From: Bacillus multifaciens
GTDB taxonomy: Bacteria > Bacillota > Bacilli > Bacillales > Bacillaceae_G
Direction of reading: 5' to 3'
Length of the DNA: 64,000 nt
Assembly (NCBI RefSeq): GCF_030756675.1
Contig: NZ_JAVBXD010000009.1
Coordinates: 1-64,000, forward strand
Part shown: positions 1 through 64,000 of the stretch, in pieces
How positions within the stretch are numbered: position 1 is the stretch's first letter
Layout: the number at the start of each line of letters is the position of its first letter
Position numbers and translations under genes: made by a program
Notes under the pieces: model-generated
Database searches by the model: none
The model's input: only the letters and a program-made list of their open reading frames with translations
What the model was told of the DNA's origin: nothing

Positions 1-298
1 GTGGCTTCGCTTCTTCCTACGAGGTAAAAAACACCTCTACGTCAGAAGCTCCATCCCCCTCACATTCTGAACGAGCCACTTCCGCATTTCTTTGTTGTCT
101 AGCTCTAGCGGCTAGAATCTCCGGTCGTTTCACCCCCTCGGACGAGGCAAAAAGCGCCTCTCCGCCCTGTGCGTGGGCGTCCTGCGATTCTGAGCGAGCC
201 GCTTCCGCTTTTCTTAAGAAGTTAGGTGGGAGATAAACTGCCCGTAAAAGCCCGATTGGTGAGGGCTGATTAAAGTTTCACTTTATTTTAACGGTGAG
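1..298. repeat. Composite interspersed repeat, cut by the window edge
   Basis: Non-coding, structured repeat family also found at 1601-1876, 54412-54690 and, partly, at 5533-5643, 17526-17578, 56796-57044 and 59393-59483. This copy holds two inner B modules in tandem (GGCTTCGC...GAACGAGCCACTTCC and GGCTAGAATCTCCGG...GAGCGAGCCGCTTCC) and then the right half of the outer A module (AACTGCCCGTAAAAGCCC through GTTTCACTTTAT). No coding capacity is credible. It resembles the bcr-type repeats known from the B. cereus group, but I cannot assign a bcr number. Confidence 0.75.
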
Positions 299-548
299 GA
301 TATGATGTGGCATTGACTTAAATCAAGAGCAGGAAAAAATAGTAACAATAGTTTCCTCAAATAAGCATGTTCCCATTTATGAAAAATTATGCTGTAATAG
401 TGATAGCACAATATTTTACTCTGTTCTATATAAATCCATTTTGATTTCTCGACATATAAATCGATGCTATGCAGAATATAACAGGACCGCTATTAGCCTG
501 CTTCCTTTGTTTTAAAACATCGCACGTGGCAGGAAAAGGCCCTAACCG
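299..548. other. Intergenic, nothing recognised
   Basis: AT-rich stretch between two repeat elements. I see no open frame with a ribosome-binding site and no convincing promoter or hairpin. Confidence 0.5.
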
Positions 549-640
549 CTCCTATGCATGGCTAGACGCTCACGTCCTCCCTAAAAAGAAAGGGGGGTTT
601 TTATGTCGGTTTTTCAATTTATATTTATATAAGTAGTCAA
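549..640. repeat. Repeat C, copy 1
   Basis: About 90 bp starting CCGCTCCTATGC, with an internal C-run/G-run hairpin and ending TCGGTTTTTCAATTT plus TTTATATAT. A second, highly similar copy in the same orientation lies at 24001-24092. Non-coding. Confidence 0.7.
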
Positions 641-658
641 AGAAGTGAGGAATTGAGA

Positions 659-1537
659 TTGAAAAAGTTTAAGAAGTTTTATTTAGAGGTTACAAGTGTA
701 TGTAATCTCGCATGCAGCTTTTGTCCGCCAACAGAACGGCAGAAGCAATTTCTTTCTGTGGAGGATTTTACAAAGCGATTAGATCAAATTAAACCTCACA
801 CAGACTATATTTATTTACATGTAAAAGGTGAGCCGCTGCTTCACCCTAAAATAGGTCAATTGTTAGATATCAGTCATGAAAAAGGATTTAAAGTGAACAT
901 TACAACGAACGGAACATTAATTAATAAAAAGAGAGACAAATTATTAAATAAACCTGCGCTCAGACAGATGAATTTTTCGCTTCATAGCTTTGATGGCCAT
1001 GAAGGTTCGAAAGATAAGGAAGGATACGTACGAAGTATACTTTCTTTTATTAAAGAAGCAACGAGCCAATCAGATTTGATTGTTTCGCTCAGACTATGGA
1101 ATTTAACGCAAGATAATAAGACGAATATTGAAATACAGCGAAACAGAGAGTTGCTAGCAATTATTGAGAAAGAATTTGATTTACCATACAAAATTGAAGA
1201 GAAGGTCACACCAGGAAGTGGCTTAAAAATTGCGGACCGCATTTATATAAACCAAGATTACGAGTTTCAGTGGCCTGCACTGCATGAAGAAGAAGACGAT
1301 GGAAAGGGATTCTGTTATGGCCTTCGCAATCAAGCGGGTATTTTAGCGAACGGAACGGTTATTCCTTGTTGTTTAGATGGTGAGGGCATTATCAACCTTG
1401 GTAATATTAATAATGCCTCATTTTCAGAGATTATCGAAGGAGAACGAGCAACAAACCTAGTAGATGGATTTTCACGAAGAGAAGCAGTAGAGGAATTATG
1501 CAGAAAATGCGGATATCGGAAAAGGTTTGGGAAGTAG
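659..1537 (+). CDS. Radical SAM/SPASM domain protein
   Basis: A protein of about 292 residues with the radical SAM cluster motif CNLACSFC near the N-terminus, which binds a 4Fe-4S cluster and S-adenosylmethionine. The C-terminus is a SPASM-like cysteine region (FCYG, VIPCCLDG, LCRKCGYRK) that would bind auxiliary clusters. Two TTG codons are possible: 653 lies only 2 nt after the GTGAGG ribosome site, while 659 has normal spacing, so I prefer 659. It is monocistronic between repeats. The substrate is unknown; no small precursor gene is visible beside it, so a peptide-maturase role cannot be argued. The family call is firm, the function is not. Confidence 0.85.
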   Translation: MKKFKKFYLEVTSVCNLACSFCPPTERQKQFLSVEDFTKRLDQIKPHTDYIYLHVKGEPLLHPKIGQLLDISHEKGFKVNITTNGTLINKKRDKLLNKPALRQMNFSLHSFDGHEGSKDKEGYVRSILSFIKEATSQSDLIVSLRLWNLTQDNKTNIEIQRNRELLAIIEKEFDLPYKIEEKVTPGSGLKIADRIYINQDYEFQWPALHEEEDDGKGFCYGLRNQAGILANGTVIPCCLDGEGIINLGNINNASFSEIIEGERATNLVDGFSRREAVEELCRKCGYRKRFGK

Positions 1538-1600
1538 GTTAGTACACTTTTATAAAAGGTTTATTCTAAAATATAGAGTACACCTATAGAAATTGAGATT

Positions 1601-1876
1601 TATCCCGCTATTCGTGGGCAGTAAGACCCCCACCTCAAGATTCAGAGAAAGCATTGTCCAGCTCTAGCGGCTAGAATCTTCGGTCGTTTCGCCCCCTCGG
1701 ACGAGGCAAAAAGCACCTCTCCGCCCTGTGCGTGGGCGTCCTGCGATTCTGAGCGAGCCGCTTCCGCTTTTCTTAAGAAGATAGGTGGGGGATAACTGCC
1801 CGTAAAAGCCCGATTGAGCGGGCTTTCCATCAGTGGGAGATGAAAAAATTCTCCACTGATGGAAGTTTCACTTTAT
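1601..1876. repeat. Composite interspersed repeat (A module with nested B module)
   Basis: Full copy: outer A module from TATCCCGCTATTCGTGGG to GTTTCACTTTATA, interrupted by the B module (CAGCTCTAGCGGCTAGAAT to GCCGCTTCCGCTTTTCTT). The A arms can pair (CCCCCACCT with AGGTGGGGG; GGGCAGT with ACTGCCC), which brings the B insertion to the apex of a long stem. Confidence 0.8.
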
Positions 1877-1881
1877 ATAAG

Positions 1882-1916
1882 AAAAGGACTAGGAAATAAT
1901 AATCTTAGTCCTTTTT
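1882..1916 (+). terminator. Hairpin plus T-run
   Basis: AAGGACTA pairs with TAGTCCTT around an AT-rich loop, followed by TTTTTC. Probable Rho-independent terminator downstream of the radical SAM gene. Confidence 0.55.
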
Positions 1917-2057
1917 CTGTACAAACTTTTTTCAATAAGCAATTGTAGGTGATTTACTTCAGTCTGAAGTTGGTAAATATATACTTGTGACGTATTTTTG
2001 AAGAAGTAGAAGAGGATATAGAAAATTGTTAAAATAATAATAAAAAGGATTTTAGAT

Positions 2058-3683
2058 ATGATTCGAAATAAATGGTTATCTAAATTATCATTAAAAAAAA
2101 TGACGACATTATTGGTGTTAATGTCAGTCATCGTTTCGTTAATAGCAAGTGCAACACTTTTACATTTTTATGTGTCGGATCGAGAGAAGGATGTTGTAAA
2201 TGAAAAATTGAAAAATACTGCTAGAGTGGTTGCGAAAGATCCCCGTGTCATAAATGAAGTTGCTAATGATTCATCTAGTCCAGCGATAGAGCGGTATACG
2301 CTGGAAGTGATGGAATCGACAGGTGTTAGCTTTGTAGTTGTGCTTAATAATGAGCTAATTCGAAAATCACATCCAGATAAAAGCGTTATAGGAAAACCTT
2401 TTTCAGATATTGAGGATGCCAAAAAATCATTAAATGGATCTGAGCATTTTTCCAAGCAAGTTGGTGTGTTAGGAGAGGGCACACGTTTCTTTACTCCGAT
2501 TTGGAATGAAAAAGGTCAGCAAGTTGGAATTGTTTGTGTAGGTTTTGTACAGAAAACAATAAATAAAGAAATATGGAATGCACAGAAAAATCTTTATTTG
2601 GGGTTAGGATTTGGCCTTTTTGTAGGAATATTGGGTGCATTGTATTTAGCGGAGCAATTAAAGAAAATATTATTAGGACTCGAACCTATGCAGATTGTGG
2701 CGAATATAAAGGAGCGCGATACGATTATCGATTCTGTAGGTGAAGGAATCATTGCGGTGACTCCAAATCGAAAAATCCTTTTACAAAATTTAAATTTTAC
2801 AGAACTCATAAAGAAGGCTAAGTTTACCGGGGACAATATGAAGGAAGGGTACCTTGATAAAGATATCTTTTCAACGTTTTTTGGAGAAGTATTTACAACA
2901 GGAAAGTCAATTTCCGATCATGTAATTGTCGTGAATCAGTTTGAATTCATCGTTAATATTCAGGTTATCTATATAGAGAAAAAAATTTATGGAGCGGTTG
3001 CAACGTTACGTGATCAATCAGAAATGCAGCAGCTTATTCGGGAACTTAGTGGGACAGAACAATATATTGACGCCTTGCGTGCGCAAAATCATAAATTTAT
3101 GAATCAATTGCATACGATTTTAGGATTGATTGAATTGGAAAAATATCAGGATGTCAATCACTTTATTCGTGTGTTAAATGCTGATTATCACCGCGAGATT
3201 GGGTTTGTAGCTGATAAAATTAAAAGTCCAGCAGTTGCAGGTTTCTTACTCGGAAAAACGAGTGAGTTAAAGGAGCAAGGTGTAACGTTAATAATAGATG
3301 AGGATTCTTATTTTCCAAGTATGAAAATTTGTGAGATGCTTCATGATTTACTATTATCAATGGGGATTTTACTAGATAATGCCAAGGAGGCTATGACGTT
3401 AACATTGATAAAACAAGCGACGATCTTTCTGCACTATGATGAGGAGGAAGAAGTAATTCTAATTGAAGTGAAGGATACAGGAGTAGGCATGAATGAAGCA
3501 TTAATGGAACGGATTTTTGAGAGAGGGTTTTCAACAAAAGGCGGGGCTAGAGGCTATGGATTGGATGCTGTTCAATCAATTGTCAAACAATATAATGGGC
3601 TTGTTGATGTACAATCAGAAGTAGGGAACGGAAGTATTTTTCGAATTGAAGTACCTTATAAACGGAGGAACATAGATGATTAA
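2058..3683 (+). CDS. Sensor histidine kinase, dicarboxylate/malate (DcuS/CitS/MalK) type
   Basis: A 541-residue membrane kinase. Order: TM helix about 17-38, extracytoplasmic sCache-like sensor about 45-175, TM helix about 178-200, cytoplasmic PAS about 215-330, a phosphoacceptor region with the histidine in AQNHKFMNQLHT (about 350), and an ATPase domain with DNAKEAM, DTGVGM and GYGLDAV. This layout is that of kinases sensing C4-dicarboxylates or citrate. The 3' end overlaps the regulator gene by 8 nt, so the two are translationally coupled. Nearby carriers and a 2-hydroxyacid dehydrogenase support a malate/dicarboxylate/lactate signal, but the ligand is inferred. B. subtilis MalK (YufL) is a likely relative. 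AAAAAGGA 9 nt upstream supports the ATG. Confidence 0.85.
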   Translation: MIRNKWLSKLSLKKMTTLLVLMSVIVSLIASATLLHFYVSDREKDVVNEKLKNTARVVAKDPRVINEVANDSSSPAIERYTLEVMESTGVSFVVVLNNELIRKSHPDKSVIGKPFSDIEDAKKSLNGSEHFSKQVGVLGEGTRFFTPIWNEKGQQVGIVCVGFVQKTINKEIWNAQKNLYLGLGFGLFVGILGALYLAEQLKKILLGLEPMQIVANIKERDTIIDSVGEGIIAVTPNRKILLQNLNFTELIKKAKFTGDNMKEGYLDKDIFSTFFGEVFTTGKSISDHVIVVNQFEFIVNIQVIYIEKKIYGAVATLRDQSEMQQLIRELSGTEQYIDALRAQNHKFMNQLHTILGLIELEKYQDVNHFIRVLNADYHREIGFVADKIKSPAVAGFLLGKTSELKEQGVTLIIDEDSYFPSMKICEMLHDLLLSMGILLDNAKEAMTLTLIKQATIFLHYDEEEEVILIEVKDTGVGMNEALMERIFERGFSTKGGARGYGLDAVQSIVKQYNGLVDVQSEVGNGSIFRIEVPYKRRNIDD

Positions 3684-4404
3684 AGTTATCATAGTTGAGG
3701 ATGACCCTATGGTTGCAATGATCAATCGGCAATTTATTGAGCGGTTTGAAGGTTTTCGAATTATCGCTTCTGTCGGCAATATTGGTGAACTATGGAGTGT
3801 AATTAATAAGAATGTACCTGATTTAATCTTACTTGATGTTTATTTGCCAGGAGAAACGGGGATTGATTTTTTACAAATGGTACGTCAAAAGCAGCTTTCT
3901 ATACCAATTATTATGATTACAGCAGCTCATGATATACCTACCATTAAGAAATCACTAGAGTGTGGGGTAATTGATTTCTTAATTAAACCTTTCTCATATG
4001 AAAGGTTTGAACTGGCAATAGAAAATTTTCTCCAATATCATTCACTAACTACTAAGTTAGAAGAAACTGATCAAGATACGTTAGATCAATTATTAATAAA
4101 AGAGAGAGTCCCTTCTCTTGCAAATCCTGCTTGTAAGGAATTGCGTTCAAAAATTCCTAAAGGATTATCCAAAATCACATTAAAAAAAATTCTTCATGTG
4201 CTAGTGGAACAAGAGGGGTATTTTTCAACAGAGGATATTGCGAAAGAAGTTGATTTATCACGGATTTCAACAAAGAAGTATTTGCTGTTTTTAAATGAGA
4301 TCGGTTATTTAAGTGAAGAATTAAAGTATTTAGCAGTTGGACGACCAATTATGGTATTTCATGTTGTCCCTGAGAAAGAGCATTTGATCATGTCTTTTAA
4401 ATAA
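3676..4404 (+). CDS. Response regulator, CitT/DcuR/MalR family
   Basis: A 242-residue regulator. The receiver domain occupies about 1-120, with acidic pocket EDD at 8-10, phosphoacceptor Asp54 (LILLDVYLPGETG), Thr in MITAAH and Lys in LIKPF. The C-terminal half has a helix-turn-helix (STEDIAKEVDLSRISTKKYL) that probably binds DNA. It is cotranscribed with the kinase and is its obvious partner. By analogy with MalR it would activate dicarboxylate uptake genes; the carrier genes at 5638-8532 are natural candidate targets, including the inverted repeat at 6828-6938. Confidence 0.85.
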   Translation: MIKVIIVEDDPMVAMINRQFIERFEGFRIIASVGNIGELWSVINKNVPDLILLDVYLPGETGIDFLQMVRQKQLSIPIIMITAAHDIPTIKKSLECGVIDFLIKPFSYERFELAIENFLQYHSLTTKLEETDQDTLDQLLIKERVPSLANPACKELRSKIPKGLSKITLKKILHVLVEQEGYFSTEDIAKEVDLSRISTKKYLLFLNEIGYLSEELKYLAVGRPIMVFHVVPEKEHLIMSFK

Positions 4405-4414
4405 ATAATTAGGT

Positions 4415-4455
4415 CAAAAAAAGAGTCAAACTTGGTACAGTTTGACTCTTTTTTA
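4415..4455. terminator. Bidirectional terminator
   Basis: AAAAAAGAGTCAAAC pairs perfectly with GTTTGACTCTTTTTT. It lies between the convergent regulator and dehydrogenase genes and has an A-run and a T-run suited to both directions. Confidence 0.9.
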
Positions 4456-4468
4456 TGGCATATAGCAA

Positions 4469-5503
4469 TCAGTTTATAGAAGCAAGTTCTCGTTTTTTCG
4501 GTAAAGGAACAGCATTGGCTGTGTGCTCTTTTGTAATGATGTCATGTAGGTTTTCGAAGCTTGTTTCAATCATATTCGTAAGTGCTTCATCTGTATTAGA
4601 TCCCATATGAGGTGTCACGAGAACACGAGGGTATAGTTCTAGTAGTGCTTGAACGGTTGGATCTAATTTTTTTGTTGTTTTATCAAATTTTTGAAAGAAT
4701 ATTTTTTCTTCATTCTCAAAGACATCTGTTGCAAATCCTTCTAGTTTATGAGATTGCAGGGCATTAAGAATAGCTTCGTTATCTTGCAGTTCACCCCGAG
4801 CGGTGTTAATGAGAATGGCTCCATCTTTCATTTTTGAAATGAATTCAGCATCGATCATTTTATCATTTGTTCCTGGGATATAAGGGACGTGTATACTTAC
4901 GATATCACTTTCTTTTAATAAATCGTCCAATTCCATAAAGGTAACTGTTTGTTTCGCTGCATCACTTTGGAATACATCATATCCAAGCACTTCAGCGCCG
5001 AGCCCTTTAAAAAGTTTTGCTTCCGTTAATCCAATTTTACCAGTACCAATAATACCGACTTTACAGTTTCTAATTTCTTTACTGAACATCGTCCGATCTA
5101 CAGTGAAGTCTTGATTCGCTGTTTTTGTTGTTGTATAAGTCGTATGTCTTAATAATGACATGGCAAGTGTTAAAGATAGTTCTGCAATGGCATTTGGAGA
5201 GTAGGAAGGAACCCTTGCCACGTGCATGTCGTAATCTGCTGCTGCTTGCAAATCAATATGATTAAAGCCAACGGTACGTGTGAATAAATATTTTACACCG
5301 TATTCTTTTAGTTTTTTAATATTTTGTAAATCTGCTACGCAATTTCCTCTTAATAAAACAGCATCCATTCCTCGAGCAGTTTCAATATTGTCGTGTCTAA
5401 GTAAATCTTCAATTAAGCATAGATCGAAATGATACTTATTTAATTGCTGAAAAAACGGTACTTCATTTTCTCTAACTCCGTAACAAGCTACTTTTAATGT
5501 CAT
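4469..5503 (-). CDS. D-isomer-specific 2-hydroxyacid dehydrogenase (D-lactate dehydrogenase-like)
   Basis: A 344-residue NAD-dependent dehydrogenase. The Rossmann motif GTGKIG sits at 153-158 and the catalytic triad is visible: Arg236 (NTARGE), Glu264 (DVFENEE) and His299 (TPHMGS). The long GYDVFQS/FENEEKIFFQ pattern is that of D-lactate dehydrogenases, which interconvert pyruvate and D-lactate; D-2-hydroxyisocaproate or other 2-oxo acids are possible. It is transcribed alone from its own promoter, between the malate-type two-component pair and the AEC carrier. A link to organic-acid metabolism is an inference from this context. Confidence 0.85.
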   Translation of the reverse strand: MTLKVACYGVRENEVPFFQQLNKYHFDLCLIEDLLRHDNIETARGMDAVLLRGNCVADLQNIKKLKEYGVKYLFTRTVGFNHIDLQAAADYDMHVARVPSYSPNAIAELSLTLAMSLLRHTTYTTTKTANQDFTVDRTMFSKEIRNCKVGIIGTGKIGLTEAKLFKGLGAEVLGYDVFQSDAAKQTVTFMELDDLLKESDIVSIHVPYIPGTNDKMIDAEFISKMKDGAILINTARGELQDNEAILNALQSHKLEGFATDVFENEEKIFFQKFDKTTKKLDPTVQALLELYPRVLVTPHMGSNTDEALTNMIETSFENLHDIITKEHTANAVPLPKKRELASIN

Positions 5504-5532
5504 AGTTCATCTCTCCATTGTCATTATAGTTT

Positions 5533-5643
5533 TTTATCCCGCTATTTGTGGGAGTTTTACTGCCCGTAAAAGCCCGATTGGTGAGGGCTAATAATCAGTG
5601 GGGGATGAAGAAAACCCCTACTGATTAAAGTTTCACTTTATCC
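5533..5643. repeat. Short A-module repeat without B insertion
   Basis: Begins TTTATCCCGCTATTTGTGGG, passes directly to ACTGCCCGTAAAAGCCC and ends GTTTCACTTTAT. The B module found inside other copies is absent. Its right end overlaps the 3' end of the AEC carrier gene, whose stop codon TAA lies in the repeat's terminal ATAAAGTGAAAC (read on the minus strand). Confidence 0.75.
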
Positions 5644-6696
5644 AAATATTCCTGTCCCACTTATTAAATTAATGACGATAATCCACACAGGAATCATCAC
5701 AACCGCAAAGATTGTAGAAAGTAAAGATGCATTAGAAGCAAGCAGCGCATCTTTATCAAAACTAATTGCATAGGCAGCTGCTACAGTAGCAGTTGGTGTC
5801 GCCATCATAATGACAACAACTCCCACAGAAATAGCGCTCATCGAAAGAATTCCTGTTAGTGAAAGAATTGCGAGAAATACAATATTGATAATAGGAACTA
5901 ATACAATTTTGTTTATGCTGTAGATGAAAGATGTACGATCTGTAATCGCTGTTTTGAAGTTTACAGCACCGAGTGTTGCTCCAATCGAAAGCCAAGCAAG
6001 TGGTGAAGCCAGTCCTGATAAATAAGTCATCGGTTTATACAACCAAACGGCAGTCCGATCGATTCGTAAAAATGCAACATTTGATACTTTTCCATTAGCA
6101 GCTGTAACGGCCACTTGAGGTAAATATTCTTGGAACATCCAAATGAATAATCCGAGAAAGGTCGCGATGACAATAGGATTAACAAACATTTCTTTTATAT
6201 TTTTTGCTTCCATTTTCAGTCCACTCATCTTGATATAACCATACGAGTATAGAAAAATTCGGTAACCAATATTAAAAATGGAGGCGTATAGGACACCTTT
6301 AGGTCCATATATAGCACCTACAATAGGAATACCAAAGAAAGTTGTTGAACCGAAAATTGTTAAAACACGCAATGTATCTTGCTTGTCACCTTTAAATTTT
6401 AGATACATAGGCTTAGAGACAAAAATTAAAATAATGTAAATAAGTAATCCCCAAATTAAAATGTTCATTCCTTCAGCTAAAGATTCTTGATTAATATCCA
6501 TCATAAAAGATGTGAAGGCCAGAGCAGGTAAAGCAACGGATAATACGACTTTTGATAGCATCTTTCCAACCTGATCATTAAAAATTCCTTTTTTGCGACA
6601 ATAGAAACCTAGCAAAATAATGAAGATTGTTGAAGTAATGGCACTGACAATATTCATATTAGTGACGGTCTTCTGAATAATTTGAAATACATTCAT
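5638..6696 (-). CDS. AEC-family (auxin efflux carrier/malate permease-like) transporter
   Basis: About 352 residues with roughly ten hydrophobic helices in two halves, as in the AEC family. Members in Firmicutes carry malate or related organic acids. An upstream TTG at 6711 overlaps the ribosome site GGAGGA, so the ATG at 6696 is the better start. It diverges from the DASS carrier gene across a regulatory region with a cre-like site. The substrate is inferred only from the family and from the neighbouring malate-type two-component system. The final codons touch a repeat element. Confidence 0.8.
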   Translation of the reverse strand: MNVFQIIQKTVTNMNIVSAITSTIFIILLGFYCRKKGIFNDQVGKMLSKVVLSVALPALAFTSFMMDINQESLAEGMNILIWGLLIYIILIFVSKPMYLKFKGDKQDTLRVLTIFGSTTFFGIPIVGAIYGPKGVLYASIFNIGYRIFLYSYGYIKMSGLKMEAKNIKEMFVNPIVIATFLGLFIWMFQEYLPQVAVTAANGKVSNVAFLRIDRTAVWLYKPMTYLSGLASPLAWLSIGATLGAVNFKTAITDRTSFIYSINKIVLVPIINIVFLAILSLTGILSMSAISVGVVVIMMATPTATVAAAYAISFDKDALLASNASLLSTIFAVVMIPVWIIVINLISGTGIFG

Positions 6697-6827
6697 GGAT
6701 TTTTCCTCCAAATTAATTGATTTGTGAACAAATTCACAAACATGGATAAAATTTTAGCCGGCTATTTCTTACAAGCTCATCATAAGGTTATTTGATTCTT
6801 TTAAAAATAATTTGAAATTAACATAAA

Positions 6828-6938
6828 TTATGTAATTAAAGTAAGTGAAATACTGAGCAAAGTTCGCGTGGTTTTACAGTAATAGAAAATATCGTAATAC
6901 CTTTCGAAAGTTTCAAATCACTTTCGTTAATTACATAA
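6828..6938. promoter_or_regulatory. Spaced inverted repeat between divergent carriers
   Basis: TTATGTAATTAA (6828-6839) and its exact reverse complement TTAATTACATAA (6927-6938) are centred 99 bp apart in the shared upstream region. This is a candidate pair of operator sites for the nearby CitT/MalR-type regulator, possibly with looping. Inference only. Confidence 0.4.
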
Positions 6939-7008
6939 TATATAATTGTGAGAATATTTCGTTTACATTTAAGGCAGAAATAGATATGAACGCTATTTCA
7001 TAATGATT

Positions 7009-7022
7009 TGAAAGCGTTTTCG
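7009..7022. promoter_or_regulatory. CcpA cre-like site
   Basis: TGAAAGCGTTTTCG matches 13 of 14 positions of the Gram-positive cre consensus TGWNANCGNTNWCA; the last base differs. It lies 53 bp upstream of the DASS carrier start, which suggests catabolite repression by CcpA-HPr(Ser-P). Confidence 0.6.
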
Positions 7023-7074
7023 ATGATTTCGTTTGTTTTACGATAGATTGTAATAACAAAAGGAGGGGAATAAA

Positions 7075-8532
7075 TTGGAAAAGAAAAAATTGATATTCAT
7101 TTGCCTCGCATTTGCAGTATTTTTTATGATCGTTTTGCTTCCGACTCCTGATAGTCTTCCAGTTGCAGGACAAAGGGCACTTGCGATATTAGCTTTAGCA
7201 GTTATTCTTTGGGTGACTGAAGCGGTAACGTATCCAGTAAGTGCAGCGATTATTGCTTCATTAATTACGATTTTTATAGGACTTGCACCAACGATTGAAA
7301 ACCCATCGGTAACTTATACGAGTCAAGGTGCATTAAAATTAGCGCTTAGTGGATTTAGCTCTTCGGCTGTTGGACTTGTAGCCGGAGCACTATTCATCGC
7401 TGCCGCTATGGAAATAACAGGTTTGCATAAACGTCTTGCTTTATTCATTATGTCAAAAGTAGGAACAAAAACGAGTAGTTTAGTGTTTGGAACGATTTTA
7501 GTCAGTATTATTCTCGCTTTATTCGTACCAAGTGCAACAGCACGTGCAGGTACAATCATTCCGATTCTAATGGGAATTGTAGCAGCTTTCGGTTTGCCGA
7601 AAACAAGTAGATTATCGGCTTTACTTATGGTAACGGCTGTTCAATCCATTTCTATTTGGAACATTGGGATTAAAACGGCGGCTGCGCAAAACATGGTTGC
7701 TTTAGGGTTTATGGAACAATCATTTGGTTCTAATATTACGTGGGGACAATGGTTGTTATACGCTGGGCCTTGGGCTGTTATCATGTCAGTTTTATTATTC
7801 TTTGTTATGAATAAGCTCATCAAACCTGAGATAGGAGAATTACAAGGTGGAAGAGAGATTATTGGTGCTCAATTAAAGGAATTAGGTGAAATTTCATCAA
7901 AAGAATGGCGATTAATTATTATTTCACTTGTGTTGTTGATCTTATGGGCAACGGAAGGAACTGTTCATCCATTTGATTCTACTACGGTTACCATTGCTGC
8001 TGTTGCAGTTATGTTGTCCCCTGGCATTGGAATCTTTTCGTGGAAAGAAGTTGAAAGTAAAATTCCGTGGGGAACAATTCTCGTATTCGCAATCGGAATT
8101 TCGCTCGGAACACTGTTATTGCAAACGAAAGGTGCATCATGGTTGTCTGAAAAAACATTAGAAGCCTTTGGATTAACTAGTATGCCGTTGGTTTTCATTA
8201 TTATGGTGCTAACTTTATTTAACATATTGATCCATTTAGGTTTTGCAAGTGCAACAAGCTTATCTTCAGCTTTCATTCCAATTGTTATTGCACTTGTGAT
8301 GTCAATGGAGCCAACGTCCTTTCATGGACCAGGGCTTGTATTAATTCAACAATTTGCTGTTAGCTTTGGATTTTTACTACCAGTAAGCGCACCACAAAAT
8401 ATGCTTGCGTATGGAACAGGTGCATTTACAACAAAAGACCTTTTGAAATCTGGTATTCCGATTACTCTCGTAGGTTATATCTTAATTGTCATTTTCAGCT
8501 TAACATACTGGCAATGGGTAGGTTTACTTTAA
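7075..8532 (+). CDS. DASS/SLC13-family anion transporter (divalent anion:Na+ symporter)
   Basis: A 485-residue polytopic membrane protein with the repeated-half architecture of the DASS/SLC13 family. Hallmarks include an early WVTEAVTYP motif, a mid-protein LVPSATARA segment, and a late SASTS-like loop (FASATSLSSAF) followed by SAPQNMLAYG, regions that in relatives form the Na+ and carboxylate sites. Substrates in the family are C4-dicarboxylates, citrate or sulfate; dicarboxylate is most likely here given the malate-type regulators. The TTG start is backed by AAGGAGGGG. It is probably under catabolite control through the upstream cre-like site. Confidence 0.82.
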   Translation: MEKKKLIFICLAFAVFFMIVLLPTPDSLPVAGQRALAILALAVILWVTEAVTYPVSAAIIASLITIFIGLAPTIENPSVTYTSQGALKLALSGFSSSAVGLVAGALFIAAAMEITGLHKRLALFIMSKVGTKTSSLVFGTILVSIILALFVPSATARAGTIIPILMGIVAAFGLPKTSRLSALLMVTAVQSISIWNIGIKTAAAQNMVALGFMEQSFGSNITWGQWLLYAGPWAVIMSVLLFFVMNKLIKPEIGELQGGREIIGAQLKELGEISSKEWRLIIISLVLLILWATEGTVHPFDSTTVTIAAVAVMLSPGIGIFSWKEVESKIPWGTILVFAIGISLGTLLLQTKGASWLSEKTLEAFGLTSMPLVFIIMVLTLFNILIHLGFASATSLSSAFIPIVIALVMSMEPTSFHGPGLVLIQQFAVSFGFLLPVSAPQNMLAYGTGAFTTKDLLKSGIPITLVGYILIVIFSLTYWQWVGLL

Positions 8533-8560
8533 AAGGGATGATCTCTGTATTGTGAACTAC

Positions 8561-8594
8561 CCCCCGAATCTTGGACACGATTCGGGGGTTTTTG
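8561..8594 (+). terminator. Rho-independent terminator
   Basis: CCCCCGAATC pairs with GATTCGGGGG, followed by TTTTTG. It lies 28 bp after the carrier stop codon. Confidence 0.88.
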
Positions 8595-8707
8595 TGTGCC
8601 TTTACATATAACTCCTCGTTTCAGTCGCTATATTTTTTATATTCCTTATAGAATCCTTATAATTGTCATTTATTCTAGACTCATCAAAGACAAGGAGGAA
8701 GTTTAGA

Positions 8708-9412
8708 ATGAGTGAGATGATTTTAGAAACCAAGAACCTTTGCAAAACATTTCAAAAACAAAGGGTAGTACAAGATATTTCACTTTCTGTACCGAAACAT
8801 TCAATCTATGGATTGTTAGGTGCGAATGGGGCAGGAAAGTCGACTACTTTGAAAATGATAACGGGCATGCTTACACCTACTTCTGGTGAAATTTATTTTG
8901 ATGGTCATACATGGACACGGCGTGATTTACATTCTATCGGTGCTTTAATTGAGTCCCCTCCGCTTTATGAAAATTTAACAGCAAGAGAAAATTTGCTCGT
9001 TCGCACGACTGCTTTAGGGTTGCCAAAGTCAAGAATTGATGAAGTATTGCGTGTTGTAGAGCTAGAGAATACAGGTAAGAAAAGGGCAGGGAAATTTTCG
9101 ATGGGAATGAAGCAGCGATTAGGAATTGCCATTGCATTACTTAATCATCCGAAGCTTTTAATATTAGATGAACCAATGAATGGACTGGATCCTTTTGGGA
9201 TACAAGAATTAAGAGAATTGATTCTTTCTTTCCCTAGCAAAGGAATTACTGTTATTTTATCCAGTCACATTTTAAGCGAAGTAAGCCAGGTTGCAAATCA
9301 TGTTGGGATTATAGCTAACGGTGTATTGGGATATCAGGGGAAATTGAATAAGAACGATGACTTGGAAAACTTATTTGTACAAGTGGCGAGAAAATATAAA
9401 AGGGAGGCATAA
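8708..9412 (+). CDS. ABC transporter ATP-binding protein, lantibiotic/bacitracin-immunity type
   Basis: About 234 residues with Walker A GANGAGKST, a Q-loop region, signature FSMGMKQR, Walker B LLILDEPMNGLD and an H-loop (SSHILSEV). The start at 8708 follows AAGGAGGAAG; an upstream TTG at 8663 would place that ribosome site inside the gene. It heads a five-gene operon with two permeases and a two-component system. This layout (ATPase, two MutE/MutG- or SpaE/SpaG-like permeases, RR, HK) is typical of self-protection or antibiotic-sensing systems that remove lantibiotics from the membrane. No structural bacteriocin gene is adjacent, so immunity to an exogenous peptide is more likely. Confidence 0.85.
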   Translation: MSEMILETKNLCKTFQKQRVVQDISLSVPKHSIYGLLGANGAGKSTTLKMITGMLTPTSGEIYFDGHTWTRRDLHSIGALIESPPLYENLTARENLLVRTTALGLPKSRIDEVLRVVELENTGKKRAGKFSMGMKQRLGIAIALLNHPKLLILDEPMNGLDPFGIQELRELILSFPSKGITVILSSHILSEVSQVANHVGIIANGVLGYQGKLNKNDDLENLFVQVARKYKREA

Positions 9413-9415
9413 AAA

Positions 9416-10168
9416 ATGATTCCGTATGTTGTATCTGAAAAAATCAAAATCAAACATACTTTTTTGAATAAACTTATCTGGCTTGCTCCATTAACTCCAA
9501 TGCTGCTTACTTTTGTATTAATGAGGAGTTATTTTCAATCAGCTAGCTATAACTGGTGGTATGTTGGTATTCTTCCAGGGATGCTTTCTTTAAGTTGTGT
9601 ACTTCTTGTCGAGAAGGATAAAAAAATGAATAATCGGGCTATTTTATCGTTACCCATTTCCTTAAAACGAGTATGGCTTTCTAAAATATTACTCGTTTTA
9701 GGAATTTTGATCTGTTCTTGCATGATTATTTTTTGTGGAATACAGTTATCTAGCTTACTAGTAAATAAAGAGGATTTCCTAATAATTCCTGCAACGAATG
9801 CATTATTAGGAAGCATTGTTTTGATTATTACTGTTATGTGGCAAATTCCTGTATGTTTATTTTTAGGTAACAAAATAGGTATATTTCCAACGGTTCTATT
9901 AAATATAGGAGCAAATGCAGTCTTTGGGGTTGCATTTGCACCAGATAATAATTGGATAATTAACCCATATACGTACCCGAGCAGACTCATGATTCCTATT
10001 TTAAAAATACTACCGAATGGTTTGCCTGCAAAACCAGGAAATATAACGTTCACACCAGAACTCCTTTCCTATCATGTTATACTGCCCGGCGTGGTCATTT
10101 CGATAGTGTTGTTCCTTTTCTTCACTTATGTGACGGCAAAATGGTTTGAAAAGCAGGAGGCAAAATAA
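9416..10168 (+). CDS. ABC permease, lantibiotic-immunity (MutE/EpiE-like) type
   Basis: A 250-residue protein with about six hydrophobic helices and a short N-terminal cytoplasmic stretch. Its start is 3 nt after the ATPase stop codon. Size, topology and position identify it as the first of two ABC-2-like permease subunits that pair with the upstream ATPase. The family removes membrane-inserted lantibiotics; the specific substrate cannot be read from the sequence. Confidence 0.75.
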   Translation: MIPYVVSEKIKIKHTFLNKLIWLAPLTPMLLTFVLMRSYFQSASYNWWYVGILPGMLSLSCVLLVEKDKKMNNRAILSLPISLKRVWLSKILLVLGILICSCMIIFCGIQLSSLLVNKEDFLIIPATNALLGSIVLIITVMWQIPVCLFLGNKIGIFPTVLLNIGANAVFGVAFAPDNNWIINPYTYPSRLMIPILKILPNGLPAKPGNITFTPELLSYHVILPGVVISIVLFLFFTYVTAKWFEKQEAK

Positions 10169-10927
10169 ATGGGAGTTTTACCAAGGGTATTAAAAGCTGA
10201 TTTTCTAAAGATGAAGGGTACCATTTTTTTCTGGATACATATGGCGATGCCAATCATCGGGATTGTTCTTTTTTTAAGTTATTATTCTTTTTCTAAAGTT
10301 GATTCTATTAGTAAGGTTCCAGTCTATATTCAAGCATTATCCATGGCTTTTCCTTTGCTAATTAGTGTTGTATGTTCTTTTGTTGTGGAACAGGAATCGT
10401 TGGCAGGGAACTTTACAGAACTTTTATCAACAGAATACGGAAAGCGGAAAGCATTTATTAGTAAAGTATGTTTGCTGTTAATATGCGGATTTTGTTCTAC
10501 TATATTAGCGGTCTTTGGATTTGCGGCAGGGTTTCATTTTCTGTTAGGGCAGAATGAACTACCACTGTCTTTCTATTTTGAGATATCTTTCGTCCTTTTT
10601 GGCTGTCAGATTTTTATGTATCTATTCCATCTGTTTTTGAACTTTCGCTTTAGTAAAGGTGCTTCCATTGGAGTTGGCATTATGGAAAGCTTGCTGGCAG
10701 CTTTAATGCTTACCGGGATGGGAGAAGTTATTTGGAAATACATTCCGTGTGCGTGGGGAATGAGATTGAGTAATAGTTTTTTTATATACAAATTGAATCC
10801 AGATTTGTTTCATGCTTTACCAGTAGATACTCAAATGGGAGTAGTTATGTGTATTTGCTCAACGATTATTGTACTTGTTATGTCTCTTATCTGGTTTTCC
10901 TTTTATGAAGGGCGTAAAGAAATGTAA
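10169..10927 (+). CDS. ABC permease, lantibiotic-immunity (MutG/EpiG-like) type
   Basis: A 252-residue polytopic membrane protein beginning at the base right after the previous stop codon, consistent with strong translational coupling. It has about six helices and a VVEQESLAGNFTELLSTEYG segment after the second, a pattern common in this permease class. It probably forms a heterodimer with the preceding permease and is energised by the ATPase encoded first in the operon. Confidence 0.75.
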   Translation: MGVLPRVLKADFLKMKGTIFFWIHMAMPIIGIVLFLSYYSFSKVDSISKVPVYIQALSMAFPLLISVVCSFVVEQESLAGNFTELLSTEYGKRKAFISKVCLLLICGFCSTILAVFGFAAGFHFLLGQNELPLSFYFEISFVLFGCQIFMYLFHLFLNFRFSKGASIGVGIMESLLAALMLTGMGEVIWKYIPCAWGMRLSNSFFIYKLNPDLFHALPVDTQMGVVMCICSTIIVLVMSLIWFSFYEGRKEM

Positions 10928-10978
10928 ACATATTTTGTGAAAACAGCATTATAATGGAAGTTGGAGGAGGGGATCTGT

Positions 10979-11641
10979 ATGGCAAAAATATTAGCAATTG
11001 ATGATGAAGAAGGTATTCTTTATATTATAAAAAGTGCTTTAGAAAAAGAAGGACATGAGGTAACTGCCGTTCGTGATCCTCTTACGATTTCAAAGAACAA
11101 ATTTTCTCATTATGATTTAATTCTATTAGATGTCATGATGCCGGAAATAGATGGATTTACACTCTGTCAAGAAATCCGAAACTTGGTGGATAGTCCCATT
11201 GTGTTTCTAACTGCGAAAACAATGGAAAAGGATTTGATCACAGGGCTTAGTCTTGGCGGAGATGATTATATTACAAAGCCTTTTGGAATTGGTGAACTGC
11301 GTGCAAGAGTGTCAGCACATGTAAGACGTGAACATAGGGAAAAGCAAAATGCATTTTCTCTGTCAGGTCTTACATTTCATCTATCGTGTAAAGAAATAAA
11401 GTATGACGATACAGTTATTCCATTTACGAAAAGTGAGTACGGAATTTGTGAGTATTTAGCTTTGAATCACGGTCAAGTCTTTTCAAGAGAAAAAATCTAT
11501 GAAAATGTTTTTGGATATGATGGCGACAGTGACAATCAAGTCATTGTGGAACATATTAAAAATATTCGCTATAAATTATCTAAGTATGGTATGAATCCAA
11601 TCGAAACAGTGTGGGGAATCGGATATAAATGGAAAAGGTGA
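10979..11641 (+). CDS. OmpR-family response regulator
   Basis: About 220 residues. The receiver carries DDEE near the N-terminus, the phosphoacceptor in LILLDVMMPEIDG and Lys in YITKPF. The C-terminus is a winged helix ending VWGIGYKW, typical of OmpR/PhoB regulators. A TTG at 10961 would include the ribosome site GGAGGAGGGG within the gene, so the ATG at 10979 is preferred. It probably activates its own operon on antibiotic stress, as SpaR/BceR-like regulators do. Confidence 0.88.
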   Translation: MAKILAIDDEEGILYIIKSALEKEGHEVTAVRDPLTISKNKFSHYDLILLDVMMPEIDGFTLCQEIRNLVDSPIVFLTAKTMEKDLITGLSLGGDDYITKPFGIGELRARVSAHVRREHREKQNAFSLSGLTFHLSCKEIKYDDTVIPFTKSEYGICEYLALNHGQVFSREKIYENVFGYDGDSDNQVIVEHIKNIRYKLSKYGMNPIETVWGIGYKWKR

Positions 11642-12990
11642 AAAAACAAATCAATCTTCGCAAAATTTTTATACGGTATATTTTCGCATTTTCAATAGGG
11701 ACGATTGCTTTAGTTGCTATTCATATGAGCTTGTTCAGTATTGGCGTTAACACAGGAGTGATTCTTCCCGCGAATTATTATGAGAAACAAATTGAATCGC
11801 AAAGAGACGCCATAGTAAAAGCAGAACAAGGCGATGATCGGATTTTAAAACAATATAAATATGTTGTGTATGACTTTTCAGGAAACATCATTCAAGGGAA
11901 TATTCATAAAAATGATGCGAAGAAAATATGGGATAGCGTACAGAACAACGAAATAGGCGGAGGAGGATACTACTATGCAGTTATGAAGCGGAATAAAGAT
12001 ATTTGTGTCGTTTTATATACATTGCATACGAATTATAAAAATCCTGTTTTGCAGAAGTATTTACCAATCCCGGACATTTCTTTGATTATCTCTTTTATCC
12101 TATTATTTGTCGCAGAAGTGTTATTTCTAGCTCGTTCTTTTGGGAAATCATTGTCAAAGGAAATGCTACTTTTGAAAAAAGTAACTGATAAAATTCAAAA
12201 AGAAGATTTAGATTTTCAAGTAGAGAAGTCTAGAATAATAGAAGTGAATGAAATATTGGATTCTTTAGTAAAAATGAAAGATGAACTGAACGATTCCTTG
12301 CGTAAACAGTGGGAGATGGAAACGAATAGAAGAGAACAGATTGCTGCTTTAGCGCATGATGTCAAAACGCCATTAACGATACTGAGAGGGAATGCCGAGC
12401 TGTTAAATGAATTCGTGCTAGATTCGGATCAAAAGAAATGTAATGAGCATATTTTGAAAAGTGTTGCTGAAATGGAAATGTACATGCAATCTTTGCTCGA
12501 CATTACGAAAAGTGAGGAAGGGACTTCACTTCAATTTAAGCAAATAGAGCTTCAAAACTTTATTGATCATCTTATAGAAGAAAGTGCAATTTGTGCTTTG
12601 GACAAGCAGTTAAATCTAATGAAAGAAGTTAAGGACATACCGAAATGTATTCATGGTGATGGAGCTGCTTTGAAAAGAGCGATTATGAATGTGATGATGA
12701 ATGCCATTGAATATTCCCCGGTATGTGGTGACTTGTTGTTCACAGTTGAAACCGTTCATGATAAGGTTCAATTTATTATCGAGGATGCAGGAAGAGGATT
12801 TACAAAAGAAGAAATGAATGCAGCTACAGAGCAATTTTATAGGGGCGATAAAAGTAGACATTCAAAACATCATCATGGAATCGGACTATATATTGCGAAA
12901 AACTTTGCAAAGCAGCATGGTGGAAATATTTACTTAAGTCATTCAGAAAAGCTAGGCGGAGCAAAAGTTATTTTGGAAGTAGCGGTGTAG
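11629..12990 (+). CDS. Sensor histidine kinase, SpaK/NisK-like
   Basis: A 453-residue kinase: TM about 15-38, extracytoplasmic segment of about 100 residues, TM about 146-168, HAMP-like linker, phosphoacceptor motif AALAHDVKTPLT, then ATPase motifs NAIEYS, DAGRGF and HHGIGLYIAK. It overlaps the regulator gene by 13 nt. Ligand sensing through the ~100-residue extracellular loop contrasts with the short-loop Bce kinases and fits lantibiotic-type sensors. The inducing compound is unknown. Confidence 0.87.
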   Translation: MEKVKKQINLRKIFIRYIFAFSIGTIALVAIHMSLFSIGVNTGVILPANYYEKQIESQRDAIVKAEQGDDRILKQYKYVVYDFSGNIIQGNIHKNDAKKIWDSVQNNEIGGGGYYYAVMKRNKDICVVLYTLHTNYKNPVLQKYLPIPDISLIISFILLFVAEVLFLARSFGKSLSKEMLLLKKVTDKIQKEDLDFQVEKSRIIEVNEILDSLVKMKDELNDSLRKQWEMETNRREQIAALAHDVKTPLTILRGNAELLNEFVLDSDQKKCNEHILKSVAEMEMYMQSLLDITKSEEGTSLQFKQIELQNFIDHLIEESAICALDKQLNLMKEVKDIPKCIHGDGAALKRAIMNVMMNAIEYSPVCGDLLFTVETVHDKVQFIIEDAGRGFTKEEMNAATEQFYRGDKSRHSKHHHGIGLYIAKNFAKQHGGNIYLSHSEKLGGAKVILEVAV

Positions 12991-13003
12991 TGAAGAAATT
13001 GCA

Positions 13004-13040
13004 CAAAAAACGCATCAGACGTTGATTTGATGCGTTTTTT
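13004..13040 (+). terminator. Rho-independent terminator
   Basis: AAAACGCATCA pairs with TGATGCGTTTT and is followed by a T-run. It ends the ABC/two-component operon. Confidence 0.9.
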
Positions 13041-13174
13041 CTTATAATCCTGTGTTAAGGATTGGTGTAGTGTTACAGGTACATTTTTATGTCTTTTGTA
13101 GGAATTTAAACTATTTCAGAGAATATCTCCATGTTAGGAAGTAAGACGAAATTTCAATTTGAGGAGAATTTCAT

Positions 13175-14008
13175 ATGATAAGGGAATGTGAGTTTGAAGA
13201 TTTAGAGCAACTTGTAAAAATAAGTAGTGTGGGAGTAATCGATGTTGATTTGAATAACATGATGACTATTTTTAAGGAAACGAAACATTTTTTAGTGTGG
13301 GATGAATTAGGAGTAAAAGGCTTCGCTTTTGTGATCATAAGAAATGAAGAGAAAAGAGAGTGGGATATTCAGGTTTACGTTGATCCAAGAGAAAGAAGAA
13401 AAGGAATCGGTACGTTACTTCATCAAGAAATTCATAAGATTGTAGAAACCGAAAACCCAAGTGTTTTCGTTACAGAAGTAAGAGTAGATGTAGAAAATCC
13501 AGCTTCTTTTTACGAAAGGTTAGGGTATAAAAAATGGTTTGGGTCACCAAGTATGTGTTATACAGGAGGGGTTCAACCAGATGTAGATCTTGAATTCATT
13601 CCTTATGAAGATAAGTTTTACGAACAATATGCCGAGTGCAGAGCGGCATGTTTTTATGAAATTGCCGTGAAAAATGATTTTAAACCATATGTAATCCCGC
13701 TAAGTGAACAAGATAAACAGGCGTTATCGAACAAGCCGATATATATTACATTACATAATGAACAACTTGTAGGAGCAATTACTATTGAAGATGGATACTT
13801 AGATCATATTATGGTTTCACCAGCATATCAGGGAAAGGGATATGGCAAAAAAATTACGCAATTTGGGATAAATAGAGCATTAAGCAATGGGGATACTTCT
13901 ATTCAACTTTGTTATATAGAAGGGAATAGTAAGGCAGAGAATCTGTATAAATCGTTAGGGTTTGAAATTGTTCGAATTATGCATGTGTATAGGAAATTTA
14001 TGGAGTAA
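13175..14008 (+). CDS. Tandem GNAT acetyltransferase
   Basis: A 277-residue protein made of two GNAT folds. The first (about 1-130) has an acetyl-CoA loop DPRERRKGIGTLL; the second (about 145-275) has SPAYQGKGYGKKI and the closing ENLYKSLGFE. Both look intact, so both may bind acetyl-CoA, although in many tandem GNATs one half is structural. The acceptor substrate is unknown. Good ribosome site GAGGAG at about -9. It is followed after 42 nt by an SMI1/KNR4 gene in the same direction, possibly a small operon. Confidence 0.85.
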   Translation: MIRECEFEDLEQLVKISSVGVIDVDLNNMMTIFKETKHFLVWDELGVKGFAFVIIRNEEKREWDIQVYVDPRERRKGIGTLLHQEIHKIVETENPSVFVTEVRVDVENPASFYERLGYKKWFGSPSMCYTGGVQPDVDLEFIPYEDKFYEQYAECRAACFYEIAVKNDFKPYVIPLSEQDKQALSNKPIYITLHNEQLVGAITIEDGYLDHIMVSPAYQGKGYGKKITQFGINRALSNGDTSIQLCYIEGNSKAENLYKSLGFEIVRIMHVYRKFME

Positions 14009-14050
14009 AGATTCGCGGATACCAAATAGAAATTCCGAGAGGGATTTTGA

Positions 14051-14491
14051 ATGAAATGGATAAACTTCATTGAGAGCTTCACGGTAGATTGTAAGTTTTA
14101 TCCACCAGCACGAGAGGAAGCAATAGTCCGAATGGAAGAAATGTTTCAAGTGCAATTTCCAAATGAATTGAAAGATTTTCTTCGTGAAACGGATGGGGTG
14201 ACATACACTGCGTATGATCTCTCTTTAGTTTGGAGTGCGAAGCTAATTCAAAGAGAAAATTTGTATATGCGCCGGCAAGAAGGCGTTCAAGAGTTTCATA
14301 TGCCTTTTGCTTCTATGTTGTTTGTTGCTGATGCAGGGAATGGCGATCTTTTTGGCTATTGCGTGCAAAATGGAGTGATTAAAAACGATGACATTTATGT
14401 TTGGAATCATGAAGATAACAGTACAACATGGGTGGCGCATTCTCTACAATCATTTATAGATGGGTGGTATAACGGGAGAATTTCTATATAG
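14051..14491 (+). CDS. SMI1/KNR4 family protein
   Basis: A 146-residue protein with the family pattern: an early ...LKDFLRETDGV, a middle FASMLFVADAGNGDLFGY segment (FGY-type core) and a C-terminal SLQSFIDGWYNG. In bacteria this fold often serves as an immunity protein for contact-dependent toxins (SUKH superfamily). No toxin gene is adjacent, so it could be an orphan immunity protein or a housekeeping member. Confidence 0.82.
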   Translation: MKWINFIESFTVDCKFYPPAREEAIVRMEEMFQVQFPNELKDFLRETDGVTYTAYDLSLVWSAKLIQRENLYMRRQEGVQEFHMPFASMLFVADAGNGDLFGYCVQNGVIKNDDIYVWNHEDNSTTWVAHSLQSFIDGWYNGRISI

Positions 14492-14530
14492 TAAAATAAG
14501 CAATCTGATATCAATGGATAGTTAAAAGAT

Positions 14531-14559
14531 AAAAAAGAGCTTTACCAAAGCTCTTTTTT
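14531..14559. terminator. Bidirectional terminator
   Basis: AAAAAAGAGCTTT pairs with AAAGCTCTTTTTT with a 3-nt loop, between the convergent SMI1 and DUF3955 genes. Confidence 0.9.
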
Positions 14560-14565
14560 CGTCTA

Positions 14566-14760
14566 TTACTTAACTGTCTTCATTTTACTTACAACAAGAC
14601 CAATGATACCGATAGCGATTAACGAATAACCCATTGGTAATAAGTAAAATGGTTCTACAAGCTTACCATCCGGAGCGACTGTAGATCCGGCAGTATTAAA
14701 GCCAACGATGCATCCGATTCCTAAAATAAATGGTAGTAAAGTTAAAATATATTTTTTCAT
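14566..14760 (-). CDS. Small membrane protein, DUF3955-like
   Basis: A 64-residue protein with two hydrophobic helices separated by a polar loop (AGSTVAPDGKLVEPF). The pattern matches the DUF3955 family of small Firmicute membrane proteins, whose function is unknown. It has a good ribosome site (GGAGG) and a terminator directly downstream, so it is very probably a real single gene. Confidence 0.75.
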   Translation of the reverse strand: MKKYILTLLPFILGIGCIVGFNTAGSTVAPDGKLVEPFYLLPMGYSLIAIGIIGLVVSKMKTVK

Positions 14761-14898
14761 ATTAAACCTCCATGTGTAGGGATATTTTTTATAAAATAAC
14801 TGCTTTATAGTTGTAATTATAGTACTGTCATGTAGCTAGTACTATTCATATAGGTGACAAAAAGCTTACAGATTTGTAAGAGGGGAGGAGAATGTTAA

Positions 14899-15774
14899 AT
14901 GAATAAGTTACAACAAGTAATCGGAAAATTTAACTTGAATGTATTAGCAATTGAGGATGTTCCGCAGTCTTTTAGTTCGGCAGTTTATAAAATTAAGTTG
15001 ATGGATCATCGCATAGTTTATATAAAAATTCCTTATTCGAAAGCAAAGCTTGAACGTGAGTATACGGTGCTTGAACGATTACGCGAGGAGTTATCTGTAC
15101 CACAAGTGTTAGATTATTGGGAAGGTAATGAGGATGTTACTGGCGCACTGTTGTTATCTTCAATTAACGGTGTGCCGGCTACAGGGAGGGTGGATGCAGC
15201 CTTAGCCTATGATATTGGCGTGCAACATGCTAAGCTGCATGCGATTATTCCAAGTGAACAGGATTTTAGCAGTGCTGTTTCAAATGTGTATAATCAATGG
15301 TCTGAGTTTATTCACGGGCAATTTTATTCTTTCGCAGAAGATGTAAAGGAAGTAATGGAACCGCGTTTATTTGAACAATCATTGCAACATTTTGATCGTC
15401 AACTTAAATTACTTCCATCTCCAGACGGACCTTGTTTTATACATATGGATTTTCGGCCAGGGAATATTTTAGTTTATGAAAACCAAGTGGCCGGCATCAT
15501 TGATTTTGAAAGTGTCCGTATCGGCGCGACCGAAATGGATTTTACAAAAATCAATCGTGATATTTTCATGAAATATCCTGGAACAATGGAGGCTTATCAG
15601 CGAGGCTATGAATCCATTCGGTCGCTTATTAATTTGCAAGAAGTTTTGCCGTTTTATCGTTTTACCGATGCGTTTAATTCGATCGGTTGGTGTAAACGAA
15701 GAGGCGTTGAAAAGAATCAAGCTTTTTTACAGGAGAATTTAGCGTATTTAAACGCTTTTTTTGTAAACGTATGA
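14899..15774 (+). CDS. Aminoglycoside phosphotransferase (APH)-like kinase
   Basis: A 291-residue protein of the APH/choline-kinase fold. The catalytic loop FIHMDFRPGN carries the base Asp, and IIDFESV carries the metal-binding Asp. The N-terminal lobe includes the nucleotide-binding Lys region (IVYIKIPYS). In Bacillus such chromosomal proteins more often act on small metabolites than give drug resistance, so the substrate should be left open. It has its own ribosome site (GGGGAGGAG) and ends 17 bp from the convergent FGE-like gene. Confidence 0.8.
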   Translation: MNKLQQVIGKFNLNVLAIEDVPQSFSSAVYKIKLMDHRIVYIKIPYSKAKLEREYTVLERLREELSVPQVLDYWEGNEDVTGALLLSSINGVPATGRVDAALAYDIGVQHAKLHAIIPSEQDFSSAVSNVYNQWSEFIHGQFYSFAEDVKEVMEPRLFEQSLQHFDRQLKLLPSPDGPCFIHMDFRPGNILVYENQVAGIIDFESVRIGATEMDFTKINRDIFMKYPGTMEAYQRGYESIRSLINLQEVLPFYRFTDAFNSIGWCKRRGVEKNQAFLQENLAYLNAFFVNV

Positions 15775-15791
15775 TAGGTGAAGATGGATTA

Positions 15792-16484
15792 TCAAACTGT
15801 ATTGTCACGGTGAATAGACCGGGCAAGACGAAACCCAAGGTCATCGATACGAAAGGTTGGATGGCTGCGACGACGACACGAAGCTCCGCAACCTCTGGCT
15901 TCTTCAGCCCAGCTGCCTCCTCGAAAAATTCGGTAGGAGCCGTATACTTGTTCATCATATAAATCCCAGCACCACTCCCAAACGTTTCCTAACATATCAT
16001 ATAGACCCCATGCATTCGGTTCTTTTTTTCCTGCTTCGTGGAGTATGCCGCCTGAATTTTCATCATACCAGGCAATCCTATCAAGCTCTCCGTACCTATA
16101 ACCAGTAGTTCCTGCTTTACATGCATATTGCCACTCTGCTTCTGAAGGAAGGCGGTAGCCGTCTGCTTCCCAATCACAAATCACGTTTTTACCATCGTGA
16201 CTTATAGAATAACACTCTTTCAGTCCAGCTTTCTGCGAAAGGAGATTACAAAAGGAAATGGCATCGTGCCAAGAAATGTTTACAGCCGGTTTTGGATCTC
16301 CGGTAAAAGAAGGTTGATTTATAATTGCATAGTATAGATCCATAGTTACAGGATAACGGGCAAGAAGAAATGGTTTGATTTCAACTTTCCATGTGCGTTT
16401 TATTCTATCGTCTCTTAATTGTACTTCGCCCCCTGGAATTTTTACCATTGGATGGTCAATGGAATGTATGATTTCATTGGACAC
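15792..16484 (-). CDS. Formylglycine-generating-enzyme (SUMF1/FGE)-like protein
   Basis: A 230-residue protein with the FGE-sulfatase/C-lectin-like fold: VKIPGGEVQLRD at the start, RYPVTMDLYYA, YRLPSEAEWQYACKAG, DMLGNVWEWCWDLYD, FRGGSWAEEARGCGASCRRR and GFRLARS at the end. In true FGEs these residues oxidise a cysteine of sulfatases; many bacterial members have other or unknown roles. No sulfatase gene is near. The family call is strong and the substrate open. Confidence 0.85.
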   Translation of the reverse strand: MSNEIIHSIDHPMVKIPGGEVQLRDDRIKRTWKVEIKPFLLARYPVTMDLYYAIINQPSFTGDPKPAVNISWHDAISFCNLLSQKAGLKECYSISHDGKNVICDWEADGYRLPSEAEWQYACKAGTTGYRYGELDRIAWYDENSGGILHEAGKKEPNAWGLYDMLGNVWEWCWDLYDEQVYGSYRIFRGGSWAEEARGCGASCRRRSHPTFRIDDLGFRLARSIHRDNTV

Positions 16485-16611
16485 TTTATCCGCCTCCTAA
16501 TGAATAGTGTTTTACAAATTTTACCTTGTTCCGAAGCGTGAAAGCAATATAAAAAAATGCATAATTGTAAGAGAACAAGGTTGTATAGGGGCAAAGGTTC
16601 ATCATATATAA

Positions 16612-16642
16612 AACAAAAAAGCCCGGCGATTGCCGAGCTTTT
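16612..16642 (-). terminator. Terminator of prsA
   Basis: Read on the minus strand, AAAAGCTCGGC pairs with GCCGGGCTTTT and is followed by TTTTG. It begins 2 bp after the prsA stop codon. Confidence 0.88.
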
Positions 16643-16644
16643 CA

Positions 16645-17493
16645 TTATTTCTTCGATTCTTTTTCAGCTTTTGGAGTTTCGAAAATATCTTTTAAGTCTT
16701 TATCTTCGATCTTCACATCTGCTTTTTTGATTTCTTTTGTAACAAGATCGTTCATAAATTGAGCATCTTTCATTTTCTTGTCAACAAGATCATTTTTAAT
16801 GCTATCTTTTTCTTGGTCGAATGGTTTTAATTCTTTAATATCAGTTACTTTAATGATGTGGTAACCGAATTGTGTTTTTACAGGATTACTGATTTCGTCT
16901 TTTTTCAGTTTATATGCAGCATCTTCAAATTCTTTTACCATGCTACCTGGTTTGAAGTATCCTAAGTCGCCGCCTTTATCTTTTGAACCTGGATCTTGAG
17001 AGTATTGTTTTGCTAAGTCTTCAAAAGACTTACCTTGTGCTAGTTCGTCTTTTACTTTTTTCGCAGTTTCTTCATCTTTTACAAGAATGTGGCTTGCTTT
17101 AATTTCAGGTTTGTAATTGTCTTTTACTTCTTTATCTGTGATGCTTTTTTTCACAGCCTCTTTCATTGCAAGCTCGCCGCGAACACTTTCTTTTAGTTGT
17201 TTTTCAGTCACGCCGCTTTGTTTTAATACACTAGCAAATTGATCGCCGTATTGCTTTTTGTATTCGTCAAAGCGTTTATTAACGGTATCATCTTTTACTG
17301 GGTAGTTTTTAATGAATACTTTTTCCATTACAAGGTTACGTAAGACGTTTTTACCGCCTTGTTGTTTCATTGCATTATAGAACTCGTCTTTTGTAACATC
17401 CCCAGCTTTTGATGTTACAACTTTGTCAGAAGTGCCACATGCTGATAATGTGAATACACTTGTTACAGCTAGGGCAAGTATTGCTTTCTTCAT
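16645..17493 (-). CDS. prsA: PrsA foldase lipoprotein
   Basis: About 282 residues: a lipoprotein signal peptide with lipobox LSAC (Cys19), an N-terminal chaperone region, a parvulin-type peptidyl-prolyl isomerase domain ([12 protein letters not shown] ... [10 protein letters not shown] ... [10 protein letters not shown]) and a charged C-terminal region. PrsA sits on the outer face of the membrane and folds exported proteins. The open frame extends upstream, but the real start at 17493 is fixed by the signal peptide and the GGAG ribosome site. B. cereus-group genomes encode several PrsA paralogues; synteny with yhaI-scoC-hit-ecs marks this as the B. subtilis-like prsA locus. A short A-type repeat lies in its leader region. 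Confidence 0.95.
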
Positions 17494-17525
17494 GAAATAA
17501 ACACTCCTACTATTATGTATTTTTG

Positions 17526-17578
17526 AATCCCGTATAAACGGGCAGTACGCCCCCATTAATGGAAGTTTCACTTTATAG
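17526..17578. repeat. Minimal A-module repeat fragment
   Basis: ATCCCGTATAAACGGGCAGT followed directly by the right end AATGGAAGTTTCACTTTAT. It is an internally deleted member of the repeat family at 1601-1876, just upstream of prsA. Confidence 0.65.
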
Positions 17579-17737
17579 TATAAGCAATATGTACAAAATT
17601 TAATATAACATATTTCGATGTGTTTTCCTATTGATAAAGAAAAATTACCCATATGTTGGTGAGGATTGTCAGATTCGGTCATGTCACCATTTTGGGCTTA
17701 CACGCATACAAAGAGAAATGAGGAGGTTGAATATATA

Positions 17738-17809
17738 ATGAATCAACAATTAATTTTGTGGCTTGTGTTATTTATTTTATTAGTAATAGTAGGTATAATT
17801 TGTTTATAG
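17738..17809 (+). CDS. Tiny membrane peptide (23 aa)
   Basis: ATG preceded by GAGGAGG at good spacing. The product is a single hydrophobic helix (WLVLFILLVIVGIICL) after MNQQLI. The LFILLVIVG core resembles the hydrophobic tail of YjcZ/SscA-type sporulation peptides, but the glycine-rich head is missing. A terminator follows 4 bp later, supporting a real transcription unit. Function unknown. Confidence 0.6.
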   Translation: MNQQLILWLVLFILLVIVGIICL

Positions 17810-17812
17810 AGG

Positions 17813-17846
17813 AAAAAAGTGAGGAAGGGGTTTCCTTCCTCACTTT
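17813..17846. terminator. Bidirectional terminator
   Basis: AAAGTGAGGAAGG pairs with CCTTCCTCACTTT between the tiny peptide gene and the convergent small membrane gene. Confidence 0.88.
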
Positions 17847-18031
17847 GCATGAAATATAATCTCTATATAACTAGAAATTAATAGAATGGTAATACATACG
17901 TTGATGAACCGAAAGACACTCGTTTGACGTCGATCAGACATTTCTTTTTGTTGACACAGTGTGTGTGTCATAAGGTTTGTATAAGTTAGAACGATAATTG
18001 CAAAAGCAATAAATGAAATTATAATTGTCAC
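17840..18031 (-). CDS. Small membrane protein (63 aa)
   Basis: GTG start at 18031, placed 8 nt after a strong AAAGGAGGA site. An ATG at 18061 would put that site inside the gene. The product has an N-terminal helix (TIIISFIAFAIIVLTY), a polar middle with one Cys, and a second helix (FINVCITILLISSYI). It sits in the prsA-yhaI interval, where B. subtilis has small membrane genes (yhaK/yhaL), but I cannot confirm orthology. Confidence 0.6.
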   Translation of the reverse strand: MTIIISFIAFAIIVLTYTNLMTHTLCQQKEMSDRRQTSVFRFINVCITILLISSYIEIIFHAK

Positions 18032-18219
18032 GAGGAGCGTCCTCCTTTGGCGAAAATACATATATTTCTATTGTATCATACGATAATTTGTTCGTGTTAT
18101 AAAATTCTGAAATAGAGAAATTTAGAATATATACATACAAAAAAGACATCCCCCTTTTAAGGTGGGCGAGAACGGATCGCTTATAGGCAAGCGATCTATA
18201 GAGAAAGAGAGGGAAGAAA

Positions 18220-18555
18220 ATGGACGTTGTGAAACGCTTAGAACAAGCAGAATATTATGTATCGCTTCTTTTTAATATGATAGATGAAGAAAAGTGTCCA
18301 TTTTATTCTTTAATTATAAAGAAGAAAGTGATGAAACGTGACGTAGAACGTTTGTTAGTTCTTTGTGAACAAATGAATGAGCAATACATAAAGGAAAAGC
18401 AGGAAGGTTTGCTTTTATTTGATGAGCTGTTACATAAATTTGAAAGAGCGCTTCCGCAAAGCCTCAAAGGAAAAGAGACGGCAGAAGCGCTCGAACGTCA
18501 AGGTCTATTTCAACCATTGATGCAAGAATTTTTACGTATGATGGCGAAAAGATAA
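18220..18555 (+). CDS. yhaI: YhaI family protein (DUF1878)
   Basis: A 111-residue, charged, probably helical cytosolic protein. The sequence (AEYYVSLLFNMID, FYSLIIKKKVMKRDVERLL, LLFDELLHKFERAL) matches the Bacillus YhaI/DUF1878 family as I know it, and its place between prsA and scoC is the B. subtilis position. The ribosome site AGAGAGGGAAG is close to ATG. It ends 4 bp from the convergent scoC gene. Function is not established. Confidence 0.75.
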   Translation: MDVVKRLEQAEYYVSLLFNMIDEEKCPFYSLIIKKKVMKRDVERLLVLCEQMNEQYIKEKQEGLLLFDELLHKFERALPQSLKGKETAEALERQGLFQPLMQEFLRMMAKR

Positions 18556-18559
18556 TAAA

Positions 18560-19120
18560 TTAGCATTTTTTAACAAGCTTTTCATCATGTTCGATAAAAC
18601 TCTCCTCGATATTATCCAGTGATTTCTCGAAAATGTCGATAAAGTCTTGCCCATAAACATTTCGTAAGATGGCAATTAATTCGATGTTTTCTGGGAATTT
18701 ACCGTAGAAATTGCGAAGCGCTAATGCACCATTAAAGACAGAATTACTTTCAGGGTCATATTCCTCCATTAATTGCAACAGCAATTCTTCTCCCTTTTCT
18801 GTAATCTCAATATACGTGTTTCGTTTGTCATCTTCTTTCTTTGAAAATATAAGTAGACCGCGTTCCTCTAGTTTTTTAGAGAAGTTAAAAGCTGTGGATA
18901 CGTGCATGACACCGAACTTCGCAATTTCTGAGATAGAAGCCCCTTTTAAGTGATACGCAATCCATAAAATATGATGTTCATTAATATTTAAATCATATGG
19001 TTTAATCCACTGTTGCCAATCTTTTTCTACACACTTCCATAACGCTTTTGATAATTGAGCCATGCGTTGGCTGAAAATCATCGCTTCTTTTATCGAATAA
19101 TTTTTTTCACCGTTTTTCAT
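18560..19120 (-). CDS. scoC: ScoC/Hpr, MarR-family transition-state regulator
   Basis: A 186-residue MarR-type winged-helix protein: [23 protein letters not shown] is the recognition region and [20 protein letters not shown] the wing. In B. subtilis ScoC (Hpr) represses extracellular proteases (aprE, nprE) and affects sporulation and competence. An ATG 7 codons upstream exists, but the family starts near MKNGEKNYS. The context (yhaI, yhaH, hit, ecs) is the same as in B. subtilis. It could repress the secreted neutral protease gene at 50558, but I did not identify ScoC sites there. Confidence 0.9.
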
Positions 19121-19341
19121 TGATTCACCCACTTTATACAATTCTTATTCATTACTATCTATTATGCCAGTAAAATAAAAATTAATAAAGTCTTTTTGTT
19201 AGAATTGTGAAAATTTTTCGTTAAAATGACAAAACTATACAAAATTCGAGTAGTTATAAAAGTGTTTGCTTGTCGGACAGGACAAAGATTGACGGAATTT
19301 TATTCTGATTTGGACGTAGAGAGGAGAGGGGAATCATTGTA

Positions 19342-19377
19342 TAAAAAATACGGCACATGTATGTCATGTGCCGTATA
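19342..19377 (-). terminator. Terminator of yhaH
   Basis: On the minus strand ACGGCACATG pairs with CATGTGCCGT and is followed by ATTTTTTAT. Confidence 0.88.
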
Positions 19378-19419
19378 AGAGACGGTAAGAATCAAAACGA
19401 TTTGTTATAGTACGAAAAA

Positions 19420-19782
19420 TTAGGCTTTGTTAGGAACTGCTTGTTGTAACTTTTCAATTGACTTTTGAATGTTTTCAATTTCTAGTTCAATGTGACGCTT
19501 GTTTTGAGAGATATCCTGTCTCCATGTCGAGATTGTTTCGTGCATATCATCTTTTAACTCTTGGATGACTTCTTTACCTTCAGAAGCTGTTTCAACGATT
19601 TGTCGTCTTAATAATTTTGTATCGGCTGTAATATCAGCCAATGTTTTCTTTAGATCGTTTCCTTTTTCCTTTAATTTACCTCGCATATCTCTTCCAGATG
19701 AAGGAGTAGAGAAGAGTACAGCAAGTCCAGCAACAGCTCCGCCGCAAATGACGCCAGTTAGAAAGGATTTAGATTTTGACAT
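19420..19782 (-). CDS. yhaH: YhaH, YtxH-domain protein
   Basis: A 120-residue protein with an N-terminal hydrophobic, glycine/alanine-rich segment (GVICGGAVAGLAVLFSTPSSGRDMR), the YtxH signature, followed by a long amphipathic coiled-coil-like helix. General-stress or membrane-associated YtxH proteins are common in Bacillus, with roles mostly unknown. Synteny between scoC and hit gives the name. AGGAGG lies at good distance from ATG. Confidence 0.8.
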   Translation of the reverse strand: MSKSKSFLTGVICGGAVAGLAVLFSTPSSGRDMRGKLKEKGNDLKKTLADITADTKLLRRQIVETASEGKEVIQELKDDMHETISTWRQDISQNKRHIELEIENIQKSIEKLQQAVPNKA

Positions 19783-19895
19783 AAAAAGGGCCTCCTTAAT
19801 TTGTGAAACTTGTCATCACCGTTGAAAGTTTCACAGCATTGTTATACTCATGATGTGTAAAACTGTGCATATGCATAAGACAAGGGGGGAGAAAA

Positions 19896-20087
19896 GTGAA
19901 ATGGATTACTAACATTTGTTTTATTGTCAGTCTTTTCTTTCTTGTACGAGCAATGCAATTATTTTTTATTTTAAAACAGAAAAGATCGTACCCGCCAATC
20001 CTTTTAGTAAAGCAGCAAGTTGCTAGGTTTGCGTTCATTGGCGGGGTGTGCATGGTATGTGCAATCTTATTGTACATACTGTTCTAA
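19896..20087 (+). CDS. Small membrane protein (63 aa)
   Basis: GTG start 8 nt after GGGGGGA. Two hydrophobic helices (ICFIVSLFFLVRAMQLFFIL and FIGGVCMVCAILLYILF) are joined by a basic loop. It lies between the divergent yhaH and the convergent hit gene. No family recognised; the ribosome site and the conserved location make it likely real. Confidence 0.6.
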   Translation: MKWITNICFIVSLFFLVRAMQLFFILKQKRSYPPILLVKQQVARFAFIGGVCMVCAILLYILF

Positions 20088-20094
20088 CAAAAGG

Positions 20095-20529
20095 TTACTT
20101 TACGCTAGTTGCAATTGTGTTTGCAATGTTTTGTAATTCTTCCATTGTGTAATCACCTTGGTGAGACTTCCATACAGCACCGAAACCGTCTTTTTCGTCG
20201 TAGCGTGGAATTAAATGAAGATGGAAGTGAAAGACAGTTTGTCCTGCTTTTTCGCCGTTATTATTTAATAAGTTGAAACCAACTGGATTATATTCAGCTT
20301 TCATTGCATTTGAAATTTTTGGAACAACAGAGAAAATGTGCGCAGCAATTTCTGGTGTTAATGCGAATACGTCTTGTTTATGTACTTTTGGAATTACGAG
20401 TGTATGCCCTTTTGTAACTTGGCTAATATCAAGAAAAGCAAGTACATGTTCATCTTCATATACTTTTGCGCAAGGAATTTGTCCCTCAATAATTTTACAA
20501 AAAATACAATTATCTGCAGTATGATTCAT
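20095..20529 (-). CDS. hit: HIT-family hydrolase Hit
   Basis: About 144 residues. The N-terminal CIFCKII zinc-type motif is followed by the histidine triad near the C-terminus (HFHLHLIPR), which forms the nucleotide-binding and catalytic site of HIT hydrolases acting on AMP-linked substrates. The ATG at 20529 is preferred, because the in-frame ATG at 20538 is part of the ribosome site region AAAGGATGAGG. The length equals that of B. subtilis Hit, and it neighbours ecsA as there. Confidence 0.92.
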   Translation of the reverse strand: MNHTADNCIFCKIIEGQIPCAKVYEDEHVLAFLDISQVTKGHTLVIPKVHKQDVFALTPEIAAHIFSVVPKISNAMKAEYNPVGFNLLNNNGEKAGQTVFHFHLHLIPRYDEKDGFGAVWKSHQGDYTMEELQNIANTIATSVK

Positions 20530-20582
20530 ATTCCTCATCCTTTCAGTAGTCTTAGCCGTATTTTACCATAATTACATAATAG

Positions 20583-20622
20583 AAAAAACACGAAAAGCAG
20601 GAAGCCGGTAAGCTTCCTGCCT
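20583..20622 (-). terminator. Hairpin with U-run upstream of hit
   Basis: GCAGGAAGC pairs with GCTTCCTGC; on the minus strand it is followed by TTTTCGTGTTTTTT. It lies about 55-90 bp upstream of the hit start codon in the sense direction of hit, so it would terminate transcripts entering from ecsA's side or act as a leader attenuator. Confidence 0.55.
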
Positions 20623-20664
20623 TCTGAAGAAGGTTTGAAAAAGCGTTTTCGTTTAATCTACCTT

Positions 20665-20885
20665 TAGGAGACACCTCATTTATTTAGGAAATGCGCGGTA
20701 ACTCGACATATATTCTGCCGTCGACACCCCATTTTCATTAAAATGATGTTGCAATCCTTCGGAAATGAATTGTTTATTTTATAAAACAGTATCTACTCTC
20801 CGCGAGACACCCCGTTTCTAAAATGAAACAAATTATATGGCTCCGTGTAAATTACCTTTGTCCATTATAGACACCCCATTTCATG
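20665..20885. repeat. Four copies of a GACACCyC motif upstream of ecsA
   Basis: GACACCTCATTT (20670), GACACCCCATTT (20723), GACACCCCGTTT (20806) and GACACCCCATTT (20870), all in the same orientation with spacings of 53, 83 and 64 bp; most are followed within 15 bp by an AAATG-like trinucleotide pattern. The ~490-bp gap between hit and ecsA has no other feature I trust. Confidence 0.5.
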
Positions 20886-21081
20886 ATGAGTTCGCTAGGC
20901 TGTGTTCATCACTTTTATGGCTGCTTTTTCAATGTGTTCCTTCCTCACTAATTATGATGTCCGCTTTTTTAGGATATATGCAAAGGAAATTTTTTCTTTT
21001 AATGTTAGGTCTGTACTATGTAGGAGCTTTATTTTTTTGGTAAGATGATTACATATACATAAATGAAGAAAGTGGTGTCAT

Positions 21082-21828
21082 ATGGAACAATTATTACGCG
21101 TGGAAAATGTCACAGGCGGATATACGAAGCGGCCTGTATTACAAAATATTTCATTCTCTGTTAAGAAAGGAGAACTTGTCGGTTTAATCGGTTTAAACGG
21201 TGCGGGAAAAAGTACAACAATTAAGCATATTATCGGATTAATGGAGCCGAAACAAGGTCATATCACGATTAACGGTAAGACATTAAAAGATGATATGACA
21301 GCATACCGCTCTAGTTTCTCGTTTATTCCAGAAACACCTGTGCTCTATGAGGAGCTAACGTTAGAAGAGCATTTAAAGCTAACGGCAATGGCGTATGGCA
21401 TTGACGAGAAAGAGTATGATACGCGCGTAGACAAGCTGTTAAAAGAATTTCGCATGAAAAATCGTTTGAAGTGGTTCCCATCTCATTTTTCAAAAGGGAT
21501 GAAACAAAAAGTAATGATTATGAGTGCGTTTTTAGTGGAGCCTTCTTTATATATTGTCGATGAGCCGTTTGTTGGGCTAGACCCACTAGCAATTCAATCA
21601 TTGCTGCAAATGATGGATCAAATGAAAAAGAGCGGTGCAGGCATTTTAATGAGTACACATATTTTAGCAACAGCAGAGCGTTATTGTGATTCCTTTATTA
21701 TTTTGCATCAAGGTGAAATCCGGGCACAGGGCACTCTAAAGCAGCTGCAAAGTGAGTTTAAAATGCCAGAGGCAACACTTGATGATATTTACATTGCACT
21801 AACGAAGGAAGAAGATGCTGATGAATAG
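21082..21828 (+). CDS. ecsA: ABC transporter ATP-binding protein EcsA
   Basis: A 248-residue ATPase: Walker A GLNGAGKST, signature FSKGMKQK, Walker B LYIVDEPFVGLD and H-loop MSTHILATAE. In B. subtilis EcsAB is needed for competence, protein secretion and intramembrane proteolysis by RasP. The ATG is close to GTGGTG rather than a strong ribosome site. It overlaps ecsB by 14 nt, and gene order hit-ecsA-ecsB-ecsC is conserved. Confidence 0.93.
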   Translation: MEQLLRVENVTGGYTKRPVLQNISFSVKKGELVGLIGLNGAGKSTTIKHIIGLMEPKQGHITINGKTLKDDMTAYRSSFSFIPETPVLYEELTLEEHLKLTAMAYGIDEKEYDTRVDKLLKEFRMKNRLKWFPSHFSKGMKQKVMIMSAFLVEPSLYIVDEPFVGLDPLAIQSLLQMMDQMKKSGAGILMSTHILATAERYCDSFIILHQGEIRAQGTLKQLQSEFKMPEATLDDIYIALTKEEDADE

Positions 21829-23038
21829 TAAAGGGCTATGGAAAGAAAGGTTTCGTCATTTTTTAAAGGAAACGCGTACATACGGTAAATATGTATTTAA
21901 TGATCATTTGAAATTTATTTTTGTATTTATCATTGGTACCGGCGCATATTATTACCAGCAATGGCTGCAAACATTAACGCCTGCATTTCCGGCGGCATTT
22001 GTGATGGCGGTGCTGTTAGGACTTGTCTTAACGGCAGGGTCGATTCAAACGTTACTAAAAGAAGCGGATCTCGTATATTTACTTCCAGTAGAAGAAAAAT
22101 TAAAAGCATATTTCGGAAAAGCATTTCAATTTACGTTTATCGTCCAGTTGTATATTGTGGCAATGGTAAGTGCGGCGCTTGCTCCGCTCTATTTTCAGCA
22201 GACGAAACAATCAGGGGAAACATATATCATAATAATCCTGGCGATTGTGCTAAGTAAAGGATGGAATTTATTTGTAACATGGGAAAAGTCTTATATGACG
22301 GATCACCGTATTCATCTTACGGACTGGCTTGTTCGTTTTGTACTTAACTTTTTCTTTGTGTATTTTCTTGTCGAGCGTGCTTCTGCGTTGTATATGGGAG
22401 CAATCGTCTTTGCGATGATCATTTATCTTGTATTTTTGCACCAGAAAGTAAAAGGAAAACCGCTAAACTGGGAATATTTAATTGCTGAAGAAGGAAAGAA
22501 AATGATGCTGCTATACCGCATTGCCAATATGTTTGTTGATGTACCGGCATTAAAAGAACGGGTGGCTCGTCGCAAATGGCTTGATTTTATTCTTCAACTT
22601 GTATCAGACAAACGCCCATATTTATTCTTATACTTGCGCACGTTTTTACGCTCAGGAAATTACTTTGGGTTGTATGTCCGCTTACTGACAATTGGCGGTT
22701 TGATTTTATACTTTGCGCCGTTTCTCTATGTTCGTCTTCTAGTCGGCGCCGTATTTTTATATTTAATCGGCTATCAGATGTTAAGTTTATGGAAGCATCA
22801 TCGTCTGAAATTATGGCCCCAGCTATATCCAATCCCAGAAGAAGCAAAAATGAAAGATTTTCTGACGTTATTATGTACGTTGCTTTGTGTGGGCGGTGTC
22901 ATTTTCGCTGTACTCTTTGCGTTTGCAACGAAGGATATCATGATGACAGGACTTGTTTTTCTTTTGAATATGTTATTTAGTGCCTTGTTTGTTTATCAAT
23001 ACGGGGCGAAGCGTTTAAAAAAATTAGACCGTATATAG
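21815..23038 (+). CDS. ecsB: ABC transporter permease EcsB
   Basis: A 407-residue polytopic membrane protein, almost the same length as B. subtilis EcsB, with hydrophobic segments in two blocks (about 35-165 and 285-395) around a cytoplasmic middle. It overlaps the ecsA 3' end, with a second in-frame ATG at 21821 as alternative start. With EcsA it forms an ABC transporter of unidentified substrate that influences secretion and membrane proteolysis. Confidence 0.9.
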   Translation: MLMNSKGLWKERFRHFLKETRTYGKYVFNDHLKFIFVFIIGTGAYYYQQWLQTLTPAFPAAFVMAVLLGLVLTAGSIQTLLKEADLVYLLPVEEKLKAYFGKAFQFTFIVQLYIVAMVSAALAPLYFQQTKQSGETYIIIILAIVLSKGWNLFVTWEKSYMTDHRIHLTDWLVRFVLNFFFVYFLVERASALYMGAIVFAMIIYLVFLHQKVKGKPLNWEYLIAEEGKKMMLLYRIANMFVDVPALKERVARRKWLDFILQLVSDKRPYLFLYLRTFLRSGNYFGLYVRLLTIGGLILYFAPFLYVRLLVGAVFLYLIGYQMLSLWKHHRLKLWPQLYPIPEEAKMKDFLTLLCTLLCVGGVIFAVLFAFATKDIMMTGLVFLLNMLFSALFVYQYGAKRLKKLDRI

Positions 23039-23054
23039 GGAAAGGGAGAAAAGA

Positions 23055-23771
23055 ATGACTGAATATGAACAAAAGGTCATCTTAGAATTACAGCAGTGGA
23101 AAAGAAAAATTATCAAAAATTCTTCTGTAATGACACGTTTCTCTAAAACAGTTCAAACGAAAATGCAGCAGCTCATTCCAGATAAGGTGCAAAATATCCT
23201 TACAGAAACAATTAAAACGATGGTTCAAGGCATTAGTATTGGTTCGAATTTCATCAAACCAAGGCTAAAGGAAACCGATTGGTCACTGCAAAGAAGAGAT
23301 GAAGAAGTATTAAAGAAGATAGATGAGTATAAAAAGGTTGCAGCTGCAGAAGGAGCAGGGACAGGAGCGGGAGGGTTTTTACTTGGACTTGCTGACTTCC
23401 CGCTGCTGCTCAGCATTAAAATTAAATTTTTATTTGATGCGGCAACATTGTACGGCTATGATACGAGTAAACAAGAAGAGCGGTTATTTATTCTTCACGT
23501 ATTTCAACTTGCGTTCTCCAGCGATAATCACCGGAAAGAAATATGGAAGGCGATTGAGACTTGGGATACAAATAAAGAAAATCATATCGACTGGGAAAAG
23601 TTCCAGCAAGAATACCGCGATTATATTGACCTAGCAAAAATGCTGCAGCTTGTCCCTGTCATTGGTGCACCGGTGGGGGCATATGCAAACTATCAACTGC
23701 TGCAGCGGCTTGGTGAAGTAACGATGAATTGCTATCGGCTGCGGTTATTGCAGCGGGAAGGTATGATGTGA
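23055..23771 (+). CDS. ecsC: EcsC family protein
   Basis: A 238-residue protein of the EcsC family. It has a glycine-rich segment (AAAEGAGTGAGGFLLGLADFP), the family's IKIKFLFDAATLYGYD core, and the C-terminal VPVIGAPVGAYANYQLLQRLG stretch. It is the third gene of the ecs operon, 16 nt after ecsB with AAAGGGAG as ribosome site. Function is unknown, and it is dispensable for EcsAB function in B. subtilis. It is the last gene of the conserved block before the accessory region. Confidence 0.9.
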   Translation: MTEYEQKVILELQQWKRKIIKNSSVMTRFSKTVQTKMQQLIPDKVQNILTETIKTMVQGISIGSNFIKPRLKETDWSLQRRDEEVLKKIDEYKKVAAAEGAGTGAGGFLLGLADFPLLLSIKIKFLFDAATLYGYDTSKQEERLFILHVFQLAFSSDNHRKEIWKAIETWDTNKENHIDWEKFQQEYRDYIDLAKMLQLVPVIGAPVGAYANYQLLQRLGEVTMNCYRLRLLQREGMM

Positions 23772-23925
23772 TAAAGGACTAATGTTAGCTCCTTTTCGTG
23801 TACTTGATAAGTCGAACCTTGTCGAGGGATCTTTATATCGTGTCGAAGCGCCGATATATTTTAAAAAGCGGTCGATATATTGTGAAAATCGCTGATATAT
23901 TGAAAATATCGCCGATATATCAGTG
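23772..23925. repeat. Inverted-pair repeat, left copy
   Basis: Nearly identical, as reverse complement, to 28677-28836. It starts with a hairpin (AAAGGACTAA...TTAGCTCCTTT), continues GTGTCGAAGCGCCGATATAT, and contains four imperfect ~20-bp units with the core YGATATAT (GCCGATATATT, GTCGATATATT, GCTGATATATT, GCCGATATATC). Non-coding. The hairpin could also end the ecs operon. Confidence 0.8.
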
Positions 23926-23935
23926 AACATATAAG

Positions 23936-23991
23936 AAGGAGCTGATTCAAATGACATCTACATCACTTTTGAGTCAGCTCCGCTTTTCTTT
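23936..23991 (+). terminator. Long hairpin with T-run
   Basis: GGAGCTGATTCAAA pairs with TTTGAGTCAGCTCC and is followed by GCTTTTCTTT. Probable terminator downstream of ecsC. Confidence 0.65.
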
Positions 23992-24000
23992 ATAAGTTGC

Positions 24001-24092
24001 GACCGCTCCTATGCGCGGCCAGACGCTCTCGCCCTCCCCTAAAAAAAAGGGGGGTTATGTCGGTTTTTCAATTTGTATTTATATATATTTTA
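24001..24092. repeat. Repeat C, copy 2
   Basis: CCGCTCCTATGCGCGGCCAG through a C-run/G-run hairpin to TCGGTTTTTCAATTT, matching 549-640 in the same orientation. Confidence 0.7.
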
Positions 24093-24114
24093 ACGTGCAA
24101 CAACTTTTGTTTTC

Positions 24115-26523
24115 TCATTTACTAATAGGAAGAGTAACATCAATCGTTGTCCCTTTATTCACTTCACTTTCAATCGATATCTTGCCTTGATGCATTTCAA
24201 TAATTTTATAACAAATCATTAATCCTAAGCCGACTCCTTCTTCTTTAAGGCTATAAAAAGGTTCTCCAAGGTATGGTATGCGTTCTTGTGGGATCCCGCA
24301 TCCTTGATCCATAAATCGAATATTGATTTGATTATGATCAGCTCGGTCAATTTGAATGGCAATTTCTCCGCCCGTTGGCATCGATTCAATAGCGTTTTTT
24401 AAGATATTAATGAATACTTGTTTTAATTGATTCCCTTCACAATGGATCATTGGAATATTAGACATAATTTCTGCCCTAATTTGTATATTATTCATGAGTG
24501 CTTGGGGCTCTAGTAGCATGAAAACTTGATTCATTAACGTACTTATATCATTAGGTTGAATTTTCATTGCCTGCGGTTTGGCGATTGCCATAAATTCATT
24601 CGTAATGCTTTCAATGCGATTAATTTCTGATGAGACTATATTTATGTAGTGGTGATTTTTTTCATTTTCCATTGTTTTTAATAATTGCATAAATCCTTTC
24701 ATTGCCGTTAAAGGATTTTTAATTTCATGAGCGATTGCTGCAGATAATTGACCTACAACAGCAAGTTTTTCAGATTTTCTTAATAATTCTTCCGTCTTGA
24801 TTCGTTCGGTAATATCTCGAGAAATACTTAAGAAAACTTCTTTTCCATTCAACTTGAATACACGAATACTAAATTCAGTCGTTATTTTCTTTCCTGTAGG
24901 AAAAACATAATCATCTTGCAAAGTAAAAGAATTTTCCCCTTTTTTAATTTTTTCTATTAGTCTTTTTATAAGGGGAGAATCCGTAAAAACAAGATCAGAA
25001 AATGGCGTACTAAGAATTTCATCTCTACTTAAATTAAACCTTTCGCATCCAATCGCGTTTACTTCAACGAATTGAGTGGGAGTTCGATTTTTATCTAACT
25101 CTACCACGTATACGGCATCTGCTGCCTGTTCAAATAGGACACGATATTTCAATTCACTTTCTTGCAATTGTTGATATAATTGCTGTCGTTCTTTTTCGGC
25201 TTGTTTTCTTTCAGAAATGTCCCTACATATTGCAGAGATAGCCATTATATTTCCTCTTACATCTAGAACAGGTGAAATCGTCGCACTTACATCAATTAAA
25301 TCACCATTTTTTCGTTGTCTAACGGTCTCTAATCGAGTCATTGCAGATTTTCCAGACAGAATATTTTGAACGATTTCTGTCGATTCATCCAGTAAGAAAT
25401 CGGGTACACAAGGAAGTTTTTTGCCGATCGCTTCTTGCATTGACCAACCAAATATCGTTTCATAAGCTTTATTTGCTTGTAAAATATGACCTTCTCGATC
25501 AACGATAATAATGGCATCTATGTTGTTATCTACAAATGACTCCAGTAATTCTTTAGTCGTCTTTAATTCATCTGCCACTTTTTTTCTCTCTGTAATATCA
25601 ATGGCAGAACCGACAACCTCAATTACTTTCCCATTTCGCTTAATGGGCCGAAGTGCGATTAGCGCAATGGTTTCATTATCTGGCCAAGGAATTTCAAAGA
25701 TCACTTCATTCCCTTCCCATGCCTGTACATAATACTTCAGTAATTGAGGAACGAGATGAGGAGGGATAATGGAAGGATCGATAGTACGTAAACTTTTTCC
25801 TACCACTTGTTCAGAATAAAACCCAGTTTGATAATAAAATTGACCATCACACATTGTATGTATAAAGTGCGTATCTACTTTAATAAATTTAAAGATTCCT
25901 CCTTGCAGTTCATGAACAGTATCTTTCAGCTCTTGCTTCGATCTTTTTAATTTTTGATTCGTTCTACATAACTCTTCTGTTAAGGAATATAATTTTTGAT
26001 AGGCTTCCATCAGAAAAAGTCCGCTTAAAAGACCGATACTCATAAATATTAAGCTTTGCATGTAAAAAATATTAGAGATTACAGTCGGAATGAAGAATCC
26101 TCCTATCAATCGAATCATAGCCACATAACAAATCAAATAAAGAAAACTAGCTTTAAATGGATGTAAGTTTTTGAAATATGTTTTAAAAATAGTAAATATA
26201 ATGCCTACTCCTAATAAAGTAACGATATATGGTCCACAATATCCATCCATATAAATAACACGCATGATAAAAATACCAAGTAACGTAATCCAACCGGCAG
26301 TACGACCAAAGTAAATAAACGATAAAATAAGAGGAACAGCCCGAAGGTCATAGTAAAACCCCATGTATTTAAAAGAAAAGGCCATCAAAATAACAGCAAT
26401 AATTGCCCCGTATATTTTTTCAATGAACTGACTGGATTTCAGTACAAACACTTGGATGAATATAGTTGAACTAACTAGGAAAACAAAAATAAAAAGGTTA
26501 ATGAAAAAGTCTTTGATAAACAT
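24115..26523 (-). CDS. 5TM-type multi-PAS sensor histidine kinase
   Basis: An 802-residue kinase: five or six N-terminal helices (about 1-175) of the 5TM-5TMR_LYT type, with YDLRAVPLILSFIYFG and a GYCGPY turn, then three PAS domains (about 200-310, 325-440 and 455-575), each ending in a DITER/DISER motif, then HisKA with AAIAHEIKNPLTAMKGF and an ATPase domain (NAIESMPTGG, DQGCGIP, GVGLGLMI). The HisKA region resembles Bacillus sporulation kinases (KinA/KinE type), so entry to the Spo0A phosphorelay is a reasonable hypothesis. No response regulator gene is adjacent. It lies, with ydbST, between two inverted repeats. Confidence 0.85.
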   Translation of the reverse strand: MFIKDFFINLFIFVFLVSSTIFIQVFVLKSSQFIEKIYGAIIAVILMAFSFKYMGFYYDLRAVPLILSFIYFGRTAGWITLLGIFIMRVIYMDGYCGPYIVTLLGVGIIFTIFKTYFKNLHPFKASFLYLICYVAMIRLIGGFFIPTVISNIFYMQSLIFMSIGLLSGLFLMEAYQKLYSLTEELCRTNQKLKRSKQELKDTVHELQGGIFKFIKVDTHFIHTMCDGQFYYQTGFYSEQVVGKSLRTIDPSIIPPHLVPQLLKYYVQAWEGNEVIFEIPWPDNETIALIALRPIKRNGKVIEVVGSAIDITERKKVADELKTTKELLESFVDNNIDAIIIVDREGHILQANKAYETIFGWSMQEAIGKKLPCVPDFLLDESTEIVQNILSGKSAMTRLETVRQRKNGDLIDVSATISPVLDVRGNIMAISAICRDISERKQAEKERQQLYQQLQESELKYRVLFEQAADAVYVVELDKNRTPTQFVEVNAIGCERFNLSRDEILSTPFSDLVFTDSPLIKRLIEKIKKGENSFTLQDDYVFPTGKKITTEFSIRVFKLNGKEVFLSISRDITERIKTEELLRKSEKLAVVGQLSAAIAHEIKNPLTAMKGFMQLLKTMENEKNHHYINIVSSEINRIESITNEFMAIAKPQAMKIQPNDISTLMNQVFMLLEPQALMNNIQIRAEIMSNIPMIHCEGNQLKQVFINILKNAIESMPTGGEIAIQIDRADHNQINIRFMDQGCGIPQERIPYLGEPFYSLKEEGVGLGLMICYKIIEMHQGKISIESEVNKGTTIDVTLPISK

Positions 26524-26785
26524 ATAGTGCTCCCCCTTATATGAAACAAATTCGACAAAAAAGGAGAAAATCCTACAAATACTTTTATAGAAATAGGGGG
26601 AGAGCGTGTTTTTGGGAATTAAATATGTTATTTATTCTTAAAATATAGGACCTTATAAAAAAAAGACACCCTTTCGAATGTCTAAAAGGGAAACATTCCC
26701 TTTATATATCTTGTTTTCCAATTATGTTTTTAATATGATTATAGAGTCATAGAAAAAGCTTAGATTATGAAGTAGAGGTGAAAGA

Positions 26786-27262
26786 ATGCAACCGTTAGAA
26801 AATGAAATTAATCCAAAGATGGTAAGAGTATGGCAAATTAGCTCGCTCATTACATCTGGAATCGGTCTTATTATTACAATTGCTTATTTTATATTTATGA
26901 TGAAATTTGACTGGACAGGCTGGATATTTGGGGCACTTGTAATCGGGCTTCTTGCGTATGCACCGCTCGGTTATCTTGTATTTCCAAGTTTACGTCAGCG
27001 CTATTATAGTTACGAATTAAACGAAGAGGAAATGGAAATTCAAAAAGGAATGTTTACGGTAGAGCGAGTACTTGTCCCGATGATTCGCATTCAGCATATT
27101 ACAATTGAACAAGGGCCTATTATGCGTAAGTTTGATTTAGCTGAATTGAAAATTTCAACAGCCGCAACAGCGCATAGTCTTCCTGGATTGACGATGCGCG
27201 AAGCTGAGAGATTAAAGCGCCAAATTGCAGAACTGGCAAAGGTGAGTGATGAGGATGTATAA
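26786..27262 (+). CDS. ydbS: YdbS-like bPH2-domain membrane protein
   Basis: A 158-residue protein with two TM helices (about 18-42 and 50-70) and a bacterial PH (bPH2, formerly DUF304) domain (YSYELNEEEMEIQKGMFTVERVLVPMIRIQHITIEQG). It overlaps the next gene by 17 nt. In B. subtilis ydbST is a SigW-controlled pair giving resistance to antimicrobial peptides such as amylocyclicin. I did not find a convincing SigW promoter here. Confidence 0.85.
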   Translation: MQPLENEINPKMVRVWQISSLITSGIGLIITIAYFIFMMKFDWTGWIFGALVIGLLAYAPLGYLVFPSLRQRYYSYELNEEEMEIQKGMFTVERVLVPMIRIQHITIEQGPIMRKFDLAELKISTAATAHSLPGLTMREAERLKRQIAELAKVSDEDV

Positions 27263-28679
27263 GCGGCAGCATCCGATTACGATTTTGTTTGAGGTAAAGC
27301 TAAGTAGTATTTTACCAGTATTTTTTGTTTTCGTTGTGAAAGACGGGACATTTCCCTTTTGGTATTTGATCCCGCTTCTGTTTATAGGCGCAGGAATTAT
27401 TTTCAACTTCATTTCGTGGTATTACAAAATGTATTGGGTTGAAAATAATGTATTGCATATTAAAGAAGGTCTCTTTACAAAGAAAGAAAGCTATTTAAAT
27501 AAAGAACGTGTACAAACGATTAATACAAGTTCAAATATTTTATATCAAATATTAGGTTTAACAAGACTTAAGATTGAAACAGCAGGCGGGGATGGCGAAG
27601 CAGAAGTACAGCTAGCAGGAATTACGCGCGAGGAAGCAGCGAATTTAATTGCAATGCTAAATAAAAATAGCGATGTGAAGGATGCACCTGAATTAGAAGT
27701 TCCTTCGATTGCAAAGAATGAACATACCGCAGTTGCTTATACATTAACGTGGAAAGAAATTTTGCTGGCAAGTATTACATCGGGGAAATTTGGTCTTTTA
27801 TTTTCCATTCTTTTCGTTTTATCAGATAAAATTCGCGATATTATGCCGAATCATATCGTGAAGAAAATTGAGCATTATGTGGAAACGTATGTATCGGAAA
27901 GTGATATAGTTGGCTGGGGGTATATGATCGTTGCTTTACTTCTATTATCGTGGATTGTTTCAACGATTCAATATGCGTTGCAGCATGCGAATTTTACGAT
28001 TTCACGTAAAAGAGATGAAATTCGTATTTCACAAGGTTTGCTAGAAAGAAAAGAGCTTGTCTTGAAAGCGCACCGTATTCACGGGATTAAAATGAAAGAA
28101 GGGATCCTTCGTAAACCTTTTGGATATTGCTCTGTTCACGTAGAAGCCATTCAAAAATTTGAAGAAGGACAAACAGATGTCACAATCCATCCGCTTATGA
28201 AAAAGAAAAAAGTATTAGAAATGCTACAATACTTACAATTGCCATATGATATAAACAGTGAGATGACAAAATTACCGAAAACGGCAATGAGACGTCATAT
28301 GTTAGATAACTTTATATTCGCTTGTATTGTAGCAGTACCGATTATCGGTTCAAGTATTTATTTTCACAAACACTTTCTACTTGCGTTATTATTACCACTT
28401 TTCTTAGTATCCATCTGGCTTGGCTATGCGCAGTACAAAGCAGGTGGATATCGAATTGATGGCGATCAGCTAACAATGTCCTATCGCGGAATCGCCAAAT
28501 ATACTGTTTTTGTGAAAAGAAGACATATTCAATCTTTAAAGAAAAGCCAATCATACTTCCAGAAAAAAGATGCACTTTGTACATATAATTTCCATAATGC
28601 CTCGGCTGGTCATACGTTAGAACATGTACGTATGGAAGATGCGGAGAAGATGCAAAGTTGGTATAAGCGAGGGCTCTGA
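27246..28679 (+). CDS. ydbT: YdbT-like multi-bPH2 membrane protein
   Basis: A 477-residue membrane protein with several TM helices and three bPH2 modules (about 60-140, 245-330 and 395-475), each recognisable by the strand pattern NNVLHIKEGLFTKKESYLNK or REDEIRISQGLLERKELVLK-like segments. It is translationally coupled to ydbS. The pair probably sits in the cytoplasmic membrane as one complex and protects against membrane-active peptides. The stop codon TGA lies at the edge of the right repeat copy. Confidence 0.83.
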   Translation: MMRMYKRQHPITILFEVKLSSILPVFFVFVVKDGTFPFWYLIPLLFIGAGIIFNFISWYYKMYWVENNVLHIKEGLFTKKESYLNKERVQTINTSSNILYQILGLTRLKIETAGGDGEAEVQLAGITREEAANLIAMLNKNSDVKDAPELEVPSIAKNEHTAVAYTLTWKEILLASITSGKFGLLFSILFVLSDKIRDIMPNHIVKKIEHYVETYVSESDIVGWGYMIVALLLLSWIVSTIQYALQHANFTISRKRDEIRISQGLLERKELVLKAHRIHGIKMKEGILRKPFGYCSVHVEAIQKFEEGQTDVTIHPLMKKKKVLEMLQYLQLPYDINSEMTKLPKTAMRRHMLDNFIFACIVAVPIIGSSIYFHKHFLLALLLPLFLVSIWLGYAQYKAGGYRIDGDQLTMSYRGIAKYTVFVKRRHIQSLKKSQSYFQKKDALCTYNFHNASAGHTLEHVRMEDAEKMQSWYKRGL

Positions 28680-28836
28680 TATATCGGCGATATTTTCAAT
28701 ATATCAGCGCTTTTCACAATATATCGACCGCTTTTTAGAATATATCGGCGCTTCGACATGGGATAAAGACCCTTCGACGATGTTCGACACGCCGAGTACA
28801 TGAAAAGGAGCTGACAAAAGTCAGCTCCTTTTTTAA
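28677..28836. repeat. Inverted-pair repeat, right copy
   Basis: Reverse-complement partner of 23772-23925 with the same four YGATATAT-core units and CGCTTCGACATG arm. It ends in a strong hairpin, AAAAGGAGCTGAC / GTCAGCTCCTTTTTT, that also serves as terminator for ydbT. Confidence 0.82.
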
Positions 28837-29057
28837 CATGGAACATAAACTAGATTGATATTTTAGTTTGTGAATTAAAATGTAAATGTTTAATAATTTT
28901 ACCAAAATTACATTAAAATAAAAAGGTTTATCAAAAAATGTCAGAAATTTGTGCGTTTTAATTGTTTTAAATTTCGAATTTTTTAAAATATATTGCCTTT
29001 ATTTTCTACTTTTTTTACATTGGTTTTGTAATATTAAAAATTTCGCGAGGTGAATGT

Positions 29058-32000
29058 ATGAAAAGGGAAAAAAGAAAAAGGCGATGGTATCGTTATGTGA
29101 TTCAACTCATCGTGATGGCGTTAATCGTGTCCTCTATTCCGATGGAGGCAATTGCGGAATCGATGAACAATGGCAAACCAGCACAAGAGAACAAAGTTTC
29201 TTCTACTGAACAAACAAAGAAAAAGGCTGAGCAGAAGCAAACATCAGACGGAAAACCGACTGAAGTAGTAGAAGAACGAACCGAACACGAAAAAGTATTT
29301 GATAACAAGAATGGAACATATACAAAGAAAGTCTACACAGATCCCATACACACAAAAAAAGATGGGAAGCTAGAAGAAATTCAGCCAGAACTTGTTGAAA
29401 AATCCCCACAAACAATCGCGACAAAAACTACAAAGTTAAAACCAACATTTCAAAAAAAGTTAGAACAGAAAGAATACGCGGCCTTTGAAGTAGATGGTCA
29501 CAAAGTTACGTATAAATTAATAGGCGCTAAAGGTGAGAAAGAACAAATAGGGCCATCTCAAGTTGCAGCTACTTATGAAAAAAATGAGATTTGGTATAAA
29601 AATATTTTTCCAAAGATCGATTTACGTACGATTACGTTTAATGACAAAGTAAAAGAAGATATTGTTCTGAATGAATATACAGGACATCATATCTTTACCT
29701 TCCAATTACAAACTACATTGACACCGAAGTTACAAGAAGACGGTTCTATTTTGATGGTGGATGATAAACAAAAGACAGTGTTTACATTGCCAAAGCCATT
29801 TATGACGGATTCTAATGTACATCCTGAATCAAATGAAGCACCGATTTCAGAAGATGTAAAGTATACGTTAGAGAAGCAAGAAAACAATACGTACAATGTA
29901 ACCGTTACGGCAGATCCAAAGTGGCTGCAAGCTCCTGAGCGAAAATATCCGGTTTATATTGACCCGTCTATCACGATGGGGAGTTTCCAAGAAGCGTATG
30001 TATCGAGTGCCTATCCAAAGAATAATTATTCAAGGTGGGTGCTTTGGGACGAAGGGCAGAAAGCGCATACATTGAAAGTGGGTTATTTTGATAATCGTAC
30101 TGGTTATAATTTTGCCTATACGAAGCCGGAACTTTCTAGTTTGAACGGTGCAATTGTACATGAAGCAAAGTTTTATGCTTATGCGTCGTGGCATTATTAC
30201 GGAAATAATCCGAATGAAGTTTGGCTAGATGAAGTCAAAGGCGACTGGGATTACATTACGATGAACTGGGAAACAAAACCGTGGTCCGAAGAAATCGCAG
30301 TTGCGAATGTCAGCCGAAATCAATGGGCAGAGTTTAATGTCACAAACACAGTGAAAGCGTGGCTAAGCGGTGAGAGACCAAACTATGGATTTAAGCTGCA
30401 TCCGAACGGGCGAGGACAAACACATTGGAAGAAATTTATTGCGGCTTATAACGGGGGAGATACAGCGCCGCATTTAGAAATTACGTATTCCTATCCAAAG
30501 CCGAATAAACCGCGATTATCAGCTTATTCAAACGGTATTGGAAGCGGAACAGGACATATTAATGTGAACTGGGATGCAATGCCGGGGGCAACGGGGTACC
30601 GAGTAGGAATTTTTGATGGGACAGATTACAACTATTATCAAGTTGGGAATACGACATCTTGGTCAACGAAGGATAAAAAAATCTGGCCAAATAAAGAGGA
30701 AGTAAGCCGCGGGCGAAGTGACCTTCATTTTGATGGATTAGGCGAAGAAGTGCCAACGAGCCCTTCTCAGCTGTATCAAAATGGTGGTTCTAAAGAACAA
30801 GGAAACGATAAACATGCATACAAAGTAAAAGTTGTAGCGGAGTATCCACATGATGAAATGAGTCCAGAATCAGATGAAGAAAAGGTATTTGTGCCGCTAG
30901 AAACACCAAAGCAGCCGAAATCGCACGCCTTTACGAATTTGACGGGTTCTCAATCGGGGTACATTGAGCTGAACTGGGATCAAATTCCTGGTGCTACAGG
31001 CTATCGTGTTATTTTTTATAATGGAAAGAGTCACGATGTATTTGATGTTGGAAATGTAACAAAGTGGTCTACGCAAGGAAAGAAAATCTATCCAACGGCA
31101 GATGAATTGAAAAATGGCCGCTACCAGTTCCATACAGATGGAAAGGGAGAAGAACTTGCGCTAAATCCTTCTAAGTTGTATGAGAATGCAGGTGATTTTA
31201 GAAGCGATAAATATTGGGTTCATATTCAAGCCTACAGCAATACCGGGCATGCCGAAAGTACGTATTCCCCGGACTACGGCATTAAAATGACAGAACCAAC
31301 AGATATTTTCGGGTTAAAAGATTATATTGCTTGTGTTGATGTCATCGGCGGTAAAGTAAACGCGACGAACGGCAACTTTGTTATGGGTGAGTCGGACTTT
31401 ACGTTATCAGGTCGCGGCCCTGATTTACGCATTGATCGTGTATATAACAGTAACAGTACAGAACAAGGCGTATTAGGAAAAGGCTGGACGAGTTCTTTTG
31501 ATGAAAAAGTACAGGAGCAGCCAAATGGAGACTTACACTTTATTCATGAAGATCGTGCAGTCGATCGTTTTGAAAAAACGGGAGACAACTCCTACAAAGC
31601 GCCGCCGGGTGTCTTTTTAGAAATCAAGAAAACAGACGGCGGGTATACGGTTACTGATAAAGATCAAACGGTATCCGAGTACGATAAACAAGGTCGTTTA
31701 ACAAAGGTAAAAGACGAACATGGCAATACGTTGACGTATCGCTATGAAAACGGCCGCGTTGTCGAAATTACAAACGCTTCGAATCGTAAAGTATCTTTAC
31801 AGTATACAGACGGATTATTAACAAAGCTTGTCGGTCCTGAAAATCGTACAGTTACGTATACGTATAAAGATGGGCAACTAGTAGGTGTAACAACACCGAG
31901 AGGAAAACAATATCGATACGGCTATGAAAATGGGAAACTACGTTACACGTATGATCCGAAACATACAGAGCAAAAGCCGTACAAAACAACGTACACATAT

Positions 32001-35000
32001 GACAATAACCGACTTGTGAGTGTAAAGGACGCACTAGGGAAAGAAACGAAACTCTCTTATAACAGTGAAGCAAGAGAAGTGACCGTTATTGATCCTAAAA
32101 ATGTGAAAGACATGTATCACTACAATCTTGCGGGAAATCCAGCTAAAACGGTTGTAGATGCAGACGGATTAAAGCTAACAACAACGTATGAATATGAAAC
32201 AAACAATTTAACAAAAAAGACAGACCCAAAAGACCAAGGAAAACGCGTTTCCGAAAGTTATACGTATGATGGGAAAGGAAACGTAACATCGGCGACAGAC
32301 GCAATTGGAACAGAGAAGTACGAATATAACCAAAATAATGATGTAACAAAAGTAACAGATGCAGAGAATAAAACAGCATCTGTGACGTATAACGGTGCCA
32401 ATGCTGTTTCGGAAACAGATTATAAGGCGCAAACATCATCTGTGACGCAGTATGATTCTTACGGAAATCCAGTTCGCGGCAGTTTAGAACTAGCACCGGG
32501 TGGCAACTTAATGCGAAACCCTGGTTTTGAAGCAGGGGGCGATCACTGGGAGCTGCGCGGATGGAACGATGGTGGGAAAAATGAAATCGATCGTAACGTT
32601 CGTGCTCCAGAGTTAGGACAAACGTCTTCTCTCCGCATGGATACAAAAGGCATCAATGATAGCTGGGGGGCAACGATCGCCAGCCAAAAAGTAGATGTTG
32701 AGCCAAATAAACCATACATTTTAAGTGGATGGATCAAAACAAGTGGCTTAGAAAAGGCGAGTGCTTATTTCTATGTCATTCAGCTAGATGAACATGGAAA
32801 TCATGTAGGAACCATTTCGAATAATCATAGTAAAGTGAGCGGTACAACCGACTGGACAAAACGACAAGTACCAATTGTCACTTCTGATAAAACACGGCAA
32901 TTAATCATTGAAGTCTTCACAGCCCATGAAAGCGTGGAAGGAAAAGGAACAGCTTGGTTTGATAATTTCCAATTAGAAGAAGGGCCCATTTCATCTTCTT
33001 TTAACCCAGTACCAAATCCGAGTTTTGAGTATTATAGAGACAGCGACAAATTAGAAGGTTGGCATACATGGCAAAACTTACCGAAAGATAATATCGGAGA
33101 AGGATTTGGTGGACATTCAGCGCTTGTGATGGAGCGTAAGAGTGAGGCTGATCCAAATCCAGACTTGCATTATCGTCAAGAAATTGCACTAAATCAAAGT
33201 CAGGCGAAAGACATTACCATTACCGCAATGTCAAAAGCGGAAAATGTGAAACATAGTAGTACATCTCAGCCAAACAAAGGATATTCTGTTTGGGTCTATG
33301 CAGAACATGAAGGTGGAACATGGAAAAGCTACTACATCACATTCCCGCTTGGCACAAAAGATTGGAACCGCGGAGCAGTTGTTATCCCAGCATCGGCAGG
33401 AGCGATAAAACGTATTCAGCTGCATACGATGCTTGATAAAGAACTGACAGGAAAAGCATGGTTCGATGATATTCGGATTATGGAGGGCAACCACTTAACG
33501 AAAACAGAGTATGATGAAGATGGAAATTTCATTACTGCAACGTATGATGAAGAAAACCGTAAAAATACATTTACGTACGATCCGTATGGAAACAAATCAA
33601 GTGAAACAGATGAAAAAGGAAATAAAAAGACTTTTGCCTATAACGAAGATAACCAATTAACGAAAACAACAATGGCAAACGGTACTTCTGTTTCTTACAG
33701 TTATGATGATAATGGAAACACAACAGAGAAATTTGTCACAGCCAGCGGAAAAACGCAAAAGAACATCTTCGAATATGATGTCGATAACAAACTAACCGTC
33801 TTCCAAGATGCATTATCTCGAAAAATTGTACACGAGTATGATGCAAATGCGAACCGAACGAAAACAACGCTGCCAACAAACACTGTGTTAGAATGGGAGT
33901 ACGATGCGGCAAACCGAGCGATTAAAGCGAAACGAAACGGCAAAGATGCATTCTCGTATGCATATGATGAGAACGGAAATGAAACAAAAGTAACCGATCA
34001 TATAAACGGAATCACCCGTGAAAAAGCATATGACGAAGGCAACCGCATCATCAGCATGACAGACCGCGGCGGCAGCGTAAAATGGTCATATCAACCAAAA
34101 TCTCACAAACTAAAAGATACAACAATCAATCACGGTTCCTATAACAACATAACAAACTATGAATATAACGCCTTAAATCAAAATACGAAAGTAACCGATA
34201 ACGGAAAAACATTCTATTTTGATTACGACGAATTTGGAAACGTCGTTCGTTATCAGGCTGGTAATGACGCGGCGGCCCAATTTACGTATGACCATACAAA
34301 GAAACTAACAAACTTACAAATTGGTACAAAAGATTCACAGCGCATTTTAGAAGAATCGTATACGTATGACGCAACAAGCAACCGCACCGCAATCGAACGT
34401 AAAAACGGTGACAAAACAGAAAAAACAACATACGCCTATGATTCTATCAATCAACTAGCAAAAGAAACATTGCCAAATGGTACAACCAAAGAATACAGCT
34501 ATGACGGCTTTGGTAACCGTACAAACGTAAAAGTAACAGAAGCAGGAAAATCAGGCGTATCGACAACAGCCGTATTTAACGAAGGCAACCAGCTAACGAA
34601 ATTCGGCAACGAATCCTTAGCATATGATGCCAACGGAAACCGTACATCTGATGGCAAATACAAATACACATGGAACGAAGCAGATCAGCTGATCGCCATC
34701 ACAAAACAAGGCGAAAGCACACCATTTGCGACATATAAATACGATGACGACGGCCGCCGTATCGAAAAAACAGTGAGCGGAACAACAACCCGTTATCACT
34801 ATGACGGCGACAGTATTAACCCATTATATGAAACAGATGGAAGTGGAAACGTCCTTCGCCAATATGTGTATTCAGTAGACGGCATCCGCCTTGCGATAAA
34901 GTCCCAAGGCCAAACGGTATACTACCACTACAATCCACGCGGTGACGTCATTGCGATGACAGACGAAAATGGACAAGTCGTAGCAAACTATGAATATGAT

Positions 35001-35723
35001 GCATGGGGCAATGTCCTAAAGAGTGATGCAAAAGGCATCGCAGCAGAGAATCCATTTGGCTATGCGGGATATATGTATGATAAAGAGATTGGGATGTATT
35101 ATTTAATTGCGAGATATTATAATCCAACTCATGGTGTGTTCTTGTCTGTGGATCCGGATCCGGGTGATGAGGATGATCCGATTACGCAGAATGGGTATAC
35201 GTATGGGGATAATAATCCTGTTATGCATGTGGATCCAGATGGTCACTTACCTTGGTTGGCAATAAACGCTGGGTTTGCAGTGTATGATGGATATAAAGCT
35301 TATAAATCTGGTGCAAGTAAAAAAGTAATATTAAGAAGGGCTGCTTTAGGATTCGTCGGCGGTGGCAGACTCAAATTTGCTGGAAAGATTACAAGAGCAA
35401 TTGGAGGAGGCAGTTTTAATAGTGTAAATAAATTAAAAGGTACAAAGTATGTAGGACATCATATGCCTCAGAATGCATACAATAAGACCATAGGTATAAG
35501 TAGAGGTAAGGGACCAGCATTACTTATGACAAAAGCAGATCATAAGCTAACAAGAACCTTTGGTGGTAAAGGAAAAGCTACTATGCGGATAGATAAAGGA
35601 TTAAACGCTAGACAAAGATTGGCAAGAGATGTATGGGATATTAAACGTAAATTTGGTAAAAAATACAATTATGGTTTGAAGCAAGCTGTAAGATACGGAC
35701 AAAAATTATATCCTAAAAAATAA
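29058..35723 (+). CDS. Rhs/YD-repeat (WapA-like) polymorphic toxin
   Basis: A 2221-residue secreted protein. An N-terminal basic/hydrophobic export signal (about 1-36) is followed by a charged linker; a DNRLRE-like region about 305-475 (PSITMGSFQEAYVSSAYP); two related FN3-like segments about 480-745 (PGATGYRV in each); a DUF6531-type start of the Rhs shell near 760; YD repeats; two sugar-binding-like jelly-roll segments about 1147-1480 (MRNPGFEAGGD, WFDNFQLEEG / WFDDIRIMEG); more YD repeats; and the Rhs core GYAGYMYDKEIGMYYLIARY ending in VDPDG at 2058-2062. The variable tip (2063-2221) contains GHHMPQ at 2133-2138 and is basic; I judge it a HNH/endonuclease VII-type nuclease toxin. It kills or inhibits neighbours on contact; the downstream gene should give immunity. 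Confidence 0.9.
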   Translation: MKREKRKRRWYRYVIQLIVMALIVSSIPMEAIAESMNNGKPAQENKVSSTEQTKKKAEQKQTSDGKPTEVVEERTEHEKVFDNKNGTYTKKVYTDPIHTKKDGKLEEIQPELVEKSPQTIATKTTKLKPTFQKKLEQKEYAAFEVDGHKVTYKLIGAKGEKEQIGPSQVAATYEKNEIWYKNIFPKIDLRTITFNDKVKEDIVLNEYTGHHIFTFQLQTTLTPKLQEDGSILMVDDKQKTVFTLPKPFMTDSNVHPESNEAPISEDVKYTLEKQENNTYNVTVTADPKWLQAPERKYPVYIDPSITMGSFQEAYVSSAYPKNNYSRWVLWDEGQKAHTLKVGYFDNRTGYNFAYTKPELSSLNGAIVHEAKFYAYASWHYYGNNPNEVWLDEVKGDWDYITMNWETKPWSEEIAVANVSRNQWAEFNVTNTVKAWLSGERPNYGFKLHPNGRGQTHWKKFIAAYNGGDTAPHLEITYSYPKPNKPRLSAYSNGIGSGTGHINVNWDAMPGATGYRVGIFDGTDYNYYQVGNTTSWSTKDKKIWPNKEEVSRGRSDLHFDGLGEEVPTSPSQLYQNGGSKEQGNDKHAYKVKVVAEYPHDEMSPESDEEKVFVPLETPKQPKSHAFTNLTGSQSGYIELNWDQIPGATGYRVIFYNGKSHDVFDVGNVTKWSTQGKKIYPTADELKNGRYQFHTDGKGEELALNPSKLYENAGDFRSDKYWVHIQAYSNTGHAESTYSPDYGIKMTEPTDIFGLKDYIACVDVIGGKVNATNGNFVMGESDFTLSGRGPDLRIDRVYNSNSTEQGVLGKGWTSSFDEKVQEQPNGDLHFIHEDRAVDRFEKTGDNSYKAPPGVFLEIKKTDGGYTVTDKDQTVSEYDKQGRLTKVKDEHGNTLTYRYENGRVVEITNASNRKVSLQYTDGLLTKLVGPENRTVTYTYKDGQLVGVTTPRGKQYRYGYENGKLRYTYDPKHTEQKPYKTTYTYDNNRLVSVKDALGKETKLSYNSEAREVTVIDPKNVKDMYHYNLAGNPAKTVVDADGLKLTTTYEYETNNLTKKTDPKDQGKRVSESYTYDGKGNVTSATDAIGTEKYEYNQNNDVTKVTDAENKTASVTYNGANAVSETDYKAQTSSVTQYDSYGNPVRGSLELAPGGNLMRNPGFEAGGDHWELRGWNDGGKNEIDRNVRAPELGQTSSLRMDTKGINDSWGATIASQKVDVEPNKPYILSGWIKTSGLEKASAYFYVIQLDEHGNHVGTISNNHSKVSGTTDWTKRQVPIVTSDKTRQLIIEVFTAHESVEGKGTAWFDNFQLEEGPISSSFNPVPNPSFEYYRDSDKLEGWHTWQNLPKDNIGEGFGGHSALVMERKSEADPNPDLHYRQEIALNQSQAKDITITAMSKAENVKHSSTSQPNKGYSVWVYAEHEGGTWKSYYITFPLGTKDWNRGAVVIPASAGAIKRIQLHTMLDKELTGKAWFDDIRIMEGNHLTKTEYDEDGNFITATYDEENRKNTFTYDPYGNKSSETDEKGNKKTFAYNEDNQLTKTTMANGTSVSYSYDDNGNTTEKFVTASGKTQKNIFEYDVDNKLTVFQDALSRKIVHEYDANANRTKTTLPTNTVLEWEYDAANRAIKAKRNGKDAFSYAYDENGNETKVTDHINGITREKAYDEGNRIISMTDRGGSVKWSYQPKSHKLKDTTINHGSYNNITNYEYNALNQNTKVTDNGKTFYFDYDEFGNVVRYQAGNDAAAQFTYDHTKKLTNLQIGTKDSQRILEESYTYDATSNRTAIERKNGDKTEKTTYAYDSINQLAKETLPNGTTKEYSYDGFGNRTNVKVTEAGKSGVSTTAVFNEGNQLTKFGNESLAYDANGNRTSDGKYKYTWNEADQLIAITKQGESTPFATYKYDDDGRRIEKTVSGTTTRYHYDGDSINPLYETDGSGNVLRQYVYSVDGIRLAIKSQGQTVYYHYNPRGDVIAMTDENGQVVANYEYDAWGNVLKSDAKGIAAENPFGYAGYMYDKEIGMYYLIARYYNPTHGVFLSVDPDPGDEDDPITQNGYTYGDNNPVMHVDPDGHLPWLAINAGFAVYDGYKAYKSGASKKVILRRAALGFVGGGRLKFAGKITRAIGGGSFNSVNKLKGTKYVGHHMPQNAYNKTIGISRGKGPALLMTKADHKLTRTFGGKGKATMRIDKGLNARQRLARDVWDIKRKFGKKYNYGLKQAVRYGQKLYPKK

Positions 35724-35735
35724 ATTTTTAATTAT

Positions 35736-35773
35736 AATAGTATTTCACAAATAATATTCTGTGAAATACTATT
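35736..35773. terminator. Perfect 14-bp hairpin between toxin and immunity genes
   Basis: AATAGTATTTCACA (35736-35749) pairs with TGTGAAATACTATT (35760-35773) around a 10-nt loop. It is only weakly followed by T residues, so it may be a leaky terminator, mRNA end-protecting hairpin or processing site rather than a full stop. Confidence 0.55.
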
Positions 35774-35861
35774 ATTCATCTTATGTGAAAAAGTACTTGG
35801 AAAATAAGAATTAATAGTAAAATTCATAGCAAAAATATTTTGTAAAGTAGGTGTTAGGTTT

Positions 35862-36512
35862 ATGAAAAACTTAGGTTTTAGGGTGATATGTGGTAAAGAT
35901 AAATATGATCATTACTTTGGTGGACAAACTTGGAATGTCCCTATATGTCCACAATGTAGTGAACCTGTACATCAAATATTTACTTTTGATTTAACAGACC
36001 CTAAGTTGCATGATGTAAGAGAAGGGAAATTACTAGAATTACCTCTTGTTTCTTGCTTAAATTGTTCTTTATATGAGGAAATGCAAAATTTTAAACTAGA
36101 CATTGAGGAACGTCGTATAAGTATTATTAGTCAAAATGAAGTATTTGATTGGAGATACGAGGAAATAGATAAAATTTCTGTTCCTTTACCTAAAAGTAGT
36201 ATGAAATTAGTAGATATGGAACCATATGATGTTCCTTGTGATGAAAACCAGTATGAACAAGCTTTTGAATCTATAGGTACCGATTATATTTGTAGAATAC
36301 TTGGGTCTCCTTTGAATGTAGAAGAGCCAATAGATTCAAAATGTCCATGTTGTCAGAAAGATATGCAATATGTGGTTATGATAGCAGGGGAGGATTATGG
36401 TAATGAAGGGAATCTTACTGGAGGGATAAATTTTCAGATTGGAGAAAGTTATATATATTTTTTGTTATGTAAAAAATGTTTAATTCTACAAACGTTAACT
36501 CAGAGTTCATAA
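35862..36512 (+). CDS. Probable immunity protein for the Rhs toxin, DUF1963/YwqG-like zinc protein
   Basis: A 216-residue protein 138 bp downstream of the toxin. It has FGGQTWNVPICPQCSEPVHQIFTFDL, then CLNC, CPCC and a final FLLCKKCLIL, giving paired CxxC motifs that could bind zinc. The opening GG...WP.CP.C pattern and closing aromatic-CxxC pattern resemble the DUF1963/YwqG group, which includes known or suspected immunity proteins. Position after the toxin tip is the main evidence for immunity. Moderate confidence in role, low in family. Confidence 0.6.
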   Translation: MKNLGFRVICGKDKYDHYFGGQTWNVPICPQCSEPVHQIFTFDLTDPKLHDVREGKLLELPLVSCLNCSLYEEMQNFKLDIEERRISIISQNEVFDWRYEEIDKISVPLPKSSMKLVDMEPYDVPCDENQYEQAFESIGTDYICRILGSPLNVEEPIDSKCPCCQKDMQYVVMIAGEDYGNEGNLTGGINFQIGESYIYFLLCKKCLILQTLTQSS

Positions 36513-36616
36513 ATTTTTATAAACACAGGAAAATATAATGTAAATAAATATAAATGTTGGTTTGTCATTTATATTAAATTGTATATAAACGTAAAATTTG
36601 ATGGTGTAGAAGTGAA

Positions 36617-36979
36617 TAGTCATTCAAAGTATTTCCGTTTATTAATGAAGTAATTCAATAGACAAAAGAATATGTGAAGCTTCCTTATGATGAGTGGGAT
36701 TATTTGTTCACCTAATCAAAATGGAAAGATATTTTAGAGTAGCTCAGTTTAGAAAAACGACACATGGTTGTTGTTATAAATACAATTGGTTCAATGAATT
36801 TTTTTAAGCAACAAGTTAATATAGGTTTAGGATATCCAGATGAATAAATTAAAATTAATAATTTTCCTAGTCGCACAGAGGTAATTCAGGTTATAGCAAC
36901 ATTTAAGGATACAGGGAAGTTGAAGGCGCGATATTATGAACTGGATGACTTTGTTAATCATACAGAAAACTTTTATTAA
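36617..36979 (+). pseudogene. Decayed gene with in-frame stops
   Basis: One reading frame gives a protein-like sequence (SFKVFPFINEVIQ, TKEYVKLPYDEWDYLFT, HMVVVINTIGSMNFFKQQ, FKDTGKLKARYYELDDF) interrupted by in-frame TAG or TAA codons at 36617, 36659, about 36713, about 36737 and about 36845, before the final TAA at 36977. It is probably a dead immunity gene or a lost toxin partner. The family is not recognised. Confidence 0.6.
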
Positions 36980-37007
36980 TTTGAATTTAATGAAGGAGTT
37001 TTAAAAA

Positions 37008-37730
37008 ATGGCAGAACCTCAAATTATAATCGGAATACCTGGTCTTTGGAATGATAGAGCGGAATTAGTGCAAAAAGTAGTAAGAAAAAGTGGAGGGTAT
37101 CTTCTAGCAGGTAACATTATACATAATGCCAAGGGAGATATTGGCTTTGAGGTAGATATTTACGAACATGATCCGTCTCTAGCAGAAGCATTTTTATATG
37201 CAGGTGGTGAACGCCTTGGGGAGGATATCCTTGGTGAGATAAGTAACCACATATATACAGTATATGTTATTGCTAAAGTAAGGAATATTCATACTGTAAA
37301 AGAAGTTATTGATGTTGGAATGGGACTCCTTAATGCAGGGGGAACTGCTGTGAAAATTGAAACTACTGGCGTAGCTTATTCTAAAGAAGAATGGAAAGAA
37401 ATTGCAGATAACAAAGAATATTTCCTCATTTATTCGCATTTTGTGACGTTAGTTGGAGATGAGAATAGCTATTATTCATGTGGTATGCAGTCATTTGGCC
37501 TTCCGGATGTTGTAATATCTGCTCATATAGATGTAGAAGAAGCAGCTGATTTATTAAATGACTTTAATTTATATAATTTAGTTGAAATGCCTAAATTAAA
37601 AGATGGAGAGACAATTAGCTTTACGCAAACATCTCCTGTGTATAAGTTGGCTCATTGTAAGGATTATCGTTATGAACGAGATGACCTTTTTTATAATTCT
37701 TGTGGATTGTGGGAATTAAAAAAGGTTTAA
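37008..37730 (+). CDS. DUF4261 family protein, possible immunity protein
   Basis: A 240-residue protein preceded by AAGGAG. Features such as FEVDIYEHDPSLAEAF, HIYTVYVIA, DVGMGLLNAGGTAVKIETTGVAYSKEEW and FVTLVGDENSYYSCGMQSFGLPD fit the DUF4261 family as I recall it. The family often accompanies polymorphic toxins, and this copy sits inside a cassette array; its toxin has been lost or is the decayed frame upstream. Cytosolic, no signal peptide. The role is inferred from context. Confidence 0.65.
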   Translation: MAEPQIIIGIPGLWNDRAELVQKVVRKSGGYLLAGNIIHNAKGDIGFEVDIYEHDPSLAEAFLYAGGERLGEDILGEISNHIYTVYVIAKVRNIHTVKEVIDVGMGLLNAGGTAVKIETTGVAYSKEEWKEIADNKEYFLIYSHFVTLVGDENSYYSCGMQSFGLPDVVISAHIDVEEAADLLNDFNLYNLVEMPKLKDGETISFTQTSPVYKLAHCKDYRYERDDLFYNSCGLWELKKV

Positions 37731-37968
37731 ATATAGTTAAGTTAGTGTGTGTGTGAATATAAGTGTTTAGGAAATAATGAAATTTTTATTTAGGGCTTTA
37801 TTATGAACAGGTAAAAGATGTATTAATATTAAAAAATGGCAAAGAGGAAGGAGTCTAGAATAAGAGTCCTTCCTTTTTAATTTAAAGAAAGTGTCCCCGA
37901 TGAGCGTATTAGCAAGATAAAATAAAAGCATCATAACAAATGGTAGAAACAATAACGTCTGTCTAGTC

Positions 37969-38622
37969 ATGAAAACAGGTGAACAAACGGTATACTATCA
38001 CTACAACCCACGCGGTGACGTCATCGCGATGACAGACGAAAATGGACAAGTCGTAGCAAACTATGAATACGATGCATGGGGCAATGTTTTAAAGAGTGAC
38101 GCAAAAGGTATTGCAGCAGAGAATCCATTTGGATATGCGGGATATATGTATGATAAAGAGATTGGGATGTATTATCTAATTGCTAGATATTACAATCCAA
38201 CTCATGGCGTGTTCTTGTCTGTGGATCCGGATCCGGATGGGCATAAATCTTGGAAACAGAAGTTTAATAGAGTTTGGTATGCAACAAAAGCGGAATTCAA
38301 AGCAGGGAGAAGAGCTGTTTGGAAATCTTACGCGGATAATTTTGGAGCACTTATTAGCACGGTAGGAACAGCATATGTAGGTTATAAATATGGTAAGACT
38401 AAATATCTGAAACAAAATACTCCTGCATTTAATAAAAAATATGTTAATAAATCTGCTAGGATAGCTGGGGTTAAAATGGCATCAAAATCCCTTGAGATTT
38501 TTGGGTTATTACCTGATGCATACACCTTTGTAACTGAGGGGTGGAAAGGTGGTAAAGCAGCATATAAAAGTTATGGTAGAACAGCATATAAAAGCTATGG
38601 GAAAAAGAAAAAAAGAAGGTAG
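37969..38622 (+). CDS. Orphan Rhs-core toxin tip (cassette 2)
   Basis: A 217-residue fragment: the Rhs core from about residue 6 (EQTVYYHYNPRGDVIAMTDE ... YLIARYYNPTHGVFLSVDPD), almost identical in DNA to 34911-35160, then a new basic C-terminus of about 130 residues (DPDGHKSWKQKF ... AYKSYGKKKKRR). It has no export signal, no shell and no good ribosome site, so it is probably a silent cassette that could recombine onto the full gene. Compared with the main gene it lacks about 23 codons between DPDP and DPDG. The tip's family is not recognised. The adjacent membrane gene is the likely immunity partner. Confidence 0.75.
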   Translation: MKTGEQTVYYHYNPRGDVIAMTDENGQVVANYEYDAWGNVLKSDAKGIAAENPFGYAGYMYDKEIGMYYLIARYYNPTHGVFLSVDPDPDGHKSWKQKFNRVWYATKAEFKAGRRAVWKSYADNFGALISTVGTAYVGYKYGKTKYLKQNTPAFNKKYVNKSARIAGVKMASKSLEIFGLLPDAYTFVTEGWKGGKAAYKSYGRTAYKSYGKKKKRR

Positions 38623-38629
38623 ATAAATT

Positions 38630-38869
38630 GTGTTAAAAATTATTATTGGGACATTAGGAGGATTGTGGCTTCTCTATGGTTGTATAAAAGAAAAGTGTTG
38701 GATTTCTGCTGGTATTGCAGCATTACTCGTTATATTAAGTGTTGTTAGTTTATTTACTGAATTTTTAAATGAACTTTCGTTTATGTATCAACTAATTATT
38801 GCTGTTACTTTATCATTGGGTGGAATTGTAGCATATACGTATGAATCAGAACGAAAAGAAAGACGATAA
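38630..38869 (+). CDS. Small membrane protein, candidate immunity protein (cassette 2)
   Basis: A 79-residue protein from a GTG start 7 nt after the orphan toxin's stop codon. Three hydrophobic helices, the motif GCIKEKCWISA and a charged end YTYESERKERR. It is clearly related to the protein at 39123-39419 (NCIKEKCWLSA ... YDYETSKD). A membrane-bound immunity protein suggests the cassette 2 toxin acts at the membrane, or that toxin entry is blocked there. Inference from position and similarity. Confidence 0.6.
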   Translation: MLKIIIGTLGGLWLLYGCIKEKCWISAGIAALLVILSVVSLFTEFLNELSFMYQLIIAVTLSLGGIVAYTYESERKERR

Positions 38870-38882
38870 TTAATTGTTAAAA

Positions 38883-39100
38883 ATAAGAGAAGCCTATGAA
38901 AATTTATTACCAAGTGAAAGAAAGGTACTTCATAGAATTTTGGAAAGGTCGATTAGATGCTTAGAAAAAATCTAAGACAAAATCAAGTGTAAAAGTGGTG
39001 AATCGACTCCGCAGAAAAGCGATATTAACAAATACAAGTAAAAAGGCGACAAAAGCATTGTTACATTACTAGTTAGTATACGACAAAGATAAGGGGTAAA
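38883..39100 (+). pseudogene. Toxin/immunity debris
   Basis: Short protein-like frames without starts: IREAYENLLPSERKVLHRIL... ending at 38975, and KSSVKVVNRLRRKAILTNTS... ending near 39070. The basic second piece resembles the end of a toxin tip. No complete gene. Confidence 0.4.
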
Positions 39101-39122
39101 ACAGGAACAATAGTGTGGGTGA

Positions 39123-39419
39123 ATGGCTATGTTGAATTTTGATTTTATAGATAAAGTATTCTCTGTAATTCAGAAATATCCAGTAGGTATAATTGTAATG
39201 CTTTTCGGACTAGGGTTTATTTTTAATTGTATAAAGGAGAAATGCTGGTTATCTGCATTGGTTATGGGAGTTCAAAGTGGATTACTCATGCTTGGGATGT
39301 TTACAAACATATTAACAAACATTTTAATAAACGTTCCTCTTATAGTTCAATATATTGGTCTGATAATCTTTACAATCTTATGTTGTGTTGTATATGACTA
39401 CGAAACATCTAAAGATTAA
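39123..39419 (+). CDS. Small membrane protein, paralogue of 38630-38869
   Basis: 98 residues, three hydrophobic helices, motif NCIKEKCWLSALVMG and a C-terminal YDYETSKD. It shares the KEKCW block and layout with the immunity candidate 250 bp upstream, so the two are probably variants of one immunity family acquired with different toxin tips. Its own toxin is now debris upstream. Confidence 0.6.
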   Translation: MAMLNFDFIDKVFSVIQKYPVGIIVMLFGLGFIFNCIKEKCWLSALVMGVQSGLLMLGMFTNILTNILINVPLIVQYIGLIIFTILCCVVYDYETSKD

Positions 39420-39495
39420 GTGTTATCGGCCACGGAAACGTCGTCATTAAGTTACTGAAAACGAGATACCCTAAAAACGAAAGAATGGGAGTATC

Positions 39496-40275
39496 TTGTT
39501 TTTATATCTACCTCAAATCGGCATCCGCCTTGCGATGAAATCCCAAGGTCAAACGGTATACTACCATTACAACCCACGCGGTGACGTCATCGCGATAACA
39601 AATGAAAATGGACAAGTCGTAGCAAACTATGAATACGATGCATGGGGCAATGTCTTAAAGAGTCATGCAAAAGGTATCGCAGCAGAGAATCCATTTGGAT
39701 ATGCGGGATATATGTATGATAAAGATATTGGGATGTATTATCTAATTGCAAGATATTACAATCCAACTCATGGTGTGTTCTTGTCTGTCAATCCGGATCC
39801 GGGTGATGAAGATGATCCTTTGACGCAGAATGGATATACGTATGTAGATAATAATCCAGTAATGCTGATAGATCCAGATGGTAATATACTGATAGCTCCA
39901 CTTTTAATAATGGGGGCGTGGATAGTTGCTCCTCATGTAGGGCGTTATGTTGGTAAACAATTGGCTAAACGTGCTGTAAAGAAAACATTGCAGTATAAAG
40001 GTAAAATTGGAACACCGAAGAGAAAGGTAGTATTTGATCAGAGGAAGATACCAACAACAGGTGCAAGAAAAAATAGTATAACGTATCACTTTAAAAAGGG
40101 GAAACTATATCAAAAACGATATTATGATCACAAGGGGAGAGTTAGAAAAGATATAGATTATACTGATCATGCAAATCCTAAGGCCCATTCTGTAGTTCCT
40201 CAAAAACATTATTGGAAATGGAGAACTACGACATACTACGAGGTATCCTTTAAGAAAGAAATGGTGATATTATGA
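39496..40275 (+). CDS. Orphan Rhs-core toxin tip (cassette 3)
   Basis: A 259-residue fragment beginning near GIRLAMKSQGQTVYYHYN and carrying the complete core to IDPDG (DNA nearly identical to 34885-35240), then a new tip of about 125 residues. The tip ends with YHFKKGKLYQKRYYDHKG, KDIDYTDHANPKAHSVVPQ and a Trp/Tyr-rich tail; the KDIDyTDHxNPKxH block resembles a polymorphic-toxin nuclease type I associate with "toxin 24" domains, but this is from memory. It overlaps its immunity gene by 4 nt (ATGA). It starts from a weak TTG and has no export signal. Confidence 0.75.
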   Translation: MFLYLPQIGIRLAMKSQGQTVYYHYNPRGDVIAITNENGQVVANYEYDAWGNVLKSHAKGIAAENPFGYAGYMYDKDIGMYYLIARYYNPTHGVFLSVNPDPGDEDDPLTQNGYTYVDNNPVMLIDPDGNILIAPLLIMGAWIVAPHVGRYVGKQLAKRAVKKTLQYKGKIGTPKRKVVFDQRKIPTTGARKNSITYHFKKGKLYQKRYYDHKGRVRKDIDYTDHANPKAHSVVPQKHYWKWRTTTYYEVSFKKEMVIL

Positions 40276-40742
40276 GATTTTATGTAGCAGATAATACAGG
40301 TTATATAAATGAAATGCTTTCATTTGTATTTGAGGATATGGGTAATTATAATTGGATATTTACAGATATGGTGCCACATGTATTTAAAAATGGTATAGAA
40401 GTGACGGATACTATATTTGAGCGAGAAAAATTTTATATCTTAGGTAAGGAACTCTATAGTTTTTTGAAAGAGTATGAAGTCTTACTTATATTTGGAGTAG
40501 TGATTGCTGTAGAACAGACAGATAGAAATGTTCTTAAAAATATTCCTGACTATCCAGTAATTCAAGATAATGAGCAATATTGGAAAGAAGATTACCATTT
40601 AACAATTCCAGGGTCTGTTATGGAAATTGGTTTTTTTGATACTGCATGTTTGATCTTTGCAAGTGAGAGTGAATACAATATAAAAAAATTTCAAAAACAG
40701 TTCCCAACAGCTATTTTGTACTCGGAGTATTTAGAATTATAG
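40272..40742 (+). CDS. Immunity protein of cassette 3
   Basis: A 156-residue acidic, soluble protein whose ATG overlaps the toxin stop codon (ATGA), a coupling typical of toxin-immunity pairs. No family recognised; it has a mixed alpha/beta appearance (MRFYVADNTGYINEMLSF, VLLIFGVVIAVEQTDRNV). The role rests on position. Confidence 0.65.
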   Translation: MRFYVADNTGYINEMLSFVFEDMGNYNWIFTDMVPHVFKNGIEVTDTIFEREKFYILGKELYSFLKEYEVLLIFGVVIAVEQTDRNVLKNIPDYPVIQDNEQYWKEDYHLTIPGSVMEIGFFDTACLIFASESEYNIKKFQKQFPTAILYSEYLEL

Positions 40743-40817
40743 GATATGCCATTTGAGTCATAAAAAAGGAGGGTTCTGTTGTAAAGTTTCTCAAGAAATA
40801 AAAAGGGATATAAAAGT

Positions 40818-40862
40818 ATGAGGAAATATTATGTAGTAGCTAGTGATTTCCGTAATTCATGA
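40818..40862 (+). pseudogene. 14-codon remnant of an immunity-like gene
   Basis: ATG after AAAGGGATA encodes MRKYYVVASDFRNS and then stops. The start resembles that of the preceding immunity protein (MRFYVADN). It is followed directly by the hairpin and intron remnant, so this is probably a gene cut off by rearrangement. Confidence 0.4.
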
Positions 40863-40864
40863 TA

Positions 40865-40910
40865 CACCGAAAAAGGCGGAGCCTGCTTGAAGACTTCGCC
40901 TTTTTCGGTG
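40865..40910. terminator. 14-bp hairpin at the edge of the intron remnant
   Basis: CACCGAAAAAGGCG (40865-40878) pairs perfectly with CGCCTTTTTCGGTG (40897-40910). It is terminator-like and overlaps the first bases of the group II intron fragment. Confidence 0.7.
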
Positions 40911-41010
40911 CACCCAGCATGCGTCTATTCTCTAGGGTTTAAGTCCCAAATCGTGAAGGCAGTAGTAATGATTGGATTAAGACAAGGGTGTCCGTGACGA
41001 CGTGGAATCG
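40908..41010 (+). mobile_element. Group II intron 5' fragment
   Basis: Begins GTGCACCCAGCATGCG, then CTCTAGGGTTTAAGTCCC, GGCAGTAGTAATGATTGG and AAGGGTGTCCGTGACGACGT ending GGAATC. These are domain I landmarks of bacterial group II introns. The rest of the intron and its reverse transcriptase are missing; it breaks off into toxin debris at 41011. Its position at a terminator hairpin fits class C introns, which insert after such hairpins. Confidence 0.6.
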
Positions 41011-41142
41011 GATGACAATAGAGGTCTATTTGCTGCAAAAAGAGCAGGTGTGAAAGTAAGGGTTCAATGGGCTACACCTAAGGAAATACAAAGAGAACTT
41101 AGAAACGGAAAACTAAGTACTAAAATAAAGGGACATCTATAA
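41011..41142 (+). pseudogene. C-terminal remnant of a toxin tip
   Basis: An open frame without a start: DDNRGLFAAKRAGVKVRVQW ... ELRNGKLSTKIKGHL then TAA. The basic composition and position before an immunity-like gene indicate the tail of a former Rhs tip, now truncated by the intron fragment. A further basic scrap (RSGKIITYWNNDWKKKKR) follows to about 41217. Confidence 0.5.
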
Positions 41143-41250
41143 AAAGGAGGCTATTATATTAGAAGTGGTAAAATAATTACTTACTGGAATAACGATTGGA
41201 AAAAGAAGAAACGTTAGCAACTTCATTAATGAATGGATTGTGAGCTTAAT

Positions 41251-41604
41251 ATGTCAAAAATTAATTCAGAATTATTGCAAGAACTAGAGAATGTAAAAAT
41301 ACAGCTAGAGATCCCATATCCTTCAGATGATATAGAACAAATTGCATATGATTATAATCAAGAATGTTTAGCTGAGGATTTTTATAATTATTGTTCAATA
41401 ATTGAAGGAAGTTTGAGTTACGCTCTTGATTTTAAAAAGATTCCAATTTATCAGAGAAAATTCTTATATAAAAACTTTTTTCAAACATATCCCCAATATA
41501 CTTTTTTAGTTAGAGAAGGGCAAAAATATTTAGAATTTCATCAGCAGCTAATAATTTATGAATATACTCGCAAGTTATTAATTGCAGTTATTGAAACGTA
41601 TTAA
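41251..41604 (+). CDS. Probable immunity protein (117 aa)
   Basis: A small, acidic, helical protein (MSKINSELLQELENVKIQLE ... YEYTRKLLIAVIETY). An ATG at 41233 is in frame, but the only ribosome-site-like sequence (GTGAG) precedes 41251. It lies between two dead toxin tips and is likely the orphaned partner of the remnant at 41011. No family recognised. Confidence 0.5.
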   Translation: MSKINSELLQELENVKIQLEIPYPSDDIEQIAYDYNQECLAEDFYNYCSIIEGSLSYALDFKKIPIYQRKFLYKNFFQTYPQYTFLVREGQKYLEFHQQLIIYEYTRKLLIAVIETY

Positions 41605-41606
41605 AT

Positions 41607-41911
41607 TTATTTCGGAAGTTTAAGTTAGCTAAAGGGGCACTGAAAAGTGGAAGAACCTTAACTAAAATCTCTAAAAAGGCCTATCAAGTGCATAAACAGA
41701 TAAAGCAAAATAATGGACGCGGAAGAGGACAAGTTTTACCAAGAAATACAACTTATCGAGAATATGACATAAACCCTTACGTTAAAGGTGAAAATAGGGG
41801 GCACAAAGATTAGTTATAGGAAAAAACGGAAAAGCATACTATACAAAGGCTCACTATAAAACTTTTGTTAAAATGCCTCGAAAGAAAAGGGTGATTAGAT
41901 TATGGAGATAG
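41607..41911 (+). pseudogene. Barnase-type ribonuclease toxin tip, frameshifted
   Basis: Frame 1 gives a basic linker and VLPRNTTYREYDINPYVKGE to a stop at 41811. A shift of one base at the G-run 41797-41801 restores RLVIGKNGKAYYTKAHYKTF and then runs to TAG at 41909. This is the microbial ribonuclease (barnase/N1) core, and the equivalents of the barnase catalytic Glu73 (YREYDIN), Arg87 (QRLVIG) and His102 (AHYKTF) are all present. One missing base thus inactivates an otherwise intact catalytic domain. It has no Rhs core or start of its own. The next gene is its barstar-like inhibitor. Confidence 0.8.
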
Positions 41912-42399
41912 AAAAGAAAATCAAAACATTAAATGAACCATTTTTTCATTTAGTAATTACAGATGAAATTTATGAATTAACAAAAATAAATTTTAAAGAT
42001 ACGTTTAAATATATATTAATAGACGGAAAAAAGTGTATGGATGTAGAAAGTTTGTTTAATGAATTTTCTACTAAAATGGAATTTCCAGATTACTTTGGTA
42101 GGAACTGGAGTGCTTTTGATGAATGTATCAATGATTTAAGTTGGCTTAGTGCTCAAGGATACGTAATATTTATTAGCGATGTAGATCAGGTGCTTGTTAA
42201 AGAGGATAAAGATTTTAGGATATTAATGGACATTTTATACGATTGTTGTGAAGAATGGTCACAAGGTAGAGAGTACGGCAAATTTATTACGATACCGTGT
42301 CCATTCCACATCATACTTCATTCTAATATGAAAATAGGAAGCCCTACTATATCACGACTAAAACAAATAGGAATCGAAGAAATTGATATTATAAAATGA
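41902..42399 (+). CDS. Barstar-family ribonuclease inhibitor
   Basis: A 165-residue protein with the barstar core (KYILIDGKKCMDVESLFNEF, MEFPDYFGRNWSAFDECIND, SWLSAQGYVIFISDVDQVL): helix plus the YFGRNWSAFDE segment that covers the ribonuclease active site in barstar. It overlaps the end of the barnase-type frame by 10 nt, the usual toxin-antitoxin arrangement. The gene is intact although the toxin is broken, so it may still protect against sibling strains carrying the active toxin. Confidence 0.85.
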   Translation: MEIEKKIKTLNEPFFHLVITDEIYELTKINFKDTFKYILIDGKKCMDVESLFNEFSTKMEFPDYFGRNWSAFDECINDLSWLSAQGYVIFISDVDQVLVKEDKDFRILMDILYDCCEEWSQGREYGKFITIPCPFHIILHSNMKIGSPTISRLKQIGIEEIDIIK

Positions 42400-42418
42400 G
42401 AAGCTTAATTTAATATTT

Positions 42419-42628
42419 TTGCGAGCTATCTACTCTAATAATTCTTTTTATTCTTTTATTTGTAATGGATTGCAGGTCGATTTTAATAGGTTTGGTAAAC
42501 AATTAAATTCTCTTTCTCTTATAGACAATTATAAGGATGCTCAGGAAATTATACATTTAATTGATCAGGGGGAAATTGAAGCAGAGGAAGTTTTGTGGTA
42601 TCCGTGGCTAATTATTAAGTACACATAA
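42419..42628 (+). CDS. Short hypothetical, possible immunity remnant
   Basis: A 69-residue frame from a TTG without a clear ribosome site; acidic C-terminal half (DAQEIIHLIDQGEIEAEEVLWY). It could be the tail of a longer lost immunity gene. Weakly supported. Confidence 0.3.
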   Translation: MRAIYSNNSFYSFICNGLQVDFNRFGKQLNSLSLIDNYKDAQEIIHLIDQGEIEAEEVLWYPWLIIKYT

Positions 42629-42705
42629 TAAGTTAGAGAATCTGGAGTTATTTAAGTCTGTGTAATTTGGGGACGTTTGTAGAGTAGTAGATTTATATTT
42701 ACAGC

Positions 42706-42741
42706 AATAAGCACTTGAGAAATAAATCTCAAGTGCTTATT
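42706..42741. terminator. Bidirectional terminator closing the cassette array
   Basis: AATAAGCACTTGAGA pairs perfectly with TCTCAAGTGCTTATT, 4 bp from the stop codon of the convergent small gene. Confidence 0.85.
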
Positions 42742-42744
42742 GTA

Positions 42745-42951
42745 TTATTTACTATCTCTTGTTCTTTCAGGAATAAAACTAGAAAGGAAAATGGCAACAA
42801 TTATTGCTAGACTGAAGTTTTCAGTAGTATCAACCTCTAAACCGTTTTTCCATTGATATATAAAGGATAGCAATATTAAAAGTATAGAAATTCCAGCCGA
42901 ATATCTTACTACTTTTTGCTTATTTCCAGCTTCGTTTCTTTTCGTACTCAT
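42745..42951 (-). CDS. Small membrane protein (68 aa)
   Basis: The start at 42951 follows AAAGAGGGA; the frame upstream overlaps the next gene and is not needed. Two hydrophobic helices (YSAGISILLILLSFIYQW and FSLAIIVAIFLSSFI) with a basic N-terminus. It is the second gene of a two-gene unit with 43010-43642. No family recognised. Confidence 0.55.
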   Translation of the reverse strand: MSTKRNEAGNKQKVVRYSAGISILLILLSFIYQWKNGLEVDTTENFSLAIIVAIFLSSFIPERTRDSK

Positions 42952-43009
42952 ATTTATCCCTCTTTCATATTTATTAGGTAAAGTATGCTGCGTTGTTATT
43001 CCTTTCATG

Positions 43010-43642
43010 TCATGCTGTTTGTTTAATCCATTGTAAGACAATTAAAGGCAGCATAATTTTTTTGAAATCAAATGACAGCTGAATTTGTTCTTCTAACTCT
43101 CCGTGTATATGCAATTTCTTTTGTAAGGCTAACATACATTCTGTAGTTTGTTCTTTTAACCTTTGATACATAAATTCTTTTGAATGCTGGATACTTTCGT
43201 TTTGATTTATCATATATCCGATAGCTACTGGCCCTTTTTGTTCGCCTATTCTCGCCTTCAATTCTTGAATATTTATATCTTTTAAATGAACAAAATAATC
43301 ATGATAAAAATCAATTGAATACGTACCTGGTGTCGATATACCAGTTACAACATTCGGCTCAAAAACAAATAGAATAGGCACTAAAGCTGTAAATGTTTGA
43401 TTGTGAAATGCTTCGTATAGAATTTGAGCTAACGTATTAATATGAATTAATGGTTTAACTAGACTACTCATTTCTTTTTGTAACGCTTGTTTATTCAATG
43501 GATGTTTATAAATATGATAGGGCAATATTTCATGTTCATTTGAACAGATTTTTAAATATTGATTATTTTCATTACTCTGATTCAAATGATAGTTTATATT
43601 GTCTATCATATTTGCAGAACGTTTTGTCTCTATTATCAGAAT
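43010..43642 (-). CDS. Hypothetical soluble protein with unusual start
   Basis: The frame from ATG 43609 encodes 199 residues but has no ribosome site. Upstream in frame, GGAGGTG (about 43648-43654) is followed at normal spacing by ATT (43642) or CTG (43639), adding about 11 residues (..LIIETKRSAN). So the gene may use a rare non-AUG start, or be expressed poorly. The protein has mixed alpha/beta composition (FTALVPILFVFEPNVVTGIS, GPVAIGYMINQNESIQ) and ends close to a small membrane gene. Function unknown. Confidence 0.55.
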   Translation of the reverse strand: MLIIETKRSANMIDNINYHLNQSNENNQYLKICSNEHEILPYHIYKHPLNKQALQKEMSSLVKPLIHINTLAQILYEAFHNQTFTALVPILFVFEPNVVTGISTPGTYSIDFYHDYFVHLKDINIQELKARIGEQKGPVAIGYMINQNESIQHSKEFMYQRLKEQTTECMLALQKKLHIHGELEEQIQLSFDFKKIMLPLIVLQWIKQTA

Positions 43643-43874
43643 GACTACACCTCCTTGCTGTTTGACTTTCTGTACTTAAAATATACGTGTTCATTTATGT
43701 TAATAACAATTAGTAAAATTTCATTAAAATTTTGGTGAATTATTAGGTATTTTAAACTTGATATTTCACTTAATTTGAAATATTAGGAAATAATTAATCT
43801 CCTTAGTCTGTATATTCGAAGAAATTAATACGTTTGTATGGAAGCATTCTGGCGTGGATGAATACATAAGAAAT

Positions 43875-43900
43875 CCCACTTAAAGCTGCGTTTAAGTGGG
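43875..43900. terminator. Hairpin overlapping the regulator stop codon
   Basis: CCCACTTAA pairs with TTAAGTGGG around AGCTGCG. The stop codon of the minus-strand regulator (43892-43894) is inside the right arm. Confidence 0.6.
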
Positions 43901-45160
43901 GGGGAGTTGACTCAATATTTTCAGATATTTTGCTGACATTTTATAAGCGCGATTATCATAAAAATAGTTTCCTAGTTCAGTAGCAAGTTCACGAACTAAA
44001 GGGTATTGTTTTTTTTCTAGGCCCATTTCAATAGCTGTTTGCATATTTTTCTCGTATCCATAATCATCTCCTCTTAGTTTGGATATCTTCCCCTTCAATC
44101 CGTATAGTTGAACATGAGCGAAAGGTACATCAGCAATTGATAAAAAATGAAATGCCTCATCCATTAATTTATTAACAGTTTTCCAATCTTTAAGTTCTAT
44201 ATGAATCTCTATTAAGCCTCGGAACATGTATATCTTTTGACTCTTTTGGTAGAGAAACTCACTTAGTTGCAAGCTTTCTTCATAGTACTTAATAGCATTC
44301 GTATAGTCTTTCAAGCCGTGATAAATTTTTCCGTAATAATACGTAATTATAGGTAAATACATAGAATTATAATTTTTTTTCACTCCAAGTTCTGCCTGCT
44401 GTAAGGTTTCGAGAGCTTTGTCATATAATACATCTGATTCATACAGAAGTACAAGCATTAAAAGAGCATTTATTACTTCATGCTCCATATTAAATTTTTT
44501 GTACAATCTGTAGGCTTTTTTAGCATACAACCGGCCAATACTTTTATCTTTATAAAGCTCTTTATTTACATGACATAGATTATAATATATATGGGCGTGT
44601 TGTTCAGTTTCTTCTAGGCCAAGTAAACCCTCTACCTTCACATAAATTTCATGTGCAGCCATATAGTCTTGTTTATTATAAAAATAATGACCTCGAGCCA
44701 TGAAATAATATATAAAATCTTCGGAATATTGAGGATCTACTTGATTTGGGATGACTTGCGAAGCTTGATCTACAATTGGTGCTACATGTAGTAAATTATC
44801 ATTTCGAGAATGATAGTATATTAAAACACCATAAGCCTTTAATAATAAAAGATTCGAGTCTGTTTCACGAACATACAGTTCTAAAGAAGCTAAGTCTTTG
44901 TTGCTTATAAGCACATCATTTTTATACTTATTACATATTTCAAGAAGCTTAGGCTCTATATCCTCATAATCTGCATCGACAAGAAAATTATAATCAACAT
45001 CTAGTTTTTTAGCGACCTTTTCCAAAAAAGAAGCTGAAGGTTTAATTTGTCCATTTTCAATCCTACTTAAATAAGTTATCGAACAGATACCGGATACTAG
45101 TTCTCCTTGTGTGAATTTTTTATGTATACGTATTTGTCGAATACGTTCACCAATGTTCAT
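43892..45160 (-). CDS. XRE/TPR regulator, RNPP-like (NprR/PlcR/Rap-type architecture)
   Basis: About 422 residues. An N-terminal helix-turn-helix (MNIGERIRQIRIHKKFTQGE ... ITYLSRIENGQIKPS, about 1-65) is followed by roughly 350 residues of TPR-type helical repeats (KALETLQQAELGVKK, NAIKYYEESLQLSEFLYQKS). This is the architecture of peptide-responsive regulators such as PlcR and NprR. ATG 45160 is preceded by AAAGGAATG; the frame extends further upstream without support. No pheromone gene was found directly downstream. It diverges from the two genes leading to the RiPP cluster, so control of that cluster is plausible but unproven. Confidence 0.8.
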   Translation of the reverse strand: MNIGERIRQIRIHKKFTQGELVSGICSITYLSRIENGQIKPSASFLEKVAKKLDVDYNFLVDADYEDIEPKLLEICNKYKNDVLISNKDLASLELYVRETDSNLLLLKAYGVLIYYHSRNDNLLHVAPIVDQASQVIPNQVDPQYSEDFIYYFMARGHYFYNKQDYMAAHEIYVKVEGLLGLEETEQHAHIYYNLCHVNKELYKDKSIGRLYAKKAYRLYKKFNMEHEVINALLMLVLLYESDVLYDKALETLQQAELGVKKNYNSMYLPIITYYYGKIYHGLKDYTNAIKYYEESLQLSEFLYQKSQKIYMFRGLIEIHIELKDWKTVNKLMDEAFHFLSIADVPFAHVQLYGLKGKISKLRGDDYGYEKNMQTAIEMGLEKKQYPLVRELATELGNYFYDNRAYKMSAKYLKILSQLPPT

Positions 45161-45434
45161 ATCTTCATTCCTTTCTTTGAATGATCTAGTTAGGTTATTT
45201 TCGTGCAAAATTATAAGAATAACGCTTATACGTATCACTCTAAATATGAAGGAGAGGTACAGCACAACTGCAACTTATGGTTTTGGCTAGTAATACTTAT
45301 TTGAATGCATATGAAATTTGTATTTCCTTTTACTGACATTACTATATTATACCAATTTGCTTAGGGGCACGCCTAACAAAATTTATCTTCCATCTAAAAT
45401 TGATGTTTCGTACTTTTGAGGAAGAAGTCTTCTG

Positions 45435-45620
45435 GTGGAAAACGAAAAACCTATTGAAAAATTTTTAAGTACAGAAATTCGACCAGTAAGGAGAGAGAGT
45501 CGCTTTGATGCTATAGAAAAAAGTACTATAAATATGATAGACAATATTATGTTTACAAACATTCATTACGTCAAAATACATAGCAAGCCAAAGAGTAAAA
45601 TATCAGGAGGAGAGAAATGA
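45435..45620 (+). CDS. Hypothetical 61-aa protein
   Basis: GTG start shortly after GAGGAAGAAG. A charged, soluble peptide (STEIRPVRRESRFDAIEKST ... HYVKIHSKPKSKISGGEK) with no membrane segment. Its end contains the ribosome site of the next gene, so the two are coupled. It diverges from the XRE/TPR regulator. No family recognised; being about twice the size of the RiPP precursors and unrelated to them, it is not a fourth precursor. Confidence 0.5.
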   Translation: MENEKPIEKFLSTEIRPVRRESRFDAIEKSTINMIDNIMFTNIHYVKIHSKPKSKISGGEK

Positions 45621-45623
45621 ATA

Positions 45624-46292
45624 ATGAGAAAATATAAACTAAATATAAACAGGCATGACTTATGGAAAGGGTGTATCTTAAAATCTATTGCACATGCGAT
45701 TAATGTTGCTCATTATCCAGACTTTTCATACGAAAGTTCTTGGGATGGGTTTAATTATAATATTCAAGATGGAGATGGAGCCCGTGGAACAGTAACTTTC
45801 CACCCAGAGTACTGTATTGGGGCATTTCAAGATTTAAGTAGTGAGAGAAGTGAATTTGTAAGAGATGCGGTAAGTTACTTTCAAGGAACATCCGATAGAA
45901 TGATAGAAATAGCTAAAAGTGAAACGCTTCAATATTTGTTAGTAGATGTAGATGATGAGATGCTACCTTTAATTACGACAGCTTTTTGGATAGAAGATCA
46001 AAACGCTTATTCAATGGATTTATTTGAAGAATTACAAGAACAAGGTGGTTTTTTATTAGAGATTCAGATGCTTGATACTGCATCTGCAATGGAAGCTTTA
46101 GAAGAAGAATATGAGATGTCTAACGAACAATTACAGCTTTTGAAATTAGTATATGAAAAAAGAATTCAAAGTCCTGAGGGAGAAATTAAACTCTCAAAAG
46201 ATGAGGTAGCATTGATTGGAACGAGTGATATAGAGGGACTTAAAGAAAGTAAAACATCTTTTGAAGAAATGAATATTACTTGGGAATTTTAA
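45624..46292 (+). CDS. Hypothetical 222-aa protein upstream of the RiPP cluster
   Basis: ATG 10 nt after GGAGGAG. Soluble, strongly acidic protein: an N-terminal aromatic/Gly part (SYESSWDGFNYNIQDGDGAR, FHPEYCIGAFQDLSSE) and a C-terminal helical, Glu-rich part (MEALEEEYEMSNEQLQLLKL). I do not recognise a family. A hairpin terminator follows. It could be a regulator partner, a RiPP accessory protein or unrelated; transcription in the same direction as the RiPP genes, 590 bp upstream, is the only link. Confidence 0.55.
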   Translation: MRKYKLNINRHDLWKGCILKSIAHAINVAHYPDFSYESSWDGFNYNIQDGDGARGTVTFHPEYCIGAFQDLSSERSEFVRDAVSYFQGTSDRMIEIAKSETLQYLLVDVDDEMLPLITTAFWIEDQNAYSMDLFEELQEQGGFLLEIQMLDTASAMEALEEEYEMSNEQLQLLKLVYEKRIQSPEGEIKLSKDEVALIGTSDIEGLKESKTSFEEMNITWEF

Positions 46293-46335
46293 GGGATTTA
46301 TTGTTAGTGTGTTGAAAAATGTAAGTTATGAGAAG

Positions 46336-46366
46336 GGAGTCCTAAATTATATGGACTCTCTTTAAT
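46336..46366 (+). terminator. Hairpin terminator
   Basis: GGAGTCC pairs with GGACTCTC around an AT loop, followed by TTTAATT. It separates the 222-aa gene from the RiPP cluster, so the latter needs its own promoter. Confidence 0.6.
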
Positions 46367-46881
46367 TATGTTGAAAACTTATTGTTAAAACAATTTACAC
46401 AAAAAAAGTTCTTTAAATCTACTGAAACGGCATTATTTTGTTTAGTACCATCGTTCTTATGAAGTGGTTTTTAAATTTATTTTGTGCTTCGTAACAAACG
46501 TACATTTTCGTTATATATAGAATAGCTATTTAAGTGCCAAAATTATTTGCTTCTCTATTTGGTAGTTTTATTCGAAAAAGTCGGAATAATCTAAATATTA
46601 TCAAAAATGGATATCAAATTTTGATAAATATTAACAGTTTGTCGACGGTAAAGTGATTCTTTTAGAAGAATTTAATGTTAGGACACAATTTGGACAAACT
46701 TTAATGAGCATTTTTTTATGGTAAGTAGATTGTTAAAAAGAGCGTTAAATCAAAGTTTAATTAGATTAATAAAATATTTGAAACTAATTTGTTATTTAAC
46801 TGAAAATATTTTATAAAACAAAACTTACATTGATTAATTTTACATAATTGGTTTATTATGGATATGAAAGGAGGGGGAGAA
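46367..46881 (+). promoter_or_regulatory. Long AT-rich control region of the RiPP cluster
   Basis: About 515 bp without a credible gene, very AT-rich, leading to the first precursor. It includes an imperfect palindrome at 46592-46633 (TAAATATTATCAAAA / TTTTGATAAATATTA). I could not fix a single -35/-10 pair with confidence. Confidence 0.45.
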
Positions 46882-46983
46882 ATGAGTCGAAATGAATTTT
46901 TATCATTAGAAGAGCTTTTAACTAGATCTTTAGTGGACACATTAAGACGTTGTGGGAATCGTAGAACAAAGCGCACAAAATAA
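46882..46983 (+). CDS. RiPP precursor peptide 1 (33 aa)
   Basis: ATG 7-8 nt after GGAGGGGGAG. Leader-like N-terminal two thirds (NEFLSLEELLTRSLVDTL), amphipathic and acidic, then a strongly basic 13-residue C-terminus with the only cysteine (RRCGNRRTKRTK). Copies 2 and 3 follow at 148 and 147 bp. The next operon genes encode a radical SAM maturase and an ABC transporter, so this is read as a substrate. Copy 1 differs from the others by Arg22 and Asn26 in the core. Candidate modification: a Cys24-derived thioether or another radical SAM crosslink. No signal peptide. Confidence 0.85.
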   Translation: MSRNEFLSLEELLTRSLVDTLRRCGNRRTKRTK

Positions 46984-47029
46984 GGAGCAATAATTCTATA
47001 TGTTTCTTATGAGAAAGGAGGGGGGAGAA

Positions 47030-47131
47030 ATGAGTCGAAATGAATTTTTATCATTAGAAGAGCTTTTAACTAGATCTTTAGTGGACACATTAAAGCGTTG
47101 CGGAACTCGTAGAACAAAACGCACAAAATAA
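47030..47131 (+). CDS. RiPP precursor peptide 2 (33 aa)
   Basis: Second tandem copy, with ribosome site AAAGGAGGGGGGAG. The leader is identical to copy 1; the core is KRCGTRRTKRTK. Flanking intergenic DNA (AATTCTATATGTTTCTTATG) is also duplicated, so the whole ~148-bp unit, ribosome site included, was amplified. Lys22 and Thr26 are shared with copy 3. Confidence 0.85.
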   Translation: MSRNEFLSLEELLTRSLVDTLKRCGTRRTKRTK

Positions 47132-47176
47132 GGAGTAATAATTCTATATGTTTTTTATGAGAAAGGAGAGATAGGA

Positions 47177-47278
47177 ATGAGTCAAAATGAATTTTTATCA
47201 TTAGAAGAGCTTTTAACTAGATCTTTAGTGGACACATTAAAGCGTTGTGGAACTCGTAGAGCAAAACGCACAAAATAA
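47177..47278 (+). CDS. RiPP precursor peptide 3 (33 aa)
   Basis: Third copy, with ribosome site AAAGGAGAG. It differs from the others by Gln3 in the leader and Ala29 in the core (KRCGTRRAKRTK). Cys24, the following Gly and the surrounding basic residues are invariant in all three. A hairpin follows at 47304-47330, before the maturase gene. Confidence 0.85.
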   Translation: MSQNEFLSLEELLTRSLVDTLKRCGTRRAKRTK

Positions 47279-47303
47279 GAATAAGATTATTGAAATACTT
47301 AAT

Positions 47304-47330
47304 GAGGGCTAGACAATCTGTCGTGCCCTC
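47304..47330 (+). terminator. Hairpin between precursors and maturase
   Basis: GAGGGC pairs with GCCCTC, with a small inner GAC/GTC stem. The T-rich stretch is weak and delayed (TTACTACTCACTAATTTTTT). It is likely a partial terminator that lowers expression of maturase and exporter relative to the precursors. Confidence 0.6.
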
Positions 47331-47393
47331 TTACTACTCACTAATTTTTTAAATGTATTCTTACATAAACTAAAAATCTATGGGGGGATAGAA

Positions 47394-48686
47394 ATGTATC
47401 CATACGTATTGAACGATGTTACAATTCATTATTTTGGAGAAAAAGGAATAGCTGTAAATCATAAAGATGGTAATCATTACTTTTTAAATAAAAATGAATT
47501 AATCTTATTAGAGAAATGTAATGGAAATAATTCTATTGATGATATCGTTCAAGAAACAGCTAAGGAAATTCAACTTTTTGATATTTTAAGAGTTCATAAT
47601 GCCATTTCTAAATTTATTAATTTTCAAATGCAGAGGAATTTAATAGGTTTAAATGAAATTTCGTACTATATACCCATACATTTTACTGGGAAAAAGGGTT
47701 ATGAAATTCCAATGGAAATTTTATTAGAGATAACAAACCGATGTAATCTTAAATGTATTCATTGTTATAAAGAAGCTGGATATGATAAAAAAGATGATAT
47801 AGACATAAAGAAATTATTAACAAAATTAGAGTATTTTAAGGGGCATATACATTCACTTCAAATCAGTGGTGGAGAACCAATGAGTCATCGTTACTTTTTT
47901 GATATTTTAGACTATTGTACAAGGAATTTTTCAACTTCTCTTACCACAACGGCAACAATGATTAATAAACACAATGCCCACAGATTTATAGATGTGGATA
48001 ATGTACAAGTTTCTGTTTATGCAGCTACACCAGAAGAACATGATAAAATCACTTTAGTACCTGGTTCTTTTCATAGAACTATGAGAGGAATTCAAGAACT
48101 TGTGCATAAAGAAAATAACGTTACCATCTCTTCTATTATAACAATGGAAAATTATATGGTTCTGGAGGATATCATTCGATTGGCAGTAGACATGGGGGTA
48201 CAAGCTATAAAATTTGGAGAGTTTAGTAGATATGGTAGAGGGGAGAATTTAGGAGAAGAGTGGGAATTAGCTAAGGATATAGATACCTATGTAACGAATC
48301 GGATTTCAGAATTAGCTACAAAGTACAAAGATAGAATTAATGTTGAGAATTATTATGATGATTTACTCGAAATGAAATTTGATTATAATCATAAAGGTTT
48401 TTCATGTGGGGCAGGTAATTTATCATGGACAATTAGTGAATTTGGTAATATTAAACCTTGTGTTTTTCTTCCTGAAAATAGATTTAAAACGGGAAATATA
48501 TTTGAAGATGATATGGATGTACTATTTAAGAAAAATCATATTCTGAATTTACATACAAACATTGTAGAGTGGGAGCATAGCTTAAATGACCAAAATATGA
48601 GTTCTAAACAAATATGCCCAGTTATGAAAAACTATGAAGAGTTTTTTGATAATCAATTGTGGAAAACGGATGGGGTTAAACAATGA
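47394..48686 (+). CDS. Radical SAM peptide maturase with PqqD-like region
   Basis: A 430-residue enzyme. Residues about 1-90 resemble a PqqD/RRE-type leader-binding region (NHYFLNKNELILLEKCNGNN). The radical SAM core follows, with CNLKCIHC (Cys117, 121, 124) binding the 4Fe-4S cluster and the GGEP motif at 159-162. The C-terminal auxiliary region has Cys338, Cys356 and Cys408, fewer than a full SPASM set, so it may bind one auxiliary cluster. Such enzymes install thioethers, carbon-carbon or other crosslinks in RiPPs. It starts after GGGGGGATAG, and its 3' end overlaps the ABC gene by 4 nt. Substrates are presumably the three upstream peptides. Confidence 0.85.
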   Translation: MYPYVLNDVTIHYFGEKGIAVNHKDGNHYFLNKNELILLEKCNGNNSIDDIVQETAKEIQLFDILRVHNAISKFINFQMQRNLIGLNEISYYIPIHFTGKKGYEIPMEILLEITNRCNLKCIHCYKEAGYDKKDDIDIKKLLTKLEYFKGHIHSLQISGGEPMSHRYFFDILDYCTRNFSTSLTTTATMINKHNAHRFIDVDNVQVSVYAATPEEHDKITLVPGSFHRTMRGIQELVHKENNVTISSIITMENYMVLEDIIRLAVDMGVQAIKFGEFSRYGRGENLGEEWELAKDIDTYVTNRISELATKYKDRINVENYYDDLLEMKFDYNHKGFSCGAGNLSWTISEFGNIKPCVFLPENRFKTGNIFEDDMDVLFKKNHILNLHTNIVEWEHSLNDQNMSSKQICPVMKNYEEFFDNQLWKTDGVKQ

Positions 48687-49603
48687 TAAGTGTAGAAATA
48701 AGTAATGTAAGTAAAGTATATAAAACAAAGCATGAAAGCGTACAAGCTGTAAATAATGTGAGTTTTTCATTACGAGAAGGAACGATTACATCATTATTAG
48801 GACCTAATGGATCTGGAAAAACAACTTTAATTAAGATGATTTGTGGGTTAATTATTCCGGATCAAGGAGAAATTCAGATTAAGGGCATGTCTGTTACGAA
48901 AGAAACAAAGAAAGCTTGTGCAGCGGTAGGTTGTATTTTAGAAGGAGAACGTAATATTTATTATTACTTAACGGTTTACGATAATCTTTACTATTTTGGT
49001 ACTTTAAATTTTATTCCTAAAAAAGAGCTGAAATTAAGAATTGATTCTGTTCTCCAACTATTAGATTTAGAAGATAAAAAATATGAACTTGCATCCAATC
49101 TATCACGAGGAATGCAACAAAAACTTGCGTTAGGAATAACTTTAATAAAGGATGCTGAAATTTTGCTTTTGGATGAACCGACATTAGGGCTAGATGTTAC
49201 ATCTACTAATCATCTTTTAGATACGTTGAAGAAATTAGCTAGTGAAGGGAAAACTATTTTATTGACTACACATCAATTGGAGCTTTCTCAACGGATTAGT
49301 GATGATATTATTCTATTTAACAAAGGGAAAATTTTTCAACATACATCAAAAGAATCGTTACTTAAAGAAGCAAATGCCGGTGCTACGTGGGTGAAACTTT
49401 CTATCAATGTTACAGATGCGAAAGAGATAAATATGATTTTTTCTAACGTTCCATACGAACATGTAGACGAAAATGAGTGGGCAATTCCAGTCGAACATTT
49501 ACCTATGGTTCTGAAACAACTAGATATACACGGTTTAGAATTATTAGACTTAAAGAAAATTGAAAAAAATCTAGAAGATGTTTTTTTAGAATGGGTGAAA
49601 TAA
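48683..49603 (+). CDS. ABC transporter ATP-binding protein (RiPP exporter/immunity)
   Basis: A 306-residue ATPase: Walker A GPNGSGKT, signature LSRGMQQK, Walker B ILLLDEPTLGLD and H-loop TTHQLEL, plus a C-terminal extension of about 80 residues typical of ABC-2 exporters. It overlaps the maturase gene (ATGA). No C39 peptidase domain is present, so leader removal is not done by this transporter. It probably pairs with the next gene to export the modified peptide or protect the producer. Confidence 0.85.
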   Translation: MISVEISNVSKVYKTKHESVQAVNNVSFSLREGTITSLLGPNGSGKTTLIKMICGLIIPDQGEIQIKGMSVTKETKKACAAVGCILEGERNIYYYLTVYDNLYYFGTLNFIPKKELKLRIDSVLQLLDLEDKKYELASNLSRGMQQKLALGITLIKDAEILLLDEPTLGLDVTSTNHLLDTLKKLASEGKTILLTTHQLELSQRISDDIILFNKGKIFQHTSKESLLKEANAGATWVKLSINVTDAKEINMIFSNVPYEHVDENEWAIPVEHLPMVLKQLDIHGLELLDLKKIEKNLEDVFLEWVK

Positions 49604-50425
49604 ATGAGACAATTTGTTTATATTTTCCGAGCAGAGTTTTGTAAGTTTAAAGGGGAGTTTAAAAAATATTATATAGATTCTTTTGGTGATATTGTTGCAT
49701 ACATTGTTTTATTTTGCGGGATATTTTTTACGGTCTTTAAGGATTATGAATGGTCTAATGAAGCTTTCTTTCAATTAATTATGGGGCTGTTTGTGTGGTA
49801 CATTGCGATTGGTGCCATCGCTAATTTTACTTTTATCTTACAAGAAGAAATGGAGTTAGGTACTTTAGAACAAATATATTTAACACGCTCGCCGATCATG
49901 AAAATTTTAATCGGAAGGGCATTAGGTTCTTTTATATTTGACTTGTTAAGCGGGATTATTTTATCCCTTGGTACCGGTATTGCTATTTCAGTATTTACAA
50001 AACAATATTCCTTCTCTGTATTCACTCTTAATATTTCGTGGATATCTCTTGTGATTGTTATGATACTTACAATGATAGGGATTTATGGATTTGCTTTTAT
50101 ATTGGCGGGCATTTCCTTAGTTTATAAACGAATTAGTGCTATTGTAGGTGTATTAAATAATATCTTTTTATTCTTTACAGGTATAACGATAGCATCATCT
50201 TTCCCGCCCCTGTTAGAGGGGATTTCAAAAGTATTGCCGATCACATGGGGGATCATTAATTTAAAGGCGATCATATTGAGTAAGTATTCTTTTCAAGAGT
50301 TAATCACAAACTCGTCATTTACTTTCTTATGTTTAAACTCTTTTTTATACTTATTAGTAGGTATTACAACGTTCAAATATTTAGAGGCATACTGCAGAAG
50401 AAAGGGAACATTGGGGCATTATTAA
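49604..50425 (+). CDS. ABC-2-type permease (RiPP exporter)
   Basis: A 273-residue membrane protein with six hydrophobic helices (about 25-48, 55-80, 105-135, 143-170, 177-200 and 245-265) and the ABC-2 pattern FILQEEMELGTLEQIYLTRS between helices 2 and 3. ATG directly follows the ATPase stop codon. Partner of the preceding ATPase; last gene of the RiPP operon. Confidence 0.8.
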   Translation: MRQFVYIFRAEFCKFKGEFKKYYIDSFGDIVAYIVLFCGIFFTVFKDYEWSNEAFFQLIMGLFVWYIAIGAIANFTFILQEEMELGTLEQIYLTRSPIMKILIGRALGSFIFDLLSGIILSLGTGIAISVFTKQYSFSVFTLNISWISLVIVMILTMIGIYGFAFILAGISLVYKRISAIVGVLNNIFLFFTGITIASSFPPLLEGISKVLPITWGIINLKAIILSKYSFQELITNSSFTFLCLNSFLYLLVGITTFKYLEAYCRRKGTLGHY

Positions 50426-50450
50426 TGCATCAATGTTTCTTTTTTTATTT
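50407..50450 (+). terminator. Terminator of the RiPP operon
   Basis: AACATTG...GCATTA pairs with TTAATGC...CAATGTT, followed by TCTTTTTTTATTT. The permease stop codon is inside the stem. Confidence 0.85.
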
Positions 50451-50488
50451 TAATGCGTACAATTCCAAGGATCATTCAGAAAGAATGT

Positions 50489-50540
50489 AAAAAGGACACC
50501 CCACGCCAAATATTCCACCGCAAGTGTGTCCTTTTACATT
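50489..50540 (-). terminator. Terminator of the neutral protease gene
   Basis: AAAAGGACAC pairs with GTGTCCTTTT across a longer loop; on the minus strand the A-run becomes the U-run. 18 bp after the protease stop codon. Confidence 0.75.
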
Positions 50541-50557
50541 TTTAATCAATGAAACTA

Positions 50558-52228
50558 TTATTTTACGCCTACGTCATTCCAAGCTTTTTCTACAGCTTTA
50601 TATGTTGCACTGTTAACACCGTAGTAATCAGCAGCGGATTGCAATAAAGCAGCACGTGCTTTACTGAAATCACTTGTTGGTGTAAGGTACGTTGTTAAAG
50701 CACGGTAATAGATTTTTTCTGCTTTTTCTTTACCGATAGCATTGATTGTTAAATAAGCAGCTTTATTTGGAATACCGCTATTGATATGTACGCCGCCATT
50801 ATCGCCTTCTTCTGTTGCTGGTAAATATTGATAGTTGTTCATGTGAGCGGGTTGATCATATTTTTCAGGATTTGATAAGCTGCGGAGTGCATCTCCTTTA
50901 ACGCCTGGTGTATATACCGCTTCTCCTATATCCCAATTGGTTGGATCAACAAAATATCCAAATACATCAGAAAAAGATTCATTTAGTGCCCCAGATTGAT
51001 TTACGTATCGAAGATCAGCTGAATATTCAGTCACAGCATGTGTTAATTCATGTGCAACGACATCAAGCGCACCTGATAGCGGTGCAAATTCAACACCATC
51101 GCCATCTCCATAAATCATTTGTTGACCATTCCAGAATGCATTATTGTAGTTTTTTCCATAATTGATTGCAGAGCGAATTGTTGCACCTTGTCCATCAAAA
51201 CTGTTGCGGTTATGAATATTTTTATAATAGTCATATACTTTTCCTGCATAAGCATGAGCATCAACCGCAGGAGCTTGGTCCTTATCTACCCAAGCATTAT
51301 CGTTATCGAATAGAAAGTAATTCTTTGGATTATCTGCTTCGCTATGATTAACCGTAAATGTTTCAATAACGCCACCATTCATCGGTTTTGTTGTGTCTTT
51401 TAAGTAGTATTTTTTATATTGGCTACTGTAAGTTGTATTAAGATCTTTTCGATCACCTAATACTCCATGGCCATAGCCTTTTTGTGGAGTATCTGCATCT
51501 GTAACTGCATTATATGAATCTACAATAGTTCCATCTTCTGCGTTTACATAGATTTGCCAGTTTGCTCCATAAGGTTTAATGAATTGTAATTGTACTTTAT
51601 AAGTTAAGTAATAATTTCCGTCTTTTTCATAAACAACTAAATCTGAAGTTTCATTTGTAGATTTTTCATTTTCTTTCATTTGTTCTAACGGAGCGCCCGT
51701 TGTTTCTGCAAATGTATCTTTTTTCGCTAGATTAATATGCTTCCATGCATTTGAAAGAGCTGTTTCTTTTGAAATCTTTGCTTTTGTATTTTCTTTTAAC
51801 TGCTCTGCCGCAGCTGGATGTACGTCTCCGTTGACTGTTGTTACTTTTCCATCACGATTTGTATGAACAATGAATTTTGCACCGTCAACAGGTACTTTAT
51901 TAATAGATTGATTGTACACATAATGTTTCATGCCTAAATCATCTGACTTTACTTCTTTCAGTGTTAAGTCAGTTTGTGGGTTGATTTTAAATAACTCTTT
52001 ATTTTCTTCAAGGAACGTCTTCACTGCTTTTTCTGATTCTACTTTTTTATCAGATAATTCCCCTGAAAGGAAGGATGGATTTCCTTTCTCATCATTCCAC
52101 GTTTTTTGAACGACTTCCATTTTATCCAAAGCTGCTTGCTGAGATGCTTGTTCTTCTGCAAATGCATTTGAGAACGGGGCACCTAAAACCATTCCGGTTG
52201 CTAGTAATGTAACGACTGATTTCTTCAT
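50558..52228 (-). CDS. Thermolysin-like neutral protease (bacillolysin, M4 family)
   Basis: A 556-residue secreted pre-pro-protease: signal peptide (VVTLLATGMVLGAPFSNAFA), FTP/PepSY pro-region to about 240, then the M4 catalytic domain. The zinc site is HELTHAVTE with the distant Glu in ALNESFSDVFG, and the catalytic His lies in the GGVHINSG region. It degrades extracellular proteins. A perfect PlcR box 86 bp upstream puts it in the PlcR virulence/nutrient regulon of the B. cereus group; the likely counterpart is a PlcR-controlled NprP2-type protease, but I leave the symbol open. It might also trim the exported RiPP leader, which is speculation from convergence. Confidence 0.93.
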   Translation of the reverse strand: MKKSVVTLLATGMVLGAPFSNAFAEEQASQQAALDKMEVVQKTWNDEKGNPSFLSGELSDKKVESEKAVKTFLEENKELFKINPQTDLTLKEVKSDDLGMKHYVYNQSINKVPVDGAKFIVHTNRDGKVTTVNGDVHPAAAEQLKENTKAKISKETALSNAWKHINLAKKDTFAETTGAPLEQMKENEKSTNETSDLVVYEKDGNYYLTYKVQLQFIKPYGANWQIYVNAEDGTIVDSYNAVTDADTPQKGYGHGVLGDRKDLNTTYSSQYKKYYLKDTTKPMNGGVIETFTVNHSEADNPKNYFLFDNDNAWVDKDQAPAVDAHAYAGKVYDYYKNIHNRNSFDGQGATIRSAINYGKNYNNAFWNGQQMIYGDGDGVEFAPLSGALDVVAHELTHAVTEYSADLRYVNQSGALNESFSDVFGYFVDPTNWDIGEAVYTPGVKGDALRSLSNPEKYDQPAHMNNYQYLPATEEGDNGGVHINSGIPNKAAYLTINAIGKEKAEKIYYRALTTYLTPTSDFSKARAALLQSAADYYGVNSATYKAVEKAWNDVGVK

Positions 52229-52313
52229 TTCTGTTTCTCCTTTTAATATTCCGTGTAATAAAGATGCATCTTATTAAGGAGTATACAAAAAAAACCATTC
52301 TCTTGTGGTAATA

Positions 52314-52329
52314 TATGCAAAATTACATA
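52314..52329. promoter_or_regulatory. PlcR box
   Basis: TATGCAAAATTACATA fits the PlcR consensus TATGNANNNNTNCATA at every fixed position. It lies upstream of the neutral protease start (52228), with TATACT as a possible -10 about 30 bp nearer the gene. Confidence 0.85.
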
Positions 52330-52473
52330 TATTAAAATTTTAACGTTGTTTATATTTTTGAGAATTCTTTATCTATTCCTTGGAATAGAGATATCCTTTT
52401 TGCAATGATTTATGGATAGAAGGAATTTAGGGTGTAAAGGGTCGCATTACTTGCGTGCTTTTATTTTCATACA

Positions 52474-52507
52474 ATAAAAAAGAGCGACATGTTAGTAACA
52501 TGCGCTC
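52474..52507 (-). terminator. Minus-strand terminator without a clear gene
   Basis: On the minus strand GAGCGCATGTTA pairs with TAACATGTCGCTC, followed by TTTTTTATTG. The only minus frame ending nearby (to about 52566) overlaps the plus-strand small gene and is not convincing, so the transcript it ends is unknown. Confidence 0.6.
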
Positions 52508-52585
52508 ATCTCCTAATATTTTGATAGTCTATATATTTTTTATTATATAAATCCACTTTGATTTTTTAACACACAAGAAGAAGTT

Positions 52586-52774
52586 TTGAATCAAGCCTTA
52601 CAGCAATTTGAGCATATGATTCAAGATTTAAATCATAACAAAAGTGTAGTAAGTATGGAAGATTTACAAACACTTGGTTCATTCTTTTTGGGCTTAGGTA
52701 CTGTGTTTGCAGGATTAGGAGTACTGCTTGCAGGTATTGGAGTATATACAAAATTTTCACGTGAATCAAAATGA
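52586..52774 (+). CDS. Small membrane protein (62 aa)
   Basis: TTG start after AAGAAGAAG; an upstream in-frame stop at 52559 limits extension. N-terminal amphipathic helix (LQQFEHMIQDLNHNKSVVSM) then a Gly-rich hydrophobic helix (FFLGLGTVFAGLGVLLAGIG). A terminator starts 2 bp after the stop. No family recognised; a phage-holin-like role is possible but unsupported. Confidence 0.55.
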   Translation: MNQALQQFEHMIQDLNHNKSVVSMEDLQTLGSFFLGLGTVFAGLGVLLAGIGVYTKFSRESK

Positions 52775-52775
52775 T

Positions 52776-52805
52776 AAAAGCATTCGTACAGGATGCTTTT
52801 TTATT
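52776..52805 (+). terminator. Rho-independent terminator
   Basis: AAAAGCAT pairs with ATGCTTTT around TCGTACAGG, followed by TTATTT. Confidence 0.85.
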
Positions 52806-52974
52806 TGTATAAAAGTAACTACTCAGCTATCCCATGAAAATAAAAGATAACTAGAGACATTCAATCAAAAAATACGTTCAATTGATTTCCGCTTTCGAGA
52901 ATTATGTAAATGAGCTGTCCATATGGACGGCTTATTATATTTTTTTTGCTTAGCGTGGAGTTTTTCTGATTTGC

Positions 52975-53114
52975 TGGTGGCACCACATCGCTATCAAGTT
53001 AAAATTTTGCAGCCCCCCAGAACGAAGTTTTAGACTTTCTTGTAACAAATAACCTCACTTTATCGCTTTTGGGGTGACTTGTTTTCTTGGTTTGATAGGT
53101 ATGTGGTGGTACCC
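52975..53114. repeat. Folded element with terminal inverted repeats
   Basis: Left end TGGTGGCACCACATCGCTAT (52975 onward) is the imperfect reverse complement of TTTGATAGGTATGTGGTGGT (53091 onward), about 24 nt each with some mismatches. The inner part holds a C-run/G-run pair (GCCCCCC ... TTTGGGG). Part of it (CTTGATAGCGATGTG) recurs at about 54695. Non-coding MITE-like repeat; it occupies most of the 460-bp gap before trmO. Confidence 0.5.
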
Positions 53115-53255
53115 AAAATAGAAATAATTTTAGGGAGGGACATATTTTTTTAGCAGGTTATTAGTAAAACTTATTAAGTTAATAAGAAAAATAAAATTTA
53201 ATTATCGTTAAATGTCTTATAGGATTAATAAAAAGGAGTGTTTGGAGGGACTTAT

Positions 53256-53717
53256 ATGGAAATTACAATTAAACCAGTTGCATATGTTCATAATTCTCGT
53301 GAAGAATTGAAAGATGATAATTGGGGTTGTGTTGTTTCAGTAATTAAACTAACTGATGAATTAAATGAATCTGCATTACAAGGCATAGAGGATTTTTCAC
53401 ACTTAGAAATCATTTTTTACTTCGATAAAGTACCTGATGACAAAGTACAGTATGGAGCAAGGCATCCGAGAAATAACCTCGATTTCCCTAAAGTTGGAAT
53501 TTTTTCACAAAGAGGAAAAAATAGACCGAATAAATTAGGTGTAACTACAGTTCAATTGATAGAGCATACTGGTAATAAATTAGTGGTAAAAGGCTTAGAT
53601 GCAATAGATGGAACACCTATTATTGATATTAAACCTGTAATGAAGGAATTTCTTCCCAAGAATGAAATTAAACAAGCAAATTGGTCTACTGTTTTAATGA
53701 AAGATTATTGGAAGTGA
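53256..53717 (+). CDS. TrmO/TsaA-family tRNA methyltransferase-like protein
   Basis: About 153 residues of the TrmO (YaeB, VirR/TsaA-like) beta-barrel family: PVAYVHNSREE, FSHLEIIFYFDKVP, RHPRNNLDFPKVGIFSQRG, RPNKLGVTTV and GLDAIDGTPIIDIKPV. TrmO uses S-adenosylmethionine to N6-methylate t6A37 of tRNA; shorter Bacillus members may have diverged. ATG 53256 follows GGAGGGA; an upstream start would contain that site. Two genes in a row with the GNAT gene. Confidence 0.8.
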   Translation: MEITIKPVAYVHNSREELKDDNWGCVVSVIKLTDELNESALQGIEDFSHLEIIFYFDKVPDDKVQYGARHPRNNLDFPKVGIFSQRGKNRPNKLGVTTVQLIEHTGNKLVVKGLDAIDGTPIIDIKPVMKEFLPKNEIKQANWSTVLMKDYWK

Positions 53718-53741
53718 TGTGATAGATAAAAGGGGATATAT

Positions 53742-54281
53742 ATGAGTACATTTCAAAAAAATATTTTAGCTAGTTATAACGGGATACATATTCGTGTTTT
53801 TGATAGTAAGAAAGATGATGTTGAACAGTTAACCAGAGTATTAAATAAGTCATATAAAAAACTGGCTGATTTAGGTTTTAATTATCTGGCAAGTCATCAG
53901 GATTCTAGTATTACTCTTGAACGAATTAACAAGGCACTATGCCTTGTTGTCATTCGAGATAATAAAATTATTGGTTCAATTTCTTATTACTCACCAGAAA
54001 GTAACAAAGGATGTAATTGGTATAATAAAGGTAATGTAGCAACAATAGGTCAGTTTGGCATCCATCCTTCTTATCAATCAATGGGAATCGGAAGAAAATT
54101 GATTGAATTAGTTGAAGAATTAGCAATAAAAGAAGGGATAGAGGAACTCGCATTAGATACAGCTGAGGGAGCCAGTCATCTTATTAAATATTATGGTGAT
54201 AAGGGATATCGTTTCATTGAATATATCAATTGGGAAATTACAAACTACAGAAGTGTTGTTTTAAGTAAAAAATTAAAATAA
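53742..54281 (+). CDS. GNAT-family acetyltransferase
   Basis: 179 residues, one GNAT fold: the acetyl-CoA motif is GQFGIHPSYQSMGIGRKLIE and the end KYYGDKGYRFIEYINWE is typical. It lies 24 bp after the TrmO-like gene with a ribosome site AAAAGGGGA, so the pair may be cotranscribed. Substrate unknown. Confidence 0.82.
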   Translation: MSTFQKNILASYNGIHIRVFDSKKDDVEQLTRVLNKSYKKLADLGFNYLASHQDSSITLERINKALCLVVIRDNKIIGSISYYSPESNKGCNWYNKGNVATIGQFGIHPSYQSMGIGRKLIELVEELAIKEGIEELALDTAEGASHLIKYYGDKGYRFIEYINWEITNYRSVVLSKKLK

Positions 54282-54411
54282 CTACTGATAACGCTGATTA
54301 TATAAAAGGAACTAAGGTTTTGCACTATCCATAAAGCAAAAAAGACCTTATCCTTTCTTATGATTCTACAGAAAGAATAGCGTATTTTTTCATTTTAGGG
54401 GGGATTTTGTT

Positions 54412-54720
54412 TTATCCCGCTATTCGTGGGCAGTAAGACCCCCACCTCAAGATTCAGAGAGAATCGTTGTCCAGCTCCAATGGCTAGAATGTTCGGTGGC
54501 TTCGCTTCCTCCTACGAGGTAAAAAGCACCTCTATGTCAGAAGCTCCATCCTCCTCACATTCTGAACGAGCCACGTCCGCATTTCTTAGGAAGATAGGTG
54601 GGGGATAACTGCCCGTAAAAGCCCGATTGGTGAGGGCTAACCATCAGTGGGAGATGAAAAAACTCTCCACTGATGGAAGTTTCACTTTATTAGCTTGATA
54701 GCGATGTGACGCTATCCCAA
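54412..54720. repeat. Composite interspersed repeat (A with nested B)
   Basis: Complete copy to 54690: TATCCCGCTATTCGTGGG to GTTTCACTTTAT with the B module inside. It is followed directly by TTAGCTTGATAGCGATGTG, a piece related to the element at 52975-53114. The open frame through it (54426-54608) is not a gene. Confidence 0.8.
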
Positions 54721-54855
54721 ATAGGTCTCTTTTTTAAATTCTCCAAAGTAAACTAATGAATAATAATTTTACTTTGAGTTTCTATAATACAACCTAATGA
54801 ATGTTAATATATGTTATGTATAGTGAATATTTACTTTATAAAAAGGGGGAATATT

Positions 54856-55617
54856 ATGACTGAAACAAACGAATCTTCAGGAGTCGATTTTAAACAAAAT
54901 GTGAAGTTTTCTATTATAATCCCTGCACACAATGAAGAAAAGTACATTAGAAAATGTTTGGATTCAATTGCAAAGGCATCAGAGGCATATAGAGATCAAA
55001 CTGAAGTCATAGTTGTTTTAAATCGTTGCACAGATAAAACAGAGGAAATAGCAAAGTCGTATAACTGTATTACATTAAAAAATAACGATAAAAACTTATC
55101 CAAAATCCGAAATGCAGGGGCCAAAATAGCTAGCGGAGAAATAATCATCACTATAGACGCTGATACTCAAATGACAGAGTCTATGTTGTCTAATGTAGAC
55201 AAATATTTAGCTTCAGGTAAATACATTGGCGGCGGGGTGACTGGAAATTTTGAAAGAATATCTTTAGGAATATTCGTTTCCGCACTGTTAATAATAATCC
55301 CCTTACTTTTTAAGTATGGAGCTATATCGGTAGGGATTTTTTGGTGCTATAGAAAAGACTTTATGGCAATCAATGGCTTTAATGAAAATATGCTTATGGC
55401 AGAAGATGCAGATTTCGCTAAACGATTAAAAAAATGGGGAAAACAAAATAATAAGAAATTCGGTACAATTAAAAATGGAATGGTAACTTCAAGCAGAAGA
55501 TTTGATAAACATGGGGACTGGGCTTTAATTAAAAACCCTAAAATAATCTTAGCCTATCTAAAAGGAAATGATAAAGAATACGCAGATAAAACATATTATG
55601 ATAACCAAGAAAGATAA
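54856..55617 (+). CDS. Family 2 glycosyltransferase
   Basis: About 253 residues: the GT-A start FSIIIPAHNEEKYIRKCLDS, the DxD region TIDADTQM, and MAEDADFAKRLKKWG as the catalytic-base region. A hydrophobic segment of about 35 residues (GIFVSALLIIIPLLFKYGAI) suggests membrane attachment. Transfers a sugar from a nucleotide-sugar to an unknown acceptor. ATG 54856 follows AAAAGGGGG. Single gene; no polysaccharide cluster nearby. Confidence 0.85.
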   Translation: MTETNESSGVDFKQNVKFSIIIPAHNEEKYIRKCLDSIAKASEAYRDQTEVIVVLNRCTDKTEEIAKSYNCITLKNNDKNLSKIRNAGAKIASGEIIITIDADTQMTESMLSNVDKYLASGKYIGGGVTGNFERISLGIFVSALLIIIPLLFKYGAISVGIFWCYRKDFMAINGFNENMLMAEDADFAKRLKKWGKQNNKKFGTIKNGMVTSSRRFDKHGDWALIKNPKIILAYLKGNDKEYADKTYYDNQER

Positions 55618-55733
55618 CTGTGAAGATTCCTAAACAAATCATCATCAAATGAACTAGTGAAACAAGATAAATAAAATTTAACAAAACTAAACTTTTGAAT
55701 ATTAGTTTAGTTTCAAATCCCCTAAAAAATTGA

Positions 55734-56024
55734 CTTCACACCAAATATCTTGATATCCAACCGATTCGAACAAAAGAACAGATTGAAGATATGAAATGGA
55801 CCCTAAAACGTTATTGTTCCGCACGAAACTATATCTTATTTCTGATTGGTATTTATACAGAATCACGTGTCAGTGATTTACTCCAACTCGAAACACAAAC
55901 CATATTAAAACTAAAACAAAAAAAGAGAAAAGAATTCAAAATCAAAGAGGGAAAAACAAAGAAGGAACGTATAATTAATCTCACTTCTATTTTTGATGAG
56001 GTCTACTCTTATGCCAAAACATGA
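55734..56024 (+). pseudogene. Tyrosine recombinase (phage-type integrase) fragment
   Basis: An open frame from an upstream TGA, without a start codon of its own: DIQPIRTKEQIEDMKWTLKR then NYILFLIGIYTESRVSDLLQL, the first catalytic-domain segment of XerC/phage-type integrases including the conserved Arg. It ends after KERIINLTSIFDEVYSYAKT, so the distal HxxR and Tyr nucleophile parts are lost. A trace of a former integrative element at the right end of the accessory region. Confidence 0.7.
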
Positions 56025-56025
56025 G

Positions 56026-56170
56026 AAATTGCTTGTTTCTTTTGATTCCATTCTCTTTCAAAAAAATCTCTCTTTAACTCTTTATCTATGGAATCTACTG
56101 AACCATTCAATATTTCGTCTGTTATTTTAAATTTAAGCTCATGGGCATATTTATTTCTTAACTTATTGGG
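56026..56170 (-). pseudogene. Protein fragment with RNxxAH motif
   Basis: On the minus strand a start-less frame reads NKLRNKYAHELKFKITDEIL ... REWNQKKQAIS. The RNKYAH block resembles the RNase-type motif of HEPN proteins, but the fragment is too short to assign. Confidence 0.35.
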
Positions 56171-56290
56171 ATCCCGCTACAACGTCATCAAGCTAAAAGA
56201 ACGAGTTATCCCAAAACAATAACAACGAGCAAAATGCACAAAAATTTTGTTCTGGGGGGGTATTATGTGATCTTAAGCTCACGGGTATGA
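56171..56290. other. Intergenic repeat scraps
   Basis: Contains GATCCCGCTACAACGTCATC and TTTTGTTCTGGGGGGG, the latter resembling the reverse complement of part of 52975-53114. No gene seen. Confidence 0.35.
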
Positions 56291-56307
56291 GGTCAACCCC
56301 CTTTCCA

Positions 56308-57044
<737 letters not shown>

Positions 57045-57142
57045 ATTAATAGCAAGAGTTGTAAAAAACTTCGAAGATTATACATAAAGGATATGTTTTT
57101 TCAAATAATAAACGTACCATCATTTGGAAGGAAGGATGAGGT

Positions 57143-59260
57143 ATGAAGAATACAAAGAGAGTTCTCATTGGCTTTGTTTCCATTTTTATATTTGCGATTG
57201 CTCTCTATAAATGTATTGTGTTTACTGGCAGTTATATGATGGATGAAAAGAGACTTGTATTCCATTCTTCATCAAAAATTGTGGATCAGCGCGGCAAAGA
57301 AATTACAAAGCTTTATTTAGAAAATCGGGAATTGGTACATATTGAAGATATTCCCTTATATGTACAACAAGCTTTTTTAGCTGTTGAAGATGCGCGCTTT
57401 TATGAACATCATGGTATTGATTTTCCTTCTATTGTAAGAGCACTTTATAAAGATGTTCTTGCTGGAGAGAAAGTAGAAGGCGGGAGTACGATTACACAGC
57501 AGCTTGTGAAAAATGTTTTTTTATCGCATGAAAAAACGTTGTTTCGCAAAGTGAAGGAAGTGGCGATTGGGTTTCACTTGGAACAGAAGTATTCGAAGCA
57601 GCAGCTTTTGGAAATGTATTTAAATCATATTTATTTTGGACACGGAGCTTATGGCATTCAAGCAGCAGCGAAATTTTATTTTAATAAAGAAGCGCGGCAG
57701 TTAACGGTTGAGGAAGGAGCGATGCTGGCAGCTCTTCCGAAAGCGCCGAGCAACTACTCACCATTTTTGCATCCTGAAAAAGGTAAGGAGCGCCGCGATT
57801 TAATTTTATCGTTAATGCATAAGCAAGGATATTTATCAGCAGAAGAAACAGTGGGTTACCAAGGGAAAATAATTGCTCTTTATGTGAATCAAAATGAACA
57901 GGATCTTGCTTATATGCCATACATCGATATGGTAATTGATGAAGCGGCCCGCACTTACGGGTTATCTCATCAAGAAGTGCTGCGCGGCGGGTATACGTTT
58001 GTTGTGGCGATGGATGATAAGATGCAAAAGACAGCATATGAACAATTGCAAAATGTCCGTAATTTTCCGATGCAAGACGATCATATGCAAGGTGCCGTTC
58101 TTTTCATGGATAGTAAAACAGGCGGAATAAGAGCGGCAGTTGGAGGAAGGCATTATATTGCCCGCGGATTAAATCGAGTTTACGCAAAGCGGCAGCCAGG
58201 TTCTGTATTAAAGCCGCTTCTTGTGTATGCGCCAGCACTTGAAACGAAAAAATATACGCCGTATTCTTTATTAACAAATGAGCGAGTTTCGTTTGATGGC
58301 TATGAACCGCGCAATTACAACGATCAATATTCGAAGGAAGTAACGATGTATGATGCCCTGTTGCAATCGGCTAATGTTCCAGCAGTATCCTTGCTGCATG
58401 AAATTGGGCTAGAAGAAGGAAAGCAGTATTTAGAAAAAGGAAATATTCACATTCCGGAACGTGGTCTTAGTACTGCACTGGGCGGTTTGCAAGAGGGAGT
58501 TTCGCCGTTTGAACTGGTGAAAATGTACCGTGCGTTTGTAGCGGATGGGAAAATCATTGAACCGCATGTAATTGAGAAAGTGTTAAATCGGCACGGAGAA
58601 ATGATTGGGCAAGCAACCAATAAAGAAATGAAAGTTTTTTCGAAGCAAACTGCTTGGTATATGACAAGAATGCTTGAAGGTGTTGTGAAAGAAGGGACTG
58701 CAAAAGATGGTGTATATAAAGGAGCGCTTGCTGGGAAAACAGGAACAACGTCACTTCCAAATCAAGACGACGGGGCAAGAGATATTTGGTTTGTTGGGTA
58801 TACACCTCATATTGTTGGAGCGGTTTGGATGGGATATGACCGCACGGATGACAAGCATTATGTGCGGGGGAGCAGTTCCTATCCAACAAAATTATTTAAA
58901 ACCATTTTAGCGAAAGCGAATGTAAAAGCAGATTATACATTTACGCAGCCGCGCGGTGTCGAAACGATTGGAGAGCCAATTCGCTTAAGTAAAGTGGATG
59001 GTTTAGAAGCAAGGTTAACGTTTACTCCGCTTGGTTTGTTTACCGCAAAATTAGCATGGAATCGAATTCCTGATAAGAGAGTACAATATCGAATTTATAA
59101 AATAGACAAAGGGAAAGCGATTCATATCGATACAGTAACTGGAAAAGGGGAGTATGAAGTAAAATTTATGAACGTTTTTAAAGCGCCGCGTTTTTATGTT
59201 GTACCGTATAATCCGCAAACAAATCGAGAAGGAGAAAAAACAAAAGAGGTTAAGCCGTAA
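57143..59260 (+). CDS. pbpF: Class A penicillin-binding protein PbpF
   Basis: A 705-residue bifunctional cell-wall synthase. TM anchor about 7-30; glycosyltransferase (GT51) motifs VEDARFYEHHGIDF, GGSTITQQLVKN and RKVKEVAIGFHLEQKYSKQQ; transpeptidase motifs SVLK (RQPGSVLKPL, active-site Ser), SAN (QSANVPA) and KTGTT. It polymerises and crosslinks peptidoglycan. In B. subtilis pbpF is involved in outgrowth/forespore peptidoglycan. Synteny hmoB-pbpF-hemEHY is conserved. ATG follows GGAAGGAAGGATG. Confidence 0.93.
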   Translation: MKNTKRVLIGFVSIFIFAIALYKCIVFTGSYMMDEKRLVFHSSSKIVDQRGKEITKLYLENRELVHIEDIPLYVQQAFLAVEDARFYEHHGIDFPSIVRALYKDVLAGEKVEGGSTITQQLVKNVFLSHEKTLFRKVKEVAIGFHLEQKYSKQQLLEMYLNHIYFGHGAYGIQAAAKFYFNKEARQLTVEEGAMLAALPKAPSNYSPFLHPEKGKERRDLILSLMHKQGYLSAEETVGYQGKIIALYVNQNEQDLAYMPYIDMVIDEAARTYGLSHQEVLRGGYTFVVAMDDKMQKTAYEQLQNVRNFPMQDDHMQGAVLFMDSKTGGIRAAVGGRHYIARGLNRVYAKRQPGSVLKPLLVYAPALETKKYTPYSLLTNERVSFDGYEPRNYNDQYSKEVTMYDALLQSANVPAVSLLHEIGLEEGKQYLEKGNIHIPERGLSTALGGLQEGVSPFELVKMYRAFVADGKIIEPHVIEKVLNRHGEMIGQATNKEMKVFSKQTAWYMTRMLEGVVKEGTAKDGVYKGALAGKTGTTSLPNQDDGARDIWFVGYTPHIVGAVWMGYDRTDDKHYVRGSSSYPTKLFKTILAKANVKADYTFTQPRGVETIGEPIRLSKVDGLEARLTFTPLGLFTAKLAWNRIPDKRVQYRIYKIDKGKAIHIDTVTGKGEYEVKFMNVFKAPRFYVVPYNPQTNREGEKTKEVKP

Positions 59261-59392
59261 TTTCGGCTTGTGCTATAATGAGAATGTTCCGGAAAAAACA
59301 GAGTATTACCATATGTTTGTGTCAATTTCATGAACATCAAACATAATGTTGTACATTTTGTTTTTACTAATTGTATAGTAAAAAAAGATAAA

Positions 59393-59483
59393 GTGAAACT
59401 TCCATCAGTAGGGAATTTCATATTTTTGGCAGTTCTTACTAATCAGGCTTTTACGGGCAGTTATCTGCCTGTTTATATGGAAT
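59393..59483 (-). repeat. A-module repeat, inverted orientation
   Basis: ATAAAGTGAAACTTCCATCA ... GGCTTTTACGGGCAGTTATC, the reverse of the right half of the A module. It lies in the 270-bp gap just upstream of hemE and may overlap its promoter region. Confidence 0.7.
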
Positions 59484-59529
59484 AAAAAGGATAGGATTCG
59501 AGCTGTATTAGAAAAAGGGGGACAAGGAT

Positions 59530-60576
59530 TTGGTACGACAAATCAATGAAACATTTTTACAAGCATGCAAAGGAGAACGCACAGATTATGTACCAGCATG
59601 GTATATGCGCCAAGCAGGTCGTTCCCAGCCGGAATACAGAAAGATTAAAGAGAAGTATTCTCTGTTTGAAATTACACATCAGCCAGAACTTTGTGCTTAT
59701 GTAACAAAGCTGCCTGTTGATCAATATAATGTGGATGCCGCAATTTTATATAAAGATATTATGTCACCGCTTCCAGCGATTGGTGTAGATGTAGAAATTA
59801 AATCTGGAATCGGTCCTGTAATTGATAATCCGATTCGTTCACTGCAAGATGTCGAAAAATTAGGGGAAATTCACCCAGAAGAAGATGTTTCATATGTGCT
59901 TGATACGATTCGCTTATTAACAACAGAAATGCTTGATGTTCCGTTAATCGGATTTGCAGGAGCACCATTTACGTTAGCGAGCTATATGATTGAAGGCGGT
60001 CCATCTCGTAATTATCATAAAACGAAAGCGTTTATGTATGCAGAGCCAAAAGCATGGTTTGCGCTAATGGATAAGCTTGCAGATATGACTATTACGTATT
60101 TAAAAGCGCAAATTAATGCCGGCGCAAAAGCAATTCAAATTTTCGATTCTTGGGTTGGGACAGTAAATGTGCTTGATTACCGCGTATTTATTAAACCAGT
60201 AATGGAGCGCATTTTCACAGAGCTTAGGCAGGTGAATGTACCGCTTATTATGCACGGTGTTGGAGCGAGTCATTTAGCAAATGAATGGAATGATCTCCCG
60301 CTTGATGTTGTCGGTTTAGACTGGCGTTTGCCGATTGAAGAAGCGCGTGCACGAGGGATTCAAAAGGCTGTCCAAGGAAATTTAGACCCATCCATTTTAC
60401 TTGCGCCGTGGGATGTGATTGAAACGCATGTAAAAGCGATCTTAGATCAAGGAATGAAGCAGCCAGGATATGTATTTAACTTAGGACATGGTGTTTTCCC
60501 AGAGGTGAACCCAGATACGTTAAAACAAATGACTGCATTTATACATGACTATTCAAGAGAACAGCTGGCGAAGTAA
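59530..60576 (+). CDS. hemE: Uroporphyrinogen decarboxylase
   Basis: A 348-residue enzyme converting uroporphyrinogen III to coproporphyrinogen III. Signature motifs: [16 protein letters not shown] near the N-terminus (Arg residues of the active site) and [20 protein letters not shown] start after GGGGGACAAGGA. First gene of hemE-hemH-hemY, the last shared steps of the coproporphyrin-dependent haem route of Firmicutes. Confidence 0.96.
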
Positions 60577-60589
60577 AGGAGAGGACTGC

Positions 60590-61525
60590 ATGAAGAAGAA
60601 AATCGGTTTACTTGTAATGGCATATGGAACGCCGAATAAAGAAGAAGATATTGAACGTTATTATACACACATTCGCCACGGCAGAAAGCCAAGTGCGGAA
60701 ATGTTAGAAGACTTAACAGAACGATACAAAGCAATTGGCGGAATTTCGCCTCTAGCGAAAATTACACTAGAACAAGCAACAAAATTAGAAGCGTATTTAA
60801 ATGAAATGCAAGATGACGTGGAATTTAAAATGTATCTCGGTTTAAAACATATTGAGCCATTTATTGAAGATGCAGTGAAGAAGATGCACGAAGACGGAAT
60901 TGAAGATGCAATTGCGATCGTGCTCGCGCCGCATTACTCTACTTTCAGCGTGAAGTCTTATATCGGACGAGCACAAGAAGAAGCAGAGAAACTTGGCGGC
61001 TTGCAAATTCACGGTATTGATAGCTGGTATAAAGAACCGAAATTTATTGATTACTGGGTAAACGAAGTGAAAGCAATATATGAAAAGATGACAGCTGATG
61101 AGCGTGAAGAAGCGGTACTTATCGTATCTGCACATAGTTTACCAGAGAAAATTATTGCAATGGGCGACCCGTATCCAGAGCAATTGAGTGAAACGGCTGA
61201 TTATATTGCCCGCGGAGCTGAAGTGAAAAACTATGCAGTCGGCTGGCAAAGTGCTGGTAATACACCAGATCCATGGATTGGGCCGGATGTACAGGACTTA
61301 ACACGTGAATTGCATGAGAAATATGGATACACATCTTTTGTATACGCACCTGTTGGCTTTGTTGCTGATCATTTAGAAGTATTATATGACAATGATATCG
61401 AGTGCAAAGTTGTGACAGAAGACATTCAAGCGAACTATTATCGTCCAGAAATGCCAAATGCAAAGACTCCATTTATTTCTTGTTTAGCAGATGTTGTTAT
61501 GAAAAAGTGGAGTGCAGTTTCATAA
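60590..61525 (+). CDS. hemH: Coproporphyrin ferrochelatase (HemH/CpfC)
   Basis: About 311 residues: [20 protein letters not shown], the catalytic His region [14 protein letters not shown] and [25 protein letters not shown], and [13 protein letters not shown] with the Glu of the metal site. In Firmicutes the enzyme inserts iron into coproporphyrin III. Start at 60590, 13 nt after the hemE stop, preceded by AAAGGAGAGG; an upstream ATG inside hemE is not used. B. cereus-group genomes can hold a second ferrochelatase elsewhere. Confidence 0.95.
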
Positions 61526-61547
61526 AGTGAGAAAGAAGGAAGCAGTC

Positions 61548-62972
61548 GTGAAAAAGAAGGTAGTGATTATAGGCGGCGGGATTTCCGGCTTAACAACAGC
61601 ATATTATTTGCAAAAAGAAATTCGTGAACAAAATTTGCCGATTGATACGATGCTTATTGAAGCATCAGGAAAGCTTGGCGGGAAAATTCAAACCATTAGA
61701 AAAGATGGATTTACAATTGAACGTGGCCCGGATTCGTTCCTCGAACGAAAAGAGAGTGCTGCAAGGTTAGCACGTGAATTACAACTTGGTGATCAACTTG
61801 TTAACAATGCGACAGGGAAATCGTTTGTACTTGTGAATAATCGATTGCATAGCATTCCAAGCGGTTCAATGATGGGAATTCCAACACAAATTACACCATT
61901 TGTATTTTCAGGGTTGTTTTCTCCTATTGGAAAGATTCGTGCAGGATTTGATTTTGTGCTGCCTCGTTCAAAACCAGTATCAGATCAATCGCTCGGTCAA
62001 TTTTTCCGTCGCCGTTTAGGCAATGAAGTGGTTGAAAATTTGATTGAGCCATTGTTATCAGGTATTTATGCCGGTGATATTGATAAAATGAGTTTGATGG
62101 CTACGTTCCCGCAGTTCTATCAAGTCGAACAAAAATATCGCAGCATTTCACTCGGTATGCGTACATTAGCTCCGAAACAACAAAAGGATGCAACGGCAAA
62201 AACAAAAGGAATCTTTTTAACGTTAAAAACAGGTTTACAATCTATTGTTGATGGAATTGAAGAACGACTAGAAGATGGAACAGTTTTGAAAGGGACGCGT
62301 GTCGAAAAGATTACAAAGATCGATGACCGCTATAACATTGCACTTAGCAATGGAAAAGAAATAGAAGCAGATGTAGTTGTGATGGCAGCATCTCATAAAT
62401 GGCTGCCATTGATGTTCTCTCAATATAAACAGTTTCACTTCTTCCGCAGCATTCCATCTACATCAGTGGCGAATGTAGCATTAGCATTCCCGAAAGAAGC
62501 GATTCAGCGCGATATTGAAGGAACCGGATTTGTTGTGTCACGTAATAGTGATTTTACGATTACAGCATGTACGTGGACACATAAAAAATGGCCGCATACA
62601 ACGCCAGAAGGAAAAGTACTCCTGCGCTGTTATGTTGGGCGCCCCGGCGATGAAGCAATTGTGGAACAAACAGATGAAGAAATGATTCGCTTCGTATTAG
62701 AAGATTTGCAAAAGACAATGGATATAACAGCTGATCCAGAATTTGTGGTTGTGAGCCGCTGGAAAGATGCGATGCCGCAATATACGGTCGGTCATAAAGA
62801 GCGCATGAAAACGTTAAAAGAGTTCATGAGCGAAGAACTACCTGGCATTTACTTAGCAGGAAGCTCTTATGCCGGTGCTGGATTACCAGATTGTATCGAT
62901 CAAGGTGAAGCAGCTGTAAAATACGTATTGTCTTATTTAGAACAAACGAATCAAAAAGAGTTAATGGCGTAA
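61548..62972 (+). CDS. hemY: Coproporphyrinogen III oxidase, HemY/CgoX type
   Basis: About 474 residues, an FAD-dependent oxidase: N-terminal dinucleotide motif VVIIGGGISGLTTAYYL, GGKIQTIRKDGFTIERGPDSF, and C-terminal FAD-binding GIYLAGSSYAGAGLPDCIDQG. It oxidises coproporphyrinogen III to coproporphyrin III, the substrate of HemH. GTG start at 61548 after GAAGGAAG. Third gene of the operon, ended by a strong terminator. Confidence 0.95.
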   Translation: MKKKVVIIGGGISGLTTAYYLQKEIREQNLPIDTMLIEASGKLGGKIQTIRKDGFTIERGPDSFLERKESAARLARELQLGDQLVNNATGKSFVLVNNRLHSIPSGSMMGIPTQITPFVFSGLFSPIGKIRAGFDFVLPRSKPVSDQSLGQFFRRRLGNEVVENLIEPLLSGIYAGDIDKMSLMATFPQFYQVEQKYRSISLGMRTLAPKQQKDATAKTKGIFLTLKTGLQSIVDGIEERLEDGTVLKGTRVEKITKIDDRYNIALSNGKEIEADVVVMAASHKWLPLMFSQYKQFHFFRSIPSTSVANVALAFPKEAIQRDIEGTGFVVSRNSDFTITACTWTHKKWPHTTPEGKVLLRCYVGRPGDEAIVEQTDEEMIRFVLEDLQKTMDITADPEFVVVSRWKDAMPQYTVGHKERMKTLKEFMSEELPGIYLAGSSYAGAGLPDCIDQGEAAVKYVLSYLEQTNQKELMA

Positions 62973-62979
62973 TAAGAGG

Positions 62980-63019
62980 AGGGCTGACCGAAATGATTTC
63001 TGGTCAGTCTCTTTTTTTA
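62980..63019 (+). terminator. Terminator of hemEHY
   Basis: CTGACCGAAAT pairs with TTTCTGGTCAG, followed by TCTCTTTTTTT. Confidence 0.9.
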
Positions 63020-63229
63020 TCGGTGTTATAGAATATAAAGACCTTTGGCTAATGTTCAACGTGTAGGAAAGTGAATAACCCCTCCTTATCATTCCTTGAG
63101 GAAGGGAAATTCTTTTGGAAGTATGTTAAATTTTTTGTAAATTTATATAAATATAATGTTCTTTATATAGAACTCTGCTATGATAGACATGCTAGGGAAT
63201 AGGAAAAATATTTAGGGGGAGGATTTTCT

Positions 63230-64000
63230 TTGAAAAAGCTAGCAATTATCTTTTTTTCACTTGTATTCGTTGTACTAGTATCAGATGTTGTAGCGAAGGC
63301 CGAACAAGAACAAGTATTAACTGTTGATGAAGCAATTCAATTGTTTCAGCAGCAAGGCAAAAAACCAGCAGTAGTAGAGGGATATATTGTTGGATACACA
63401 CAAAATCCAGGAAAATATACGAAAGATCCAGCAAAGTTTGGTGATACAAACGTTGCAATTGCCGCTTCTCCAGATGAAGTGAACGCTGATAAAATTATGC
63501 CTGTTCAGCTGCCGATAGGTGAAGTTCGCAAAGCAGTGAATGTAAAGGATCACCCAGAAAATATGGGGAAAAAGGTTCGTCTAACAGGTACGCTAGATAG
63601 TTATTTTAGCAGTCCAGGGTTAAAATCTGTTACAAATTATGTGTTTCAAGATAAAGAAACGCAGAAAGTAAGTGATGTCATTGCTAGTCCAAACGGGGGC
63701 GAAGTAGAAAAAGGAACAGCAGTAACATTATCCACTGTAACAGAAGGTGCGACGATCTATTATACGTTAGATGGATCAAATCCAACGACTCAAAGCATTC
63801 GTTATAATGAACGAATTATACTGAATGAAAATAGTGTAATTAAAGCGATTGCCGTGAAAGAGGGATTTGAAAATTCCGCTACCTCGACATTCTCGTATAC
63901 CATGATAAAAAATGAACCGGTTCGTATTCACGATATTCAAGGGAAATCTCATATTTCTCCTTACAAGGGAAAAGACGTGAAAGCTGTTACTGGTATTGTC
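63230..64000 (+). CDS. Secreted OB-fold (DUF6359-like)/chitobiase-C-domain protein, cut by window end
   Basis: The first 257 residues of a longer protein; the frame is open to the last base. Signal peptide (LAIIFFSLVFVVLVSDVVAKA); an OB-fold region of the DUF6359/YhcR N-terminal kind about 28-145 (VVEGYIVGYTQNPGKYT, ADKIMPVQLPIGEVRKAVNV, GKKVRLTGTLDSYFSSPGLK); then a chitobiase/hexosaminidase C-terminal-like domain (ATIYYTLDGSNPTTQSIRYN). After this the start of another OB-like segment. Similar secreted Bacillus proteins end in a nuclease or phosphoesterase domain, but that part is outside the window. TTG start after GGGGGAGG. Confidence 0.75.
   Translation, partial: MKKLAIIFFSLVFVVLVSDVVAKAEQEQVLTVDEAIQLFQQQGKKPAVVEGYIVGYTQNPGKYTKDPAKFGDTNVAIAASPDEVNADKIMPVQLPIGEVRKAVNVKDHPENMGKKVRLTGTLDSYFSSPGLKSVTNYVFQDKETQKVSDVIASPNGGEVEKGTAVTLSTVTEGATIYYTLDGSNPTTQSIRYNERIILNENSVIKAIAVKEGFENSATSTFSYTMIKNEPVRIHDIQGKSHISPYKGKDVKAVTGIV

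What the first reader, a model, noticed from the sequence alone, without database searches (positions are those of the whole stretch)
46882..50425. Candidate undescribed radical SAM RiPP cluster with three tandem tiny precursors
Seen: three near-identical 33-codon genes each with a strong ribosome site, then a radical SAM protein with a PqqD-like N-terminus, then an overlapping ABC ATPase and permease, then a terminator. Known: this gene set defines radical SAM-modified RiPPs (sactipeptides, ranthipeptides, RaS-RiPPs, epipeptides). I do not recognise the precursor family: an acidic leader (FLSLEELLTRSL) and a tiny, very basic core with a single Cys (RCGxRRxKRTK). Inference: a new cationic peptide, possibly antimicrobial or a signal.
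Basis: partly seen in the sequence, partly recalled or inferred. Interest (0 to 1): 0.92.

Follow-up and report, generated by a model that had tools for sequence, protein, structure and literature searches.

The report
Bacillus cousin of streptococcal TQQ peptides
A Bacillus-like chromosome carries three tiny peptide genes, a radical enzyme and an ABC transporter that are distant relatives of a streptococcal family of ether-crosslinked peptides, so this is a new branch of a known kind of peptide rather than a wholly new one.

Summary
"Undescribed" is only partly right. A profile made from four precursors of other genomes, none from the window, ranks the three window peptides 1-3 of 863 window ORFs (E 5e-7 to 4e-6; next 0.82). 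Three of those four pass NCBI's curated TQQ RaS-RiPP model; the window peptides do not (13-18 bits, cut-off 50). The rSAM falls in one clade with enzymes of such TQQ clusters (99/100 support), apart from AlbA-type enzymes. Best reading: a Bacillus branch of the TQQ (rotapeptide/threoglucin) family, with TKR in place of TQQ, three tandem precursors, another transporter type and no adjacent Rgg. By analogy the enzyme would close a small ether ring between Thr29 and the alpha-carbon of Lys30 in copies 1 and 2. Copy 3 has Ala29 and cannot, and the single Cys is conserved in 9 of 9 cores, so the exact chemistry is open. New variant of a known kind. The host is inferred; no genome is held for the window.

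The parts
46882..46983 (+). precursor 1, MSRNEFLSLEELLTRSLVDTLRRCGNRRTKRTK
   Evidence: core CGNRRTKRTK
47030..47131 (+). precursor 2, MSRNEFLSLEELLTRSLVDTLKRCGTRRTKRTK
   Evidence: best window match to the TQQ-type profile, E 4.8e-7
47177..47278 (+). precursor 3, MSQNEFLSLEELLTRSLVDTLKRCGTRRAKRTK; Ala at the position of the TQQ threonine
46873..47315 (+). three 148-nt direct repeats holding ribosome site, precursor and spacer
   Evidence: spacing 148, 147; 95% and 77% identity to the first
47300..47333 (+). hairpin between precursor 3 and rSAM; candidate attenuator or processing stem (inferred)
   Evidence: -19.9 kcal/mol for 47276-47352, z -4.0, 1 of 200 shuffles as good; not listed by the terminator scan
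47394..48686 (+). radical SAM maturase, TqqB-clade; C117, C121, C124, C338, C356 and C408 invariant in the five full-length family members
48683..49603 (+). ABC ATPase of DrrA type
   Evidence: TIGR01188 204 bits (cut-off 312); PF00005 110.6 bits
49604..50425 (+). ABC-2-type permease
   Evidence: ABC2_membrane_3 E 0.0018 and CcmB E 0.0015, both below cut-off; 56% identical over 137 aa to a permease piece beside the G636 remnant
50405..50446 (+). hairpin and U run, probable terminator
   Evidence: -15.2 kcal/mol, z -6.0, 0 of 200 shuffles as good; not listed by the consensus scan

Best explanation
The unit is a radical SAM RiPP operon of the TQQ (rotapeptide/threoglucin) kind, on a separate Bacillus-type branch. 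Shown: three TQQ-like precursors, a TqqB-clade rSAM enzyme and an ABC ATPase/permease in one operon-like block. Inferred: the enzyme recognises the leader (Leu9 and Leu13 conserved) through its N-terminal domain, cleaves SAM, takes a hydrogen from the alpha-carbon of the residue after Thr29 and joins it to the Thr oxygen, giving a six-membered ether ring (Thr29-Lys30 in copies 1 and 2, a mass loss of 2 Da). A host protease then cuts the leader, and the ABC pair exports the short, very basic peptide or protects the producer. Likely role: a growth-slowing or signal peptide acting on near relatives, as reported for threoglucins. The stem between precursor 3 and the rSAM gene would let precursors be made in excess.
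For: A profile from 4 outside precursors (G1016, G1134, G1162, G855) ranks the 3 window peptides 1-3 of 863 ORFs. 3 of those 4 pass NF050041 at 88.8, 88.8 and 59.4 bits against cut-off 50. Core C1, G2, T9 and K10 in 9 of 9 cores from 6 genomes or records (window included); T6 in 8 of 9. rSAM clade of 6 rows with support 99/100 among 30 rows. Order precursor-rSAM-ABC also in Vagococcus, G1016, G855 and G1134. The five full-length members lack the seven-Cys C-terminal pattern seen in 9 of 9 AlbA-type enzymes and share three invariant C-terminal Cys. [quoted passage not shown]
Against: The window peptides (13.3, 18.0, 14.1 bits), G855 (12.4) and Vagococcus (22.7) are below the NF050041 cut-off of 50. 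Gln is replaced by Lys, and Thr29 by Ala in copy 3. rSAM identity to the four other full-length members is only 29-32%. The transporter is of another type than in 4 of 4 of those clusters. No Rgg beside it. No experiment.
Confidence: 0.72

Rival explanations
1. The Cys, not the Thr, is the crosslinked residue: an alpha-thioether (sactionine or thiomorpholine-like ring) from Cys24 to a neighbour, so the branch makes a sactipeptide-like product.
For: Cys-Gly is invariant in 9 of 9 cores while the TQQ-position Thr is Ala in copy 3. The nearest solved structure by profile is SkfB, E 8.6e-29. Enteropeptins show that small thiomorpholine rings exist among RaS-RiPPs (PMC13361665).
Against: The same Cys is present in the precursors that pass the TQQ model, for whose family an ether, not a thioether, is reported. 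The window rSAM groups with their enzymes, not with AlbA-type ones.
Confidence: 0.2
2. The ring forms at another Thr of the core, the invariant Thr32-Lys33 or Thr26-Arg27, so that copy 3 is also modified.
For: T9-K10 of the core is invariant in 9 of 9 cores, T6 in 8 of 9.
Against: The family is named for TQQ and reported to be crosslinked between Thr and the adjacent Gln, which aligns with core positions 6-7. Position 26 is Asn in copy 1.
Confidence: 0.15
3. The rSAM does a different reaction (epimerisation or another crosslink) and the three peptides act as cationic peptides or signals; kinship to TQQ is only in ancestry.
For: 29-32% enzyme identity, Gln to Lys change, copy 3 without Thr.
Against: The core, not only the leader, is conserved across 6 genomes or records.
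Confidence: 0.12
4. The locus is decaying and inactive.
For: Two relatives are broken: G636 (rSAM piece fused to an ATPase piece) and G1162 (rSAM match with 8 stops inside).
Against: All six window genes are open with ribosome sites; the changes between the three copies keep Cys24, Gly25, Thr32 and Lys33.
Confidence: 0.05

Closest known systems
TQQ RaS-RiPP family (TqqA/TqqB; rotapeptides, threoglucins), NCBIfam NF050041
   Same: precursor length 35-37 against 33 aa; core CGT[KR]RT[QH]QTK against CG[TN]RR[TA]KRTK; rSAM in one clade (99/100); order precursor-rSAM-ABC
   Different: TKR or AKR in place of TQQ; core ends at the C-terminus; three tandem precursors; DrrA-type ATPase plus separate permease in place of a fused ABC exporter; no Rgg next to it; below the NF050041 cut-off
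Vagococcus fluvialis plasmid p12B2_p3 cluster (L001)
   Same: core CGTKYTKNTK; rSAM 34% identical; ABC gene follows
   Different: one 59-aa precursor gene with two internal cores; fused ABC exporter; on a 6.7-kb plasmid
G636:C39 remnant (unnamed Bacilli-type genome, L135)
   Same: rSAM piece 59% identical over 137 columns; permease piece 56% identical; same gene order and transporter type as the window
   Different: broken; no precursor found in that genome (0 matches, 44 of 44 candidates scored)
Subtilosin-type AlbA / SkfB enzymes
   Same: rSAM with an N-terminal domain; AlbA model 102 bits; SkfB 6efn nearest solved structure
   Different: AlbA-type rows form a separate clade (SkfB was not in the tree); seven C-terminal Cys in 9 of 9 AlbA-type rows against three invariant ones here; unrelated precursors

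Membership tests
TQQ RaS-RiPP (rotapeptide/threoglucin) | precursor passes NF050041 (50 bits) | tested here: not met
   13.3, 18.0, 14.1 bits
TQQ RaS-RiPP (rotapeptide/threoglucin) | literal Thr-Gln-Gln in the core | tested here: not met
   TKR, TKR, AKR in the three window copies
TQQ-like superfamily (CGxxx[TA]xxTK core, TqqB clade; grouping made here) | homologous precursor | tested here: met
   top 3 of 863 ORFs, E 5e-7 to 4e-6, with a profile without window sequences
TQQ-like superfamily (CGxxx[TA]xxTK core, TqqB clade; grouping made here) | rSAM enzyme in one clade with enzymes of NF050041-positive clusters | tested here: met
   99/100 support, 6 of 30 rows
TQQ-like superfamily (CGxxx[TA]xxTK core, TqqB clade; grouping made here) | Thr-O to C-alpha ether in the product | not testable with these tools
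   needs mass spectrometry; copy 3 lacks the Thr
RaS-RiPP in the streptococcal sense | adjacent Rgg (and SHP) | tested here: not met
   no Rgg domain in the proteins next to the unit that were scanned; an HTH/TPR protein lies 1.7 kb upstream on the other strand. Rgg is present in G1134; none was seen by eye in the stretches read of G1016 and G855; L001 has a 136-aa HTH regulator. SHP was not looked for
Sactipeptide (AlbA type) | rSAM in the AlbA clade with seven-Cys SPASM | tested here: not met
   Pfam SPASM 15.4 bits, cut-off 21.5
Ranthipeptide | PapB-type enzyme; several Cys in the core (recalled) | tested here: not met
   PapB model 65.7 of 340 bits; one Cys per precursor

The most novel reading that the evidence does not exclude
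The Bacillus branch has moved the ring: its enzyme makes a Thr-Lys (not Thr-Gln) ether, or uses the invariant Cys, and the three tandem copies give a set of products in which copy 3, naturally without the ring Thr, is an unringed partner or antagonist of the ringed signal.
Probability: 0.25. Interest if true: 0.65.

Novelty: new variant of a known kind. Interest (0 to 1): 0.45.

Why it matters
It would take the TQQ ether-peptide kind out of the lactic acid bacteria into a Bacillus-type chromosome, with a second transporter type and no Rgg, and give a natural substrate series (TQQ, THQ, TKN, TKR, AKR) for asking what TqqB-like enzymes need at the ring position. The natural Ala copy makes the question of which residue is crosslinked directly testable.

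Tried and rejected
Led nowhere: DNA search of 46700-50500 in plasmids, no match; precursor copy 2 in plasmids, no match; Vagococcus precursor in plasmids, only itself; rSAM in phages, 5 weak hits of 23-27% identity; rSAM in viral contigs, none by single protein and 15 weak ones by profile (none has the motif); rSAM in genome contigs, none. Rfam at 45500-51000: nothing. Promoter scan: 24 sites against 24.8 in shuffles, so no promoter is claimed. tRNAs in the window: none.

Rejected: subtilosin/AlbA membership; ranthipeptide (one Cys, PapB model far below cut-off); mycofactocin, the top NCBIfam hit of the rSAM at 105 of 265 bits, because the three peptides hit no mycofactocin precursor model. 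The streptococcal CGx subfamily (named in PMC13361665) was considered because of the CG; I saw no CGx sequence in any passage that I read, so kinship to it is untested.

Limits: no whole genome is held for the window. The host is inferred from the nearest M4 protease matches, 58-60% identical in Bacillus sp. NTK071, Alkalihalobacillus and Anoxybacillus. The best match of the 21815-23038 protein (EcsB by recall) in 199 genomes of the order of G001 is 50% identical, so close kin of the window are absent from that sample and the spread of the unit in its own group is untested. The genome search scored only the first few candidates per genome (mostly 4 or 5) in the large sets. tblastn in plasmids listed 30 of 134 records. 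Structure prediction never started. The primary TQQ papers are not held.
Full report
What is there. Three 102-nt genes at 46882-46983, 47030-47131 and 47177-47278 encode 33-aa peptides that differ from each other at 5, 6 and 3 codons pairwise. They sit in 148-nt direct repeats that include the ribosome site and spacer. A 115-nt gap follows with a stable stem (47300-47333; z -4.0 for 47276-47352), then a 430-aa radical SAM gene (47394-48686), an ABC ATPase overlapping it by 4 nt (48683-49603), an abutting permease (49604-50425) and a stem with a U run (z -6.0). The consensus scanner listed neither stem. G+C of the block is 30.8% against 35.6% for the window; 9% of 303 windows of that length are as low, so it is not unusual enough to claim recent import. 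Pfam finds Radical_SAM (59.3 bits) and a sub-threshold SPASM (15.4 of 21.5) in the enzyme and nothing in the peptides. NCBIfam gives only a weak hit of all three peptides to the TQQ model (13.3, 18.0, 14.1 bits; cut-off 50).

Relatives. tblastn in plasmids gave one clear relative among 134 records (30 listed), a 6.7-kb Vagococcus fluvialis plasmid (rSAM 34% identical, E 2e-40, next best listed E 2e-17). In front of its rSAM lies a 59-aa gene with two internal cores CGTKYTKNTK, and behind it a fused ABC exporter. The last set gave two strong members, G1016 (277 bits) and G855 (239 bits), against 110 bits for the next. Their precursors end in SGCGTKRTQQTKGNLA and RNCGTKRTKNTKLISF. A search of 197 genomes of the genus of G1016 (4 with a hit at 1e-30) added G1134, with an Rgg gene upstream and core CGTKRTQQTK, and G1162, with core CGTRRTHQTK beside a broken rSAM. 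The fourth hit, G1260, has a subtilosin-like precursor. That these genomes are Lactobacillales, and the genus Streptococcus, is my inference. Further sets gave no new member: 42 genomes of the order of G636 (2 with a hit: G636 itself and G676, the latter without a TQQ-like precursor in its 1.5-kb flanks); 2 of the genus of G855 (only G855); 348 of the phylum of G1016 (11 with a hit at 1e-30; G1016 677 bits, the others at most 142; small Cys-holding ORFs near five of them, L173-L177, were read and L178-L183 scanned by regular expression, none with the motif). In an earlier sample of 397 genomes of the order of G001, searched with the window rSAM alone, the best hit had 112 bits and the top three fall in the AlbA clade.

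Family test. The precursors of G1016, G1134 and G1162 pass the curated TQQ model (88.8, 88.8 and 59.4 bits); those of G855 (12.4), Vagococcus (22.7) and the window do not. A profile from the four precursors G1016, G1134, G1162 and G855 ranks the three window peptides first of 863 window ORFs of at least 20 aa (E 4.8e-7, 2.5e-6 and 3.7e-6; fourth place 0.82). Over the nine cores of six genomes or records, C1, G2, T9 and K10 are invariant; T3 is Asn once and T6 Ala once, both in the window. A regular expression taken from these cores hit no other small ORF in 184 sources (183 loci and the window, some overlapping), 1.65 Mb; being fitted to them it shows specificity only. In a tree of 30 rSAM proteins the window enzyme, the G636 piece, Vagococcus, G855, G1016 and G1134 form one clade (99/100); within it the window pairs with G636 (98/96) and the four others pair together (100/98). 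The G636 piece fills only 29% of the columns, some outside rows have very long branches, and the letter make-up of two clade members (G855, Vagococcus) departs from the rest. Nine AlbA-type enzymes form their own clade (100/99) and carry the seven-Cys tail; the five full-length family members share only three invariant C-terminal Cys (338, 356, 408 in window numbering), with some further ones that are not shared. The nearest solved structures by profile are SkfB (8.6e-29), 5v1q and 5wgg; the last two are by recall SuiB and CteB.

How it probably works. PMC13361665 (sections 13 and 14 read, other passages seen; [quoted passage not shown] Aligned with TQQ, the window would give Thr29-Lys30 in copies 1 and 2. 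A Thr oxygen bound to the next alpha-carbon closes a six-membered ring (my deduction). Lys in place of Gln is plausible because the bond is at the alpha-carbon, and Lys or His stands there in other members too (G855, Vagococcus, G1162). Copy 3 has Ala29 and cannot form this ring. So either copy 3 is unmodified or the ring lies elsewhere; the invariant Cys keeps a thioether possible. The ABC pair is of a type used for export or self-protection (recalled); which is open. No peptidase is encoded in the block, so leader removal would fall to a host protease (inferred).

Differences from the relatives: an ATPase with a separate permease (as in the G636 remnant, whose permease piece is 56% identical over 137 aa) in place of a fused ABC exporter, which 4 of 4 other clusters have (Vagococcus, G1016, G855, G1134: PF00664 with PF00005); three tandem genes; and no Rgg beside the block. 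A 422-aa HTH/TPR protein lies 1.7 kb upstream on the other strand (43892-45160; domains, where the stretch given began two codons before its ATG) with two ORFs of 61 and 222 aa between; a regulatory link is not shown.

Novelty. I found no paper on TQQ-type peptides in Bacillus in searches, of which I saw listings and, for four papers (PMC13361665, PMC9062424, PMC10221674, PMC9055067), passages or sections; the primary TQQ papers and a RaS-RiPP review are not held, so this is no proof of absence from print. I file the find as a new variant of a known kind.

Noticed in passing
window 29058-42399: A 2221-aa ORF followed by two shorter ORFs with RHS repeats (37969-38622, 39496-40275), a YxiJ-like gene (41233) and a Barstar-family gene (41902); looks like a polymorphic toxin locus with spare tips and immunity genes (the large ORF itself was not scanned).
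   Followed up: partly
window 43892-45160, minus strand: 422-aa HTH/TPR regulator, NprR-like by recall; no pheromone gene was recognised beside it by eye; lies upstream of the RiPP unit on the other strand.
   Followed up: partly
window 50558-52228, minus strand: M4 neutral protease gene, convergent with the RiPP unit; the nearest genome contigs matches are only 58-60% identical, yet 81.5% identical DNA over 1.6 kb is annotated on a record labelled Klebsiella grimontii plasmid, CP079755.1; possibly contamination of that record.
   Followed up: no
L135 (G636:C39) 4401-6070, minus strand: Decayed relative of the unit: rSAM piece fused in frame to the end of an ABC ATPase, followed by permease pieces.
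   Followed up: yes
L161 (G988) 1406-4556 and L165 (G1260): Subtilosin-type clusters in which two genes, peptidase-like (AlbE/AlbF-like by recall), follow the rSAM (311 and 285 aa in L161; 306 aa and one cut by the locus end in L165); G1260 also has an Rgg-like gene in front.
   Followed up: no
window 653-1537, plus strand: A second radical SAM/SPASM gene, 294 aa, far from the RiPP unit.
   Followed up: no
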